The position numbers were made by a program, and so were the translations under genes. Shown in pieces: positions 1 to 53,892 of a DNA stretch of 53,892 bases; the stretch's first letter is position 1, and each line of letters starts with the position of its first letter. Source of the stretch: a virus; IMG/VR virus record IMGVR_UViG_3300027906_000022, positions 1 to 53,892 of that record. The stretch is one strand, 5' to 3'. Under the pieces are notes generated by a model. That model did no database searches and was not told where the DNA came from. It saw only the letters and a program-made list of their open reading frames with translations.

Positions 1-63
1 GTCTTTATATTGGGAATAACCATTAAAGGTAAAAAGCAATAATAATAAGTATAAGTATTTCAT
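1..63 (-). CDS. Exported protein, 5' part only (runs off window)
   Basis: The first 21 codons of a gene cut by the window edge. Its ATG overlaps the stop of the preceding gene as TAATG. The visible residues form a short Sec signal peptide: MKY, an Leu/Phe-rich core, then NGYSQ, with probable cleavage near the YSQ. This end (small residue then Gln) is typical of Bacteroidota exported proteins. It continues the run of exported small proteins that closes the late operon. The function cannot be judged from this piece. Confidence 0.55.
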   Translation of the reverse strand, partial: MKYLYLLLLLFTFNGYSQYKD

Positions 64-404
64 TATCTATTTTTTTGTAGGTCGTATAAACGTTCGTCTA
101 ATTTCTCTAAAGTTATTTTCATTGACTCTACATCTCCTTTTATAGCTTCTACATCTTTTTGAGTTAACTCTATAGTTTTACGAATCATTTCGTCTTTATA
201 TTTAAACTCTACAGAACTAACTACAGGTTCTGGTAATTCCATTGCTAAAGCAATATCTGATTTAAGAGTGAACCACATACCTGCCATCGATACGATACCT
301 GCGATTATAATTCCAATTGTTTTCACAGATATATTCAAGTCTGGTTTACCATCTCCGTCTATATCTACTCCCATGGAAAGATTTTCATCTAATTGTTTAG
401 CCAT
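63..404 (-). CDS. Single-TM protein with a DxDxDG loop and coiled coil
   Basis: 113 aa. Residues 14-22 form a calcium-loop-like pattern (D14, D16, D18, D22). One transmembrane helix spans about 28-47, and a charged, probably coiled-coil C-terminus spans about 66-110. This layout (DGDGK-PD motif, one TM, coiled coil) recurs in small membrane proteins of marine phages. It sits after a lipoprotein and an exported basic protein at the end of the late operon, so a role in lysis (holin or spanin-like) or at the host envelope is possible. The function is inferred from layout only. Confidence 0.7.
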   Translation of the reverse strand: MAKQLDENLSMGVDIDGDGKPDLNISVKTIGIIIAGIVSMAGMWFTLKSDIALAMELPEPVVSSVEFKYKDEMIRKTIELTQKDVEAIKGDVESMKITLEKLDERLYDLQKNR

Positions 405-406
405 TA

Positions 407-1129
407 TTATCTTTTTGATTGATTAACTGCTCCTCTACCATTAGAAACACTTGGATCTGTTCTTGGTGTAAATCTAGGAGTTGAGCTACTGGTTGAATTT
501 GATTGAATACTATTACCTGACGAACGACTAATATTATAATTTCTTGTAGAAATACTATTGTTCCCAGGTTCTATACGTGGAGTAAATTTAGTAGAATAAG
601 ATCTATTAGGATTGTTTTTAATTATTGTTTTTAATTTGTTAACAACTTTTTCTATATTACTACTTCTTCTACCTATCACATATGCTACATTATTTTTCCT
701 CTTATAGTCAAAATCTTTTTTAATTGTTGGGATTTTCCAATAATAAGGGTTATAATAATAAGGATTATAATAATAAGGTTTATACCAATCATATCCCCAC
801 CAGCTGTAAGAGTTAAAACTCCAGTTCCACCATATATCATGTCTATTCCAGTAGAAATCAAACGCAGAACCAAATCCCATTCTTGATAAATTGTTTCTAT
901 AATAATAATCATAGTACCAATTTATATCTTGATTTATTGCAAACTGTAAGTAATTGTTTCTTAAACCCCAATCTTTTTGCATTTCAACTCTTAGTTGATT
1001 CATTGAGTTTATCTTATTAACAACAATCTTATCGTTAAAATAATTAGGTTGACTATTGTAAGTGGATAATCTAAATGTTGAACAACTAGTAAATAATAAT
1101 AAAATTATAATCCATTTTAATTTATTCAT
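407..1129 (-). CDS. Putative lipoprotein rich in Tyr/Trp/Asn
   Basis: 240 aa. The N-terminus MNKLKW, a hydrophobic stretch and LFTSC (Cys16) look like a type II lipoprotein signal, so the mature protein would be anchored in a membrane. Residues about 70-130 are extremely rich in Tyr, Trp and Asn, with the unit YYYNP repeated. The C-terminus is Ser/Asn-rich and low in complexity. It overlaps the upstream gene by 4 nt (ATGA), so the two are translationally coupled. An outer-membrane spanin-like or surface-exclusion role is conceivable, but no family is recognised. Confidence 0.7.
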   Translation of the reverse strand: MNKLKWIIILLLFTSCSTFRLSTYNSQPNYFNDKIVVNKINSMNQLRVEMQKDWGLRNNYLQFAINQDINWYYDYYYRNNLSRMGFGSAFDFYWNRHDIWWNWSFNSYSWWGYDWYKPYYYNPYYYNPYYWKIPTIKKDFDYKRKNNVAYVIGRRSSNIEKVVNKLKTIIKNNPNRSYSTKFTPRIEPGNNSISTRNYNISRSSGNSIQSNSTSSSTPRFTPRTDPSVSNGRGAVNQSKR

Positions 1130-1386
1130 CTTTTGCTTTTACGCTTTTTAGCCATTTCTTCCCTACGAGCTTTTCTTTCTTTTAACATTTTTTCCCATTC
1201 TTTAGAAGAATAAGTTTTTGTAGTTTTTGTATTAGTACATTTGTTAATTTTAGTAACAAATACACTATCTCTTTTTTCAACTACTTTAGTACTTATACAT
1301 TTCTCTTTAGACTGAGGTCTTTCTCTTTTTTGAGCATTAATATTTAAACTGAATATTAATACCATTAATAATAATAATTTCTTCAT
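1126..1386 (-). CDS. Small exported basic protein
   Basis: 86 aa. A clear Sec signal peptide (MKK, Leu-rich core, NINA then Q at residue 19) is followed by a basic, Lys/Arg-rich mature part with two cysteines and a highly charged C-terminal helix. The -NAQ end is typical of Bacteroidota. It starts inside the stop of the 34-codon ORF upstream and its own stop overlaps the lipoprotein gene. If the signal is uncleaved, it would be an inner-membrane protein with a periplasmic basic helix and could pair with the lipoprotein as a spanin. That is inference. Confidence 0.7.
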   Translation of the reverse strand: MKKLLLLMVLIFSLNINAQKRERPQSKEKCISTKVVEKRDSVFVTKINKCTNTKTTKTYSSKEWEKMLKERKARREEMAKKRKSKR

Positions 1387-1487
1387 TTCTTTTTCATGTG
1401 TTTAGTTAAACCAGGATATAGTTGCAAAATTAATTTTAACTGTTTCTTATCTATTTCATCAACAATTTTTACTAATACTTTTTTCAT
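1383..1487 (-). CDS. Hypothetical 34-aa protein
   Basis: ATG at 1487, TGA at 1385-1383. Translates to a small basic peptide (MKKVLVKIVDEIDKK... ending KHMKKK). Its start overlaps the stop of the 46-aa ORF upstream and its stop overlaps the start of the exported protein, both as ATGA. Unbroken start/stop overlaps on both sides are the main evidence that it is real. No function is recognised. Confidence 0.5.
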   Translation of the reverse strand: MKKVLVKIVDEIDKKQLKLILQLYPGLTKHMKKK

Positions 1488-1624
1488 TTTAAAAACACTT
1501 TATATACTTTTGCTTTAGGGTTACGAGAATATATAAGAATTTTCTCTAATATTTCTGGTTCATCTTTAGATTCGTTGGGCCAGTATTTAGGATTTTTACT
1601 ATTTAACTTCCTTTTTTTTGGCAT
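1484..1624 (-). CDS. Hypothetical 46-aa protein
   Basis: Begins MPKKRKLNSKNPKYWPN. The ATG at 1624 overlaps the stop of the M15 peptidase gene (TAATG), and its TGA overlaps the next small ORF (ATGA). It is basic and soluble-looking. No family is recognised. The overlap pattern supports translation. Confidence 0.55.
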   Translation of the reverse strand: MPKKRKLNSKNPKYWPNESKDEPEILEKILIYSRNPKAKVYKVFLK

Positions 1625-2085
1625 TATATTACTCTATATTTCGTTTGCCTATTTTCTTTATAAGCTTTTAAACATTTATTTCTATTATCTTCTTTTGAAA
1701 CATAAGATATATGTACCCAATTAGGTTGAGTATCAGTTCCAAATTCCCAAATCATCTGATCGAAATCTAAATTTTCTTTAATCCAGTTATACATCTCAGC
1801 ATTAGTTTTACAGCCATAGACATCATCGATATCAATTGCTTGACCTTTGCAATGTTGGCTTGAAGATGCCCCACCAATTTCTTCATTAAGCGCTACTGAA
1901 CGAAAAAATGAATTAACTTTAATTGGACCTCCAACCCATTGTCTTAATGGTTCAAATACATTTTCCGCTAAAAGCTTCATGCATTCTAATTCTTTTTGAT
2001 TTGGAGTATTATCTATAGCTTCTCTTTTAGCTGTGCTAGAGTGAATAGCTTCAGCATACGTTATATTCTTACTTATATTTTCCAT
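1624..2085 (-). CDS. M15-type D-Ala-D-Ala carboxypeptidase-like endolysin
   Basis: 153 aa. It matches the compact M15 peptidase fold by motif: SQHCKGQAIDID gives the zinc ligands His78 and Asp85, and WVHIS gives His125. Length is normal for single-domain phage M15 endolysins. Such enzymes cut the peptide stems of peptidoglycan. It follows directly after the giant internal protein gene, so it may act in lysis or as a cell-wall opener during DNA entry. There is no signal peptide, so periplasmic access would need the holin or the virion. Family assignment is strong; the exact role is inferred. Confidence 0.85.
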   Translation of the reverse strand: MENISKNITYAEAIHSSTAKREAIDNTPNQKELECMKLLAENVFEPLRQWVGGPIKVNSFFRSVALNEEIGGASSSQHCKGQAIDIDDVYGCKTNAEMYNWIKENLDFDQMIWEFGTDTQPNWVHISYVSKEDNRNKCLKAYKENRQTKYRVI

Positions 2086-2086
2086 A

Positions 2087-5000
2087 TTATTCTACGTATT
2101 TAGCTTTCAATTGGTTCAACTTATATATTGCGGTTATTTTTTTATCTTTTATTTCTTTACGCCTTATACTATCTCTCATTATTCCTGGTAAAGCATTTAA
2201 TACTTGTACCCTTAATCTTTTGTGAGCTTTTTCTTTCTCTTTATTATCTTTTCTAGTTTGTTTACCCTTTTCTATTCCTTCTGCTTTTCTTTTAGATTTA
2301 GCATGAGTTTTTATAAGATCATGCTCTTCTATTTTAGCCTTTACATTCCACGTTTTCCACCCTAAACCTAAAGCTATTCTTTGATAATCAGTATTTCTAT
2401 TATCTAATGCTTCAGTGATAGAATTAACTTCATTAAATACTCTATCTAAAGGTATATTTAAAAGTCCAGATGCTACATTACCTACAACATCATAAGCAGG
2501 GCTTAATTGAAATCTATCATCTAACATTACACTATAACCTCTTTCAGCTATTACATCTTTATCTATATCGTGTATGTTTAAAGCAGTATTTACTTTTCTA
2601 AGCTTAGAGCTAAGTGGTGGAGATACACTAGTTAAAGCTATTATCAACTCAGCATTATGTCTAGATTTCTGTAAAGCAGTCATATCTGTACGCTCGCTGA
2701 GCTCTAAAATAACATTTTTAATAGTAGAAACTACAGCTCCTGCAACCCCAGATCCTCTTAAAATAGTATCTATCATGTTGTTAGCAATTCGTTTAACTTT
2801 AGCATCTTCTTGATTCGTTTGTTTCGCAAGCCATGCATCTCTTTCTTTATCTGTTTTAAAATCAGGTTCTTCTTCATCATCAAACCCAGGAACTAAAGCA
2901 AATAAGGCATTTTGTAAAGCAGAAAATATTAAGTTTTGAATAAATCCATAATATACTATCTTAGATAGGTTTGTTTTAATATCTCCTCTACCATTAACTA
3001 TATCTTGCCCAGCTTTTTTCATCAATCTAGTGTACTGCATTGGCGTGTTTTGAAATGCTAATACAAATCTTCCTAAAACTCCTGCTTGTTGAGAAGATAT
3101 AAGCATTGGATCTGCTGATTGCTGTGTTTCATCTGAGATAGCGGAAAAATCTTCAAAAGCTTTAGCTTCTGCTTCTTCAACTGTATAACCTTCTTTTTTG
3201 TAAGTGTTGATTCTATTTCTATAAAATGCCGCACCTCCAGTAGAAATCGCTATACTATCTGCTATTTGTGTAGGTGTAAAACCTAATTTTAATAAATAAG
3301 ATAATACTCCTTGCATGCCTCCTTGTCTGGAAGCTTGTGCAATTTCTGATTCATTAATATCACCTTCTAATCCAGCTCTTCTAGCTTTTAGCTTTGGAGA
3401 ATTAAATAAATAAGCTACATCTTTCCAATATTGTGGTTGATTAGCGAATGCTATACCAGCATTTAAAGGATTATTATCAGACCAGTTTACAAAGTTACCA
3501 GCTGATAACATCTGTAATAAAGCAGATCTTCTATTAAAGAACATTATAGCTCCTACAGAATTATTAATCCAAGTAGTCCAAGCATTTACTATACGTGATG
3601 AACCAGTTTGTTTATTACTTCCGGTTTTCATTCTATATAAAGAATCTTCTAAAGCTTCTCTTATTCTAAATCCATAAACTGCTTCAATTTTATTTAAATT
3701 TTTAGGACTAAATAATATATCAGCATTATCTGTAAATTCTTTTAAATATTCTTTTCTATTTATTTCTCTAGCTAATCTACCTAAATCCCCTACTATAGTA
3801 GTCCCATCCCAAAATTCATTAGGTGGAACATATGTATCTTTTTTAGTTATAAGTTTTACACCTTCAGCAAAAGCGACTAAATCAACATCTGCATTAACTA
3901 AGCTAACTATTTTGTTTTTATCAGTTTTAGATAATCCAGGTATTGTAACACCATCCTTGTTCCATAAGTAAATTCTTATAGCTTCATCGTGAGTATATTT
4001 AGTACCACCTATTTTTTTATTTAATTTTTTCCTAACATTTGGACTAGTTTGTTGTAAAACTTTATAAGCATTTTTAATTCTATTTTTAGCTAATTGCATT
4101 GCGTTAACTCCGGCCATATAAGGTTTTATTAAAGCTTTATCAAAAAACTCTTGATCTAATTCACCTCTTTTGCCCTTACCTGCAAATGTGTACATGGTTA
4201 GACCTCTAAAGTCATCAGCTGAAGGAGGTATAAATAACGTCCATTTCTTTTGGTTTTTACCTTTTCTTCGAGCTAAAATATCTGAGTAAGTATATTCTGA
4301 CTTAACACCCATATTTCGTTCGATCATGTCGTTAAAGTCTTTATCTAGTTTATCACTAAATTTAACTCTAGCTTGTTGTACTTTAGACTTAACATCTAGT
4401 ACATCAAAAACATTTTTAACTGCTTCAATATTTTTAAAAGCATCATCGGCAAAATAAAAATCATTATAACCGTCGGCATATTTACCCACCATCCAATCTG
4501 CTTTAGCTTCAGGAGTTCCATTTTCTAATCCAGTTATGTTTGCTAAAGGTATATTTAAACCAATCTCATCTAAAAACTTTTTAATGTTTATAGCTGAAGA
4601 CTGAGGTCTTGCAGTTAATACAAATATATCTTTACTACCAAACTTACCTTGACGTTTTAAAGCAAGATCTGCTAATGGACCTTTTCTCCCTTCCTTAACT
4701 TCATTAAATTCACTAAAATTAAATTCAGCTCCTAAATTAGTTAATCCTGAAGCTTCTAAAGCAAATTCACCTGCTGTTAAAGTACCTGTTGTCCCGTCTG
4801 GCATTGTATAAAGAACTTTACTATTTGATTGAGCTAATGTATCATCAAAATCAAACACACTAATACCTTTTCTAGATTCTTTATACTCCACACTGTTTCT
4901 AGCATCACTCATAGCTTTATCAGCTGTATTATCTTTAGTAATCACAACTGGAGCTTCAGGTTTAAAAGTTTCATCTACCTTTTGTTGTATTTTAACTAAT

Positions 5001-8000
5001 CTTTTAGCTTCTTTTTTTACTTCTGCTTGAGTTCTTTTTCCGCTAAATAAGTCTCTCATTAATTGTTTTTGATCTACTAGTTTAACATCTTCAGTACCAA
5101 AAAATATTTGAGATAAAGTTTGACCTGTTGGAATATATAATTGAAAACCAAGATCAACACCTGATTCACTCATTCTTATAGCAGCTAAAGTACCGTCAGG
5201 CAGTTTTAATTCACCTTTGTTATAAAGCTCTATACCTGTTTTAAGTAAGTTATAAGGCATGGATTTACTATAATCCTTGTTAACTTTATTATCTACATCA
5301 TCTGATAACCAACCTTGCATAGCTAAAGCTTTTACAGTAGGAAAAACTTCATCTACTCTTTGATCAATAGCTGCTTGAATTAATAACGTGCCTATTGTAT
5401 TTTGAGGAGTTGAATGCTCTTCTGTTCCTTTAACATTTCTTAATGGTTTACCATTAAAATCTACTTCAACTAAATATACAGGAAATAATGTTCTAAATGG
5501 AGATTGTTGAGAATTAGTTGCTTCAGCTCTAATCTCATCAAATACCCAGGCATTTTTTTCATTAGCTTTTACCTTTTTAATTTTACCATTTACTTCTACT
5601 TCAGTTTCTTCATGTAAATAAGATTCAACTGCTTTAGCAAAATCATATAATACTTCTATTTTGTCTTGCTGTCTAGTTACATAACTAGGTTTTTTTATTT
5701 CTTTAACATAAGCATCTGTTAACATTTTATTAGAAGTCATTGGTTCTCTCTTAACATTAACTTGATCACCTTGAGTAATAGAAATATTTTTATTAAAAAT
5801 ATCTGTTACACCATACGCAGATCTATCTATTCCAAACACTGTAGCTTGTTTAATAAATGTTCTAAATTCAGGATATGTATTTAAGAAATCATTTATCACC
5901 CTTGTCATACCTTCTAAAAACATTTCTCCTTCAAACGCAGCAACTTCATCAGATAAATATCTGTCTCTATCTATTATAGTTTTTTCTATACCTTCACTAA
6001 GTCTAAACTTTTTAACATCCTCCGTTAAATATTCAGCTTCTCTTGTGCTTTTTTTAGTACCACTTTCTTTAGGTAGCAATCTTGTTTTTTGCATTATTGA
6101 AGTGGTATATTGAGGAAGTTTTTCACTATATTGCACTCCCCTTCTACCGGCTCTTGTATTAGCTGTAATTTCTGCAGCTGTTTTAGAAGATTTAATTTCA
6201 CCTTTCTTAATAAGTGATTGTATTTTTTGATCTACAACTGTATTAGCTACAATAGCTCCTTTTAAGTTTGCTAAACCTATAAGCAGTCTACCAAATTCAG
6301 TTCTCGCTTTACCCTTTGGTGGAACATTAAATTCACCTTTTCCTGTTATACCTAAGTCTTTCTGTAGTTTTTTAATAGTCTCATTAGATATAGTTCCTCT
6401 AAATTCAGGTTTTAATCTTCTTACTTGTGTTTGACTAGTGCTACCTTTAGATCTTCCTTTAGGATTTGTTATAGCATCTTTTTTAGTTTCTTTATTTAAA
6501 GCTTTAGGATCAATATAATCTTCATAAAAATAATTTTGTACACTAGGAGCAATACCCAATGATCTTCCTTGTACGTCTTTATCAACTTTAGTTTCTTGAC
6601 CTTGCTTTGTTGTTACAGCTGTAGGTGTACTTATATTAAATTCAGGATATAAAGAAATTAATTTTTTAGCATCTTGAATATTTGCATAATCACCCTGTAT
6701 TCTTTCAGCTTCAGAAATTACTTTTCTACCATCAACTACTTTATTTTGTGCATACGTAAGATCAGCACCTTTTTTAAGTTTACCCGCATCTATCCCATAA
6801 ATTTCACCTGCCACTTTAGAACCATACTTGTCTGATATACTTCTAAAATCTGTAGTATAAGATCTAGACTCAGGGTTTATCACAACATCGTTTTTATCAA
6901 CTTTTATAAGATTGTCAATGTTTGTTGGTACTCCTGGTAATTTTCTTGGATCTACTAGAGATTTACCCTTACCTTCAGATTTTTTTCTTTCTTCTAAGTT
7001 TACAGCATCTTCTGCTGTTTCTTTAGCAACTAGTCTAGTTTGTTCTTGAGCTTGGCTTTGGCGTACTAACTTTTTCTTTCTTTCTATTTCTTCCCCTATT
7101 TTAGCACTACCTTCTCGACCAATAGTTTTATATATCCAGTTAGTAAACGAACCTTCTCCTGGTTTATAACTTCTAGTTACTCTGTCAAAAGCATCAACAG
7201 CAAAACCTTCTGCTTGATCTGTAGCTATATCTCCTTTTGCAATATTGAAACCCATAGCTGCTAAAGCAGTATTAAGATATTGTCTATAAAAATCAGTATC
7301 TAATATAAAACTAGCTCTTTTATCAGCCGGTAATTCTTTATATTCTATAGCTAATTCATTTATGTTTTTCTCCGATTGTTTTAAATCTTTTCCTTTATAT
7401 TCATCTATAGCTTTAATAGTTTCTTTAGAAAGTTTGCCACTTCTAAACGCAGCGTTGTTAGCCGCTAAATAGTTTAAAGCTTTTTCCGGTGTATTTAAAT
7501 TACCCGGATCAGTGGCGTTGAAAACTCTAGTAAGAAAATTATCATCTTTTTCTATTTGAACTTCATCTTCATAAGCATATAATCTTTCTTGTAGATATTT
7601 ACTATATTCATCTTCCCAAATAACTTTGTTTTCGTTGTTTATTTCTCCATATATATTATTTAAATCTAAAACAATTTCATTATGAATTCTATTTAAAGCT
7701 TTATTATCACTAGTAGCTGCTGCCTTAAATAAGTTATTAAAGTATTTAGCTTTAGCTTCTGGAGATTTCATCCTAGCATCATCCGTTATATGGCTAAATT
7801 CATGTAAAATAACTGTTCCAGCTCTTAATTCACCTTTAGCTAAATCAGCTTCCATTCCTTCTTTGTTTTGGGTTAAAATAGTTTTACCAAAAACAAGACC
7901 AAAAGTTTTATTTTCTTGTAGTTTATTTAAAGCGTCTGCAAATTCTGCTGTTCCTACCTCTAATCCTGTATCAATTAATAATTGAATACCTTTATCATCA

Positions 8001-11000
8001 TTGGTCCATTCTTCTACCTTAACGTTTTTTACATCACCTAAAATTTGTTTAGCATTTCTGTTAACATTTAATTGGGTACCGAAAGCCCTTGAAGCATCTA
8101 ACGCTTGTTTTTTCCCCCAATTACGATATATATTTTCTTTCTGTTCGTTAGTAAGTTTTTTAAATCTTTTGTCAGTAGTTAATTCACCTTCCTTATTTAA
8201 CCTTAATCCATCAACCCATTCAACCATTCGAGGATTTGACTTAGCTTTATTAATAGCATCTTGTTCAAAATCAGTTCTGGCTTTATTAATTATATATACT
8301 AGTTTATCTTTAGGGGATTTACTATCATATTCTGTATCGTTTTTTAAAGAAATATTATAACTTTTATATAAATTTCCTAAAGCATTTTTAGCAATAGTAT
8401 AATTATTATTTTTAGTAGCAGTTTCTTTTATATTATTTATTTGAGTATCTAAACTATTAAGAACTCCATCAAAATCCTTCACTTGCTGAGCTGTCATTGT
8501 TTTTTTCTTAGCCGCAATCGCTGTATCGGTTTGAGCTTTTGATAAGAAAGGATTTATACCTTCACTTACTAAAAAGTCTCTTTTAATCATTTGAGTTCCA
8601 ATTAACCTATTGATTTCTGGAGCTCCAAGGTTTAAAAGATCTATTGAGTTTTGATCAACAGCTAACCCCATTTCCTTCATTTCCTCCCCAATGTCAAACA
8701 GTAAAGCTTTTTGAACCTCTGGACTTAACTTCTTAAAAGTTTTACCTTGTAAAGTTTTAGATAAACCATTAATATTAAATCGTCTTTTAGAAATAGCTTT
8801 TTCATATTCTTTAGTTATACCCACAGCATTCAATCCACTGTAAGCAATACCAGTTCCTTGTGATAAACCAGCTGTTACTACTGTAGCCCAAAATGTTTCA
8901 TTTAAACCACTTTTAAATTCACCTTCGTCTATATCTCTACCTAATATCCCGGCTTCTGTAACAATTTGTTGTCCTCCAAAAATACTTAACTCTTCAAACA
9001 CCTCCGAACCAGTTCTAATTGCTAAAGGTTTACCAATAAGATTAGTAACTTTAGAATAATTACCTTTGAATAATTGTTCAGCTATAAGTTTTCTATTAAC
9101 TGTACTAAAATCTTTTATAAGTTTTATAGAGTTTGGTGCAGTGCCTAAATATTTAGTAAATACACCTTCTATTATACCATTGGAAAATGAGGCTGTTAAA
9201 ATTTGATTATCATTCAAACGTTTCATGGCTAAAGTCTTATCAATATCCCTCATGGCCATAGTATAATTATACTCGCTTATTTCTCCTTTAGCAAATGCTT
9301 TTTTATATATTTCTTTTTGTCTTAAGGCTTCATCATAAGCGTCAACCTGTATGTTTAAATCTCTAAACGTTTGTGTACCAGCAGTTGTCCCAAAACCTAT
9401 TCCAATAGCGTTAGAAACTGCTGCGTTGCTTAAACCTAAAGCGCTTCCTCCACCTGCTGTAGCTATAGCTAATGTTATATTAGCTGATTGTTGGCCTAAA
9501 GTTCTAGTTATATATTCTAAACTAAACTCTGGACCAGTCATTTCTTTGTAATAATTGTTTTTATCGTTTAATTGTTTTTGTTTACCAATTGCCCATTCTG
9601 AATCGAATAGTGTTGGTAAAGCTAAAAACGTAGAAGTAAAAGCATCATTAACATCTTTAACTATTAAATTCCCTAAACCATATTCTCTATGCGCTGCATC
9701 AATTATATAATCATATTGTTTTCTATCAGCTAAAGAAGCATAGAAAGCTTCAGAATTAGTAATTAATTCATCTATTGCAACTTCTCTATCTCTAGCTAAA
9801 TTATGAAAAGTACTTTGAGCACTAGCTAATTTACCAGATAAAGTTTCTATATCAGCTATCCTATCTGAGCTAGGATTTTTTTCTGTTCCTCTGATGGATA
9901 ATATAGGGCCAGTTTTAGTAGGAGAAGAGACAATAGTATAACCATCAGGTAATTCTTCCCCAATGTTATTTATTGTTTCTACAATTTCTTTTATTTTAGG
10001 TTCATAAAAAGTCTTAATATGCTCAACTTGTGCTTTTTGATCTTCCTCCTGTAATCTTTCTCCTATAAAATCCCAGGTATTTTTCATACCACCAGCGAGT
10101 TCATATGTTTCTTCAATGTCTCCTTTCTCAAACATTTCTAATACATCTTCATCTAATTTAAAATCTGTATCTTTAAATACATTTCCACCTAAATATTGTT
10201 CTATTGTTTTACCTTCTTTTAAAGCTTTTGTTTGAAGTATTTTATAAATATTGTTTGGATCATTATAAAAATTAGCTAGTTGTAATAAGTCTTTTGGTTT
10301 AGTTTCCGATAAAAAATCCCCTAAAAGACTTGTTTGACCTTGATTTATTTTATTAAAAATTAAATCGTTAATACCTTGTGATGCTAAATTTTCTAAAGCT
10401 TGGTTGTTAATTCCGGACCTTATTAATTTCTCTCTTAAACTATCATCTAAACCTTCTAATGTACTATAGTTTGTAGCTAATTGATCTATATCTTTACTGT
10501 TGGAATAAAAACCCCACATACCAGCTCGAGCAAATTTAGAAGTAGTATCTTTTTTTTGTTGTAACAAGTAATCTTTAATTGCCTCTATTTCTTCTGAAGA
10601 AAAACTCCCATTTGCTTTTAACTCTTTAATTAAATCATCTCCAAAATTATTTTCAAAATAATCTAATCTAGTTTCAGGATCATCTTTAATTTTTACAAAA
10701 TCTTGATGATTTTTAGCATCCATTATCGCCGCCATCGTAGACAAAGCTTTAAAAGATCTTTCTTGCATTTTCTTAAACTCCTCTTTAGTTATATTATTTT
10801 GGAAAAAATCATCTAAATCACCTGCTGGTAAGTTTGCTATTACTTCTCCGTCTTTCAAAACATTATATGTAGTAACTTCTTCTTCACCTCTATTCATTCC
10901 CTCCCCTACTTCTACTATATCTGTTATTTTTTCTAATTCATAAGGAGTACTATCTTTTAATAACGCATTTACAGAATTAACGTTTTTGGAATTTTCTTCT

Positions 11001-11692
11001 ATACTTTTACCTAAATTACTAGCGCTAATACCTATTATCTCATCATCAGTTTTAAGTTTTTTAGCATTTTTTAATTCTTTTAGTATTTGAATAGTTTCAT
11101 TTTTTCTTCTTTTACTAGGATCCAGTAATTCTACTAAATCTATTTCTTTATCACCTATCATAACCGAGTTACCCCAGGTTTCTCCAGCTTGAGGATCATA
11201 AAAAGGTACTTCTTTTCGTAACCAATTTACAATAGCATCTTCTTTTTGATGTAAAATTCTATCAGGATTTTCAATAGCTTGATCTAAAGTTAAAGTTGTG
11301 AGTTGGTCAGGATCGTTATTACGAGCTATAATTTGTGTTTCTAAATCTTTTCTGACTTTAGCTTCTTCTAGTCTTTGCGTGTTAAACTTACTAGAGGTAG
11401 GATTTGAAACACCATCTATATAATTGCTAGAATACTTGTCGTTATATTCTTTTTTAATATTATTTACTATTTTTGAATAACGAGAATTCGAAGCTTCCAA
11501 TTGTGATTCCAAAGATAAGGATGCTGTGTCCTCTCCCGCAGCCGCATCCAGAGCATTGGGGTCTTTCTTTACTTGTTTAACTTCTACTTTGTTAAAATAT
11601 TTAAAGTCTTCTAAACCAAGCCCTGCTTCATTAGCTAAAGCCTGGAGTTGTTCTAGAGTTAGTTTTTCTCCATTTAATATATATACTTCCAT
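2087..11692 (-). CDS. Giant internal virion (ejection) protein, polyvalent
   Basis: 3201 aa, last of four genes in T7 gp13-gp14-gp15-gp16 order, so probably a head-stored protein ejected with the DNA. Visible parts: an N-terminus like other marine-phage giant proteins (MEVYILNGEKLTLEQL); a hydrophobic Gly/Ala-rich segment near 745-790; a zincin motif HEFSH at 1297-1301; a short sigma-region-2-like stretch near 1490-1520 (VDAFDRVTRSYKPGEGSFTN); a HAD-type phosphatase segment starting DFDDT at 2281 with a later LTARP; and a C-terminal region starting FFNRRSALLQML that resembles the LPD38 domain of large polyvalent proteins. No SLT transglycosylase motif and no RNA polymerase DxDGD motif were seen. 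Domain names rest on motif recognition, not searches. Confidence 0.8.
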   Translation of the reverse strand: MEVYILNGEKLTLEQLQALANEAGLGLEDFKYFNKVEVKQVKKDPNALDAAAGEDTASLSLESQLEASNSRYSKIVNNIKKEYNDKYSSNYIDGVSNPTSSKFNTQRLEEAKVRKDLETQIIARNNDPDQLTTLTLDQAIENPDRILHQKEDAIVNWLRKEVPFYDPQAGETWGNSVMIGDKEIDLVELLDPSKRRKNETIQILKELKNAKKLKTDDEIIGISASNLGKSIEENSKNVNSVNALLKDSTPYELEKITDIVEVGEGMNRGEEEVTTYNVLKDGEVIANLPAGDLDDFFQNNITKEEFKKMQERSFKALSTMAAIMDAKNHQDFVKIKDDPETRLDYFENNFGDDLIKELKANGSFSSEEIEAIKDYLLQQKKDTTSKFARAGMWGFYSNSKDIDQLATNYSTLEGLDDSLREKLIRSGINNQALENLASQGINDLIFNKINQGQTSLLGDFLSETKPKDLLQLANFYNDPNNIYKILQTKALKEGKTIEQYLGGNVFKDTDFKLDEDVLEMFEKGDIEETYELAGGMKNTWDFIGERLQEEDQKAQVEHIKTFYEPKIKEIVETINNIGEELPDGYTIVSSPTKTGPILSIRGTEKNPSSDRIADIETLSGKLASAQSTFHNLARDREVAIDELITNSEAFYASLADRKQYDYIIDAAHREYGLGNLIVKDVNDAFTSTFLALPTLFDSEWAIGKQKQLNDKNNYYKEMTGPEFSLEYITRTLGQQSANITLAIATAGGGSALGLSNAAVSNAIGIGFGTTAGTQTFRDLNIQVDAYDEALRQKEIYKKAFAKGEISEYNYTMAMRDIDKTLAMKRLNDNQILTASFSNGIIEGVFTKYLGTAPNSIKLIKDFSTVNRKLIAEQLFKGNYSKVTNLIGKPLAIRTGSEVFEELSIFGGQQIVTEAGILGRDIDEGEFKSGLNETFWATVVTAGLSQGTGIAYSGLNAVGITKEYEKAISKRRFNINGLSKTLQGKTFKKLSPEVQKALLFDIGEEMKEMGLAVDQNSIDLLNLGAPEINRLIGTQMIKRDFLVSEGINPFLSKAQTDTAIAAKKKTMTAQQVKDFDGVLNSLDTQINNIKETATKNNNYTIAKNALGNLYKSYNISLKNDTEYDSKSPKDKLVYIINKARTDFEQDAINKAKSNPRMVEWVDGLRLNKEGELTTDKRFKKLTNEQKENIYRNWGKKQALDASRAFGTQLNVNRNAKQILGDVKNVKVEEWTNDDKGIQLLIDTGLEVGTAEFADALNKLQENKTFGLVFGKTILTQNKEGMEADLAKGELRAGTVILHEFSHITDDARMKSPEAKAKYFNNLFKAAATSDNKALNRIHNEIVLDLNNIYGEINNENKVIWEDEYSKYLQERLYAYEDEVQIEKDDNFLTRVFNATDPGNLNTPEKALNYLAANNAAFRSGKLSKETIKAIDEYKGKDLKQSEKNINELAIEYKELPADKRASFILDTDFYRQYLNTALAAMGFNIAKGDIATDQAEGFAVDAFDRVTRSYKPGEGSFTNWIYKTIGREGSAKIGEEIERKKKLVRQSQAQEQTRLVAKETAEDAVNLEERKKSEGKGKSLVDPRKLPGVPTNIDNLIKVDKNDVVINPESRSYTTDFRSISDKYGSKVAGEIYGIDAGKLKKGADLTYAQNKVVDGRKVISEAERIQGDYANIQDAKKLISLYPEFNISTPTAVTTKQGQETKVDKDVQGRSLGIAPSVQNYFYEDYIDPKALNKETKKDAITNPKGRSKGSTSQTQVRRLKPEFRGTISNETIKKLQKDLGITGKGEFNVPPKGKARTEFGRLLIGLANLKGAIVANTVVDQKIQSLIKKGEIKSSKTAAEITANTRAGRRGVQYSEKLPQYTTSIMQKTRLLPKESGTKKSTREAEYLTEDVKKFRLSEGIEKTIIDRDRYLSDEVAAFEGEMFLEGMTRVINDFLNTYPEFRTFIKQATVFGIDRSAYGVTDIFNKNISITQGDQVNVKREPMTSNKMLTDAYVKEIKKPSYVTRQQDKIEVLYDFAKAVESYLHEETEVEVNGKIKKVKANEKNAWVFDEIRAEATNSQQSPFRTLFPVYLVEVDFNGKPLRNVKGTEEHSTPQNTIGTLLIQAAIDQRVDEVFPTVKALAMQGWLSDDVDNKVNKDYSKSMPYNLLKTGIELYNKGELKLPDGTLAAIRMSESGVDLGFQLYIPTGQTLSQIFFGTEDVKLVDQKQLMRDLFSGKRTQAEVKKEAKRLVKIQQKVDETFKPEAPVVITKDNTADKAMSDARNSVEYKESRKGISVFDFDDTLAQSNSKVLYTMPDGTTGTLTAGEFALEASGLTNLGAEFNFSEFNEVKEGRKGPLADLALKRQGKFGSKDIFVLTARPQSSAINIKKFLDEIGLNIPLANITGLENGTPEAKADWMVGKYADGYNDFYFADDAFKNIEAVKNVFDVLDVKSKVQQARVKFSDKLDKDFNDMIERNMGVKSEYTYSDILARRKGKNQKKWTLFIPPSADDFRGLTMYTFAGKGKRGELDQEFFDKALIKPYMAGVNAMQLAKNRIKNAYKVLQQTSPNVRKKLNKKIGGTKYTHDEAIRIYLWNKDGVTIPGLSKTDKNKIVSLVNADVDLVAFAEGVKLITKKDTYVPPNEFWDGTTIVGDLGRLAREINRKEYLKEFTDNADILFSPKNLNKIEAVYGFRIREALEDSLYRMKTGSNKQTGSSRIVNAWTTWINNSVGAIMFFNRRSALLQMLSAGNFVNWSDNNPLNAGIAFANQPQYWKDVAYLFNSPKLKARRAGLEGDINESEIAQASRQGGMQGVLSYLLKLGFTPTQIADSIAISTGGAAFYRNRINTYKKEGYTVEEAEAKAFEDFSAISDETQQSADPMLISSQQAGVLGRFVLAFQNTPMQYTRLMKKAGQDIVNGRGDIKTNLSKIVYYGFIQNLIFSALQNALFALVPGFDDEEEPDFKTDKERDAWLAKQTNQEDAKVKRIANNMIDTILRGSGVAGAVVSTIKNVILELSERTDMTALQKSRHNAELIIALTSVSPPLSSKLRKVNTALNIHDIDKDVIAERGYSVMLDDRFQLSPAYDVVGNVASGLLNIPLDRVFNEVNSITEALDNRNTDYQRIALGLGWKTWNVKAKIEEHDLIKTHAKSKRKAEGIEKGKQTRKDNKEKEKAHKRLRVQVLNALPGIMRDSIRRKEIKDKKITAIYKLNQLKAKYVE

Positions 11693-11702
11693 ATTTTATT
11701 TT

Positions 11703-13385
11703 TTAAAAGAGTGATGCTAAACTTGATGGTGGTATTGCTTGTGCGCCTATAACTTTCATTCCGTCTGTGCCTACTCTATAAACACCTGCTGGGTCTTCAC
11801 CTTTTGCTGGAAAATAAACTATTTGTTGATCGTAACCTTTTGGTTTTATCGGAACAGCAAACAGTGATCCAAGGTTTGGATTTTTTGCTTTTAAACCAGC
11901 TCTCATTCTTTCAGCAAAAGTAGGACCATCATCTTTAACAATTTTTTCTACATCATTAGTTACCCTCATATACACATCGTCACCCGCGCTATATGTTTGA
12001 CCTGCAGCATTAAGAACATTATTATCATTTAAATATTTAAGCAGTTTAGAATCTACTTTTTTTCTTACTAAACTTACTCCTTTGGTTGCGGGATCTTGCA
12101 TTCCTCCAAATATTCCTTCTTTACCAGTTAGTATATTATTTCTAATTTGTAAATTAATCCAAGTTTTTTTCTGTTCTAACGTACCTCCATCTAAAAAATC
12201 TTTTACAGAATCATAAGTTTTATTCCCCATAACAACTTTACCTGAAACATCATAATTATTAGCTAGGTTAGTTGCTATAACTGCAGTTCTATTTTCACTT
12301 AATAAAGTCGCAGTTTCTGAACTTATCATTGCATTGAATTCATCGCTATTGTTAAGTTTATTTATATCAACAATTTCATGTGATTTTATACTTACATTAT
12401 TATTAGCTAAATTTTCAGTAGTTTCATAAGTTAATATAGGTGTATCATCTTCAGTTCCTTCTCGATCTTGCCCTACGTTTGTATGAACAAACGCTTTATC
12501 CATAATATTATTATCTTTATCAGTGAACCCACTAACATGCAATACTTCATCTCTATTTAATTTTTCACCCATAGGTACAACAAAATCAAAACCTTCTTCA
12601 CCTTCGTAGGCATTAAAGTTTATCTCTCTTTCAAAAATATAATTACCATTTTCATCTTGTTTTATATTACCAGCTTCAATACCATTTTTAAGTACATCTT
12701 TAAATTTAGGATGTGCTTTCATATGTGTTATAAACGAACTGTTAGCAGGAATACTAACTTTAGAATGCAACACATTGTCATTACCTGAAACTTTAAGTGT
12801 TCGCGAAGAAGTAGCTCCGTCATAAAGAGTATTAATATCTGCCCCTGAACTTGCGTCTAATGTTATAGTGTTTAAAAGTTGTTCGCCGGTTTCCATATCA
12901 CCTATTACAGTATCTGTATTATTAGAATCTAATTTAGATTTTTTATATGCTTCTACATCCGCCAGATATCTACCCATAGTAGTTAAACTTTTGTTATTAT
13001 ACCTGCTAAAATTTGTAAGTATTTCTCTTTTAGCTTTTTCATCTTCGGGGGATAAATCTCCAAACTGTATATCTATTTGAGCTTGAGTAGCTTCTTCCCC
13101 TCTTTTTATAACTTCTGCAGACCACTGTTCATAAATACCTTTATCTTTAATTTGTTCTTCTCCTTTTAGTAATAAACCATCGACAATTTGATCATTAGCT
13201 AACATAGTTGAAACCCTATATTCATTTTTTAATTGTTTCAATTCATTAGTTTTCTTTTGATTAGCTACATAAGCGTTACCTAGTTGTGCAAACATGTTTC
13301 CAAGTGAAGTTAATCCTTGTCCACCTGGGTTAACTTCTAGTTTATTAGAGATTGTATAGTCTGCTCCTGGTATTTTATATCCCAT
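11703..13385 (-). CDS. gp15-like internal virion protein candidate
   Basis: 560 aa, soluble, with long charged, probably helical stretches around residues 40-170 and a mixed alpha/beta C-terminus. No motif is recognised. The call rests on position: it lies between the gp14-like alanine-rich membrane/coiled-coil protein and the giant gp16-like protein, matching T7 gp14-gp15-gp16. It would form part of the internal core and the channel through the host envelope. Confidence 0.55.
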   Translation of the reverse strand: MGYKIPGADYTISNKLEVNPGGQGLTSLGNMFAQLGNAYVANQKKTNELKQLKNEYRVSTMLANDQIVDGLLLKGEEQIKDKGIYEQWSAEVIKRGEEATQAQIDIQFGDLSPEDEKAKREILTNFSRYNNKSLTTMGRYLADVEAYKKSKLDSNNTDTVIGDMETGEQLLNTITLDASSGADINTLYDGATSSRTLKVSGNDNVLHSKVSIPANSSFITHMKAHPKFKDVLKNGIEAGNIKQDENGNYIFEREINFNAYEGEEGFDFVVPMGEKLNRDEVLHVSGFTDKDNNIMDKAFVHTNVGQDREGTEDDTPILTYETTENLANNNVSIKSHEIVDINKLNNSDEFNAMISSETATLLSENRTAVIATNLANNYDVSGKVVMGNKTYDSVKDFLDGGTLEQKKTWINLQIRNNILTGKEGIFGGMQDPATKGVSLVRKKVDSKLLKYLNDNNVLNAAGQTYSAGDDVYMRVTNDVEKIVKDDGPTFAERMRAGLKAKNPNLGSLFAVPIKPKGYDQQIVYFPAKGEDPAGVYRVGTDGMKVIGAQAIPPSSLASLF

Positions 13386-13398
13386 ATTGTTTTATTAT

Positions 13399-13548
13399 TT
13401 AAAAAGTTTTTTTATATGCCCTATAAGCTTTTCTACTTGTATCTACATTTTTCATTAAACCTGCTTGATACATTCCAGATTTATTCATTGCATTACTAGA
13501 CCAATCCTTGTAACTCATGGGGGTATTAGCGCCGCCTCCGGCACCTAC
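13399..13548 (-). CDS. -1 frame extension of the gp14-like protein
   Basis: An open -1 frame of 49 codons continues directly from the last sense codon of the gp14-like gene. It begins with a Gly/Ala linker (VGAGGGANTP), then MSYKDWSSNAMNKSGMYQAG, and ends in a basic segment before TAA at 13401-13399. Read through a -1 slip it gives a 306-aa protein. It fills a 159-nt space that otherwise has no gene in an operon where genes nearly touch. If there is no frameshift, a stand-alone 39-aa ORF could start at the ATG at 13518. Confidence 0.55.
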   Translation of the reverse strand, partial: VGAGGGANTPMSYKDWSSNAMNKSGMYQAGLMKNVDTSRKAYRAYKKTF

Positions 13549-13554
13549 TTTCCC
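13529..13554 (-). promoter_or_regulatory. Programmed -1 frameshift signal: GGGAAAG plus hairpin
   Basis: GGGAAAG occupies 13554-13548 in the phase X XXY YYZ of the upstream gene (ATG GGA AAG), right before its TAG stop. It is the same heptamer used by lambda G/GT. Three nt later a GC-rich hairpin can form: GTGCCG, loop GAGG, CGGCGC (13544-13529), six pairs including one G-U. The 3-nt spacer is shorter than the usual 5-8. Such GC content is rare in this genome. Confidence 0.55.
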
Positions 13555-14318
13555 ATACCCATGGTAAAGGCAGAGCTTGCAACCCCACTAGCAACATTAC
13601 CTATTCCAGTAAATATTCCTGCAGTAGCAGCATCTCTTCTTTGTCTAGATGCATCTTCTCTTTGAGCAGCTCCAGTTTCTTTAGATATATTATAAGCAAT
13701 ATCTGCGTTATCTCTATCTTCTTGTGCTTCAAACTCAAATAATTTCCCTTGAGCATCTGCAGCTTGTTCTCTTTGACCTTCAGATATTGCAATACCTTGT
13801 AACCTTTGTTGTTCTGTTATTTGTGCTTGCATTAAGTTTTGAGCACCTTGAGCTTTTAGTTGTTCGTTTCGAGCCTCTTGTTGTTCTATACTAGCGGCTA
13901 CCCCAGACTTACTTGCTAAAGCAGCTTGTGCTAAAGCAGTTGCTCCACCCGCGCTAGCTCCTGTAGCTCTTAACATGTCTAAAGTATTAGCTAATGATAT
14001 ATCAGCTTCTTCTGCTTGAATTTCAGCAGCTTGTGTAGCAACCCCTAATTGAGCATAAGGGTTACTCATCATACCGGTTAGATCAGTTGCCATGTCAGCT
14101 AATGATGTAACACCTGCATAAGGATTTATAATTTTTTGTCTAGCATCTTGTAATTCTTTTACTTTAAACGCCGCCGCTTCTTTTGCATCTCGTGCCCTAC
14201 GCATTGATTTGTGCTCTTGGCCTGATTGTACTGCGCCTCCAACAACGGCTGCGGTTGCTGCTGTTCCTGCGGCTACTGCCCCAATCGTTAAGGCTGTTGT
14301 TGCTGATATTACTGCCAT
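13545..14318 (-). CDS. gp14-like internal virion protein
   Basis: 257 aa in frame 0. The N-terminus (about 5-32) is a hydrophobic Ala/Gly/Thr helix. The middle is a long Ala/Gln/Glu-rich coiled coil, and the C-terminus (about 233-255) is a second Ala/Gly/Ser hydrophobic segment. This architecture and the position between a GNAT-like gene and a gp15-like gene match T7 gp14, an ejected protein that inserts in the outer membrane. AAAGGAT before the ATG is one of few Shine-Dalgarno-like sites here. The gene ends in a slippery site, so a longer 306-aa form is likely. Confidence 0.7.
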   Translation of the reverse strand: MAVISATTALTIGAVAAGTAATAAVVGGAVQSGQEHKSMRRARDAKEAAAFKVKELQDARQKIINPYAGVTSLADMATDLTGMMSNPYAQLGVATQAAEIQAEEADISLANTLDMLRATGASAGGATALAQAALASKSGVAASIEQQEARNEQLKAQGAQNLMQAQITEQQRLQGIAISEGQREQAADAQGKLFEFEAQEDRDNADIAYNISKETGAAQREDASRQRRDAATAGIFTGIGNVASGVASSAFTMGMGK

Positions 14319-14329
14319 ATCCTTTAATT

Positions 14330-14731
14330 TTAAATTATCACTTTTATCATTTCGTGTGATGGGGTTTTATCTATACTCCACCCTATTTTTTCATGTATTT
14401 TTAATAAGCTATTACTCCTACTTATAGACATCATGTATTTACTCCCAGCTTCTTTAACCATTTGTTCTGCTGTAAGTATTAACAGTTCTATAGCTTGTTT
14501 ACGTATTTTTTTATCTGCATTAGGATTAGATATAATCCAGTCAAGCCATACCATTTTAGAATTGCTCCAGTATAAAAATCCAGCTACTATATTTTCACCT
14601 TCATTCTCTATCATTATACCACCCGTACCATTATCCGGTAACATATCTTTTGCCATTACGGGCCAATTCCACGCTTTCCACCAGTCTGATAATATTTCAT
14701 AATCAGACTCAGTTAATGTTCTTGTATTCAT
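14330..14731 (-). CDS. GNAT-like acetyltransferase fold protein (gp13 position)
   Basis: 133 aa. It reads like a short GNAT domain: an N-terminal acceptor-side region, a VAGFLYWSNSKMVWLDWIISNP strand pair, a helix with the KKIRKQAIELLI segment, and a final strand with HEKIGW. T7-like phages place a similar short GNAT-like internal protein (gp13) just before gp14, and the order here is the same. The acetyl-CoA loop is not a clean Q/RxxGxG/A, so enzymatic activity is uncertain. The leader is TTAAATTAAATTAA. Confidence 0.65.
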   Translation of the reverse strand: MNTRTLTESDYEILSDWWKAWNWPVMAKDMLPDNGTGGIMIENEGENIVAGFLYWSNSKMVWLDWIISNPNADKKIRKQAIELLILTAEQMVKEAGSKYMMSISRSNSLLKIHEKIGWSIDKTPSHEMIKVII

Positions 14732-14741
14732 TTAATTTAAT

Positions 14742-16181
14742 TTAATATGATGACTCTACAAAATCTGAAGATACAGCAAATAATTCTACTGGATTAGATC
14801 TTGATGTGTCGTCTGTTTCTATTGTGACAGTTGCATAATAACCTTTAACACCAGTCATTGCGCTACCAAAAATAACTTCACCTGTCGTTGCTGTACTATT
14901 ATTTACTAAGTTTGCAAAGTATTTTCCTTCTTTTTTAACAAAACCAGCATAACGTACGGGTTGATTAGCTAATAGCACTGCGGTTCCTGTGTTACCAGCC
15001 GAGTCATAAGCTCCATCAGTATAACTTAACACCGTGTTACAAGAATCTACTAATTCAAAAGATCTTGCGGCATCAAATTGACTCACCTCCCAACCATTAC
15101 TACCTTCGTAGTTAACTGTTTTAAATACTTTAGACAAACTCACCTCCGGATTAAAAACAAATTGTATAGAAGAATTGTATTGGGTTCCGTAAAAATTATT
15201 TCTATTAGGTGGTATAGTTGTAGTATCGTAATGTTTCCATAACCCTCCATCTTTAAAGCTATAATAATTACTTTGTAAACTGAAGATTTGATCTGGTATA
15301 TAGTTGAAAAAACTTGTCCAACCTAATACTCTTTCGTCAAAAACTAATGTAGCTGTAGAAGGAGAAGGGTTAATAGTACCATCATGTGCTTTAGGACTTT
15401 GTTGTAGTGATAATACATATTGTTTATTATATATATCATAAGCCCCTAATGCTTTTCCCGCACCCCAAGTTGTACTATCTAATACACCAAATTGATCTCT
15501 AAAATAATCAATCATTCCGTAATTAGCTATTTCTGTTATACCATCTCTAGATAATCTTAATACTGCATTTCTATTTTTATCAGTAAAATATTTTTGATAT
15601 CCATATACTGCAAAACTTTCTGGATTATTACTAATACCATATTCACCTGCATAAGGAATTATATCACCTATAACCATATTAGAAGCTGATAAACTTCCTC
15701 CACCTTCAGCATTATAAATAACATCTTTATCTATAGGTGCTCTACTAACTTTATCTTGTTGGAAAATAATCAATGCTGTATCTTCAGCATATAATTTTTG
15801 GATAGAACCGTTGATTGGATCAGCAGCTTTTGTGATATCAGTACCCACGGAGAAAACATTTGAATTGTTTATACCAGTTCGTGAGTTAAAAATACCTGAA
15901 TAAATCATAGCATTTGATCTCACAGAAGAATTAGGTTCATCTTCTACTAAATAAGCTTTAACCCCGTAGTCTACGTTAGTATTATTATAACCACCCCTTA
16001 TTCTCGCCTCTTCTATAACCCAACTATCTGCATTTACTGACGTAGCAAAAACTGGATAATGACCATCAACTCCTGTAGGTACACCAAAAGAACCATTCCA
16101 ACCCGGCGCGCTTGTTGCTGAGTCATAAGTCTTTTTCAAAAGAAAAGAATTAAAGTATTTTACTTCTATAATAGCTCCCAT
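14742..16181 (-). CDS. Tail nozzle/tube-associated protein, second part
   Basis: 479 aa, beta-rich, with many Tyr, Asn and Ser and no membrane segment. It follows 30 nt after the 1351-aa tail protein and precedes the internal virion genes. Its content (repeated beta strands, readings such as YGISNNPESFAVYGYQKYFTDKNRNAVLRLS) resembles the beta-propeller-like distal half of large phage nozzle proteins. Together with the 1351-aa gene it may do what a single gp12-like tail tubular protein B does elsewhere. Inferred from position and composition. Confidence 0.6.
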   Translation of the reverse strand: MGAIIEVKYFNSFLLKKTYDSATSAPGWNGSFGVPTGVDGHYPVFATSVNADSWVIEEARIRGGYNNTNVDYGVKAYLVEDEPNSSVRSNAMIYSGIFNSRTGINNSNVFSVGTDITKAADPINGSIQKLYAEDTALIIFQQDKVSRAPIDKDVIYNAEGGGSLSASNMVIGDIIPYAGEYGISNNPESFAVYGYQKYFTDKNRNAVLRLSRDGITEIANYGMIDYFRDQFGVLDSTTWGAGKALGAYDIYNKQYVLSLQQSPKAHDGTINPSPSTATLVFDERVLGWTSFFNYIPDQIFSLQSNYYSFKDGGLWKHYDTTTIPPNRNNFYGTQYNSSIQFVFNPEVSLSKVFKTVNYEGSNGWEVSQFDAARSFELVDSCNTVLSYTDGAYDSAGNTGTAVLLANQPVRYAGFVKKEGKYFANLVNNSTATTGEVIFGSAMTGVKGYYATVTIETDDTSRSNPVELFAVSSDFVESSY

Positions 16182-16211
16182 ATTATTATCACTTATTTAT
16201 TAATTTACTTA

Positions 16212-19200
16212 CTAGGGATAAAGTACGGGTGCAGACACGGTAGTTCTAGCACCAAGTGCATTAAACGTAGCAGTATAAGATCCATCTTTAGTGTATTCCC
16301 AATTAACACTTGGTCTATAAAATGTTTTAACAACACTTCCACCAAATGTAGCTTTTGTAGTAAGGTTTAAATCAGTATATAATTGAGTTACATATTTAGT
16401 TATATGTTCTTTAGCATAATAAGTTACACCACCTACATTATATTGATATTGTTGAGGAGTAGAAACACCACCTGCATAATTATAATCCCCCATTATAAAC
16501 CCTTGACTTACATTTATATTTTTAGTAGAAGCACAATTATTCCAATTACAACCTGTTCCTTCTAACGCCCCCATTGTTATTCTATATTCGCCTGGTAAGT
16601 CAAAAGCAAAAACTCTTCTTACTCCAGACGTACTAGTTAAACTAGCTCCTAAAGTCATTTTATTTGTACCACTTGTATTAGTCATTCCTCCTTCACCTAC
16701 TGCTCCATATGAACCAGAATATGTACCACTATAATCAGATGTAGTACTTACCCCAATCAATGAATTATCAACATCTACTGCCACGGTCCAAGGGCTAGCA
16801 GAACTTGCTCTATATTCTACTGTTGCTTGTACTTCAATAGCTCCAGAAAGCCCTGTGTTACTTGATTCTCCCCAAAATTGTACGTAAAAAGCTCCTTCAC
16901 TTATACCTAAACCAGCTGACTGTTTGTCTCTAATGAAAGTGTAATCACCTGTATCACCTGGAGTTGTACAATAAAGACTGCTGTTAGTTGTAGCTGGAGC
17001 AACTAAAGAAGTTCCATATACATTAGCAGCGATTGGTCCTGTAGGTGTTGTATCTAAAGCAGTATAACTTGGGCTAAAATAATATCTTGAACCATCTCCA
17101 TCGTTCATAGGGGGAGAAGTTTGAACAAATCTACCAGGAACCTCAGGTTGACCTATTGTAATATTTAAAGTACAATCAGCTGTTAATCCACCTGCATCTG
17201 TTACTCTAGCAACTACAGCGTAAGTTGCAGCTCCAGTAGCAGCCGTAATTACACCTTGGTTAGCTACTGTTGTCATTGTAAATATACTAACTGGACTTCC
17301 TCCTTGTGTTTGAGATACAATAGACCATGTTAAGTTATCTGTATCTCTTGTGGTATCTGCAGATCCATTTTTACCTGTTAATGTAACTATAGCAGGCAAA
17401 GCATCAGTGGTTACCGTAATATTTCTTGGACATGTACCATCTATTGTAGGTGGTATATTACCTAATTGTCCTGATTGAGCTGGTGGAGTACTTTCGTCTC
17501 CACTTATATCATATGTAAAATTAAATTCATAATTACCAGTAGTAGAAGCATCAGGTCCATAATAAAATTTCTCAGCCGTTTTTAATTCATATGTATAAGG
17601 ACTTCCCGCAGATTCTACTAATGTAAATTTACTTGTAACATTTTCAGGTATTGCTTTGCTATCAAAAACACTCCATTTTCCATTTGCTGGATCAGTATCA
17701 ATTCTTGCACTAGGTATTTGAGTTCCAATAACATCTTCCCCGTAAAACGGACCAGCAACTACAGTATTAAGTGCATCATCTTCTTCTAAATTAAGTACAA
17801 ATCCTCCAGTAGACCATACTCCTCCCGTGTCTGTAGCAACCGCCGTGTTTAAATCTGATATTAAACCTGTTGTAGAAGTTTCCCAGTAAATATCTAATCT
17901 AGAAACTTCTGGTTCAGTTTCATAAATTGCTAAATATTCTATAGGATCATAAGGGCTACTTGCATCTGCTATTACTCCAAAAGCTTGAGTAGTAATTACT
18001 TGTCCTATTAAAGGATTAGATTTAGCTGTATAAAAACCCCATACATCAAGTGTATTAACTATAGTAACATCTATATCAAATAGATCTCTTAAATCTTGAA
18101 TAATACTAACTGTATCACTTAATCTTCCGGGATAAAACTGTTCGTTACCAGCTGTTGTTACCACTCCGGTCGCTGCATCATTTTGAACTCTACCAAATAA
18201 TTGTACAGAACTTCTAAATTGTTTTTGTTGTGGTCCAACTTCACTAAGATCTCTAGGAACTTTATTTATATTATCATTTATTAATACAATATTTGATAAA
18301 GCTCCACCAGTGTTTGTTCCATCAGGATTACCTTTCATCACTCCAGGTAAATATACATTATAATATTCTTGTTCTTGTTGTTTAACTACAATTTTATAAG
18401 AATACCAACCTAAAGGATTATAGTTTGCGTTAGTTTTATCTGAATTATATAAACCCGGGGTACCATTTTCTTTAGGTACTATAGCTGGAGAATCACTATT
18501 AATCGTGTCATTAAATAAAACTTTTAAAGATTCGCCTGGCCAAGCTGGAGCAACTGTATCTGCACAACCACCAGTTGCAGGGTCACAACGATAAGGACTA
18601 TAAACAGTATCAGCTCCAAATCCCCCAGCTGTTAAGCTTGCTAAACTATTAGATAATATTGTGCTTGATTGTCTACCAAATTTATCTGATAAAACAATAC
18701 CAACTTGATAATTTCTATTCTGTTTTAGAGAATGATTAGGATATTCAGTAATTGCGTGACTACTATACGCTAATGTGTTTGCTGCTTTATCAGACACACC
18801 TACTTGATAATCTAAAGAAGGAGGTGGAGTATGTTTGTCTTGAAAATTACCATATGTAATTCTATTACTTATTAACTCTTGAGCTTTAGCTCTTACAGGT
18901 ACTCTATCATATACCCTTATTAATTCATCTTCTGGTAAAGTTTTATAAGGTTTTGTAGATTCATAACTATAAATATACACATCATCCGTAAGACTAGTAT
19001 TCCATGGAGGAGCATTTTCTACTTTAATAGTATCTACTACTCTTATAGCTTGGCCATCAGATTCTTTATATAGAATATCTATTTCTGTAATTTTAATTGG
19101 GGATGTTGTTGTAGCTTGAAGAACAGCGCGGGTTGCAGGAAGAGGAATAAGTAAATCTATTTTTGTTACTTTGTTTTCCATAAAATCTACAATAGTACTT

Positions 19201-20267
19201 TCATAAGTAAGTTTTTCATCATCACTTATAAAATAACCATCTTGTTTAGGGATAAACATTGATTGAGTAAATGGTGCAAATATAGAATATTCACCATCAT
19301 CGAATTTAAATCTATAACTAAATCTTATAAATTTATCTTCTAAAAATTGAGGATCACCACCATAAGTAGCGTCTAAATAAGGGTTTGCTGTTCCATCTGG
19401 TAATGTTGTAGATGTAACATCATACATGGTAGTTTCTAATCCACCAAAAGTTAAAGCAATGTTGTTTGCTATAGTGTTAGATTTATTTGTATCAAAACTA
19501 GTAACGCTATTTATTTTTGTTACGATAGTTCCACTTTTAACACCTGTGCCTGATACACCTAGTCCTACTGCAACTACTCCCACAACATTATCTACTATAA
19601 TAGTCTTAGAATCACTAACAACACCATTAGTATCCGCCGTTATAACTGGTTGACCAGCTTGACTACTTACATTTAAAACTTCTATAGGTTGATAAGGATT
19701 ATATTTAGATACAGATATAGAATCTTCATCAGTATAATAAGTTGGTACTACATAAGCACTACCAAAGCTATTAGCTGCATCAACATTTATTTTTCTAGGT
19801 TGGTTTCTATTATCAGTCCAAAATAAAAGACCTTCAATAATATTAATCCCTATTATATGATTAGTTTGTGAGAAATTTAAAAAAGCACCTTCTACTAATA
19901 CAGCAAATTCACCACTCTGTTGGTTGTACCCCATGATATAGTTTTTTGCTGCAGGGTTATATATAATATTAGTTTCAGCTTGAGTGTCAAAATTATCTGT
20001 CCAAAAACTATATATAGTTGTGTTATTTTCATCTACAAATTCACCTATACATTTAATGTTAGCAGCACCTACAAGAGTAGAGAACTTTTGCCCGTTAAAT
20101 AATACTTCTGAGTTTCCTAAAACGTTTTCTAATGCCCCCACATCTGAACCTTCTGATCTACTGATCTGAACATTTTGCGCATCGCGATATTCTCCAGATG
20201 GTAACAGCCTGTCATCCAGGTCTTTGTTCATCTTGGACTTTATAAAAGCGTTTTTAACTTCAGCCAT
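16212..20267 (-). CDS. Large tail tubular/nozzle protein (gp12-like)
   Basis: 1351 aa. The N-terminus (AFIKSKMNKDLDDRLLPSGEYRDAQNVQ, then SEGSDVGALENVLGN) is a signature I recognise from large nozzle or muzzle proteins of marine and Bacteroidota podoviruses. The region about 1000-1100 has an Ig/cadherin-like character (TVTTDALPAIVTLTGKNGSAD, then YAVVARVTDAGGLTADC), suggesting an inserted adhesive domain. It lies directly after the gp11-like gene, matching T7 gp11-gp12. Probable role: terminal part of the short tail tube and contact with the host surface. Confidence 0.7.
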   Translation of the reverse strand: MAEVKNAFIKSKMNKDLDDRLLPSGEYRDAQNVQISRSEGSDVGALENVLGNSEVLFNGQKFSTLVGAANIKCIGEFVDENNTTIYSFWTDNFDTQAETNIIYNPAAKNYIMGYNQQSGEFAVLVEGAFLNFSQTNHIIGINIIEGLLFWTDNRNQPRKINVDAANSFGSAYVVPTYYTDEDSISVSKYNPYQPIEVLNVSSQAGQPVITADTNGVVSDSKTIIVDNVVGVVAVGLGVSGTGVKSGTIVTKINSVTSFDTNKSNTIANNIALTFGGLETTMYDVTSTTLPDGTANPYLDATYGGDPQFLEDKFIRFSYRFKFDDGEYSIFAPFTQSMFIPKQDGYFISDDEKLTYESTIVDFMENKVTKIDLLIPLPATRAVLQATTTSPIKITEIDILYKESDGQAIRVVDTIKVENAPPWNTSLTDDVYIYSYESTKPYKTLPEDELIRVYDRVPVRAKAQELISNRITYGNFQDKHTPPPSLDYQVGVSDKAANTLAYSSHAITEYPNHSLKQNRNYQVGIVLSDKFGRQSSTILSNSLASLTAGGFGADTVYSPYRCDPATGGCADTVAPAWPGESLKVLFNDTINSDSPAIVPKENGTPGLYNSDKTNANYNPLGWYSYKIVVKQQEQEYYNVYLPGVMKGNPDGTNTGGALSNIVLINDNINKVPRDLSEVGPQQKQFRSSVQLFGRVQNDAATGVVTTAGNEQFYPGRLSDTVSIIQDLRDLFDIDVTIVNTLDVWGFYTAKSNPLIGQVITTQAFGVIADASSPYDPIEYLAIYETEPEVSRLDIYWETSTTGLISDLNTAVATDTGGVWSTGGFVLNLEEDDALNTVVAGPFYGEDVIGTQIPSARIDTDPANGKWSVFDSKAIPENVTSKFTLVESAGSPYTYELKTAEKFYYGPDASTTGNYEFNFTYDISGDESTPPAQSGQLGNIPPTIDGTCPRNITVTTDALPAIVTLTGKNGSADTTRDTDNLTWSIVSQTQGGSPVSIFTMTTVANQGVITAATGAATYAVVARVTDAGGLTADCTLNITIGQPEVPGRFVQTSPPMNDGDGSRYYFSPSYTALDTTPTGPIAANVYGTSLVAPATTNSSLYCTTPGDTGDYTFIRDKQSAGLGISEGAFYVQFWGESSNTGLSGAIEVQATVEYRASSASPWTVAVDVDNSLIGVSTTSDYSGTYSGSYGAVGEGGMTNTSGTNKMTLGASLTSTSGVRRVFAFDLPGEYRITMGALEGTGCNWNNCASTKNINVSQGFIMGDYNYAGGVSTPQQYQYNVGGVTYYAKEHITKYVTQLYTDLNLTTKATFGGSVVKTFYRPSVNWEYTKDGSYTATFNALGARTTVSAPVLYP

Positions 20268-20273
20268 TTAATT

Positions 20274-21512
20274 TTAGTGTTTTATCCATTTAGATTTTCC
20301 TCTCATTACTTGAGATATTTCCTCAAGTTTAATATTAGATAATCTAATTTTAGCATTTCTAAGTTTACTACTTCTTTCTCTTTTTAATCTTTGTACAATA
20401 TATTCAGGTTGATTTATTCTCGATGCTATAACCGCGTGAGACATGTGAGCATATAAAGCTTCTTCTGCCATTTTAGGTATTCTACTATCTAACTCATAAG
20501 CTAAACCATCTGAAACATATTCAAAAATAATTAATTGTCCTACTAAATTACTTGAAAAAGCTATTTTACCTTCTCTTTCATTTAAATTAAACCAACCATT
20601 CATGTTAGCAGTTTTAGGATCCATACCGTATAGTTGCCCATAAGCCATATACCAGTAACCACCGTTACCCCAATCATAACCCCACCAATCTAATCCTTGA
20701 TTAAATTCACTACTGTTAAATTCTTGGTTTATTAAATTTGTATTCGCCTCTGCCCATCGTTCTTCTGTAATAGAAGGAGTTTGTATATTATCATCATCAC
20801 CTGCTTGTACAGGAACCCCTAAGTTATCTTGAGCTGGAATTTCATAAGGACTATCAGTAAGATTATTTGTAGGATATATAGGGTGTAAAACACCTAGTTG
20901 ATCTATCCAAGATACTTTTACATAGTTAACATAATCTTGTGGTAAAGCTAATCCTAAGCTTGGAGGGATTGTAAGCTCTTGAGATTTTATACTTTTTAAA
21001 GTATCATAACTAAATTCTTGTAAACCTCTTTTAGCATGAAAAATAAGATCAGTTCTTTTAACACTAGGAATAAGTTTTCCTGCACCTACATATGCTACTA
21101 TAAAATTATTTATAACATCATTTAAAGTAACATAAGCATAGCTTCCATAATTATTTTCAACAGTTGTACCGTAAGCATCTTTGTCACCGTAATTCCCACC
21201 AGTTAAGCTTGTTAATTGACATACTATAGTCATGTTTTGAGCTAGTGGAGCTCCTAATGTAATAGTATTACCCACTAATGTATATGCTGTTATATATTCA
21301 GTATATGTAAACCCGTCCGGACTAGTATAAAGTTTGAAGTTATTTAAACCATAATCATCACTAGTAGGATCATAGTTAGCTAATTTTAAATCAGTATCAA
21401 AAGTAAAAGTAAAAATACTTTGACCCGCTATATCTGTAACTACAAAGCCTTGAGCTCCTGCGTAATATTGTCTGTTAGTTTCGGTTATTAAACCGCCATC
21501 TGGAATAGCCAT
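20274..21512 (-). CDS. Tail tubular/ring protein (gp11-like)
   Basis: 412 aa. An N-terminal beta-rich domain (GGLITETNRQYYAGAQGF) is followed from about residue 130 by a helical segment TLNDVINNFIVAYVG, then DLIFHAKRGLQEFSYD, then LPQDYVNYVKVSW. That series is familiar from head-to-tail ring or tail-stabilisation proteins of Bacteroidota podoviruses. The N-terminal domain may be an insertion that carries a collar spike. The order adaptor - this - nozzle supports a T7 gp11 or P22 gp4-type role. Confidence 0.65.
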   Translation of the reverse strand: MAIPDGGLITETNRQYYAGAQGFVVTDIAGQSIFTFTFDTDLKLANYDPTSDDYGLNNFKLYTSPDGFTYTEYITAYTLVGNTITLGAPLAQNMTIVCQLTSLTGGNYGDKDAYGTTVENNYGSYAYVTLNDVINNFIVAYVGAGKLIPSVKRTDLIFHAKRGLQEFSYDTLKSIKSQELTIPPSLGLALPQDYVNYVKVSWIDQLGVLHPIYPTNNLTDSPYEIPAQDNLGVPVQAGDDDNIQTPSITEERWAEANTNLINQEFNSSEFNQGLDWWGYDWGNGGYWYMAYGQLYGMDPKTANMNGWFNLNEREGKIAFSSNLVGQLIIFEYVSDGLAYELDSRIPKMAEEALYAHMSHAVIASRINQPEYIVQRLKRERSSKLRNAKIRLSNIKLEEISQVMRGKSKWIKH

Positions 21513-21518
21513 ATTTTA

Positions 21519-22319
21519 TTAACTTTTTTGATTAACTTCTGTAGCTTGTTCTTCAGCTGCAGCTACTTGAATAAGTTGAGGGTCTTTTATAACAACACCA
21601 GCATATAGTAAGATTTTAACTATTAATGAAGTTTGTTCTGATTCAGATAATTCAAAATTTTGTGATATTGCTGAGTCATAAATGTATTGTTGTACCGGTC
21701 CTACGGAATATCCCCATATTACATTTCTAGGTTTTCTTACAAAATCTACAGTAACATCCCCATTAGTATTAATACCACTAGGACTAATATATAGTTTGTT
21801 ATTCTCATATAAATATGTAGGAAAAGTTTGTGTTGCTTGAGTTAATTTTGATCTTTCTGTTTCGTAGTAATCACTTCTTTGAAGTCTTTGTATTTCTACG
21901 GGAATACCTCTGGGTATATTATAAACCACTGGGCCTAATCTATAGAAAGATAATATTGAGGAAGGATATGGAGGTGTTGTAGGTTCTACACCTGTGTATA
22001 TAATCGTATTATTATAAGTATCAACAGCCGGTAAAACCCAAAAAGGATTGTTAGGTGTTGTTGTATTATCATATGTAGCATCTCCAAAAGTTTTAAATAT
22101 AGAAATTCTTTCATCTATATTTTCTATCCTATCAGAATAATCTACATCAGCTTGTGGCACACGTAATTGTTGATTTAAATCATCAAAGTATTGTTCGAAT
22201 ATATCTAATTGCACCTGAGTACCAATTTTGTTGAACTCATCTGGGGTTATATAACCTCGTTGTTCTTTATTAAGTATTGTTAATACTGTTTGATATACCG
22301 TGTTTACGTTTATTGCCAT
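21519..22319 (-). CDS. Head-to-tail adaptor/ring protein candidate
   Basis: 266 aa. It begins MAINVNTVYQTVLTILNKEQRGYITPDEFNKIGTQ, a helical opening seen in neck/ring proteins next to gp11-like proteins. It is followed by a beta-rich middle and a short helical end. It precedes the gp11-like gene with a 6-nt gap, consistent with sequential assembly of rings below the portal. No enzymatic motif. Role inferred from position and resemblance. Confidence 0.6.
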   Translation of the reverse strand: MAINVNTVYQTVLTILNKEQRGYITPDEFNKIGTQVQLDIFEQYFDDLNQQLRVPQADVDYSDRIENIDERISIFKTFGDATYDNTTTPNNPFWVLPAVDTYNNTIIYTGVEPTTPPYPSSILSFYRLGPVVYNIPRGIPVEIQRLQRSDYYETERSKLTQATQTFPTYLYENNKLYISPSGINTNGDVTVDFVRKPRNVIWGYSVGPVQQYIYDSAISQNFELSESEQTSLIVKILLYAGVVIKDPQLIQVAAAEEQATEVNQKS

Positions 22320-22345
22320 ATTTCTTTAATTTAGATCTATACATC

Positions 22346-22365
22346 AAGGCGACAAAAGCCGCCTT
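22346..22365 (-). terminator. Hairpin after the 275-aa gene
   Basis: On the minus strand AAGGCGGC-TTTT-GTCGCCTT forms an 8-bp stem (one G-U) with a TTTT loop, 17 nt after the stop codon at 22383. No T-run follows, so it may be a partial terminator or an mRNA 3'-end stabiliser. Its stem core AAGGCG is the same as in the hairpin upstream of the gene. Confidence 0.5.
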
Positions 22366-22382
22366 AATATATAATCACTTGT

Positions 22383-23210
22383 TTATAGATTTTTTTCTAT
22401 AGACCTATAAATCTCTACACCTTCATCAGTTTTTAAGAAACTGGCAAAAGCCGAATAAGGATTTTCGTCAAATGGAACGCTCATTAATTTTCTATCATTA
22501 GATCCCCAATGGAAGCTTCTTTGATCGTTAGAAAGTTTAACAATATTAGCTTCTACTGCTCTAATAGCAAAATTTCTTAATACTACGTTCTCATCATTAG
22601 CTAAAGCTAAAAACGTTTTTGGTTGTTTTTTAGCCATTAGCATTAAATCTCTTTTAATTTCTTTAGAACTCATTTCAGAAACTGAGCTACCTTTTTCAAC
22701 TCGTAAAATAGCTTCTCCATGATCCACATCCATCTGTCTTGCAGCATTTAATGCGTCAATTTCTAAATTAATATCGTGTAGTTCGTCTACCGCTATAGCT
22801 ACATCATCTTTTTCTTTGTATCTCCCGTCTTTCATAGGGTGATATAAAGATAATAATTTTTGTAAATTTTGTTGTTCTTTAGGTACCATTAAACTTCCAT
22901 CTCTAAAAGTTATATGACCTAAAGTAACTTCACCTTTTTGTTCGTCTACAAATGGTGAGTTTTGATTAGTAGCATATCTTAATTCTCTTTGTTCCCCGGT
23001 TTTATCATCAAACCAAAGTAAAGGATGCTTTTTTGTATGCTTACTAGGAATTGTTAGTGTTAAAGGATGGTGAGCACCGGCTACCCAATACACTCTATCT
23101 TTTATTACCCAAATATCTCTGGGATGTTTTTTTTCTTCTTTCACAATCACTGGAGTTTCCACAACGGGTATCTCTACAGTAGACTGTATTTTTTTAGCTT
23201 TTTTTGCCAT
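22383..23210 (-). CDS. Conserved protein after the capsid gene
   Basis: 275 aa. A short Lys-rich, probably disordered N-terminus (AKKAKKIQST...) precedes a beta-rich domain (DIWVIKDRVYWVAG, PLTLTIPSKHT, GEQRELRYATNQNSPF) and a helical C-terminal half. No catalytic motif is seen. It sits between the major capsid and neck genes and is isolated from both by hairpins, so it is probably dosed separately. A head-completion or head-associated role is plausible. I do not recognise the family with confidence. Confidence 0.6.
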   Translation of the reverse strand: MAKKAKKIQSTVEIPVVETPVIVKEEKKHPRDIWVIKDRVYWVAGAHHPLTLTIPSKHTKKHPLLWFDDKTGEQRELRYATNQNSPFVDEQKGEVTLGHITFRDGSLMVPKEQQNLQKLLSLYHPMKDGRYKEKDDVAIAVDELHDINLEIDALNAARQMDVDHGEAILRVEKGSSVSEMSSKEIKRDLMLMAKKQPKTFLALANDENVVLRNFAIRAVEANIVKLSNDQRSFHWGSNDRKLMSVPFDENPYSAFASFLKTDEGVEIYRSIEKNL

Positions 23211-23247
23211 GATATAATATAATTTAATAGTTTTAAAAAAATAAAGG

Positions 23248-23270
23248 TAAGGCGCCGTTAAGACGCCTTA
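23248..23270 (-). terminator. Rho-independent terminator after the major capsid gene
   Basis: Minus strand: TAAGGCGTC-TTAAC-GGCGCCTTA, a 9-bp stem with one G-U and a 5-nt loop, then ACCTTTATTTTTTT. It lies 17 nt past the capsid stop. Stem plus T-run is a textbook intrinsic terminator, probably leaky, which would give high capsid mRNA relative to downstream genes. Confidence 0.8.
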
Positions 23271-23286
23271 TCTTTATATAAAGTGA

Positions 23287-24735
23287 TTAAACTCCTTTGA
23301 ATAATACAAAGTTGTTAGCAGCTTGAGTTACTAAACATCTTTCAGATAGGAAGTTAACTTCCATAGCATCAAGATCTGAAGTAAATGCTCCACCAACAGA
23401 ACCAGTTAACCATGATTTCATACGTCTGTCATCAGCTTGTGATGCTCTATATCTAACGTGTAAAAATGGTCTTCTAATATTTGTACCAAGAATTTGATCG
23501 TAAACAGTAGATGTACCAGCTGGAATTAAAACTCCTTCAATAGAAGCAGGTCCTACTTGTGCACCCCTTGTAGAAGCGTCATTTAAGTATTTCCAGTCAG
23601 TTTTGTAGAAGTCATAAGAACCTCTTCTGAAACCGCTGAACCCAAGGTTCAATGCCATTTCTTCTGAGTTTTCAAATAATCCAAAAGCAGTTCCACCAGC
23701 AGAACCAGCAGAAATAGAAGCAAGCATGTCATCAAAATCTAATGAAACTTCTCTGTTTAAGAAAAGCATGTTTTCTTCAATAGCTCCCTGCGTGTCTAGG
23801 TTTTTAAGAATATCATCAAAATCTCCTATACCAGCAGCAGCACTGAATCCAACTTCAACATTACCTCTAGCCGAGATAGCTGCAAATAAACCTTCAGTAC
23901 CACCCGGTTGTAATGCTGGGACAAAAGCTGCTGCGTTAGCACCAACTAGTTCACCTTCAACACACATCATTTCTAAGTAGTCTTCAAATCTAAGTCTTGT
24001 TTCAGACTCAGCTTTCAAGTACCATAAATAACCGTTTGTACCATCTTCAGTAGCAACTTCAACCCACCCAATTTGAGCAGTATCAGAACCGTTTACTACA
24101 TATTTATTTCTAATAATAACTGGTTTGTTTTGGAACTGCGTAAATGCAGGATCAATACTAACATAACCATTGTTACCAGTGGCATAGTTAGGAGTTGTAG
24201 ATCCTTTTGCATATTCAGAACCATAAACAAATATCTTTTTACCAGCACCATCAACAAGACCTGCAGCGGCCATATTAAGAACGCCATAAGTAGTGATAGT
24301 AATAGTTCTCCCAGCAGCACCAGCTGCGTTAGGATCAGATGCAGTAACTAAACCTTTACATTCATTACCAAACGCGTCCATAACAACGATTGTTTGGTTT
24401 GCAGAGATAACATTAGTAACTCCAGCTGTAGCAGGAATTATAAGGGTACCAGCTCCAGAAGCAGAGGTACAGTTGTCATAAGATATATGCAATCTGTTTT
24501 GTTCAGACCAGATAACCTGATCAGATGTCATAGGAAGCTCAGCTCCTACCATTCTAAGAAATCCAGATAAAGTTCTGTTACCATATCTTTCGACTTCTTG
24601 TTCATAAAGCTCAGGTAAATATTGCTGAGCAAAGTTTCCACCAGCACCACCATCAAATTGAAGATAGTTGCTTGCTAGTGTTTGTTGTATCGGCGACGGA
24701 ATAATCGAGCCGAATTGTGGTGATAAAAATCCCAT
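23287..24735 (-). CDS. Major capsid protein
   Basis: 482 aa. The N-terminal arm starts GFLSPQFGSIIPSP, then YLPELYEQEVERYGNRTLSGFLRMVGAELPMTSDQVIWSEQ, which I recognise as typical of HK97-fold capsid proteins of marine and Bacteroidota podoviruses. It lies directly after a scaffold-like gene, in the order terminase, portal, scaffold, capsid. It is followed by a strong terminator. Codons here are noticeably less AT-rich than in neighbours, fitting high expression. It forms the icosahedral shell. Confidence 0.85.
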   Translation of the reverse strand: MGFLSPQFGSIIPSPIQQTLASNYLQFDGGAGGNFAQQYLPELYEQEVERYGNRTLSGFLRMVGAELPMTSDQVIWSEQNRLHISYDNCTSASGAGTLIIPATAGVTNVISANQTIVVMDAFGNECKGLVTASDPNAAGAAGRTITITTYGVLNMAAAGLVDGAGKKIFVYGSEYAKGSTTPNYATGNNGYVSIDPAFTQFQNKPVIIRNKYVVNGSDTAQIGWVEVATEDGTNGYLWYLKAESETRLRFEDYLEMMCVEGELVGANAAAFVPALQPGGTEGLFAAISARGNVEVGFSAAAGIGDFDDILKNLDTQGAIEENMLFLNREVSLDFDDMLASISAGSAGGTAFGLFENSEEMALNLGFSGFRRGSYDFYKTDWKYLNDASTRGAQVGPASIEGVLIPAGTSTVYDQILGTNIRRPFLHVRYRASQADDRRMKSWLTGSVGGAFTSDLDAMEVNFLSERCLVTQAANNFVLFKGV

Positions 24736-24753
24736 AATAATTATAAATTTTAA

Positions 24754-25989
24754 TTAGTTAAATCGTTTTGTTTTAATTTTAAGTTTTGAGGAATCTAATC
24801 CACTAATTGATTTTACTTTTAATCCATTTATGAAGACATTTCCGTCGGCAACTTGCCTTGGCTTTTCATTTGTGATATTTTTAGAACTATCAACGACACC
24901 TTTGACGCCGTCAGCTTTTCCTTGTTCGTAAAAATGATTAGCGAGTTTATCCGCATTCATAGCAGCATACAGTGATTTATGATAACCTGCTGGATCAGTA
25001 ACAACTCCTTGATCGTTAGTATATTTATTTATAAATTTACTAATATCAACTTGTGTTTCACCAGTTTGTTTAGGATTTGAAATTTTATATCTAAACTTTT
25101 TTTGCCCTAACTCAAAATCAAACCCTTGAAATTCAGCATTAAACAATTGATTAGTTTTATTTTTAAAATCCTGATGGTTATTTTCCATCACTTCCTGTTG
25201 CTCATTGTATCGGTTGAAAAAATCCGTAGCTTTTTGTTGATCTTGAGATACACCAGGTCTCAACTTGATTTCCTGATAGTATTTATCTTTAAGATTCTCT
25301 AATTCTGTACGAGCTTTTGCAACTTCTTCTTTGAAAGCTAGTTTTTTCTTTTTAACATCTCTAGCTTCATCCACCTCTTCATCATAGTTAAAATTATCTT
25401 CTAATAAGAAGGCAATTTCTTCACTATTTAAATGAGGTTTAGTTTGTTTATAGTATTCATTTAATAAAGTAACATCATCGGTTTTTGTATAATCATGATT
25501 TAATCTTACATAATCTTCTACAGTTCCCCCTGTTTGTTCCATAAATGAAACTAAATTTTCTATATTTTCAGGTAATGGTTTACCTGTTTTTACAGTTTCT
25601 TTAACAGCATCTTCAACTTTATCAGTTAATTCCTCTGTTTTTTCTTCTATGATTTCTTCGATTTCAACGATAGAATCCTCTTGCTTGGATTCTTGTACTT
25701 CCACACTTTCGCTGGACCGTACTTGTCCGTCCACGCTTTTGCTATCTCCGGGTGATTCGCCCACAGATACCTCTCCTGTTTCTTGCTCTGAAATGGCATC
25801 GTCTTTTGATATTGTAACCTTAGTAACTTCAGGGACTATTTCCCCTGTAGCTTCAGGTTTGGTTAAATCTAGTTTTGTAACTTCTTTGTTACTTGCGTGA
25901 CCTAAGTTTTTAGGCGTTTTTTTCTTTGACTTTATTTTAAAGTCACCTTCCTGTTTTACAGGTTCAGTTGTTTTTGTTTCTTCTGACAT
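24754..25989 (-). CDS. Scaffolding protein candidate
   Basis: 411 aa, very acidic and Lys/Glu/Thr-rich. Residues 1-125 are low-complexity and probably disordered. Residues 180-280 are charged helix or coiled coil, and the C-terminus is short and basic (KLKIKTKRFN). Disordered acidic N-terminus, coiled coil and basic capsid-binding tail is the classic scaffold layout, and it lies directly before the capsid gene. No protease is fused. Function inferred from position and composition. Confidence 0.7.
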   Translation of the reverse strand: MSEETKTTEPVKQEGDFKIKSKKKTPKNLGHASNKEVTKLDLTKPEATGEIVPEVTKVTISKDDAISEQETGEVSVGESPGDSKSVDGQVRSSESVEVQESKQEDSIVEIEEIIEEKTEELTDKVEDAVKETVKTGKPLPENIENLVSFMEQTGGTVEDYVRLNHDYTKTDDVTLLNEYYKQTKPHLNSEEIAFLLEDNFNYDEEVDEARDVKKKKLAFKEEVAKARTELENLKDKYYQEIKLRPGVSQDQQKATDFFNRYNEQQEVMENNHQDFKNKTNQLFNAEFQGFDFELGQKKFRYKISNPKQTGETQVDISKFINKYTNDQGVVTDPAGYHKSLYAAMNADKLANHFYEQGKADGVKGVVDSSKNITNEKPRQVADGNVFINGLKVKSISGLDSSKLKIKTKRFN

Positions 25990-26013
25990 AATATAATATT
26001 ATAAAATTAGTAA

Positions 26014-28422
26014 TTATTGAGGGCTAAAAGCTTCTAATCCAAAATCCCCTATGCTATCATTGCTTGACTCGAAATTAATTGGTGCTCCATCATTTTGTCT
26101 TTGTTGGATCATTTCACTTTGTTGTGAACCTTCCATTTTAATTCTTTTGTCTTTTCTATCTTCTATTTCTGTTTCTTTTAATGATTCCGTTTGTCTTTCG
26201 GCTCTAGCTAATTGAACATTATAGTTAAATTCTTCGGCCATTAACATACGTTTTATTTCAGCTTCAGTTTGCATTCTTTGTATTTCAAACTGTGATTTAG
26301 CTTGTTCTATATTAACTTTTTGTTCAGTTAATACTTGTTGTTTTTGCACTTCCGCCATAGCTGTTTTTTCTGCTAATTGAGCATTTGCTTGTGCTTGTGC
26401 TTGTATATTTGCTTCTTGTATTCTTTGATCTTTTTCTTGCTTAATTCTACGTCTTTGCTTAAGCATTTGATTAGCTAGTTTAAGATTTTTTATTTGTCTT
26501 AAGTCTATAGCGTCTTCAAGTTCAATTCCTCCTGCTTGTAAAGCTACTTGTATGTTTTGTTCTAATTGTGCTTTTTCTTCATCATCTGGTTCTAACTCTA
26601 AGAATATACCAAAATCATGTAAAGATAAATTTTTTACTTCATCTAATGTATGAGTATTATATACTGATATACTTTGCATTAAAGACTGAGCAGTTAAAGG
26701 ATTGTTTAATACATCTGTTAATTTTTTAGAAATATTTTCACATAACCTTAAGCTCATAAATAAACTAGCATTATTAATATGTTTAGTAGCAATGTTTGAT
26801 TGTTGAGCTGCAATTTTTTGTAATCCAACTAGTGTATCTCTATCTGGTAAACTACCATCTCTTGCTTCGTTAAGACCGGTTACATCCCTAATCATCTGTA
26901 GATAATAATTATAAGTAGATATTAAAGCACTTATTTTTGCTTGACCAGCTGATGAAGATAATTCTTGAACTGGTACTTTACCTCTATTTAATTCACCATC
27001 TTGAGTTAATGACCTACCTACAACAGAACCAGTTTGAAAATACATGTTCAATGCTTCTGCTGGATTATAATTTGTTCCATTACCTAAGTCGACTTCAGCT
27101 AATCCGTCCATGTCTAAAAAGACACCGTCAGGAACCATTCTAGATAATACTTGTTGTAGTTTTAAATGAGTTAATTGAATCATGTCCGCAAAACCCATTG
27201 TTTTAGTAACTAAAGATTCTATTCTACCTTTGTACATTCTTGGTGCACAAATAGCATAATTCATTTCAACCTTGGTAGTGTCAGCCATAGGTCTTGTCAT
27301 ATTTTCTGCCAACTCCCATTTTAATAACACGTCTGTTCCTAACACTTTAGCTCCTTCAAACAATATCTCTATACTTCTACTTATTTTAGAAAAAGATTCT
27401 GATTCTGGAGGATTAAAGGTATCCATTTTTTCTAATACTTTTTCTAAACCAGTATCAGTTTGTTTTAATTTAAAAACTTGATCTGCATAAGATTTATATT
27501 CAAAAAATAAAACTTGTACTGTATTTTCATCATATGCACCCCATCCATAAATATAATTATTATTACTATTATATTTTTGTAATTTTTCTAATTCTTCATT
27601 AGAAATATTAGGAAAATGTTTTTTAACTTGAGGAATAGTCATCGCCCTTACTTCACCTACATAATATAAATCCTCAAAATTAGGATCTTCTGTATACGAA
27701 TAAACCATATAAGCTGGATCTACATAATCTAATGTTATACCATTTGATGGATTAAAATTAGTTTTAGCGGCTGCTATACCTAAAGTAACTAAATCTAAAT
27801 TTATTCTACGTTTTAATAATTCAAATTTATTTTGCGCTAATACTTGACTAATCGCCTCTTCTTCTGCTATTTCTATGGATTGTTTATAAGATAATTGCAA
27901 ATGCAATTCCATTTCTTCAATACTTTTTGGTAAATCGTTTCTTGGAATTTTAGTGTTTGATATATCTACACCTGTACTAGCTTTTACTTGCTCTTGTATT
28001 TCCCACGCATACATATCCTTAGCTAAACCTTCTGCGTATTTTGTTCTTTTTTTAATTGACTCTGGATCTTGAGCGTATGCTTTTATATCATAATCTTTAG
28101 CTGATATACCATTTGTTAATATATCTACAAATTTAGATAAGATTGGGACAGGTTTCCAATCTAAATTTAAATAAGACAAATCACCATTAATAGATAATTC
28201 ATCTTTATATTTTTGTACAGGTTGTTCTCCTCTAGCATATAATCTTCTTGTATGAAAATTATTAAATGTAGTTAAATACCTATTACCATTAGTTCTTCCC
28301 TGCGCGAACCATTCTGATTGTATAGCATTAGCAACTTGCTTTCCATACTCCCAAGACATCTTTTCCTGCATAGGTACTACCTGAGCTGGAAACGCGCTAT
28401 TACTATTATAGTTTATCTTCAT
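26014..28422 (-). CDS. Portal protein
   Basis: 802 aa, between large terminase and scaffold. The central region has portal-like wing/stem/clip content (LVTLGIAAAKTNFNPSNGITLDYVDPAYMVYSYTE; MIQLTHLKLQQVLSRM). Residues about 640-770 form a long Gln/Glu/Ala/Lys-rich helix, as in the C-terminal barrel of large portals of podoviruses. It starts one base from the terminase stop. It would form the dodecameric DNA channel at one vertex. Confidence 0.8.
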   Translation of the reverse strand: MKINYNSNSAFPAQVVPMQEKMSWEYGKQVANAIQSEWFAQGRTNGNRYLTTFNNFHTRRLYARGEQPVQKYKDELSINGDLSYLNLDWKPVPILSKFVDILTNGISAKDYDIKAYAQDPESIKKRTKYAEGLAKDMYAWEIQEQVKASTGVDISNTKIPRNDLPKSIEEMELHLQLSYKQSIEIAEEEAISQVLAQNKFELLKRRINLDLVTLGIAAAKTNFNPSNGITLDYVDPAYMVYSYTEDPNFEDLYYVGEVRAMTIPQVKKHFPNISNEELEKLQKYNSNNNYIYGWGAYDENTVQVLFFEYKSYADQVFKLKQTDTGLEKVLEKMDTFNPPESESFSKISRSIEILFEGAKVLGTDVLLKWELAENMTRPMADTTKVEMNYAICAPRMYKGRIESLVTKTMGFADMIQLTHLKLQQVLSRMVPDGVFLDMDGLAEVDLGNGTNYNPAEALNMYFQTGSVVGRSLTQDGELNRGKVPVQELSSSAGQAKISALISTYNYYLQMIRDVTGLNEARDGSLPDRDTLVGLQKIAAQQSNIATKHINNASLFMSLRLCENISKKLTDVLNNPLTAQSLMQSISVYNTHTLDEVKNLSLHDFGIFLELEPDDEEKAQLEQNIQVALQAGGIELEDAIDLRQIKNLKLANQMLKQRRRIKQEKDQRIQEANIQAQAQANAQLAEKTAMAEVQKQQVLTEQKVNIEQAKSQFEIQRMQTEAEIKRMLMAEEFNYNVQLARAERQTESLKETEIEDRKDKRIKMEGSQQSEMIQQRQNDGAPINFESSNDSIGDFGLEAFSPQ

Positions 28423-30633
28423 TTATTGTATTATTTTTGAAATATCACCAGAATTATTATATTTTTTTATACCTAAATCGTATTGAGCCAATATTATTTT
28501 AGGTATAGGTTTATATTTATGTTTATTACAAGCCATAATAGCTAAACCTGAACTTATAGAAGCATCATGCGAAGTTCTATTATTAATATTAAACTTAGAC
28601 CAATCATTTAATGTACGATTAAAATACATATCTCCATAACCTTGTCCGTTATAACCTATGTATGTTTCTATGTACGATTCGATTGCTGCTGCATGAGCTT
28701 GTTTTATATCTTCACTTGAGTTAGGTATACCACCAATTTCTCTTTCTGTTACAGATAATTTATTATAAATTTTATCAGGACGATTCATAGAAAAACCTCT
28801 ATAACCCCTTCTTTTAAAATGATACAATAATCTAGGTTTGTTATTTTCAGCCAATAGTGGCATTCCATAAAATATACACGCCATTAAAACATCTTCAAAA
28901 AATATCTCAGCCGTTTGAGGTCTAGAGATATATTCTAAAAAGAAATGATTAGGTGGAACATCTGACATACTAAAAGTAGTAAGTCCGTGTAAAGATCCAT
29001 TAGATCCTCTACCATCTACAGTTCCCGATATATCATAACTATCACAACCAAAAGCTCCTAGCTCTTGATTACCAGGATATTTTATCCCATTTTTTGTTAT
29101 GAAATTATTTTGTAAAGACATGGGTGGAACCCAACTTATATAAAACCTTCCACTTTTATTAGGAACAAATTCTACAATAGTATCTTTTATTCCTTCTCTC
29201 CAATTAAAACTTCCTTGAGTAACAACAGAACTATGTTTTATATCTGCATTCCAATCTATTTGTTCATAGATTTTTGTTAAATTAAATAAGGAAGATTTGG
29301 CTTCGTCTCTGAAAGCATGTTCTTCAGTTCGTGGAAATTGTCGATAAAATTCATTTAAAGCATCTTGATCTTGTTTTAAACCATCAACTTCATTTTGCCA
29401 ATATTCGATGACTCCCGTATCAATTTCGACATCTTGTGGACCTTTGATAGATTTAGATGGGGTATCGAAGACAGGTAACCCATAAGAATCAAGGTATCCT
29501 TCGTAGTTCCATTCCATAGGTATGAACAAAGAATATAATCCTGACCTAGTTTGGCCATTGGCGTTTCGTTGAGTAACATCTGAGTCATAATATAATTTTT
29601 TAAAGTTATCTCCTCCTTTGTCTAAAGCATTAGAGGTAGATCCCATCATGCATTTACCTATAATTCTAGAACCTAATCGTAAACATGTTTTTGTAACACG
29701 CCAATTATTTAATATATTGTTTGGTCTCTCCCATTTTCCAGATTCATCATGAACTAATAGCTTGAGTTTTTCACCATCATAACTATTATCCCCTGTATTT
29801 TTCCAGTCAATAGTTGTATCTAATCCTTGAAGTTCATCTGGTTTTTCGTTTGCAATTATTTTTCTTCTTGTAAATTTACTTGCTGGTACTCTATATGCTA
29901 ACTCAGTTTTAGGTCGATCCATACCATCTTGAATCGGTTTAAAAAAGAAAGGATAATTAACTGAAATAGGTACTACTTTATCAGTAAACATTGTTTTTGC
30001 ATCAGGTCCTGTTTTAGATAAGATTCCATATCGTGAGTCGCTGGAAATAGTTGCCAAATTAACAACTTCTCCTGACGCCATGAATGAAAAACCAGACCGT
30101 CTATTTTTGAGGTAGGCCATTCCATAGCAACGTTTGTCCGCTTTACAAGCTTCCCAAAAGATAAAGAATAATCTATTTGCTTCTCTAAAGTCTGGTTTAC
30201 CAACGTCAATTTTGGACCACTGCAAGTACATATAATGAGTGCCAGTGATATAAGTAGAAATATTTTTGTTATAAAAGAAAAACCCTTCATCTCTATATTC
30301 GAATTCTTTATCAATATAATCATACCATTTTTCTTTGAAATCTACATCATATTGTTCCCAATCAAATATAGTTTTAATATGTTTAAATTGAGTCGGTAAG
30401 GGTGTAAATTCCCATGCGTTTGATTTAAATTTATGCACATTTTTAGCTACGGGTAAACCTATAACTAAATTTTGTATTTGTATAATTTCCCCTACTGTTC
30501 CATTTTTACTAATAACAATAAGATCATGTTCTTTGTTATATCCATACTCCCATTTATTATACCTATTCATTCTTTTTAGAATTTTAGGTTTAATATAATC
30601 AGGTAATATTTTATATAAAGTTTGCTCGTACAT
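28423..30633 (-). CDS. terL: Terminase large subunit
   Basis: 736 aa. ATPase part: a variant Walker A-like segment YLKNRRSGFSF (about 174-184) and a clear Walker B LLVHDE (292-297, with Asp296-Glu297), followed by a GSTSNA coupling-like motif (331-336). Nuclease part: an RNase H-like triad Asp531 (FGCDSYD), Glu596 (LLAEN) and Asp690 (SHDAS). Length and domain order are normal for TerL. It cuts concatemers and pumps DNA through the portal encoded next door. Its start overlaps the upstream stop by one base. Confidence 0.9.
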   Translation of the reverse strand: MYEQTLYKILPDYIKPKILKRMNRYNKWEYGYNKEHDLIVISKNGTVGEIIQIQNLVIGLPVAKNVHKFKSNAWEFTPLPTQFKHIKTIFDWEQYDVDFKEKWYDYIDKEFEYRDEGFFFYNKNISTYITGTHYMYLQWSKIDVGKPDFREANRLFFIFWEACKADKRCYGMAYLKNRRSGFSFMASGEVVNLATISSDSRYGILSKTGPDAKTMFTDKVVPISVNYPFFFKPIQDGMDRPKTELAYRVPASKFTRRKIIANEKPDELQGLDTTIDWKNTGDNSYDGEKLKLLVHDESGKWERPNNILNNWRVTKTCLRLGSRIIGKCMMGSTSNALDKGGDNFKKLYYDSDVTQRNANGQTRSGLYSLFIPMEWNYEGYLDSYGLPVFDTPSKSIKGPQDVEIDTGVIEYWQNEVDGLKQDQDALNEFYRQFPRTEEHAFRDEAKSSLFNLTKIYEQIDWNADIKHSSVVTQGSFNWREGIKDTIVEFVPNKSGRFYISWVPPMSLQNNFITKNGIKYPGNQELGAFGCDSYDISGTVDGRGSNGSLHGLTTFSMSDVPPNHFFLEYISRPQTAEIFFEDVLMACIFYGMPLLAENNKPRLLYHFKRRGYRGFSMNRPDKIYNKLSVTEREIGGIPNSSEDIKQAHAAAIESYIETYIGYNGQGYGDMYFNRTLNDWSKFNINNRTSHDASISSGLAIMACNKHKYKPIPKIILAQYDLGIKKYNNSGDISKIIQ

Positions 30634-30908
30634 TATTTAGATCTTCCTTCGGCAAAACCTTTAAAAGTTTTCTCTTCTTTAACTTCTTTAGGTTTTTCAT
30701 TTAATATGTCTTCTTCTTCTTGAATTCTGGTAAGAATTTCGAATGCATCAAAGATAGCTAATTTTTTAGTAGCTGCAGCGTTTTTTAATCTATCTGCGGA
30801 AATATCTGGTCCGAAATCTATAATCGGTTCTTTAGCAACTTTAATAAGTTCATTAACCGCTACTCGTCCAGCGTGGATTATATTCTTTTTCGTTTCCTTG
30901 ATACTCAT
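30633..30908 (-). CDS. Small terminase candidate
   Basis: 91 aa, mostly helical and charged. The core (ISADRLKNAAATKKLAIFDAFEIL) is a motif I associate with a small protein preceding the large terminase in similar phages. The position and size fit a terminase small subunit or DNA-recognition partner, but no helix-turn-helix is obvious. It overlaps the upstream GroES-like gene by 56 nt. Confidence 0.5.
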   Translation of the reverse strand: MSIKETKKNIIHAGRVAVNELIKVAKEPIIDFGPDISADRLKNAAATKKLAIFDAFEILTRIQEEEDILNEKPKEVKEEKTFKGFAEGRSK

Positions 30909-31458
30909 ATTTAATTACAATGTCATTTGATTTCATACAATATAATCTTTCATTATCTATTAAAAAATCATATTCTCCGTAAGGTTTATACCCTACAAGG
31001 TCTCCCTCGCTCACTCCGAGGCCTTCTAAGACCTTATTACCTATTTTTAATACCCCAATAAGCTTTTCTTCTTTTTGACTCTTAAATTGACTTTTATTTT
31101 CTATTGGTTTTATAAAACATCTATTGTTAATTGACCGCCAATCACCTTTATTTTTGTATAAATAAATTTGATCTATAGAAACAAAATACAAATTATCTTT
31201 AAAAAAAGCTTTACCATTTTTTTGTTTTCCATCCATACCATACCAACGTCTAAAAACGTTATGATGAATTAAAATAGAATCCCCTACTTTAATAGGTGTG
31301 GTAAAAGCTTTTGGTATTGCAATTACTTTTGCATAATTATTTACAAACTTATGTTTTTCAACTTTAGTATTTAGTATAAGATTTTTATCCCCTACCTTAA
31401 CTTCATTGTTATAAGTTTCGCCTAATGGTTCAACAATAAAATCATATATGCTGTTCAT
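30853..31458 (-). CDS. Two-domain GroES-like co-chaperonin
   Basis: 201 aa with two GroES-type folds. Domain 1 (about 4-101): FIVEPLGET, AKVIAIPKAF, IKVGDSILIHHNVF, FVSIDQIYLYK. Domain 2 (about 110-185): NNRCFIKPIE, then EGDLVGYKPYGEYDFLID, ending YCMKSNDIVIKYE, which matches the GroES C-terminal strand pattern. A flexible insert lies at about 70-90. It is separate from the canonical small GroES near 37.5 kb and sits just before the terminase and head genes, so a role in folding capsid protein, like T4 gp31, is plausible but inferred. Confidence 0.7.
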   Translation of the reverse strand: MNSIYDFIVEPLGETYNNEVKVGDKNLILNTKVEKHKFVNNYAKVIAIPKAFTTPIKVGDSILIHHNVFRRWYGMDGKQKNGKAFFKDNLYFVSIDQIYLYKNKGDWRSINNRCFIKPIENKSQFKSQKEEKLIGVLKIGNKVLEGLGVSEGDLVGYKPYGEYDFLIDNERLYCMKSNDIVIKYEYQGNEKEYNPRWTSSG

Positions 31459-31685
31459 TAGTACTCTAAATCATACTCAATAGATATTGCCATGTTAGAA
31501 TTAAATTTTTTCCATGGCAATACCTCATTGTTTTTTTTAATGAAAATATTATAAGAATTGTCTTTTTCTTCATATAAGATATGAGAAATTTCATGACCAC
31601 CATATACAGGTTGTGTTACAGCATAATGCATTGCATCATTTTTATAATCAGAACCTATACTGATTTTTCTTATGATGTGATCCAT
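31458..31685 (-). CDS. Hypothetical 75-aa protein
   Basis: Acidic small protein starting MDHIIRKISIGSDYK, with mixed alpha/beta character (HEISHILYEEKDNSYNIFI). The HEISH resembles a zinc-protease motif, but the protein is too short to say more. It overlaps both neighbours by one base, so it belongs to one translation-coupled run. Confidence 0.6.
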   Translation of the reverse strand: MDHIIRKISIGSDYKNDAMHYAVTQPVYGGHEISHILYEEKDNSYNIFIKKNNEVLPWKKFNSNMAISIEYDLEY

Positions 31686-31942
31686 TATTTTTTCTCTTCT
31701 TCTACTTTTTCAATTGGTTCAAAAGTACCATCTTTTAAGCTTATATTAATAGCTCCGTATTTATCTTCAAGAGTTTTCTTCATTTCTTCACCGTCTTTAT
31801 TAACGTCACTAATTTCATGCAATGCAGCATGTTTTTGTGATTCTAAAGCTCCGATCTGTAACAATAATTTATTTATTGCTTCTTGATGTTCAGTTACTTG
31901 TTTAAACTCTTGTTCGTCTAATTTTTTAATTTCTTCACTCAT
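31685..31942 (-). CDS. Small coiled-coil protein
   Basis: 85 aa, almost entirely charged helix (LDEQEFKQVTEHQEAINKLLLQIGALESQK), then a short strand region SLKDGTFEP and an acidic tail. Small prefoldin-like coiled-coil proteins of this form are common among phage head genes. No function is assigned. Confidence 0.6.
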   Translation of the reverse strand: MSEEIKKLDEQEFKQVTEHQEAINKLLLQIGALESQKHAALHEISDVNKDGEEMKKTLEDKYGAINISLKDGTFEPIEKVEEEKK

Positions 31943-31965
31943 TTTAATTGATTTAATTGTTTAAT

Positions 31966-32148
31966 TTATTTAGTTGATTGTTTAAAGTGATTATCAAAAT
32001 GATATTCTACTTTTTTCTTAAGTTCTGTGTGATAGTTTTCGTCAAGTATCATAGTTAGTATTTTTTTTTCTGCTTGCGTGTAACCTATAGCATAAACACT
32101 AATAATAGTTATAATACTTAAAGTAATTATTTTAAGTTTATTTTTCAT
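31966..32148 (-). CDS. Small single-TM protein
   Basis: 60 aa. An N-terminal hydrophobic helix (about 5-24) follows a Lys-rich start. The rest is a charged periplasmic-type helix. It lies a few genes downstream of the holin, so an inner-membrane spanin or antiholin role is possible. The leader contains AATTAAATTAAA. Confidence 0.55.
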   Translation of the reverse strand: MKNKLKIITLSIITIISVYAIGYTQAEKKILTMILDENYHTELKKKVEYHFDNHFKQSTK

Positions 32149-32178
32149 TTTATTTAATTTAATTATATTTAATTTTAT

Positions 32179-32523
32179 TTACCCTTGTGAAAGCCAAGTT
32201 TGTTTTTTATTTCTTTCTTCCATAGTGGTTTCTTTTGTTGGTCTAGCACTAGCCCTTGGGATCCAATCCCACATTGCTTGTTCTCTTTTTAGATTCCAAT
32301 CCTCGCGTCGCGTCCAACTTGACTCAAATTGAGTTTTTCTATTAGAACTTGGTTCTATACCAGGAACTCCAGGACTAATATCTTCATTCAACCATTTATC
32401 ATAAGTAGAAGAAGGAATAGTCCTAGGGCCAAAACCGGATATACCATGTTGAGATTGTGCAGCCCCATGTAATTGAGCTTTTCTTTTTAATCTTTTATTG
32501 ATTTTATTTTTATAAGTGCTCAT
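32179..32523 (-). CDS. Hypothetical basic protein
   Basis: 114 aa, very basic at the N-terminus (INKRLKRKAQLHG) and Trp/Arg-rich later (SSWTRREDWNLKREQAMWDW). No recognised domain. Probable structural or DNA-associated small protein by context. Confidence 0.55.
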   Translation of the reverse strand: MSTYKNKINKRLKRKAQLHGAAQSQHGISGFGPRTIPSSTYDKWLNEDISPGVPGIEPSSNRKTQFESSWTRREDWNLKREQAMWDWIPRASARPTKETTMEERNKKQTWLSQG

Positions 32524-32545
32524 ATTGTATAGTTACAGATTTTAT

Positions 32546-33007
32546 TTATTTTTTAAATAAACTTGTTGCTTTTTCAGTTGTTCGACCACCGAAATAAGCT
32601 AAAACAACTGACATCATCACTTTCTCAAAAGTATCGTTCCATAATTCTCCTATATGAAAAGGTATAGTTTCTACGCTATCCAATATACCAGCTAATGAAA
32701 ATACTATAATACACCATACTAAAACTAGTGGGCGTACGTTTTTAGAAAGCCACGAATCTGATAAACTATCTGCCTCCCATCTTGAAGTGATAGCATCCAT
32801 TTCTTTATTTTGCTGCTCAAATATAAGTTGTTGTAGTTTTATTTTATCTTCACTACTTACGTTTGATTTACCTATAGCAGCAATAGCTTCTGCAGGAGAT
32901 GAAACGCCACTAATTAAATTACCTAAAGTAGGATTAACTAGTGAGGCAGCACCAAACAATAGTTTACCTACAGTAGTCTCTGCAAATTTCTTTTTTGGTT
33001 TACTCAT
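32546..33007 (-). CDS. Holin, GTA-type three-TM family
   Basis: 153 aa. An amphipathic hydrophobic segment lies at about 14-34, followed by a charged helix. Then comes the family-like motif WLSKNVRP (86-93) directly before a TM helix (93-109), with a last TM at about 128-142 and a Lys tail. This W-L-x(3-4)-RP-TM pattern is the hallmark of the GTA_holin_3TM group. It would make the inner-membrane hole for lysis. It is far from the M15 peptidase gene, so the lysis genes are split. Confidence 0.7.
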   Translation of the reverse strand: MSKPKKKFAETTVGKLLFGAASLVNPTLGNLISGVSSPAEAIAAIGKSNVSSEDKIKLQQLIFEQQNKEMDAITSRWEADSLSDSWLSKNVRPLVLVWCIIVFSLAGILDSVETIPFHIGELWNDTFEKVMMSVVLAYFGGRTTEKATSLFKK

Positions 33008-33209
33008 CTAATTTTGTTTCTAAAACTTGGTTTCCGTTTGGAAAAATATAATCATAACCAGGGTACATAATAGTAGTATAACCCCTGTTGTCAACACCTT
33101 TAACCTTATGTTCAACCCCCTTCATAGTAATTTTATTACTAGGAATTAAATTAGATTTATTGTTAACATCAGGACTATTTTTTAAATACCCTGTTTTTGA
33201 TTTTTTCAC
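33000..33209 (-). CDS. Small conserved virion-type protein
   Basis: 69 aa, with the pattern YLKNSPDVNNKSNLIPSN, then ITMKGVEHKVKGVDNRGY and YPGYDYIFP. I recall this kind of sequence from several Bacteroidota and marine phages, without a known function. It overlaps the holin start by 8 nt. Confidence 0.6.
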   Translation of the reverse strand: MKKSKTGYLKNSPDVNNKSNLIPSNKITMKGVEHKVKGVDNRGYTTIMYPGYDYIFPNGNQVLETKLDE

Positions 33210-33211
33210 TT

Positions 33212-33703
33212 CTAGTTATCTCCTGGTTCTGGCCATGTTCCACCTTTATTGCTTTTACTGACATTGAATGCTTTAAGATAAGCATTCTTTTGAGCTTCAG
33301 TTTGTGGTATAACACCTTTTGAGATTTCCTTACCATAGTTTGGACCATATGTCTCTAGAGCTTTTTTTCCTTCACCAGTATTAGCTTTTTTAATAGAATC
33401 CCACACACCAGAAACAAAAGTCAAGTTTCTCTCTGATGTCTTTTTGGCCTCTCTAGCTTTGTGTAACTTCTTCCCATGCTCTAATACCGCATCAAGATTA
33501 TAAGTTTGTTGAGCAGCACCTTTACCCATTATTTCATCGACTTTAGCAGCACCTTTTTGGTAACCTGATTGTCTAGCTGGTCCGAAGTTTTGAGTATAAC
33601 CTCTTGCACTACCTAAGTAATCAAGTTGCTTTGCAGCATCTGCTGGGTCTTTTGCATTGACAGCACCACCTTGAGCAGCACCTTTTTTGTTGTTTTTATT
33701 CAT
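33212..33703 (-). CDS. Hypothetical Gly/Ala/Lys-rich protein
   Basis: 163 aa. It has an N-terminal Lys/Ala/Gly-rich tract and the element KGAAQ or KGAAK repeated three times, then charged helices. No recognised domain. It lies within a run of small genes around the head module. Confidence 0.55.
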   Translation of the reverse strand: MNKNNKKGAAQGGAVNAKDPADAAKQLDYLGSARGYTQNFGPARQSGYQKGAAKVDEIMGKGAAQQTYNLDAVLEHGKKLHKAREAKKTSERNLTFVSGVWDSIKKANTGEGKKALETYGPNYGKEISKGVIPQTEAQKNAYLKAFNVSKSNKGGTWPEPGDN

Positions 33704-33713
33704 TTTTTTAATA

Positions 33714-34073
33714 TTAAGTGTTTAATTTGTTTTCTAGTTTATAAGGTTTAAGTTCCCAAGGTTGGTTTGGATCTCCAGAAGCCATCTTAGCGTAAGGATA
33801 TTCTTTTCCTTTCCAATATACAACTTCTTTACCAGCACCGTTGATTCCATAATCTAATTCCCCATCTTTATATTGCCTAACATGTTCAAGTTCGTGAACA
33901 ATAGTTTTTAATTTTTCACCAGGATCCCTATCTTTCGTAAAAGAATCTTCGTTTAAAACAATAACTCCATTTTTAGGTGTTCTAGCGTGAACTTGATCTC
34001 CTTTCATATCTCTTTCAAACATTGAAGTGCTTAAAAGGGCTAAATTAAAAGGAGGTTTTATTTTAAATGCCAT
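33714..34073 (-). CDS. Small zinc-metalloprotease-like protein
   Basis: 119 aa from the ATG at 34073. I prefer this start because it falls just after the stop of the next gene; the longer frame to 34130 would overlap that gene. Residues 60-64 are HELEH with hydrophobic context (LKTIVHELEHVRQY), the core of a minimal gluzincin/zincin domain. A third ligand may be one of the later Glu or His. Similar short HExxH proteins occur in phage structural operons, possibly maturation or cell-wall enzymes. Confidence 0.6.
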   Translation of the reverse strand: MAFKIKPPFNLALLSTSMFERDMKGDQVHARTPKNGVIVLNEDSFTKDRDPGEKLKTIVHELEHVRQYKDGELDYGINGAGKEVVYWKGKEYPYAKMASGDPNQPWELKPYKLENKLNT

Positions 34074-34074
34074 A

Positions 34075-34230
34075 TTATTTAATATAAGGAAATTTTTTAT
34101 TGAACCATTCTTTACGATTCTCACATCCACAAGGAATATTAAGACCGTCAGACATTTTATCTACAACGGTCTTAATTCCTGTTTTTTCAGTGAATTTCGC
34201 TATACTGTCGCCAAATCCCCTTGATTTCAT
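34075..34230 (-). CDS. Hypothetical 51-aa protein with Cys pair
   Basis: ATG at 34230, TAA at 34077-34075. Sequence MKSRGFGDSIAKFTEKTG, then IKTVVDKMSDGLNIPCGCENRK. The CGC followed by a Lys/Trp/Phe-rich end suggests a small metal- or redox-capable motif, but two cysteines are too few for a zinc finger unless it dimerises. It fits tightly between its neighbours, supporting a real gene. Confidence 0.6.
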   Translation of the reverse strand: MKSRGFGDSIAKFTEKTGIKTVVDKMSDGLNIPCGCENRKEWFNKKFPYIK

Positions 34231-34235
34231 TTATC

Positions 34236-34688
34236 TTATAAAGTGTTATCTGTTGAGAAAACAGCACTTGACCAGTACATTTGATCATCAGTACCTCTTA
34301 CTCCGCCACCATCTAAACCAAGTTGAGCTGCAGCAGCTACACCACCTGGGTTAGCTGTTAAAGCTTTAACAATAGCTTGAGAAGGCATGTTACCATCTAC
34401 AGTAACTGCAGTTGGATTTGTAGCGGCTGTTTGCGAAATAGATACAGTCAATGTACATATTCTACCTGCTATAGAATCTGCAGGTACAGTTGCGCCATCA
34501 GCATGTCCAGCATTGTAAGTTGCTAAACCACTTTTAAGTGTAATGATTGCGGTGTAAACACCAGCAGCAGTACTATCTGCGATATTTTCAATATCACTTA
34601 CAGGGATAAGTACATCTCTACCTCCCCAATCGCCACCACTCCCTGGAGCTGTAGCGTTTTCAATTTTAAATTTTACAAATTTTGCCAT
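34236..34688 (-). CDS. Probable head decoration or other structural protein
   Basis: 150 aa, Ala/Thr/Gly-rich and beta-type (KFVKFKIENATAPGSGG, VLIPVSDIENI). Higher-GC codons and a peculiar CAA-repeat leader suggest strong expression. No catalytic motif. A capsid decoration or outer-shell role is a guess from composition. Confidence 0.55.
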   Translation of the reverse strand: MAKFVKFKIENATAPGSGGDWGGRDVLIPVSDIENIADSTAAGVYTAIITLKSGLATYNAGHADGATVPADSIAGRICTLTVSISQTAATNPTAVTVDGNMPSQAIVKALTANPGGVAAAAQLGLDGGGVRGTDDQMYWSSAVFSTDNTL

Positions 34689-34690
34689 AA

Positions 34691-34728
34691 TTTTTGTTTT
34701 TGTTTTTGTTGTTGTTGTTGTTGTTGTT
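34691..34728 (-). repeat. CAA/AAC-repeat untranslated leader
   Basis: Seven tandem GTT units at 34708-34728 (AAC on the coding strand) run into AAAAACAAAAACAAAAA up to the ATG of the 150-aa gene. It is an unstructured, G-free leader, much like known translation-enhancing CAA leaders, in a genome without Shine-Dalgarno sites. It could also be a simple slippage repeat. Confidence 0.6.
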
Positions 34729-34760
34729 TTATGTGATTTGCAGTTTACTCTGTTTTTTAT

Positions 34761-35225
34761 TTATCTCTTTACATTATGAGTTAATGGGTTAACATATTTA
34801 CCTTTTACAGACCATCCACCTGTACTTGGATCTAATTGTACACCACGTCTTCTTAGATCTCCTTTTGAAAGTACTTTTCCATATTCATTCTTAAAAGTTG
34901 GCGAGAATACTTTTGTTGTACTATTTGTCACCGAAGGGTTTTTTGCAGTTTGCACACTTTTTGCAACTTTTCTACCTAATTTTAGTTTAGAAAGAACACC
35001 TACAGGAGCTATTGCTGTACCAACAGTTATCAAATTTCTTAGCATATTTAAACCACCACTTGTAGCATATTTTACTCCTCTAACAAATTTAGTTAATCCA
35101 CTTGCATCTGGTTTTATATCTCCATGTCTGGCTACTTCCTGATCTCTTTTTTCATTAGTCAAAAAAGCATGTTCATTATGAGCTTGTTGAGGAGCACCGT
35201 AATAACGGTTTGCTTGGAATACCAT
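34761..35225 (-). CDS. Hypothetical virion-associated protein
   Basis: 154 aa, basic. Residues about 55-80 are moderately hydrophobic (GGLNMLRNLITVGTAIAPVGVL), a possible amphipathic or membrane helix. No recognised domain. Confidence 0.55.
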   Translation of the reverse strand: MVFQANRYYGAPQQAHNEHAFLTNEKRDQEVARHGDIKPDASGLTKFVRGVKYATSGGLNMLRNLITVGTAIAPVGVLSKLKLGRKVAKSVQTAKNPSVTNSTTKVFSPTFKNEYGKVLSKGDLRRRGVQLDPSTGGWSVKGKYVNPLTHNVKR

Positions 35226-35236
35226 AATATTAATAT

Positions 35237-35479
35237 TTAATGATGTTTTTCGTCATACTTAAGATCACCAGCTAATTTAGAAATATGTTTTTCATCAGCT
35301 GTCATATCTATATCACTATGTCCATGTTTGTCATCATATTTAACATCTTCTTTTAGATATTCCATATGTTTTTCGTCATCATATTTAGTTGCTTCATAAT
35401 TACTAGCGGTTACTTTAGTATGAGCATGTCTTGAGTTACCTGAGTATTGGCCTTTGTGACCTTCTTCGTTTACTGCCAT
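35237..35479 (-). CDS. His/Asp/Lys-rich repeat protein
   Basis: 80 aa. The element KYD(D/E)(D/E/K)KH or DEKH recurs four times (near residues 33, 48, 64 and 74) and histidine is strongly enriched. It looks like a short metal-binding or flexible repeat peptide. No family is recognised. Confidence 0.55.
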   Translation of the reverse strand: MAVNEEGHKGQYSGNSRHAHTKVTASNYEATKYDDEKHMEYLKEDVKYDDKHGHSDIDMTADEKHISKLAGDLKYDEKHH

Positions 35480-35483
35480 AATA

Positions 35484-35753
35484 TTATTTTTTTAATTTAG
35501 GGTAATGTCTATATACACAAGCTTTAATTCCAGCTGGTCTAGGTGCATTGTGAGCTAGTTTAATAGCAGACTTAGCTCTTTTTTCAGTATTAACAGGATA
35601 AGTTCCTTTTGGTGCTCCACCTGATGGACCACAAAAAGGACCATCTGAAGAGTCATATTTACCAGCGTTACTTCCCCCTGGTTTTTCGTCGTTTTTTGTT
35701 GAACCTACTTTTTTAGCAGCTCCTAACGGATTGTGTTGTTGAATATATGCCAT
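35484..35753 (-). CDS. Small conserved protein, DUF6582-like motif
   Basis: 89 aa. GPFCGPSGGAPKGTYPVNTEKRAKSAIK, then ACVYRHYP, matches in style the F-x-GP...(F/Y)P-(V/I)-x-(T/D)...RA+-A(I/L) motif I know from small phage proteins (DUF6582 type) found near capsid genes. Probable virion-associated protein. Confidence 0.6.
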   Translation of the reverse strand: MAYIQQHNPLGAAKKVGSTKNDEKPGGSNAGKYDSSDGPFCGPSGGAPKGTYPVNTEKRAKSAIKLAHNAPRPAGIKACVYRHYPKLKK

Positions 35754-35759
35754 GATTTT

Positions 35760-36326
35760 TTATTTACCTACTATTATATCCGCAACAGTAACTGTATTTA
35801 AAGCTGTTACATAATCTACAGCAACAGGAAGAATAGTTCCTGCTGGTACCGCTTTAAAAGTTAAAGCTTGCGCTGCGATTGGAGCGTCTACGTTTACTGT
35901 ATCAATTACTGCAGTTCCATCACCACCACCACCGGCAACTGTTATTATATCCCCTGGATTATAACCAGAACCAGCCGCATTTATTGCGATTACTGTTATA
36001 GCACCTGCAACAGCAGTTGTATTTACTGTTAAACCAGATGCGTTAGCATTAGAACATGTTGTGGCAGCTCCTGTAGCTGTTGTATAACCTGAACCTCCAG
36101 TAGAAAGTGTTAAAGTAGCAGCAGAATTTAAACTCGTTCCAGGTAGTATAACACTAACATCACCCGCAGCACCTACGTACAAGATTGAACTATTTAAAAA
36201 AGTTCCTAAATTTCCAGTTTGATTCTCATGAACCCAAGCTGGTCTAGGATCTATTGAGGCTATCATTGTTGCTGTTAAAGGCATACCTCTAGATATTATA
36301 CTATCGTTTGTTGGAAATTGTCCCAT
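35760..36326 (-). CDS. Structural protein with GSGY repeats
   Basis: 188 aa, beta-type. The pattern GSGYTTATGA and GSGYNPGDIITVAGGGG is a short repeat common in phage neck, baseplate and decoration proteins. No TM or signal. Probably a virion surface protein; the exact place is unknown. Confidence 0.6.
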   Translation of the reverse strand: MGQFPTNDSIISRGMPLTATMIASIDPRPAWVHENQTGNLGTFLNSSILYVGAAGDVSVILPGTSLNSAATLTLSTGGSGYTTATGAATTCSNANASGLTVNTTAVAGAITVIAINAAGSGYNPGDIITVAGGGGDGTAVIDTVNVDAPIAAQALTFKAVPAGTILPVAVDYVTALNTVTVADIIVGK

Positions 36327-36351
36327 TGTAATTTATTTTTTTAATTAATAT

Positions 36352-36567
36352 TTAATCTCTTTGAGCGCATAAAACTGCGTTAAGAGGTTTGTAAGAGGTT
36401 GGAGCTTTTAAGATTTGCATCCCTGTTATTCCAGAGCTTGAACCTTTCCCGTGTGGTCTACCTTCTTGATCTAGTGGCCCATCCCATATATGAGATTCCC
36501 CAACTATACCAACTTTGCTCCCAGGTTTTAATTCTTCCATTGAAGGATCATATTTTGTGTTGTGCAT
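36352..36567 (-). CDS. Hypothetical 71-aa protein
   Basis: Gly/Pro/Ser-rich small protein (MHNTKYDPSMEELKPGS...). No recognised domain. Regular spacing in the operon supports it as real. Confidence 0.55.
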   Translation of the reverse strand: MHNTKYDPSMEELKPGSKVGIVGESHIWDGPLDQEGRPHGKGSSSGITGMQILKAPTSYKPLNAVLCAQRD

Positions 36568-36584
36568 AATTAATGTTTTTTTTG

Positions 36585-36956
36585 TTAAATAAGTGATCTA
36601 CTTTGTAGGGCCATACTTCTTTCGAATTCATCACCATACATTTGGTTTGCGGTTTGTTCAGCTATTGGATCAAAATTTCCCCCAACAGGTGGTCTTCCAC
36701 CACCCCCAGCATATTGAACATCCGGTGAAGTAGGAATAACTGAAGTATCTCCTACTGGAGATGGTTGAGCTAAATTACCTTGTACCGGTGTTATAGGAAT
36801 TTCAGGACTAGGCATACCACCTGTTCCCCCAAGTTTACTCTCTATGTTATCTAATTTACTTATAACATTGGTTTCAAAACCACTTCTACTTTGACCTGAT
36901 AGTGCTTGTGCAATACGAGAAGTAGCGTGACCAGTTTTTGTTCCAAATATTCCCAT
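36585..36956 (-). CDS. Hypothetical Pro/Gly-rich protein
   Basis: 123 aa. A short helical N-terminus is followed by a Pro/Gly/Ser/Gln-rich linker (about 45-95) and a short helical end. Disordered linker proteins of this kind are common as minor head or tail components. Function unknown. Confidence 0.55.
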   Translation of the reverse strand: MGIFGTKTGHATSRIAQALSGQSRSGFETNVISKLDNIESKLGGTGGMPSPEIPITPVQGNLAQPSPVGDTSVIPTSPDVQYAGGGGRPPVGGNFDPIAEQTANQMYGDEFERSMALQSRSLI

Positions 36957-36958
36957 AA

Positions 36959-37405
36959 TTATCTATTTTTATCTTTATTTACGTTTTTTATTGAGGTAAT
37001 CATAACTTTATCAATATATGATTCACCTTTCATAATTTTATTTCTTCTTGAACTAGTAGGTATATCATCTTCTCCAAGCATTATCCTATAAACTCTATTA
37101 ATTAAATGTTTACATTTTAAGGAAGTTTTATAGATATTATATTTTTGTGTAGTTCTATTTCTAGTTCTCCATACTTTTATCCACTCCCCTTTTATTAATC
37201 TACTCCATCTTCTGTTATCCCAACTATAAGAATATATACCCATTTCGAAATCTTTTTTAGAAAATAAATCTATACAATCTAAATAAATTAATAATTCAAA
37301 ATCTGAATCAGTTAGGTTGTTGTTTTTGCAAGCCCATCTGCGTATTATACGGTAATGTTTTAACAAATTGAGATTCTTTAAGTCTCTTGCTTCTAGCCTT
37401 TTCAC
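36959..37405 (-). CDS. Putative winged-helix DNA-binding protein
   Basis: 148 aa, very basic. Residues 15-60 (HYRIIRRWACKNNNLTDSDFELLIYLDCIDLFSKKDFEMG) read as the first helices of a winged helix of the MarR type, followed by WSRLIKGEWIKVWRTRN as a possible recognition helix and wing. It overlaps the GroES gene stop by 4 nt. It might regulate late transcription, or be structural. Recognition is by pattern only. Confidence 0.55.
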   Translation of the reverse strand: MKRLEARDLKNLNLLKHYRIIRRWACKNNNLTDSDFELLIYLDCIDLFSKKDFEMGIYSYSWDNRRWSRLIKGEWIKVWRTRNRTTQKYNIYKTSLKCKHLINRVYRIMLGEDDIPTSSRRNKIMKGESYIDKVMITSIKNVNKDKNR

Positions 37406-37662
37406 AAAACAACAACCACATCTTGTTCTTTAATTACGTGGTATATTTTTTCATCTACATCTATTTTATGACCAGCATGTCTATCGTAGTATATTCGATC
37501 ATTTGGTTTTAAAACACTTACTTGATCACCTACGGATAATATACTTGCCTCGACGTATCTAATATCTTCTTTATTTATTTCCCCCAACAATAAACCCCCT
37601 TTTGTTTCAGTGGTTCCTTGTTGTATTTTTTCAATAACTAAACACTTACCTATTGCTTTCAT
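37402..37662 (-). CDS. groES: Co-chaperonin GroES
   Basis: 86 aa. The mobile loop is visible at 14-30 (GTTETKGGLLLGE, the GG-hydrophobic motif that binds GroEL). It is followed by GDQVSVLKPNDRIYY and the C-terminal IYHVIKEQDVVVVL strand. Slightly shorter than the usual 95-100. It overlaps the 3' end of groEL by 17 nt, so it is downstream of groEL, the reverse of the usual bacterial order. It caps the chaperonin cage encoded next door. Confidence 0.85.
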   Translation of the reverse strand: MKAIGKCLVIEKIQQGTTETKGGLLLGEINKEDIRYVEASILSVGDQVSVLKPNDRIYYDRHAGHKIDVDEKIYHVIKEQDVVVVL

Positions 37663-39211
37663 AATTTCTTATATTATTAATTACACAATCGGTAGATAGT
37701 ATTGTAGTTGCTACAGATGCAGCATTTGTTAAAGCACTTTTTGTTACTAACAATGGGTCAATAATACCTGCATTAATCATATTAACAATTTCACCTGAAA
37801 TTACATTAATACCTTCATCAAGATTAATAGAAGATAATGTGAAATCTACATTTGTAATACCCGCATTATCTAAAATAGTTTTAAATGGTGCGTGAATAGC
37901 TTCATTTAATATTTTTTCCCCTATATCTTTTTTATCTAAAGCTTTAGAAGCGTTTAACAATGCGACTCCACCACCTGCTACAATACCTTCTTTTATTGCT
38001 GCTTTAGTAGCACAGATAGCATCTTCAACTCTATCACATTTTTCTTTTAACTCTAACTCAGAATTAGCACCAACTTTTACAATAGCAACTTTAGCACTTA
38101 ATCTTCCTAGTCTTTGTTCTAAACCTATTCTAATGTGTTCTTTGTTTTTCTTTTTTAACTTGGCTTTTATATCTTTTATAATTTCTTTAGCTTCTTCGTT
38201 AGTTTCTTCTACTCTTATAATTGATTTATCAGCTTCTGTAGTAACTTTTAAACAAGAACCTAGATATTCTGTTTGAATAGAATCTAAGTTATCCCCTAAA
38301 GTTTCATTAACAACTACTGCTCCAGTTAATAAAGAAATGTCTTCTAATATTTCTTTTCTTCTTAATCCAAAAGATGGTGGATCAAGAACATTTACTTTAA
38401 CATTACCTTTCATTTTATTCATTACTAAAGCTGATAGAACACTATCTTCAACTTCACCAATAATTAATAAAGGTTTCTTTTCTTTTATTATATATTCTAA
38501 TATGGGTTGAATTTGTCTAATTGATTCTACCCTTGAATCCATAATTAAAACTAAAGGTTTATCTAATTCAACAATACCTTTTTCTTTGTTTGTTATAAGT
38601 TGTGGGTGTACGAATCCTTTGTTGTATTCTACTCCTTCAACTATATCTACTTTAGTTTCTCCAAGTGAAGATGGTTCCATAATAACTAAACCAGTTTCAC
38701 CTACGTTTCTAAAAGCTTGACCAATTAATTTCCCCAACTCTTTATCGTTGTTTGTAGCTATAGTAGCCACTTGATCAATTTTATTACCTTTAACGGGTAA
38801 TGCTTTTGTTTCTAAATATTTTATTATTTTTTTTACGCCATTTAAAATACCATCTTTTATATCTCTAGTATTTTGTTGATCTAAATGCTCATAAGCACTT
38901 TTTAATATAGCGTGAGACAATACAGTGGCGGTTGTGGTTCCATCCCCAGCTTCACCCACCGTTTTTCTTGCTGCTTCTTTTAGCAGTGTACACCCCATGT
39001 TTTCTACAGGATCTAACAAGATAATAGAATTTGCTACCGTTACACCATCTTTAGTGATTATAGGTTGGCCACTACTATCTTCTAGTATAACACATTTACC
39101 GCTAGCTCCTAAAGTGGAGCTAACAGCGTTTGTGAGTTTTTCTATACCTTTAAATATTTGATCCTTTGCCTCGTTTCCAAAGCTTAGGTTCTTGACTATT
39201 GCGTCTGACAT
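37646..39211 (-). CDS. groEL: Chaperonin GroEL
   Basis: 521 aa. ATPase residues are present: ITKDG (Asp55), GDGTTT (Asp90), and the VEDAICATKAAIKEGIVAGGGVAL segment with the hydrolytic Asp. It is somewhat shorter than bacterial GroEL (about 545) and lacks the GGM-repeat tail. The leader is AATTAAATTAAATT directly before the ATG. Phage GroELs can fold capsid or fibre proteins; here it lies between the fibre module and head genes. All three catalytic motifs look intact, so it is probably active. Confidence 0.92.
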   Translation of the reverse strand: MSDAIVKNLSFGNEAKDQIFKGIEKLTNAVSSTLGASGKCVILEDSSGQPIITKDGVTVANSIILLDPVENMGCTLLKEAARKTVGEAGDGTTTATVLSHAILKSAYEHLDQQNTRDIKDGILNGVKKIIKYLETKALPVKGNKIDQVATIATNNDKELGKLIGQAFRNVGETGLVIMEPSSLGETKVDIVEGVEYNKGFVHPQLITNKEKGIVELDKPLVLIMDSRVESIRQIQPILEYIIKEKKPLLIIGEVEDSVLSALVMNKMKGNVKVNVLDPPSFGLRRKEILEDISLLTGAVVVNETLGDNLDSIQTEYLGSCLKVTTEADKSIIRVEETNEEAKEIIKDIKAKLKKKNKEHIRIGLEQRLGRLSAKVAIVKVGANSELELKEKCDRVEDAICATKAAIKEGIVAGGGVALLNASKALDKKDIGEKILNEAIHAPFKTILDNAGITNVDFTLSSINLDEGINVISGEIVNMINAGIIDPLLVTKSALTNAASVATTILSTDCVINNIRNYESNR

Positions 39212-39239
39212 AATTTAATTTAATTTGATTGAATTGATT

Positions 39240-39530
39240 TTATTTAAAAGTTTTAACAACTTGTGGTCCGTTAACAAATGAAAGCTTTTTCTTATAATGC
39301 TCAATAGAAGAATCTATTGCTTGTTCTGCGCCTTCAAGAGTTTCACGTCTTGTTACATCGATCCAAGAATCTTCTTTGTTTGGATCTAGGTATTCAGTTT
39401 GATAAAAACCGTTTGGTAATTGAACAATTCGCCAATTTTTCTTTTTGGCTACATGTTTAAAAAGGTTAATGGTTTCTTCTGAAAATTGTGGTTGACTACT
39501 CCACGAACTAGTCGAATAAAATAGTGTCAT
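39240..39530 (-). CDS. Hypothetical 96-aa protein
   Basis: Small alpha/beta protein (ETINLFKHVAKKKNWRIVQLPNGFYQTEYLDPNKEDSWIDVTRRET...). It resembles small soluble proteins that often lie beside tail-fibre genes. No function is known. It is placed between the short fibre gene and groEL. Confidence 0.55.
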   Translation of the reverse strand: MTLFYSTSSWSSQPQFSEETINLFKHVAKKKNWRIVQLPNGFYQTEYLDPNKEDSWIDVTRRETLEGAEQAIDSSIEHYKKKLSFVNGPQVVKTFK

Positions 39531-39621
39531 TGGTTTTGGTTTTAAATGTTAAACTATTGGTTTTTGCTCTATAAAGAGCGGTTTATATGGCTATTATCAC
39601 TTGTTTTTTTGAAAACTTACC

Positions 39622-40815
39622 CTACCAAGTGGCTATACCTACTCTTTTCCATGTATCAGTTGCTGTACATACGTATATATAATCGGCATCCCATCTCATT
39701 GTTCCAGCTGTACCAGTTGCAGATGCTGAAGCAGGTACTCCACTGTGATTTAGTATTGAAACCGAAGGTTCTGTCCAAATTAAATTTATACTAGCAGCAT
39801 CTTTAGCTAAATAATATCCAGTATTTCCAGCTGCACTAGTTGGCATTCTCCAATATGTATTAGAAATAGTAGGAGTTACACCTGTTAATCCAAGTTCACC
39901 AGTTCCGTATAGTTTTAATTGTAAAGAACTAACTCTCGCATCACCAGCATCACTGTTTAAAAATTCATTCCAAAATCCTAAATAAGAAGCGTTATTATTA
40001 CTAACAGTTGTAGTACCAGTGTTCCAAAATACTTCATTTTCTCTGGATCCACCTGAATTATTATAAGCAAAAGCTAATCCTTGGGTGTGGGTTGGGTTTG
40101 ATGTTCCTGCATTTCCTGTTACATATAAATACCCTGCAGCTCCAGAACCAGTCATAGTTATAGAAGTACCAGTTGTGCTTCCTCTAGTACAAACAGTTTG
40201 TAAAGTGTCTACTTCTGTATAAGTATAATTAGGTACGTTTAAAACTCCACCGGCTAAAGTAGCAACCCCTGTTGTTCCAGTTGTTGTTAAACTAGCTATT
40301 GTACCTGTGGGAACATTCCAAGTATTGTCACCTCTTAAAAACGTAGTGGCATCTTTAGTTCCGGTTGCTGATAAATCTATCGTACCTACTGTTACAATAC
40401 CAGTGGCATTTGTATTTTCTGTTCCTGCAGAAATAAAGGTACCGTTAGCATTTGTGAAACTTGTTACCCCTGCGGCGTCTGCCGTCCAGAAAGTTCCTGT
40501 AACTGTAGATGATAATACTTCACCTGCCGTTCCTGGTGAACCTGTAGAATCTGTAAAAGATCCTTTTACGCTTAAATCCCCTGCGGCAGTTGTTAAAGTT
40601 ATACTATTAGTTGTAGTTATTGCTTTGTCAGTGGTTGAACCTACAGTAGTAACTTGTTGTAGACTTTGAGCACCAGACACTGGAACAACTAAATTCAAAA
40701 CGTCTTGAACACTAAAGCTTCTAGTTGGTTTATCTCCCCCTTCTGTCATATCAGTACCTATTAATAGATCTTCAAGTTTGGGTGTTATTTTAGGGTAACT
40801 GTATAATATTGCCAT
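39622..40815 (-). CDS. Short tail-fibre-like protein
   Basis: 397 aa. The N-terminus MAILYSYPKITPKLEDLLIGTDMT is the same attachment motif as in the 1210-aa fibre (MAIIYSYPGLVGNLAGDDLL), followed by Thr/Gly/Ser-rich beta repeats, including the element DATTFLRGDNTWNVP shared with that fibre. The end (GTMRWDADYIYVCTATDTWKRVG) is a common C-terminal domain of phage fibres. It is probably a receptor-binding or side fibre using the same virion socket. Confidence 0.7.
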   Translation of the reverse strand: MAILYSYPKITPKLEDLLIGTDMTEGGDKPTRSFSVQDVLNLVVPVSGAQSLQQVTTVGSTTDKAITTTNSITLTTAAGDLSVKGSFTDSTGSPGTAGEVLSSTVTGTFWTADAAGVTSFTNANGTFISAGTENTNATGIVTVGTIDLSATGTKDATTFLRGDNTWNVPTGTIASLTTTGTTGVATLAGGVLNVPNYTYTEVDTLQTVCTRGSTTGTSITMTGSGAAGYLYVTGNAGTSNPTHTQGLAFAYNNSGGSRENEVFWNTGTTTVSNNNASYLGFWNEFLNSDAGDARVSSLQLKLYGTGELGLTGVTPTISNTYWRMPTSAAGNTGYYLAKDAASINLIWTEPSVSILNHSGVPASASATGTAGTMRWDADYIYVCTATDTWKRVGIATW

Positions 40816-40817
40816 TT

Positions 40818-41066
40818 TTATTTGTATTTTTTAAATTTTTCTAATTCTTCTTCTTCACAAGCATCTTCAAACCACTGTGAACTTAACATAATTTTCATAT
40901 GTTTATAATTTCTAATATAAATTTCGTTTTCTTCTTCTGTTATTTTATCTTTTAAAGATAGTTTTTCTAATATGTCATAAACAAGATGAGTCACTTTCAC
41001 CATGTTTTTATCATTTTCTAGATTCCTTGGTGGAGGATCACTACTGAAATTACGTACTAATGCCAT
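40818..41066 (-). CDS. Small paralogue of the 75-aa fibre-linked protein
   Basis: 82 aa. The C-terminal half (LSLKDKITEEENEIYIRNYKHMKIMLSSQWFEDACEEEELEKFKKY) aligns with the neighbouring 75-aa protein, so the two are tandem duplicates. Acidic and helical. Such small helical proteins next to fibres are often assembly factors. Function is inferred. Confidence 0.6.
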   Translation of the reverse strand: MALVRNFSSDPPPRNLENDKNMVKVTHLVYDILEKLSLKDKITEEENEIYIRNYKHMKIMLSSQWFEDACEEEELEKFKKYK

Positions 41067-41070
41067 GTTT

Positions 41071-41298
41071 TTATTTATTATATTTTTTAAACTTATCTAA
41101 TTCATCTTTAGTACACCCTTTTACAAACCAATCAACTTTTAACATTGTTTGAATATGGTCTTTATTTCTATCTAAATTCATTTGCTCTTCTTCAGTAAGT
41201 GTTTCTTTGGAAGATAATTCTTCACAAATATCCCAACTATCCCAATGAATAGCTATACTATCTCTTATTTGTTCTTCTGTTCTGTTATCTGGTTCCAT
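41071..41298 (-). CDS. Small paralogue of the 82-aa fibre-linked protein
   Basis: 75 aa. The region LSSKETLTEEEQMNLDRNKDHIQTMLKVDWFVKGCTKDELDKFKKY matches the next gene. It starts one base from the stop of the large repeat fibre. Probably a tail-fibre assembly or attachment factor; not proven. Confidence 0.6.
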   Translation of the reverse strand: MEPDNRTEEQIRDSIAIHWDSWDICEELSSKETLTEEEQMNLDRNKDHIQTMLKVDWFVKGCTKDELDKFKKYNK

Positions 41299-44132
41299 TA
41301 TTTACTTTTTAATATTTCTATTTCTGCCTTAAGTTCTTGTATAGATTTTACTAATATTGGAACTAAGTAATCATTTGTCATCGTTAATAAATTGGGATCA
41401 TGATTTTTAACTATAACCGGATCATCTCCTTCTAATGCTAAAACATCTTGAGCTAAAAATCCATATCTTTTTATTCCATTGGTTTCTTCGGTATCTCTAT
41501 TTTTCCTAAATTGATATTCTGTAGGTTTTAATTTATTTACAAAATCCAACCCATGAGGTATTTCTTTAAATTTTGTTTTATCTCTTTTATCAGAAACTAC
41601 AGTCCATGCTATTTGAATATAAGCACTTGTATGGTCTTTGTTACCTAATTGAATTTCATTAGATCCAGTAATAATATGATTTAAAGAATTAGTTCCAGTT
41701 GTGTTTCTCCCTGCATTTTGTCCAATTAATATATTATAATCACCACTAGTTATTTCATACCCAGTAGCATCCCCAATACATATGTTTCTATGACCTGTTG
41801 TAGTTCCTCCAGCTCCTAAAGCTGAATATCCCATTACGATATTACCAACACCTGAACTTATTAATGCGTTTTCTGGTCCTATAGCTATATTAGCAGAACC
41901 AGTTGTTACACCGTCCCCCATTGCATTATAACCTATTGCAACATTTTCATACCCAGTAGTATTATTTTGTCCGGCAAAAGGTCCAAGAAATGTATTTTTA
42001 CTACCAGTTGAAATATCTAATCCAGCGTTATAACCTAAAATAGCATTATATGATCCTGATGATGCGTTATATAAAGATTGAAGACCTACAGCAGTATTAT
42101 AATCACCATATGATGAAAGCCCTGAACGCATACCTATAAATGTGTTTCCTTCATGTGCTCCTTGCATGTTTTTTCCAGCTTCATATCCAAGAGCAGTATG
42201 TTGACTTCCTTGTTGCATATTAAAGAGAGCATACATTCCTACAGCAGTATTATAACTTCCTGTACTAACATTACTCCCTAAAGCACTTTTTCCAACTCCT
42301 GTATTATAATTTCCTGTAGTACAATTAATCCCTGCTTGATGTCCTATAAAAGTACAATCATTTCCTGTTGTATTACTATGCCCCGCATATCTTCCTACAA
42401 AAGTTCCACGACTACTGGTTCCAGCTTGATAACCAGCCCATGATCCAATAATAACATTTTCTCCTCCACCTGTTCTAAGTTGACCAGCTCTATATCCTAA
42501 AGCTGTATTTTCATCCCCTAAAGTACCTCCATATAAAGCTGCATAACCTACAGCAGTGTGACTACTTGTAGTTGTAAGTCTTAAACAATAATTTCCAACA
42601 GCAACAGATTGTTCTCCTGAAAATTGAGTCATCACATCTTGACCTACCCCAGTATTATAACTTTGAGTTGTGGAATTACCATTAGCATTATAACCTATAA
42701 GTGTATTATATATTCCAGTAGTTAAAGTAGTACCTGCATATGCACCTATACAAGTATTAAGACTACCACTAAAAACCCCAGCACCAGAACCTCCTCCAGC
42801 ATAATATCCTACTGATGTATTATAGTTATTACCAGCTCCAATAGTTTTTGAAGCATAAAATCCAATGAGAGTATTATAATTTCCTCCAGTACCAGCAGCA
42901 CCACCATATCCCGCGGCATAACCTACATATGTATTGTGAATCCCTCCAGTTCCATTATAACCAGCTTGCATACCAACACTTGTAATACCATATCCTGTTT
43001 GGTTAAGACCGTGACATTGTTGACCTATAAAAGTATTAGAACTTCCTGTAGTATTAGATAGTCCTGAGTGATAACCGAAAGCAGTATTACTATCTGCAGT
43101 GCTGTTAAATAAAGACTGATAACCAACGGCTGTACAATTAGAACCAGTTGCATTAAGTTTAAAAGCAGCATGACCCATAACTGTATTAGAAGCACCCGTA
43201 GTGTTGGTATATGCCGAATCTTGACCTATAGCAATTAGTTGATCAGCGGTATTATTAACCGCCGCAGATTGCCCTATTATAATACTACTGCTACAACCAG
43301 CCGAAACTGAAGCTGCATTGTCCCCTATGATTACATTAGAATTAGAAGTATTTGAATAATATCTAGCTGCACTATACCCTATAACAACACTGTAATTCAT
43401 ATTAGCAGCTGCTGTATAAGCGGTTTGAGATCCTATTATTGTATTTCTTGTACCCGTAGTAATTCCTCTACCTGCATAATAACCATATAATGTATTGTGA
43501 TAACCAGCTCCAAGATTTAATCCAGCATCATATCCAAAATATGTATCAGCACTATTATAAGAATAATAAGGAAACATTAATCCAGCAGAAGATATTTCAT
43601 ATCTAGCAATTGGAGATGTACTTCCACTTGGGCATGTACTAAAATATATTTCTCCTCCATCCGCGCTTGTAGTAGTTTGTTCTAAATGTATAGATGCTAA
43701 AGTTCCTCTAGAGCTTTTTCCAGTTAATCTACCCCCTGCTGTTGCTGTATCTAAAGCTTGTATACTTTCGATTTGCCCATTATTATCTAATACAACAGAA
43801 CCTCCACCCATAGTATGAGTAGCAACTCCAGTTATACCAATAGTCATTCTTTCTACCTCATTAGTCCACAGACTCATTATTTCATTATTCTGCTCGTATT
43901 GGATTTTTCCTTTATATCTACCAGTTCCACTTGACGCATCAGCAAATAAAATTAAACCATAATTTCCAGCGCTAGAACCAGAATAAATAGTTATTCCTTC
44001 GCTTCCGCTACCTGCACCAACTACTAATCTATGAGCAGAAGAACTAAAATCTCCAGGTGTGGTAGCTCCGATCCCAACGTTTCCATCAGTATCTATTACG
44101 AGTTTATCATTTATATTTGAAAAATTTGCCAT
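41298..44132 (-). CDS. Repeat tail fibre with S74 chaperone domain
   Basis: 944 aa. The N-terminus MANFSNINDKLVIDTDGNVGIG is shared with the 830-aa fibre. Residues about 200-810 hold about 35 copies of a short repeat with the core N-T-x-x-G-x-x-A-G (for example NTAVGYYAG, NTFIGQQCH), a beta-solenoid-type stalk. The C-terminus SDKRDKTKFKEI (Ser847) to FGFLAQDV-like GFLAQDVLALEGDD is an S74 intramolecular chaperone that trims itself by a Ser/Lys dyad after trimer folding. Host-binding fibre. Confidence 0.85.
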   Translation of the reverse strand: MANFSNINDKLVIDTDGNVGIGATTPGDFSSSAHRLVVGAGSGSEGITIYSGSSAGNYGLILFADASSGTGRYKGKIQYEQNNEIMSLWTNEVERMTIGITGVATHTMGGGSVVLDNNGQIESIQALDTATAGGRLTGKSSRGTLASIHLEQTTTSADGGEIYFSTCPSGSTSPIARYEISSAGLMFPYYSYNSADTYFGYDAGLNLGAGYHNTLYGYYAGRGITTGTRNTIIGSQTAYTAAANMNYSVVIGYSAARYYSNTSNSNVIIGDNAASVSAGCSSSIIIGQSAAVNNTADQLIAIGQDSAYTNTTGASNTVMGHAAFKLNATGSNCTAVGYQSLFNSTADSNTAFGYHSGLSNTTGSSNTFIGQQCHGLNQTGYGITSVGMQAGYNGTGGIHNTYVGYAAGYGGAAGTGGNYNTLIGFYASKTIGAGNNYNTSVGYYAGGGSGAGVFSGSLNTCIGAYAGTTLTTGIYNTLIGYNANGNSTTQSYNTGVGQDVMTQFSGEQSVAVGNYCLRLTTTSSHTAVGYAALYGGTLGDENTALGYRAGQLRTGGGENVIIGSWAGYQAGTSSRGTFVGRYAGHSNTTGNDCTFIGHQAGINCTTGNYNTGVGKSALGSNVSTGSYNTAVGMYALFNMQQGSQHTALGYEAGKNMQGAHEGNTFIGMRSGLSSYGDYNTAVGLQSLYNASSGSYNAILGYNAGLDISTGSKNTFLGPFAGQNNTTGYENVAIGYNAMGDGVTTGSANIAIGPENALISSGVGNIVMGYSALGAGGTTTGHRNICIGDATGYEITSGDYNILIGQNAGRNTTGTNSLNHIITGSNEIQLGNKDHTSAYIQIAWTVVSDKRDKTKFKEIPHGLDFVNKLKPTEYQFRKNRDTEETNGIKRYGFLAQDVLALEGDDPVIVKNHDPNLLTMTNDYLVPILVKSIQELKAEIEILKSK
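41700..43510 (-). repeat. Tandem ~18-25-residue fibre repeat
   Basis: About 35 imperfect repeats in the protein, each containing (N)Txx(G)xx(A)G. At DNA level they share TATTATAATTTCC-like and ACCTAC-like blocks in variable form, so copies are diverged, not identical. The array is a natural hotspot for recombination that changes fibre length. Confidence 0.75.
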
Positions 44133-44144
44133 ATTATTTATTTT

Positions 44145-44597
44145 TTAACAGATGTCTTGTGGCCAACTAGCATTAACTACTCCGGCACCACCAGTTATTC
44201 TTATTACATAAGTACTATTGAATTTATAGTAAAAATCCGCTAACACACTTGTTCCTCCACTATCTGAATAAACTGTATCTCCAGCAGCGGGATAAGTTCC
44301 CGACCCATTATGATAATACGTTTGATCAATAGATAATGCACAAACCCCAGAAAATACAGTACCTGTAGAGCTACTGTAACTAGTTAATGCATTCCAAGTT
44401 TTACTATAAAATTCTGAATATGCATGAGGTGCGCTTTGATTAACATCTGAATTAGGTGGGGCATATAATTTAACAAGTGAACCTGCTTGTGGAGTTGAAC
44501 TAGACCCTGATAATGGAGCATTAGCTGTTCCTGATCTATCTCCTTCTACATTTATTTGATTTGCGCTAATTGGATTACCCGGTGCTGGTAGTGTCAT
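44145..44597 (-). CDS. Small fibre/adaptor-type protein
   Basis: 150 aa. It begins MTLPAPGNPISANQINVEGDRSGTANAPLSG, the ISANQIN-like start I know from phage tail proteins, followed by a Ser/Thr/Tyr-rich beta domain. Its start overlaps the stop of the 830-aa fibre. It may bridge or decorate fibres. Confidence 0.6.
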   Translation of the reverse strand: MTLPAPGNPISANQINVEGDRSGTANAPLSGSSSTPQAGSLVKLYAPPNSDVNQSAPHAYSEFYSKTWNALTSYSSSTGTVFSGVCALSIDQTYYHNGSGTYPAAGDTVYSDSGGTSVLADFYYKFNSTYVIRITGGAGVVNASWPQDIC

Positions 44598-47089
44598 TAT
44601 TTATTACAATTACAATTATTACAAGCACAAGGTTTATTTTTTAATTCCTCTATTTCAGCTTTTAAATCTTTTATTGCTTCAATTAAATAACCAGTTAAGT
44701 TACCATAAGCAACACCTAGTGTTTCGTTTGATTCACTAATTAATTCAGGGGCTATTTTTTGTATTTCTTGAGCTATAACTCCAGAACTTGCTTTATCTGT
44801 ATCAATTCTATCAAAACTAACACCCCTCATTTCATAAACCTTAGAACCATCTAAAGTTTTAATATTTTTCTTTAATTTTTTATCTGAATAAGCTACAACA
44901 TCTCCTGCACAAGTTGCAGCGTTACTACTAGCATCAATACTAAATACGTTGGTATTACTAGTTGAATTTCTTACATTAAAAGTTGTATTATCAATACCTG
45001 TTATTCCACTTGTTATATTCCATACCTGAGCTCCTCCTGATCTTATAATTCGCAAACCAACACTTTCTCCAGTACCAATATCGTTTTGTGTTACTGTTAT
45101 CATACCTTGAGCAGATATTGAACTTTCAGTTGTTAATGTTCCCGTATTTGTCAACGTCATTAAAGCATGAGGTGTCGTTGCTGTACCAGTATCAAGAGTC
45201 GTTGTACTTCCTTGTCGCGCCCAAATATATGTATCTGCAGCACTATAAGCAGTTCCAGTATACCAAGTTGTATCATTACCTTCATTAAATCTAAAAACCC
45301 CTTGACCCCTTGCGCTTGGAGTATCTGCAGTGCCACTACTTAATACTATAGCTCCCTGTGTATGACCTGTGCTAGAACCTACGAAACGAGCTTGAACTTC
45401 AGTACCTTTTACAACATCCAAACCATATGAAGGATTACCTGTTCCGATCCCAACTTCTCCATCACTTTTTATAGTCACCGCTTTATCTAATGTGCCGCTA
45501 TTATTAGTCCAAAACTCTAATTGAGCATCTCTAGCTGCAACATCTGCCCATACCCCTCTTATGGATGCACCATAAACTGATGAAGTTCCTGTGTAATAAC
45601 CACCCATATTTATCAAACCAAAAATATCATTATCAGCTGGAGAAGTTGTAAAATGTAATAAATCTACTTGAGCACCACCAGAACCAGTATTTGTTGATTC
45701 TACCCTTATAGCATCACCAGTACCAGAGATTTCTAAAAGAGCTGCAGGCGAATCCGTTCCAATTCCTACATATTCAGGAAATATATTTTGTCCACTACTA
45801 TTAATATAATAACTAACACTACCACTACTTACTGTAGCACTATTCCCAGATACCGCTGGGTCTGTTGTAGCATTACTGCTTCTAATAAATGCTAAACAAT
45901 TTCCTAAGTATTGATTAGTTATCATGTATCTTTTAGCGCCTCCCGTATAATGAGTGGAGGCATTAAAAATGATAGCTCCATAATTACCATAAGGTCCTGC
46001 TCCACCACCACCATAAACACTAGTATTAGCTAATCTCAATAAAGCTGTATTTGGTGTGGTAGAATTTACATTTGGTCCTTGTGTTAATTCTCCAGCGCTT
46101 GTAATACGCATTGCTTCACTTGGTGTACCACCTGTTTGGAATACAATATTTCCATAACCAGTTGTTGTTCCTTTTGAAATAATATATAAATGTTCAAAAC
46201 CACTAGAATCATAGTTAATTTCACCATAAGGAGTAGCAGATGGATTACCAAATCTAACAGATTGATTTCCTTGAGTGCTGTCATATATGTGTAATTTTTT
46301 CTCTGGAGATGTTGTTCCAATTCCTACATTTCCTCCAGAAGGTTGTAATACAATGCTACCGGCATTTGCAACACCAGTTTCTATTGTTTGAAATGACACC
46401 GATCTATCTGCTTGTGCTGCACCACCTTTTGTATAAACTTGTAAAACACTATAATTACTAGCTTCGTTTGATTGACCTAAATATAAAACTTCTTCAGTAC
46501 CTGTTGATGTTTTAGCAACACCGCTTCCAATAGCTAATTTAGCCGCAGGATCATTTGCTATTCCTATTCCTACGTTTTCATTATCATCCCAAATTTGAAT
46601 AGTAGTTCCAGCATTATTTAAAATTCTTAAATTATCTCCACCACTTCCCCAGTTTTGTAATTGCCAAGTTTTAGCATCATTTTGTAGTTTTAATCCTACT
46701 TCTGAATTAGAAGAACTATCATATACTCTTATATTAGTAGTACCGCTAGTTTTAAGAATATCTAATTTTTCAGTTGGTGAAATACCCATTCCGATGTTTC
46801 CTGCATTATCAATAAGCAATGCATTAGTATTAAGACCACCTGCATTATTACCTGTATCAAGCTGTAATCCTCCATTATCTACTCCTTGTATTCTTGCTAA
46901 AGTTCCGCCAGGATTTGTAAAAGTTATTAATGAATCTAAACCATCTGTAGAATTATGTAATTTTAATATATCTTCAGCCGTATTTTCTACTACTAGTCTA
47001 TAACTTGCAGGCGCATTCGTCCCAATACCAACATAACCTGTTGTTTCTTGTACAACGAAAAAATCATTAATATTGGATAAATTAGCCAT
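44597..47089 (-). CDS. Tail fibre with S74 chaperone domain
   Basis: 830 aa. N-terminus MANLSNINDFFVVQETTGYVGIG is paralogous to that of the 944-aa fibre. The middle is Gly/Thr/Ser-rich with repeated VGIGTxxP elements. The C-terminal S74 domain runs from YSDKKLKKNIKTL (Ser735, with the adjacent Lys as dyad) through SSGVIAQEIQKIAPELI to AAIKDLKAEIEELKNK-type trimeric coil, ending in a Cys/Asn tail (KPCACNNCNCNK). Host-recognition fibre or spike. Confidence 0.85.
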   Translation of the reverse strand: MANLSNINDFFVVQETTGYVGIGTNAPASYRLVVENTAEDILKLHNSTDGLDSLITFTNPGGTLARIQGVDNGGLQLDTGNNAGGLNTNALLIDNAGNIGMGISPTEKLDILKTSGTTNIRVYDSSSNSEVGLKLQNDAKTWQLQNWGSGGDNLRILNNAGTTIQIWDDNENVGIGIANDPAAKLAIGSGVAKTSTGTEEVLYLGQSNEASNYSVLQVYTKGGAAQADRSVSFQTIETGVANAGSIVLQPSGGNVGIGTTSPEKKLHIYDSTQGNQSVRFGNPSATPYGEINYDSSGFEHLYIISKGTTTGYGNIVFQTGGTPSEAMRITSAGELTQGPNVNSTTPNTALLRLANTSVYGGGGAGPYGNYGAIIFNASTHYTGGAKRYMITNQYLGNCLAFIRSSNATTDPAVSGNSATVSSGSVSYYINSSGQNIFPEYVGIGTDSPAALLEISGTGDAIRVESTNTGSGGAQVDLLHFTTSPADNDIFGLINMGGYYTGTSSVYGASIRGVWADVAARDAQLEFWTNNSGTLDKAVTIKSDGEVGIGTGNPSYGLDVVKGTEVQARFVGSSTGHTQGAIVLSSGTADTPSARGQGVFRFNEGNDTTWYTGTAYSAADTYIWARQGSTTTLDTGTATTPHALMTLTNTGTLTTESSISAQGMITVTQNDIGTGESVGLRIIRSGGAQVWNITSGITGIDNTTFNVRNSTSNTNVFSIDASSNAATCAGDVVAYSDKKLKKNIKTLDGSKVYEMRGVSFDRIDTDKASSGVIAQEIQKIAPELISESNETLGVAYGNLTGYLIEAIKDLKAEIEELKNKPCACNNCNCNK

Positions 47090-47098
47090 ATTTTAATT

Positions 47099-50000
47099 TT
47101 ATGAAGCCGCTAAAAATGTAAGAGTATTGGTACTATCATGTCCTACTTGAACCGTGTAACCTATGTTTTGATCTATATTTTCAGCTTTGATAGTACATGT
47201 TACAGATGTTCCTGTGGCTCCTGTATCAGAATTAGCGAATGTTACAGTAAAGTCATTTGATCCGTCTGGACCTGTATCTATTATTTTATTATAAACTGGA
47301 TCTGTATCATATGAATGAGCGACTACATATTTTTTAGCAACCGATGTGGCTGTACTAGTTTCGGAAGTTAACCATACATCAAATATTAATGTACCTGTTG
47401 TTGCTCTTGTTAAGGTAAATGCTAAATTTCCAGGAGCTCCTGTGGCAGCTGTTATAGCTTGATCACCAGAGAATATACCACCACCTGATCCACCAGGATT
47501 TGTACCAGCTGTTACGTGACCTTTAACATCAACTGTCACGCTATCGTATGTTCCAGCTGATACCCCAGAATTATCATGAGTTATAGTAACACTTGTACCT
47601 GTGCCACCACCACCTATTGGGGATGTAGTATTTACAGTTTCTACACCTTGTAAATCTGGAGGCGTTGCCCATGTTGCATCAGCTCTTAAGAATTTGGCTT
47701 GATCTCCAGCAGCTGAAGCGGGTACCGCACCTTTAGTTCCAGCGGTAAGAGCTGCAGCAGCACCCATTGTATTTATACCTATCGCTGGTGTAGTACCTCC
47801 GGTAGAAGTTATAGGTAAAGTTCCTGTTACACCGGTTACCCCAGTTCCAGGGGGTACTGCCCAGTTACCATCACCTCTATAGAAAGTTGTAGCACCTGCT
47901 GTACCACCAGCATTTATAAGACCTATTGTCATTTCCCCAGCGCTAACAGCTGAATCAGTTGCTATACCAGCGCCTCCTCCTTCAACAGCACCCGTAAACA
48001 TTAATGTTCCACCATCTGCTACATTAATATTAGTACCTTCATCAGAATCAGCAACCCAACCACCACCGGTAACATCGGTCCATGGGACGTTAACTACAAG
48101 TTGATCACTTGAATTCATTTGAATTCCATATGTTCTACCAGCTGTAGTTGTTACTGCATTTGCGGCAGTAGTTTGTTCTGTATCATCTTCTAGTTTCCCT
48201 AAACCTAAAACGGAAGAGGTCATAGCTACGTAAGTTGTGTCGGGTGGAATTGAGAATTGTGCGTCCGCATTTAAGAAATAAGTTGTTGGGGCGCTAAATG
48301 TTGCTGCTAAAGGACCTGGTACTAAACCAGGTGTACCATTTGCTACCCCCGAAGGAGCTGCTGTAAATACACTATATGTAGTATCGGTCCAAGGTATATT
48401 AACCACTAGTTGATCACTAGCGTTAGCAGTTATACCATAAGTTCTATTAGCAGCTGTTTGTTGGGCTACAGCTGCTGGGGTAGATCCTGTAGAATATCTA
48501 AGTTTACCTAACCCTAAAGTTGAGGTAGTCATCGCAACATATGTTGTATCTGTTGGTACTGCCCAAGAATTATCTCCTCTTAAAAATGTTGTAGCGTCTG
48601 CAGTACCTGAAGCTGATAGATTAATTGTACCTAGATCAACTGATCCTACCGCACTTGATTTATCATTACCTGATATAAATGTTCCAAAGGTAGCAGATAG
48701 ATCTGCAACCCCTTCATCTGACTGTACAATTGACCAATCACCAATAACCGATGCGTCATCTACTGCGGCGCTTACCGCTATAATAGAATCCCCTATATCT
48801 AATGTAGCTCCACTACAATAAAAAGATCCTCCAGCTGTTGCTACTATATAATAATCCCCAACCGCTACAGATATTCTCACACCTGCACCACCTGGGCAAT
48901 TATATAAATAATCACCAACACTACTTCCAGAGACTACTTGTCCAGTATCGGCTCTAAATGTACCTCTGAAAGTTAAACCACCTGCTACAAGTCCATCAAC
49001 ATATCCTTTAGATGCAGCATCTGTAGACGCGCTCGGTGTTGCGGGTATTGTTAATTGCCCACCAAAACTTGATTGACCAGTTCCAGAAACTGTTAGTTCC
49101 CCAGTGATAGTAACATCATCTGGTAAACCAAAGACATAAGCATCTTCTGCTACACCTGTTACTTCTACCTCGTTTGATGTACCTGAGAAAGTTATAGTAT
49201 CTTGCGTGGATCCATTAGCACTTAATATTAAATCTGTTGAACCTGCTGCTTTGTCTAATATATATGTAGTATTAGTATCAGCTGGCCATGTAACAGTTTT
49301 TAAATCTATTGCTGTAACGTGCCCTTCTGCTCCTGTACTCACCGATGCGACTAAATCTAGTGTACCTCCCGGTGAAGGAGATGAAGCGCTTGTAGTATCA
49401 GATCTACTTGTATTATTATGATTTATTACTAGTTCATCTGTTGCTTGAGCTAGCGTGGTAATATATGTACCCCCTACAAATTTAACTGTATTACCAGATT
49501 CTACATCTTGAGTTCCAGTATCACCTGTTAATACCCATTTATTATAATCTGTATCAACACCAGTTAAAGTTATAGTATTACTTAATTGAGCCGCTGTAAC
49601 GCTACCTGCACCTAATATTTTAACAGTACCACCACCATCGCTTAATAAAACACCAGAATCAGTGTTGTTAGTTCCTGTACCTGTTATAGTTTGATATGCA
49701 GAAACTGCCCCGTTTATTGTAACGTTATCATCATCAACCCTTGTGACTGTTACACCTCCACTACCGGTTATTATTATATCATCAGCTATCCCCATAGAAA
49801 CAGCATTTAATTGTAAAGCTGGATCTACATTAGTTCCCCCTGTTTGAACCATCTTTAAATCATACTCATCAAATGGTAAATCAGATACGCTACCATATCT
49901 AACACTGTTACCAGCATTACTATATATTATAGTATCTGTAAGAGCTATAGCAGTTCCAGGAGAAGCATTGGCTGAAAGAACCATGTTACTCGCTCCACTG

Positions 50001-50731
50001 TAATTTATATTTACAACCGGGTCTACTGCTGTACCTGTTAAAACAATACCTGCACCAGCCGTTACACTTTCAACATACCCAAATGATGATGCATCGATCC
50101 ATCTAAGTTCTTGATCAGGACCTGCTACAGTAAAACTGGACAATATTTGCGTGTTGGTACCTTTAGAACCAGCACCATCTGCTATCCACCCACTAATTTG
50201 AACATTAGAGGTGTCTAACCCACTATCACCTATTTCAAGATGATTACTAGCAAACAACCCAGTGGCTGTTTTTTGTGTCATTATAGAATCCCCTAAAGAA
50301 CTAGCACCTGTCCACCTTGTTATTTTATTGAGCGTACCACCACCTGTCAACAAAGAGCTTTGATCTAATTTTTCCCAAAATATGGTTCCTATAGAGTTAA
50401 TGGACACAATTGCCCAGTCATTTACCTCCCAATCTGTTATATTACCTGCAGCGCCGGTTAACGATGTTGTACCTGCCACATCTACGATCCAATAGTAACC
50501 AATATTGGTTTGGACTAAAGTTGTATCGCTTAAAGTTGGGTTATTTGTGTTTGCATTCCATTTAGCTTGATAAACTAAACCTGGAGTTAGTTCTGTTTTT
50601 ATATAACCTGCAATCTGTTCCATAGTAACAGAATTTGTAGGTTTATGCTTCTTGGACATGTCACTTATAATAAGTAAATCATCTCCAGCTAAGTTGCCTA
50701 CTAGTCCAGGGTAAGAATATATTATAGCCAT
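47099..50731 (-). CDS. Large tail fibre, first gene of the late arm
   Basis: 1210 aa. The N-terminus MAIIYSYPGLVGNLAGDDLLIISDM is an attachment motif shared with the 397-aa fibre. Then come long Thr/Gly/Ser/Val beta repeats; the phrase ATTF(L/Y)RGD(N/G)xWAVP recurs, along with TTYVAMT(T/S)S(T/V)LGLGKL pairs. No S74 domain. It is the first gene on the minus strand after the divergent region, so any late promoter should lie just before it. Confidence 0.8.
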   Translation of the reverse strand: MAIIYSYPGLVGNLAGDDLLIISDMSKKHKPTNSVTMEQIAGYIKTELTPGLVYQAKWNANTNNPTLSDTTLVQTNIGYYWIVDVAGTTSLTGAAGNITDWEVNDWAIVSINSIGTIFWEKLDQSSLLTGGGTLNKITRWTGASSLGDSIMTQKTATGLFASNHLEIGDSGLDTSNVQISGWIADGAGSKGTNTQILSSFTVAGPDQELRWIDASSFGYVESVTAGAGIVLTGTAVDPVVNINYSGASNMVLSANASPGTAIALTDTIIYSNAGNSVRYGSVSDLPFDEYDLKMVQTGGTNVDPALQLNAVSMGIADDIIITGSGGVTVTRVDDDNVTINGAVSAYQTITGTGTNNTDSGVLLSDGGGTVKILGAGSVTAAQLSNTITLTGVDTDYNKWVLTGDTGTQDVESGNTVKFVGGTYITTLAQATDELVINHNNTSRSDTTSASSPSPGGTLDLVASVSTGAEGHVTAIDLKTVTWPADTNTTYILDKAAGSTDLILSANGSTQDTITFSGTSNEVEVTGVAEDAYVFGLPDDVTITGELTVSGTGQSSFGGQLTIPATPSASTDAASKGYVDGLVAGGLTFRGTFRADTGQVVSGSSVGDYLYNCPGGAGVRISVAVGDYYIVATAGGSFYCSGATLDIGDSIIAVSAAVDDASVIGDWSIVQSDEGVADLSATFGTFISGNDKSSAVGSVDLGTINLSASGTADATTFLRGDNSWAVPTDTTYVAMTTSTLGLGKLRYSTGSTPAAVAQQTAANRTYGITANASDQLVVNIPWTDTTYSVFTAAPSGVANGTPGLVPGPLAATFSAPTTYFLNADAQFSIPPDTTYVAMTSSVLGLGKLEDDTEQTTAANAVTTTAGRTYGIQMNSSDQLVVNVPWTDVTGGGWVADSDEGTNINVADGGTLMFTGAVEGGGAGIATDSAVSAGEMTIGLINAGGTAGATTFYRGDGNWAVPPGTGVTGVTGTLPITSTGGTTPAIGINTMGAAAALTAGTKGAVPASAAGDQAKFLRADATWATPPDLQGVETVNTTSPIGGGGTGTSVTITHDNSGVSAGTYDSVTVDVKGHVTAGTNPGGSGGGIFSGDQAITAATGAPGNLAFTLTRATTGTLIFDVWLTSETSTATSVAKKYVVAHSYDTDPVYNKIIDTGPDGSNDFTVTFANSDTGATGTSVTCTIKAENIDQNIGYTVQVGHDSTNTLTFLAAS

Positions 50732-50748
50732 AATTTTTTTGTTGAGTT

Positions 50749-50765
50749 GTATATACCATATATAC
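50749..50765. promoter_or_regulatory. Palindromic hairpin near late start
   Basis: GTATATACCATATATAC: a perfect 7-bp inverted repeat around CCA, 18 nt upstream of the ATG of the large fibre. It could be an operator, a transcript-end structure or part of a late promoter. Confidence 0.35.
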
Positions 50766-51042
50766 TTACAGGAAAACGGTGAAATTTACAAACAGGGTGA
50801 CAATAGGTACTTACTATATATACCTTTATAGGCTAATGTCACTAAATATTACGTATAGAGAAGTATAGGGTTGCTCCTCTTCTCCCACTCTTGTTCTTGT
50901 TTTGTAAAATCGTTTCATTTTGACCGGGTCCCCTTGTTTTTCACGTTATATTCATGATCGTTTGAATTTTCCATGCATATCCCCCTACCTTTAGGCCTTT
51001 TCCTGCGATCTGCTGTCTTTCCCATACTATTAATACAAATCT

Positions 51043-51072
51043 AATACAATTTGTCTTTGATAATATAATAAA
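51043..51072 (+). promoter_or_regulatory. Plus-strand promoter motif, copy 1
   Basis: AATACAA (51043-51049), 8 nt, TGATAATATAATAAA (51058-51072). Contains TATAAT at 51064-51069. The 42-aa ORF starts at 51083, so the predicted leader is about 7 nt. It is identical in both boxes and spacing to three more copies. Confidence 0.7.
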
Positions 51073-51082
51073 CTAATAACTT

Positions 51083-51211
51083 ATGTTTAATACTATAACC
51101 TTAATCAATCAAATCAGAAAACAATATCCATATGATAACAGTATGTGTAAAGATAAATACATAGAATTTATACAAGATCTATTATATGATATCATAATAA
51201 GTAGATTATGA
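51083..51211 (+). CDS. Hypothetical 42-aa protein
   Basis: ATG at 51083, TGA at 51209. Starts MFNTITLINQIRKQYPYDN, helical, no known family. The main evidence is its position 10 nt after copy 1 of the conserved promoter motif. Its stop falls inside a TGACA-repeat cluster. Confidence 0.5.
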   Translation: MFNTITLINQIRKQYPYDNSMCKDKYIEFIQDLLYDIIISRL

Positions 51212-51237
51212 CAATATGTCAATGACATTATGACATA
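51205..51237 (+). promoter_or_regulatory. Operator-like cluster of TGACA/TGTCA elements
   Basis: Direct repeats ATTATGACA at 51205 and 51227 lie exactly 22 bp apart. Between them are TGTCA and TGACA, giving the inverted repeat TATGTCA-N9-TGACATA (51215-51237). Two helical turns of spacing suggest a regulator-binding site between units 1 and 2, possibly repressing the unit starting at 51295. Confidence 0.45.
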
Positions 51238-51294
51238 GTGATATACATACTAACTAATTCTAACTAATAAACAAACATACACATTTACAAACCA

Positions 51295-51324
51295 AATACA
51301 ATAACTAATTGATAATATAATAAA
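51295..51324 (+). promoter_or_regulatory. Plus-strand promoter motif, copy 2
   Basis: AATACAA (51295-51301), 8 nt, TGATAATATAATAAA (51310-51324). The next gene starts 38 nt further at 51362, the longest leader of the four copies. The leader contains ATTAAATTAAATTAAATT. Confidence 0.7.
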
Positions 51325-51361
51325 TACTAAATAACTAATAATTAAATTAAATTAAATTCCT

Positions 51362-51592
51362 ATGAAAAATTCAATAACTTCAAGAAGATTTGTGATAAGA
51401 AAGTCACTAATTGGTAAAAACACTACAATCAATGTAGAATTCAAAAATGGTAAAACATTCACTTACAATCATGATAAAGCGTTTGAAATCATGAAACCAA
51501 AGTTAACTAATATGCCTTGTTTCATAAAGTATTCTTCTTACACTTCTTCAACTTCAGTTCCAACTATCTTAAGAGATAAAGAATTAGTATAA
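51362..51592 (+). CDS. Hypothetical 76-aa protein
   Basis: Basic small alpha/beta protein (FVIRKSLIGKNTTINVEFKNGKTFTYN...). Not recognised. First gene of unit 2, expressed from promoter copy 2. Its strand pattern (VEFKNGKTFTYN) vaguely resembles the FELSDGRFITSYN of the 86-aa gene at 52768, so the two may be distant relatives. Confidence 0.65.
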   Translation: MKNSITSRRFVIRKSLIGKNTTINVEFKNGKTFTYNHDKAFEIMKPKLTNMPCFIKYSSYTSSTSVPTILRDKELV

Positions 51593-51697
51593 GTTGATTC
51601 ACTCGGCGTTGAGATGTGTTCTCTCGAGTATAAATAAAGTTGAACAGAATATGACATTTTGGAATATAGGTGAGTTCGATTCTCACCATGTCAACTA
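51593..51697 (+). ncRNA. tRNA-like fold, degenerate or non-canonical
   Basis: GTGAG-TTCGATT-CTCAC (51670-51686) is a perfect tRNA T-arm with a canonical loop. It can be closed by TGACAT (51652-51657) with ATGTCA (51688-51693), giving a two-stem minihelix. A longer cloverleaf is possible: TGAGATG (51610-51616) with CATGTCA (6 of 7 pairs), CAGAA/TTTTG anticodon stem, loop TATGACA. It lacks U33 and has a long, GG-less D loop, so it is not a standard tRNA. Confidence 0.35.
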
Positions 51698-51903
51698 TGA
51701 ATATAAGTACAACAATATATAATGAACTTCATTTAATAGATGAATTAGAATCTAACTTTTTAATAATAGAGAAATCTAAAAAAAGAAGAGAAGAATTAAC
51801 TAAAGCTTTAAATGAATTAGAAATGATTAGTGAAATTGGTAACTCAATTATAAAACACAATCACTTAAATGAATTAATAACTAAATACAAATTAAAACTA
51901 TGA
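51688..51903 (+). CDS. Hypothetical helical protein
   Basis: 71 aa from the ATG at 51688. A start at 51697 (68 aa) is equally possible and would clear the tRNA-like fold. Charged helices throughout (LIDELESNFLIIEKSKKRREELTKALNELEMI), probably coiled coil. No known family. Its stop overlaps the next start (ATGA). Confidence 0.55.
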   Translation: MSTMNISTTIYNELHLIDELESNFLIIEKSKKRREELTKALNELEMISEIGNSIIKHNHLNELITKYKLKL

Positions 51904-52052
51904 GAAATAAAAGAAAATTTCAACACATTGCTTTAAAAGTAATAGTAAAAGTAATATTACCCGCTTATTTAACCTTAATTGGACTTGGTACAATCGGAGT
52001 AATAATTCAACTAGTAAAAGATCCATCTTCATTTGATTTTGGTTTATACTAA
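51900..52052 (+). CDS. Small single-TM protein
   Basis: ATG at 51900 overlapping the upstream stop (ATGA). 50 aa: a basic N-terminus (MRNKRKFQHI) and one hydrophobic helix at about 11-39, then DPSSFDF. Inner-membrane microprotein, function unknown. Last gene of unit 2. Confidence 0.6.
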   Translation: MRNKRKFQHIALKVIVKVILPAYLTLIGLGTIGVIIQLVKDPSSFDFGLY

Positions 52053-52061
52053 TACAAAATA

Positions 52062-52091
52062 AATACAAATAAAGTATGATAATATAATAAA
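52062..52091 (+). promoter_or_regulatory. Plus-strand promoter motif, copy 3
   Basis: AATACAA (52062-52068), 8 nt, TGATAATATAATAAA (52077-52091). An extra AATACAA sits 11 nt further upstream (52051). The ATG of the next gene is at 52101, so the leader is about 6 nt if TATAAT is the -10 element. Confidence 0.7.
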
Positions 52092-52100
52092 CTATTAATT

Positions 52101-52268
52101 ATGAAATTAACTAAAGAAGAAATCTCAATACTTCACAGAGCATTAAAAGTTTATACAATAGATTTACTTGACAAAGAAATGAAAGGTTTTGAAAAAGGTT
52201 TAGATGAGCTAGATTACCCAGAAGCATTAATGAGTGTCACAAAGAAAATTAAAGAAAAATATGAGTAA
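52101..52268 (+). CDS. Hypothetical 55-aa protein
   Basis: MKLTKEEISILHRALKVYTI..., acidic and helical, ending KKIKEKYE. First gene of unit 3. No family is recognised; overlaps the next gene by 8 nt. Confidence 0.6.
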   Translation: MKLTKEEISILHRALKVYTIDLLDKEMKGFEKGLDELDYPEALMSVTKKIKEKYE

Positions 52269-52437
52269 AATGTCAGAATTAGATTTAGTTGCACAAGGTG
52301 TAGCAGATCACATCAAAGAATTAATAGAAGATAGTGTCGACTGGCAATTATCTGATCAACCTTTAGAAGGTAATGATTACATAGAAATGAGAGAATATGT
52401 AATAAACTTAGCTTTAAATAAATTATTACAAAAATGA
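52261..52437 (+). CDS. Hypothetical 58-aa acidic protein
   Basis: Start chosen at 52261 (MSKMSELDLVAQGVADHIKE). The longer frame back to 52234 would lie deep inside the previous gene. Helical and acidic, unknown. Its stop overlaps the next ATG (ATGA). Confidence 0.6.
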   Translation: MSKMSELDLVAQGVADHIKELIEDSVDWQLSDQPLEGNDYIEMREYVINLALNKLLQK

Positions 52438-52694
52438 ATTATAGAAAAATAGAATTTAAATATGTCACTTGGACAACTTGGAATGGTAAATTCTGCACTG
52501 GATATCACTGTGAAGATAAGAAATTACTAGAAGGTTTAAATACTACATCATTTGGTACAAAAACTATAGTGGAAATGCAAGATAAAATTGATGACTATGT
52601 AGATAGAAGAAGATATCACTTGTATAAACAACAACAATATAACTTGGCAGAACAAGAATATATGGAGAAATACGGAACTTTATACGCAGATTAA
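52434..52694 (+). CDS. Hypothetical 86-aa protein
   Basis: MNYRKIEFKYVTWTTWNGKFCTGYHC, then a charged helix with DDYVDRRRYHLYKQQQYN. A small N-terminal beta part and a helical tail. Not recognised. Confidence 0.6.
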   Translation: MNYRKIEFKYVTWTTWNGKFCTGYHCEDKKLLEGLNTTSFGTKTIVEMQDKIDDYVDRRRYHLYKQQQYNLAEQEYMEKYGTLYAD

Positions 52695-52696
52695 CT

Positions 52697-52771
52697 ATGG
52701 AAGAAACAACTTTAACACTAATATTAATAATATCCTTTTATATATGGATAAAAATAGCAGATAAATTATGA
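52697..52771 (+). CDS. 24-aa transmembrane microprotein
   Basis: ATG at 52697, TGA at 52769. MEETTLTLILIISFYIWIKIADKL is one hydrophobic helix. It links its neighbours: 2 nt after one stop, and ATGA overlap with the next start. Short, so only moderately certain. Confidence 0.45.
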   Translation: MEETTLTLILIISFYIWIKIADKL

Positions 52772-53028
52772 AATTAATAAATATAAGTAAAAAAGGTACA
52801 CTTAAATTTGAATTAAGTGACGGAAGATTCATAACTTCTTATAATAGTGGTTATGTAAGAATTAATGGTAATGATAGACTTTACCAAATAAATAAAGTAA
52901 AGAAAATTAAAATTAATGGTCACCCAAAGTATTATGATGACTATTATTATAAAAGAATATTGATTCACTGTCCAAAAAAGAGATATGAATACATAAAAGA
53001 ATGGGTGAATCGAAATATTACAAATTAA
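52768..53028 (+). CDS. Hypothetical 86-aa protein
   Basis: MKLINISKKGTLKFELSDGRFITSYNSGYVRING, then a Tyr/Lys-rich basic helix. Small beta sheet plus helix, basic. Last gene of unit 3; its stop codon coincides with the first base of promoter copy 4. Confidence 0.6.
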   Translation: MKLINISKKGTLKFELSDGRFITSYNSGYVRINGNDRLYQINKVKKIKINGHPKYYDDYYYKRILIHCPKKRYEYIKEWVNRNITN

Positions 53029-53057
53029 ATACAAAAATATATTGATAATATAATAAA
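53028..53057 (+). promoter_or_regulatory. Plus-strand promoter motif, copy 4
   Basis: AATACAA (53028-53034), 8 nt, TGATAATATAATAAA (53043-53057). The next ATG is at 53062. If TATAAT (53049-53054) is a -10 element, transcription would start at about 53061, giving an essentially leaderless mRNA. Confidence 0.7.
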
Positions 53058-53061
53058 ATTT

Positions 53062-53241
53062 ATGCAAAAAATATTTAAAAAAGTAGATAAAACTACAATT
53101 AAACTAAATAATATAATCTATAAAGGTTATACACTATCAGAACTTCCACCGTCGTTCGCATTTATTTATAATGAAGACAATGAAAACTTCGGTATTCAAT
53201 CATGGTTTAACTACAAAGGTCTTACCTATGTTGCCAAGTAA
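53062..53241 (+). CDS. Hypothetical 59-aa protein
   Basis: ATG at 53062, TAA at 53239. MQKIFKKVDKTTIKLNNIIYKGYTLSE... ending KGLTYVAK. Small beta-type basic protein. The first codon lies 5 nt after the motif. It is preferred over the longer overlapping frame that begins at 53171. Confidence 0.6.
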   Translation: MQKIFKKVDKTTIKLNNIIYKGYTLSELPPSFAFIYNEDNENFGIQSWFNYKGLTYVAK

Positions 53242-53242
53242 C

Positions 53243-53476
53243 ATGAAAGAATTATGCCTCTATGTAAAAAAGGCGAGAAAACAGGCGGCGAACGAGCATA
53301 GGCGTTCCGTTGCTCACCACGGAGAATGTAACGGACTTACGGATTCTGAATACAATTGTGTTAGAATCAGGGGTAAGAAAACATTTTCTCAACAACGTAA
53401 GTTCGTACACTCCAAAATGTGGTCAGTTTATAATGAAAAATATGATTTAAAACAACTTAAAAAAGTAATAAAATGA
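53243..53476 (+). CDS. Hypothetical basic protein with GC-rich segment
   Basis: 77 aa from the ATG at 53243, 1 nt after the previous stop; I reject the longer frame to 53171 because it would overlap that gene. Residues about 12-35 (RKQAANEHRRSVAHHGECNG) are coded by markedly GC-rich DNA (about 53275-53345), unlike the surroundings. Basic, no known family. Confidence 0.55.
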   Translation: MKELCLYVKKARKQAANEHRRSVAHHGECNGLTDSEYNCVRIRGKKTFSQQRKFVHSKMWSVYNEKYDLKQLKKVIK

Positions 53477-53757
53477 GTGATTCAGTAAAAAAATGGCATG
53501 AAATGATGGAAGAAGAAGCTCTTAAAAAAGAAATACAAGAACAAAATAACGTTCATATAAAAGAAGTAGTATATGTATGGGTGTTAGATTTTGAAGACGG
53601 CAAAGTATATTGTTATGATAAATGGAATCCAGATTTAATGTCTTGTGAAGATTTTTTAATAGCAGTAGGACACCCTATAACTAATTGTGAATGGATGGTG
53701 AGTAAAACTAAAGATGTAAATTACGTAATAGGAAATTCATATAGTGACGGTAGTTAA
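53473..53757 (+). CDS. Hypothetical acidic protein
   Basis: 94 aa. An acidic helix (about 1-30) precedes an alpha/beta domain with Trp and Cys (YVWVLDFEDGKVYCYDKWNPDLMSCEDF). It starts with an ATGA overlap with the preceding gene. No family recognised. Confidence 0.6.
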   Translation: MSDSVKKWHEMMEEEALKKEIQEQNNVHIKEVVYVWVLDFEDGKVYCYDKWNPDLMSCEDFLIAVGHPITNCEWMVSKTKDVNYVIGNSYSDGS

Positions 53758-53892
53758 ATCTACGGCTATATAATCTAGACGAGTAGCTCAAATAGGGTTA
53801 AGGAGAAATAGGAGGCGAAAGCCACACTAACTCTTGTAATCGCGTGAGTGAATTGCTAGTGGAACTAGGTATGGACAGATTAAAGGCGATTT
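53758..53892 (+). ncRNA. Structured non-coding RNA candidate (cut by window end)
   Basis: Gene-free and clearly more GC-rich than neighbours. It holds a GNRA hairpin GGC-GAAA-GCC (53814-53823), a hairpin CTAG-TGGAA-CTAG (53856-53868), pairing ACTC/GAGT, and a tRNA D-arm-like TAGCTCA...GGGTTAAGGAG (53784-53805). TATAAT lies at 53769-53774. Could be a large phage RNA or a ribozyme; it continues beyond the window. Confidence 0.4.

Follow-up and report, generated by a model that had tools for sequence, protein, structure and literature searches.

A very probable programmed -1 frameshift at the end of a gene for a likely internal virion protein of crAss-like phages

The gene end and its surroundings

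The window analysed here is a viral DNA of 53,892 nucleotides (IMG/VR record IMGVR_UViG_3300027906_000022), which is AT-rich and carries its structural genes on the minus strand. One of these genes, encoding a protein of 257 aa, ends in ATG GGA AAG TAG, with a GGGAAAG heptamer in phase and adjoining the stop, as an earlier note made from the sequence alone had described it, correctly to the base. Also as described there, the -1 frame is open for 49 codons and is shut by a TAA just before the next gene, the ATG of which follows after a gap of 13 nt. The 257- and 306-aa product lengths given in that note agree with the ORF and with its extension by the 49-codon -1 frame (Table 1). The extension peptide is VGAGGGANTPMSYKDW...AYKKTF and opens with VGAGGGANTP. 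An assembly error is ruled out by an independent contig (L001), which differs from the window at 3 of 10,771 bases and at none in the frameshift locus.

Table 1. Features at the 3' end of the 257-aa gene and flanking genes; positions refer to the window
Feature	Position	Strand	Basis or remark
0-frame gene, 257 aa	13545..14318	-	ORF; probable gp14-like internal virion protein
Slippery heptamer G_GGA_AAG (GGGAAAG)	13548..13554	-	in 0-frame X_XXY_YYZ phase
0-frame stop TAG	13545..13547	-	directly 3' of the heptamer
Stem-loop GGTGCCG-GAGG-CGGCGCT	13528..13545	-	2 nt past the heptamer; probable frameshift stimulator
-1 frame extension, 49 sense codons + TAA (13401-13399)	13399..13548	-	translation
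Next gene, 560 aa, gp15-like by position (ATG at 13385)	11703..13385	-	ORF; same order kept in isolate phages
Preceding gene, 133 aa, gp13-like by position	14330..14731	-	match to phrog_17252, E 6.5e-35

In-frame XXXYYYZ heptamers make up 0.9% of codons. Of the 34 genes of the window, this is the only one with a heptamer close to its stop and, before the next gene, a gap that the -1 frame crosses unbroken; a search for a second frameshift site among these genes found no other with all three features. Another TAG-ending gene (33212-33703; 163 aa) is followed by a gap of 204 nt, down to 33008, across which the -1 frame runs without a stop for 71 codons until the next gene; no slippery heptamer lies near its stop.

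The stem downstream of the heptamer (GTGCCG/GAGG/CGGCGC) contains one G-U pair, extends to 7 bp and has a minimum free energy of -12.2 kcal/mol. The earlier note had considered this GC-rich hairpin to be out of character for the genome. It is present at the position given, but it is not exceptional for its own composition: 36 of 200 dinucleotide shuffles fold equally well (z -0.94), so that by itself it is not significant.

The window represents a crAss-like phage (Crassvirales and relatives), as indicated by its muzzle, portal and terminase. The terminase (TerL), portal and capsid proteins match head-and-packaging PHROGs, and the protein encoded at 14742-16181 matches PF25729 (crAss_MUZ_C; E 1.6e-14). 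The portal is common to 87 phage records, nearly all with hosts among the Flavobacteriaceae (Flavobacterium, Cellulophaga, Maribacter, and Tenacibaculum phages). The muzzle is apparently split over two genes, at 16212-20267 (1351 aa) and 14742-16181 (479 aa); its C-terminal domain was found in the latter, which is the one of the two that was scanned. Elsewhere (37646-39211), a GroEL-like protein was recognized by eye, and related phages also have annotated GroEL genes.

Around the 257-aa gene, the order is muzzle, acetyltransferase-like protein, 257-aa protein, a protein of ~450-650 aa and a giant protein, which parallels T7 genes 12-16, i.e., the podoviral series of a nozzle followed by gp13-, gp14-, and gp15-like proteins and a giant gp16-like protein. 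In MW202828, the counterpart of the preceding 133-aa gene by synteny carries the annotation of an N-terminal acetyltransferase subunit. The giant protein, of 3201 aa (2087-11692), follows the gp15-like gene and is probably the gp16-like virion protein. It has no Pfam match; a HAD-like motif, FDFDDTLA, was noticed by eye.

The 257-aa protein has a hydrophobic N-terminal segment, long helices and a C-terminal helix rich in small residues that ends in GMGK; a hydrophobic N-terminus and a helical body are also features of T7 gp14 and other podoviral internal virion proteins. It found no match in Pfam, PHROGs or the PDB, or by tblastn among annotated phages. Its profile, however, aligns with those of the syntenic structural proteins of Cellulophaga phage phi38:1, the elemo phages, Panino and others (hhalign 97.2%, E 3.4e-11), all of which match phrog_13764, a virion structural protein. 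The AlphaFold (AF2) model is all helical with a mean pLDDT of 75, the N-terminal 29 residues being of low confidence. Its top match in BFVD is an 'Internal virion protein' (A0A218MMJ5; E 1.9e-3, probability 1.00 but TM 0.40), whilst a Foldseek search of the PDB gave nothing significant. From the homology to isolate proteins, the T7-like gene order, the helical model and the BFVD match, the protein is probably a gp14-like internal virion protein. Thus, the label in the earlier note is probable on the grounds of gene order, weak fold similarity and profile homology; no significant sequence match to T7 gp14 was found.

Recurrence of the slippery site and the stem among homologues

Homologues were collected from viral and genome collections, and 177 distinct genes with enough downstream sequence were kept. 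They were divided by a rule that is blind to the heptamer, i.e., whether or not the 0-frame stop lies >45 nt from the next gene; 176 could be scored, 29 with and 147 without such a gap. A slippery heptamer in phase and ending 0-2 codons before the stop was found in 25 of the 29 gap genes vs. 5 of the 147 others (Fisher 2e-21). Raw p-values such as this one overstate independence, because the frameshift-type genes cluster partly by tail cassette; among phylogenetically independent pairs on supported branches, ~10 of 12 bear out the association, with practically none to the contrary (sign test, median p 0.002).

Together with L134, a contig that ends before a next gene can be recognized, the 25 gap genes make up 26 frameshift-type genes. 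Their heptamers are GGGAAAG (13), GGGAAAT (4), AAAAAAG (4), GGGAAAC (2), GGGAAAA (1) and TTTGGGG (1), with overlapping GGGAAAG/AAAGGGA in L134. In E. coli, G_GGA_AAG is described as highly prone to frameshifting (PMC5009743). The heptamer adjoins the stop in 20 of the 26 and precedes it by 1-2 codons in the other 6. In all 25 gap genes with a heptamer, no stop interrupts the -1 frame until 32 nt or less before the next ATG; the same holds for the +1 frame in 4 of 25 and for the 0 frame in 2 of 25. The stop is TAG in 21 of the 29 gap genes vs. 14 of the 147 others; some of the frameshift-type genes end in TAA.

A stem of 4-8 bp, starting 2-9 nt after the heptamer, is present in 23 of the 26 frameshift-type homologues vs. 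17 of 147 controls. Their summed stem score is 303, compared with 86.5 +/- 24.7 in dinucleotide shuffles, and it was reached in none of 300. Complementarity between the loop and the downstream tail, taken over all homologue sites, amounts to 136 vs. 105 +/- 12 in permuted controls (7/1000). Within the first 45 nt past the heptamer, loops complementary to the 3' flank of the stem were seen in L036, L038, L072, L087, L106, and L134, the best in L036, L038, L087, L106, and L134 (for example, CUACA/UGUAG). These loops may form H-type pseudoknots at bacterial frameshift sites. Such pairing was sought in the window and was not found there; hence, only the stem is claimed for it.

The phase and spacing of these elements bear on the possibility that the RNA polymerase, rather than the ribosome, slips at a homopolymer. 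AAAAAAG, found in four homologues, would be a plausible site for that. However, long homopolymers are absent from the GGGAAAG/A/T/C heptamers, the sites remain in X_XXY_YYZ phase and the stem stands at ribosomal spacing, which makes transcriptional slippage the least probable of the explanations considered, hardly deserving of weight.

Thus, the programmed -1 frameshift proposed in the earlier note is strongly supported by the recurrence of heptamer with stop, stem and open -1 frame in 26 homologues. The alignment of relatives which that note had suggested shows both the heptamer and the extended frame across divergent homologues, with the heptamer itself varied. On this comparative evidence, the end of the 257-aa gene is very likely a programmed -1 ribosomal frameshift cassette. 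No such gap is found in 147 of the 176 scored homologues, and L005, a close relative of the window, has a short in-frame end; the tail would therefore be dispensable or replaceable. Relatives with a single uninterrupted frame, which the earlier note had regarded as pointing to a mutation or a sequencing error, exist in form, since many homologues have no extension or carry a tail in frame. The recurrence of the slippery cassette across the tree and the occurrence of the same tail both in the -1 frame and in frame (see below) argue that the stop is not a stray mutation.

Extension peptides and the frames in which they are read

The -1 tails of divergent phages, the bodies of which are mostly only ~50-65% identical, are homologous. 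Clear pairs are VVPATTGKTVDEFEMPDFSKMGDNAFQG (L036) with VAPATTGETVGKMVMPDFSTMGDNAFQG (L038), where conservation begins at the heptamer; SSVNPTPTYTRSELMNTFGGAQVK (L108) with SSVSPTSTRTYTRSELMDIFGGAEVK (L258), both related to the tails of L026 and L004; and KPNDTVGFYSSLFDD (L046) with KPNDTVGFYGNLFNN (L106). Further homologous tails are those of L004/L026, L072/L087, and L034/L048/L103. Substitutions in the aligned -1 codons number 63/54/106 at positions 1/2/3, a third-position excess; the pairs overlap partly and were aligned as protein, which leans this count towards conservation. The comparative sequence data establish that the cassette exists, that it recurs in divergent homologues and that the -1 peptide is selected at the protein level. 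In the window, the first 10 residues of the tail share 80% identity with the -1 tail of L007, and among the relatives found, conservation of the 49 residues is limited to these 10.

The extension might instead be translated independently, as a small gene with a start of its own, or be reached in the 0 frame by reassignment of the stop. An in-frame ATG does occur after 11 codons of the -1 frame of the window (PMSYKDW), and reassignment of TAG to Gln is known in some crAss-like phages. An independent start was rejected, because many homologous tails lack Met altogether (those of L002, L004, L007, L026, L034, L048, and L080), and the conservation between L036 and L038 starts at the heptamer itself. 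Readthrough or reassignment of the stop was likewise rejected: past the TAG of the window, the 0 frame shuts after 9 codons, so that readthrough cannot reach the tail, and the scarcity of open 0 frames and the TAA stops of some frameshift-type genes speak against it as well. Both variants are considered very improbable.

Some tails are reached by different routes in different phages. The -1 tail of L080 (PPVEVGEEWGSYTPSL) is in frame in its relative L079 (PPTEVGETWGSYTPTL). L040 encodes the -1 tail of L051 (VNTVSTLTPQGYSF) in its +1 frame (VSTVSTLTPQGYSF), after GCC TTT GGG TAA C; this +1 peptide (L040:3729-3805) is 82% identical over 17 aa to the tail of L051. TTT GGG TAA C also occurs in L138, where the +1 tail is a different one and stays open until 5 nt before the next gene. 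The +1 frames of L040 and L138 end 5-9 nt before the next gene, and their -1 frames do not reach it; TTT GGG TAA C is a candidate +1 frameshift site in both. In L009, GGG directly precedes the TAG, which is compatible with a variant in which a simpler P-site slip would occur.

These observations also bear on whether the tail is merely decaying, i.e., whether an indel disrupted a tail that had once been in frame and left a neutral stop. The tails are evolutionarily labile, the gap state changing at least 19 times on the homologue tree, and one gene offers an apparent case of real decay: L019 (3670-3708) carries NKIDVEFKRIS, a remnant of a long in-frame domain, in the -1 frame past its stop and has no slippery site. 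In contrast, the heptamer exactly at the stop, the stem and the open -1 frame are combined in 25-26 distinct genes, and their -1 peptides are conserved. Since the -1 tails are homologous, and one of them is in frame and another apparently in the +1 frame of relatives, neither mutation nor assembly error accounts for them; decay is already contradicted by the comparative data and is very unlikely. The long in-frame C-terminal domain itself (SDRRLKKNIK...VDYSKIDVEFK) is present in L022, L037, L050, L088, L118, L167, and L255. It resembles Peptidase_S74, the endosialidase chaperone (E 3.4e-4 in L088, just short of the Pfam cut-off), which is odd on a supposedly internal protein.

A frameshift could also be real and yet serve the next gene, with shifted ribosomes re-initiating at its ATG and the tail peptide mattering little. 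The -1 stop lies 4-31 nt before the next ATG in nearly all frameshift-type homologues, and Bacteroidota make little use of Shine-Dalgarno sequences, which would suit such coupling. However, genes lie close together throughout these operons, divergent phages conserve the protein sequence of the -1 peptides while their codons change synonymously, and tails recur in L079, where the tail is in frame, and in L040, where it is in the +1 frame. As the sole purpose of the frameshift, coupling is therefore improbable; as an extra role it is possible, and would leave the conserved peptides unexplained.

The added tails measure 15-49 aa, are rich in Gly, Ser, Thr, and Asn and are unrelated between many lineages. 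Being short and mutually unrelated, and given the frequent changes of the gap state, they look like exchangeable modules, which different relatives appear to reach through a -1 shift, through what looks like a +1 shift, or without any shift. A search for further copies of the tail modules in the retrieved homologue loci and in the window yielded none that was convincing.

Proposed mechanism and relation to known systems

In the programmed frameshift favored here, ribosomes at G_GGA_AAG would be delayed by the stem 2 nt downstream, perhaps also by the adjacent UAG. In a fraction of them, the P- and A-site tRNAs would re-pair one base back (GGG AAA). These ribosomes would read on as GUA GGU GCC... 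for 49 codons, while the others end at the UAG. A single mRNA would thereby yield two products, the 257-aa protein and, in smaller amount, one of 306 aa whose C-terminal tail is flexible and rich in Gly, Ser, Thr, and Asn. The slippage itself, its efficiency and the entry of both forms into the virion are what we infer from the cassette. By analogy with T7 10A/10B, the most likely use is to provide a fixed, sub-stoichiometric number of tailed subunits in an internal or ejection complex, and such a structural role is also the most economical function.

C-terminal extension by frameshifting is found in gene 10A/10B of T7 and T3, in Lactobacillus phage A2 and in the coat and tail proteins of the Listeria phages A118, A500, and PSA; the Ig-like and other extensions of phage coat and tail proteins occur side by side in -1, +1 and in-frame versions, for which a shuffling of modules has been put forward (PMC5009743). 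The present genes resemble these systems in having the stop near a slippery site, in a predicted minor, C-terminally extended virion protein and in related extensions attained by -1 or apparent +1 shift or in frame. Unlike the major coat and tail proteins of those phages, which often bear Ig-like domains, the protein concerned is probably of the internal or ejection type, with short non-Ig tails, and the phenomenon involves at least 26 distinct genes of crAss-like phages. With the G/GT tail assembly chaperone of lambda, the window shares the heptamer G_GGA_AAG and the -1 direction. The gene and its product are different, however; the phages considered here are short-tailed (podovirus-type) and have no tape-measure chaperone, and the extensions are 15-49 aa long. 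The isolate members of phrog_13764 (gp99 of Cellulophaga phage phi38:1, and the proteins of the Flavobacterium elemo phages and Maribacter phage Panino) share the operon position of the 257-aa protein as well as its profile homology but, in those examined, the C-terminal tail is in frame and there is no slippery cassette.

In phi-crAss001, according to the structure paper, cargo proteins are stored in the capsid and tail and then ejected; frameshifting is not mentioned there (PMC10172136). Among the open-licence papers searched, none was found to describe frameshifting in ejection proteins or in crAss-like phages. Tentatively, and as a possibility that we rate below even, slippery site, stop, stem and tail may form a mobile cassette that is exchanged onto the end of an ejection-channel protein, with selection fixing the fraction of tailed subunits. 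If so, -1, +1 and in-frame solutions would replace each other while the tail, which is perhaps host-facing, is swapped.

Recoding of phage virion proteins is known for coat, tail-tube, and tail-chaperone genes, to which the present findings would add an internal, probably ejected, protein. They concern a group of very abundant phages, in which the cassette recurs in many lineages; heptamers and tails vary among these, one alternative apparently uses a +1 shift, and one tail is naturally fused in frame. As a practical consequence, 15-49 residues at the C-terminus of the gp14-like protein would escape automated annotation in many genomes. As most of the relatives are phages of marine Bacteroidota, they supply a natural collection of frameshift signals directed at ribosomes for which Shine-Dalgarno sequences count for little, and the two predicted forms are a tangible starting point for asking why an ejection complex would need one subunit in two versions.
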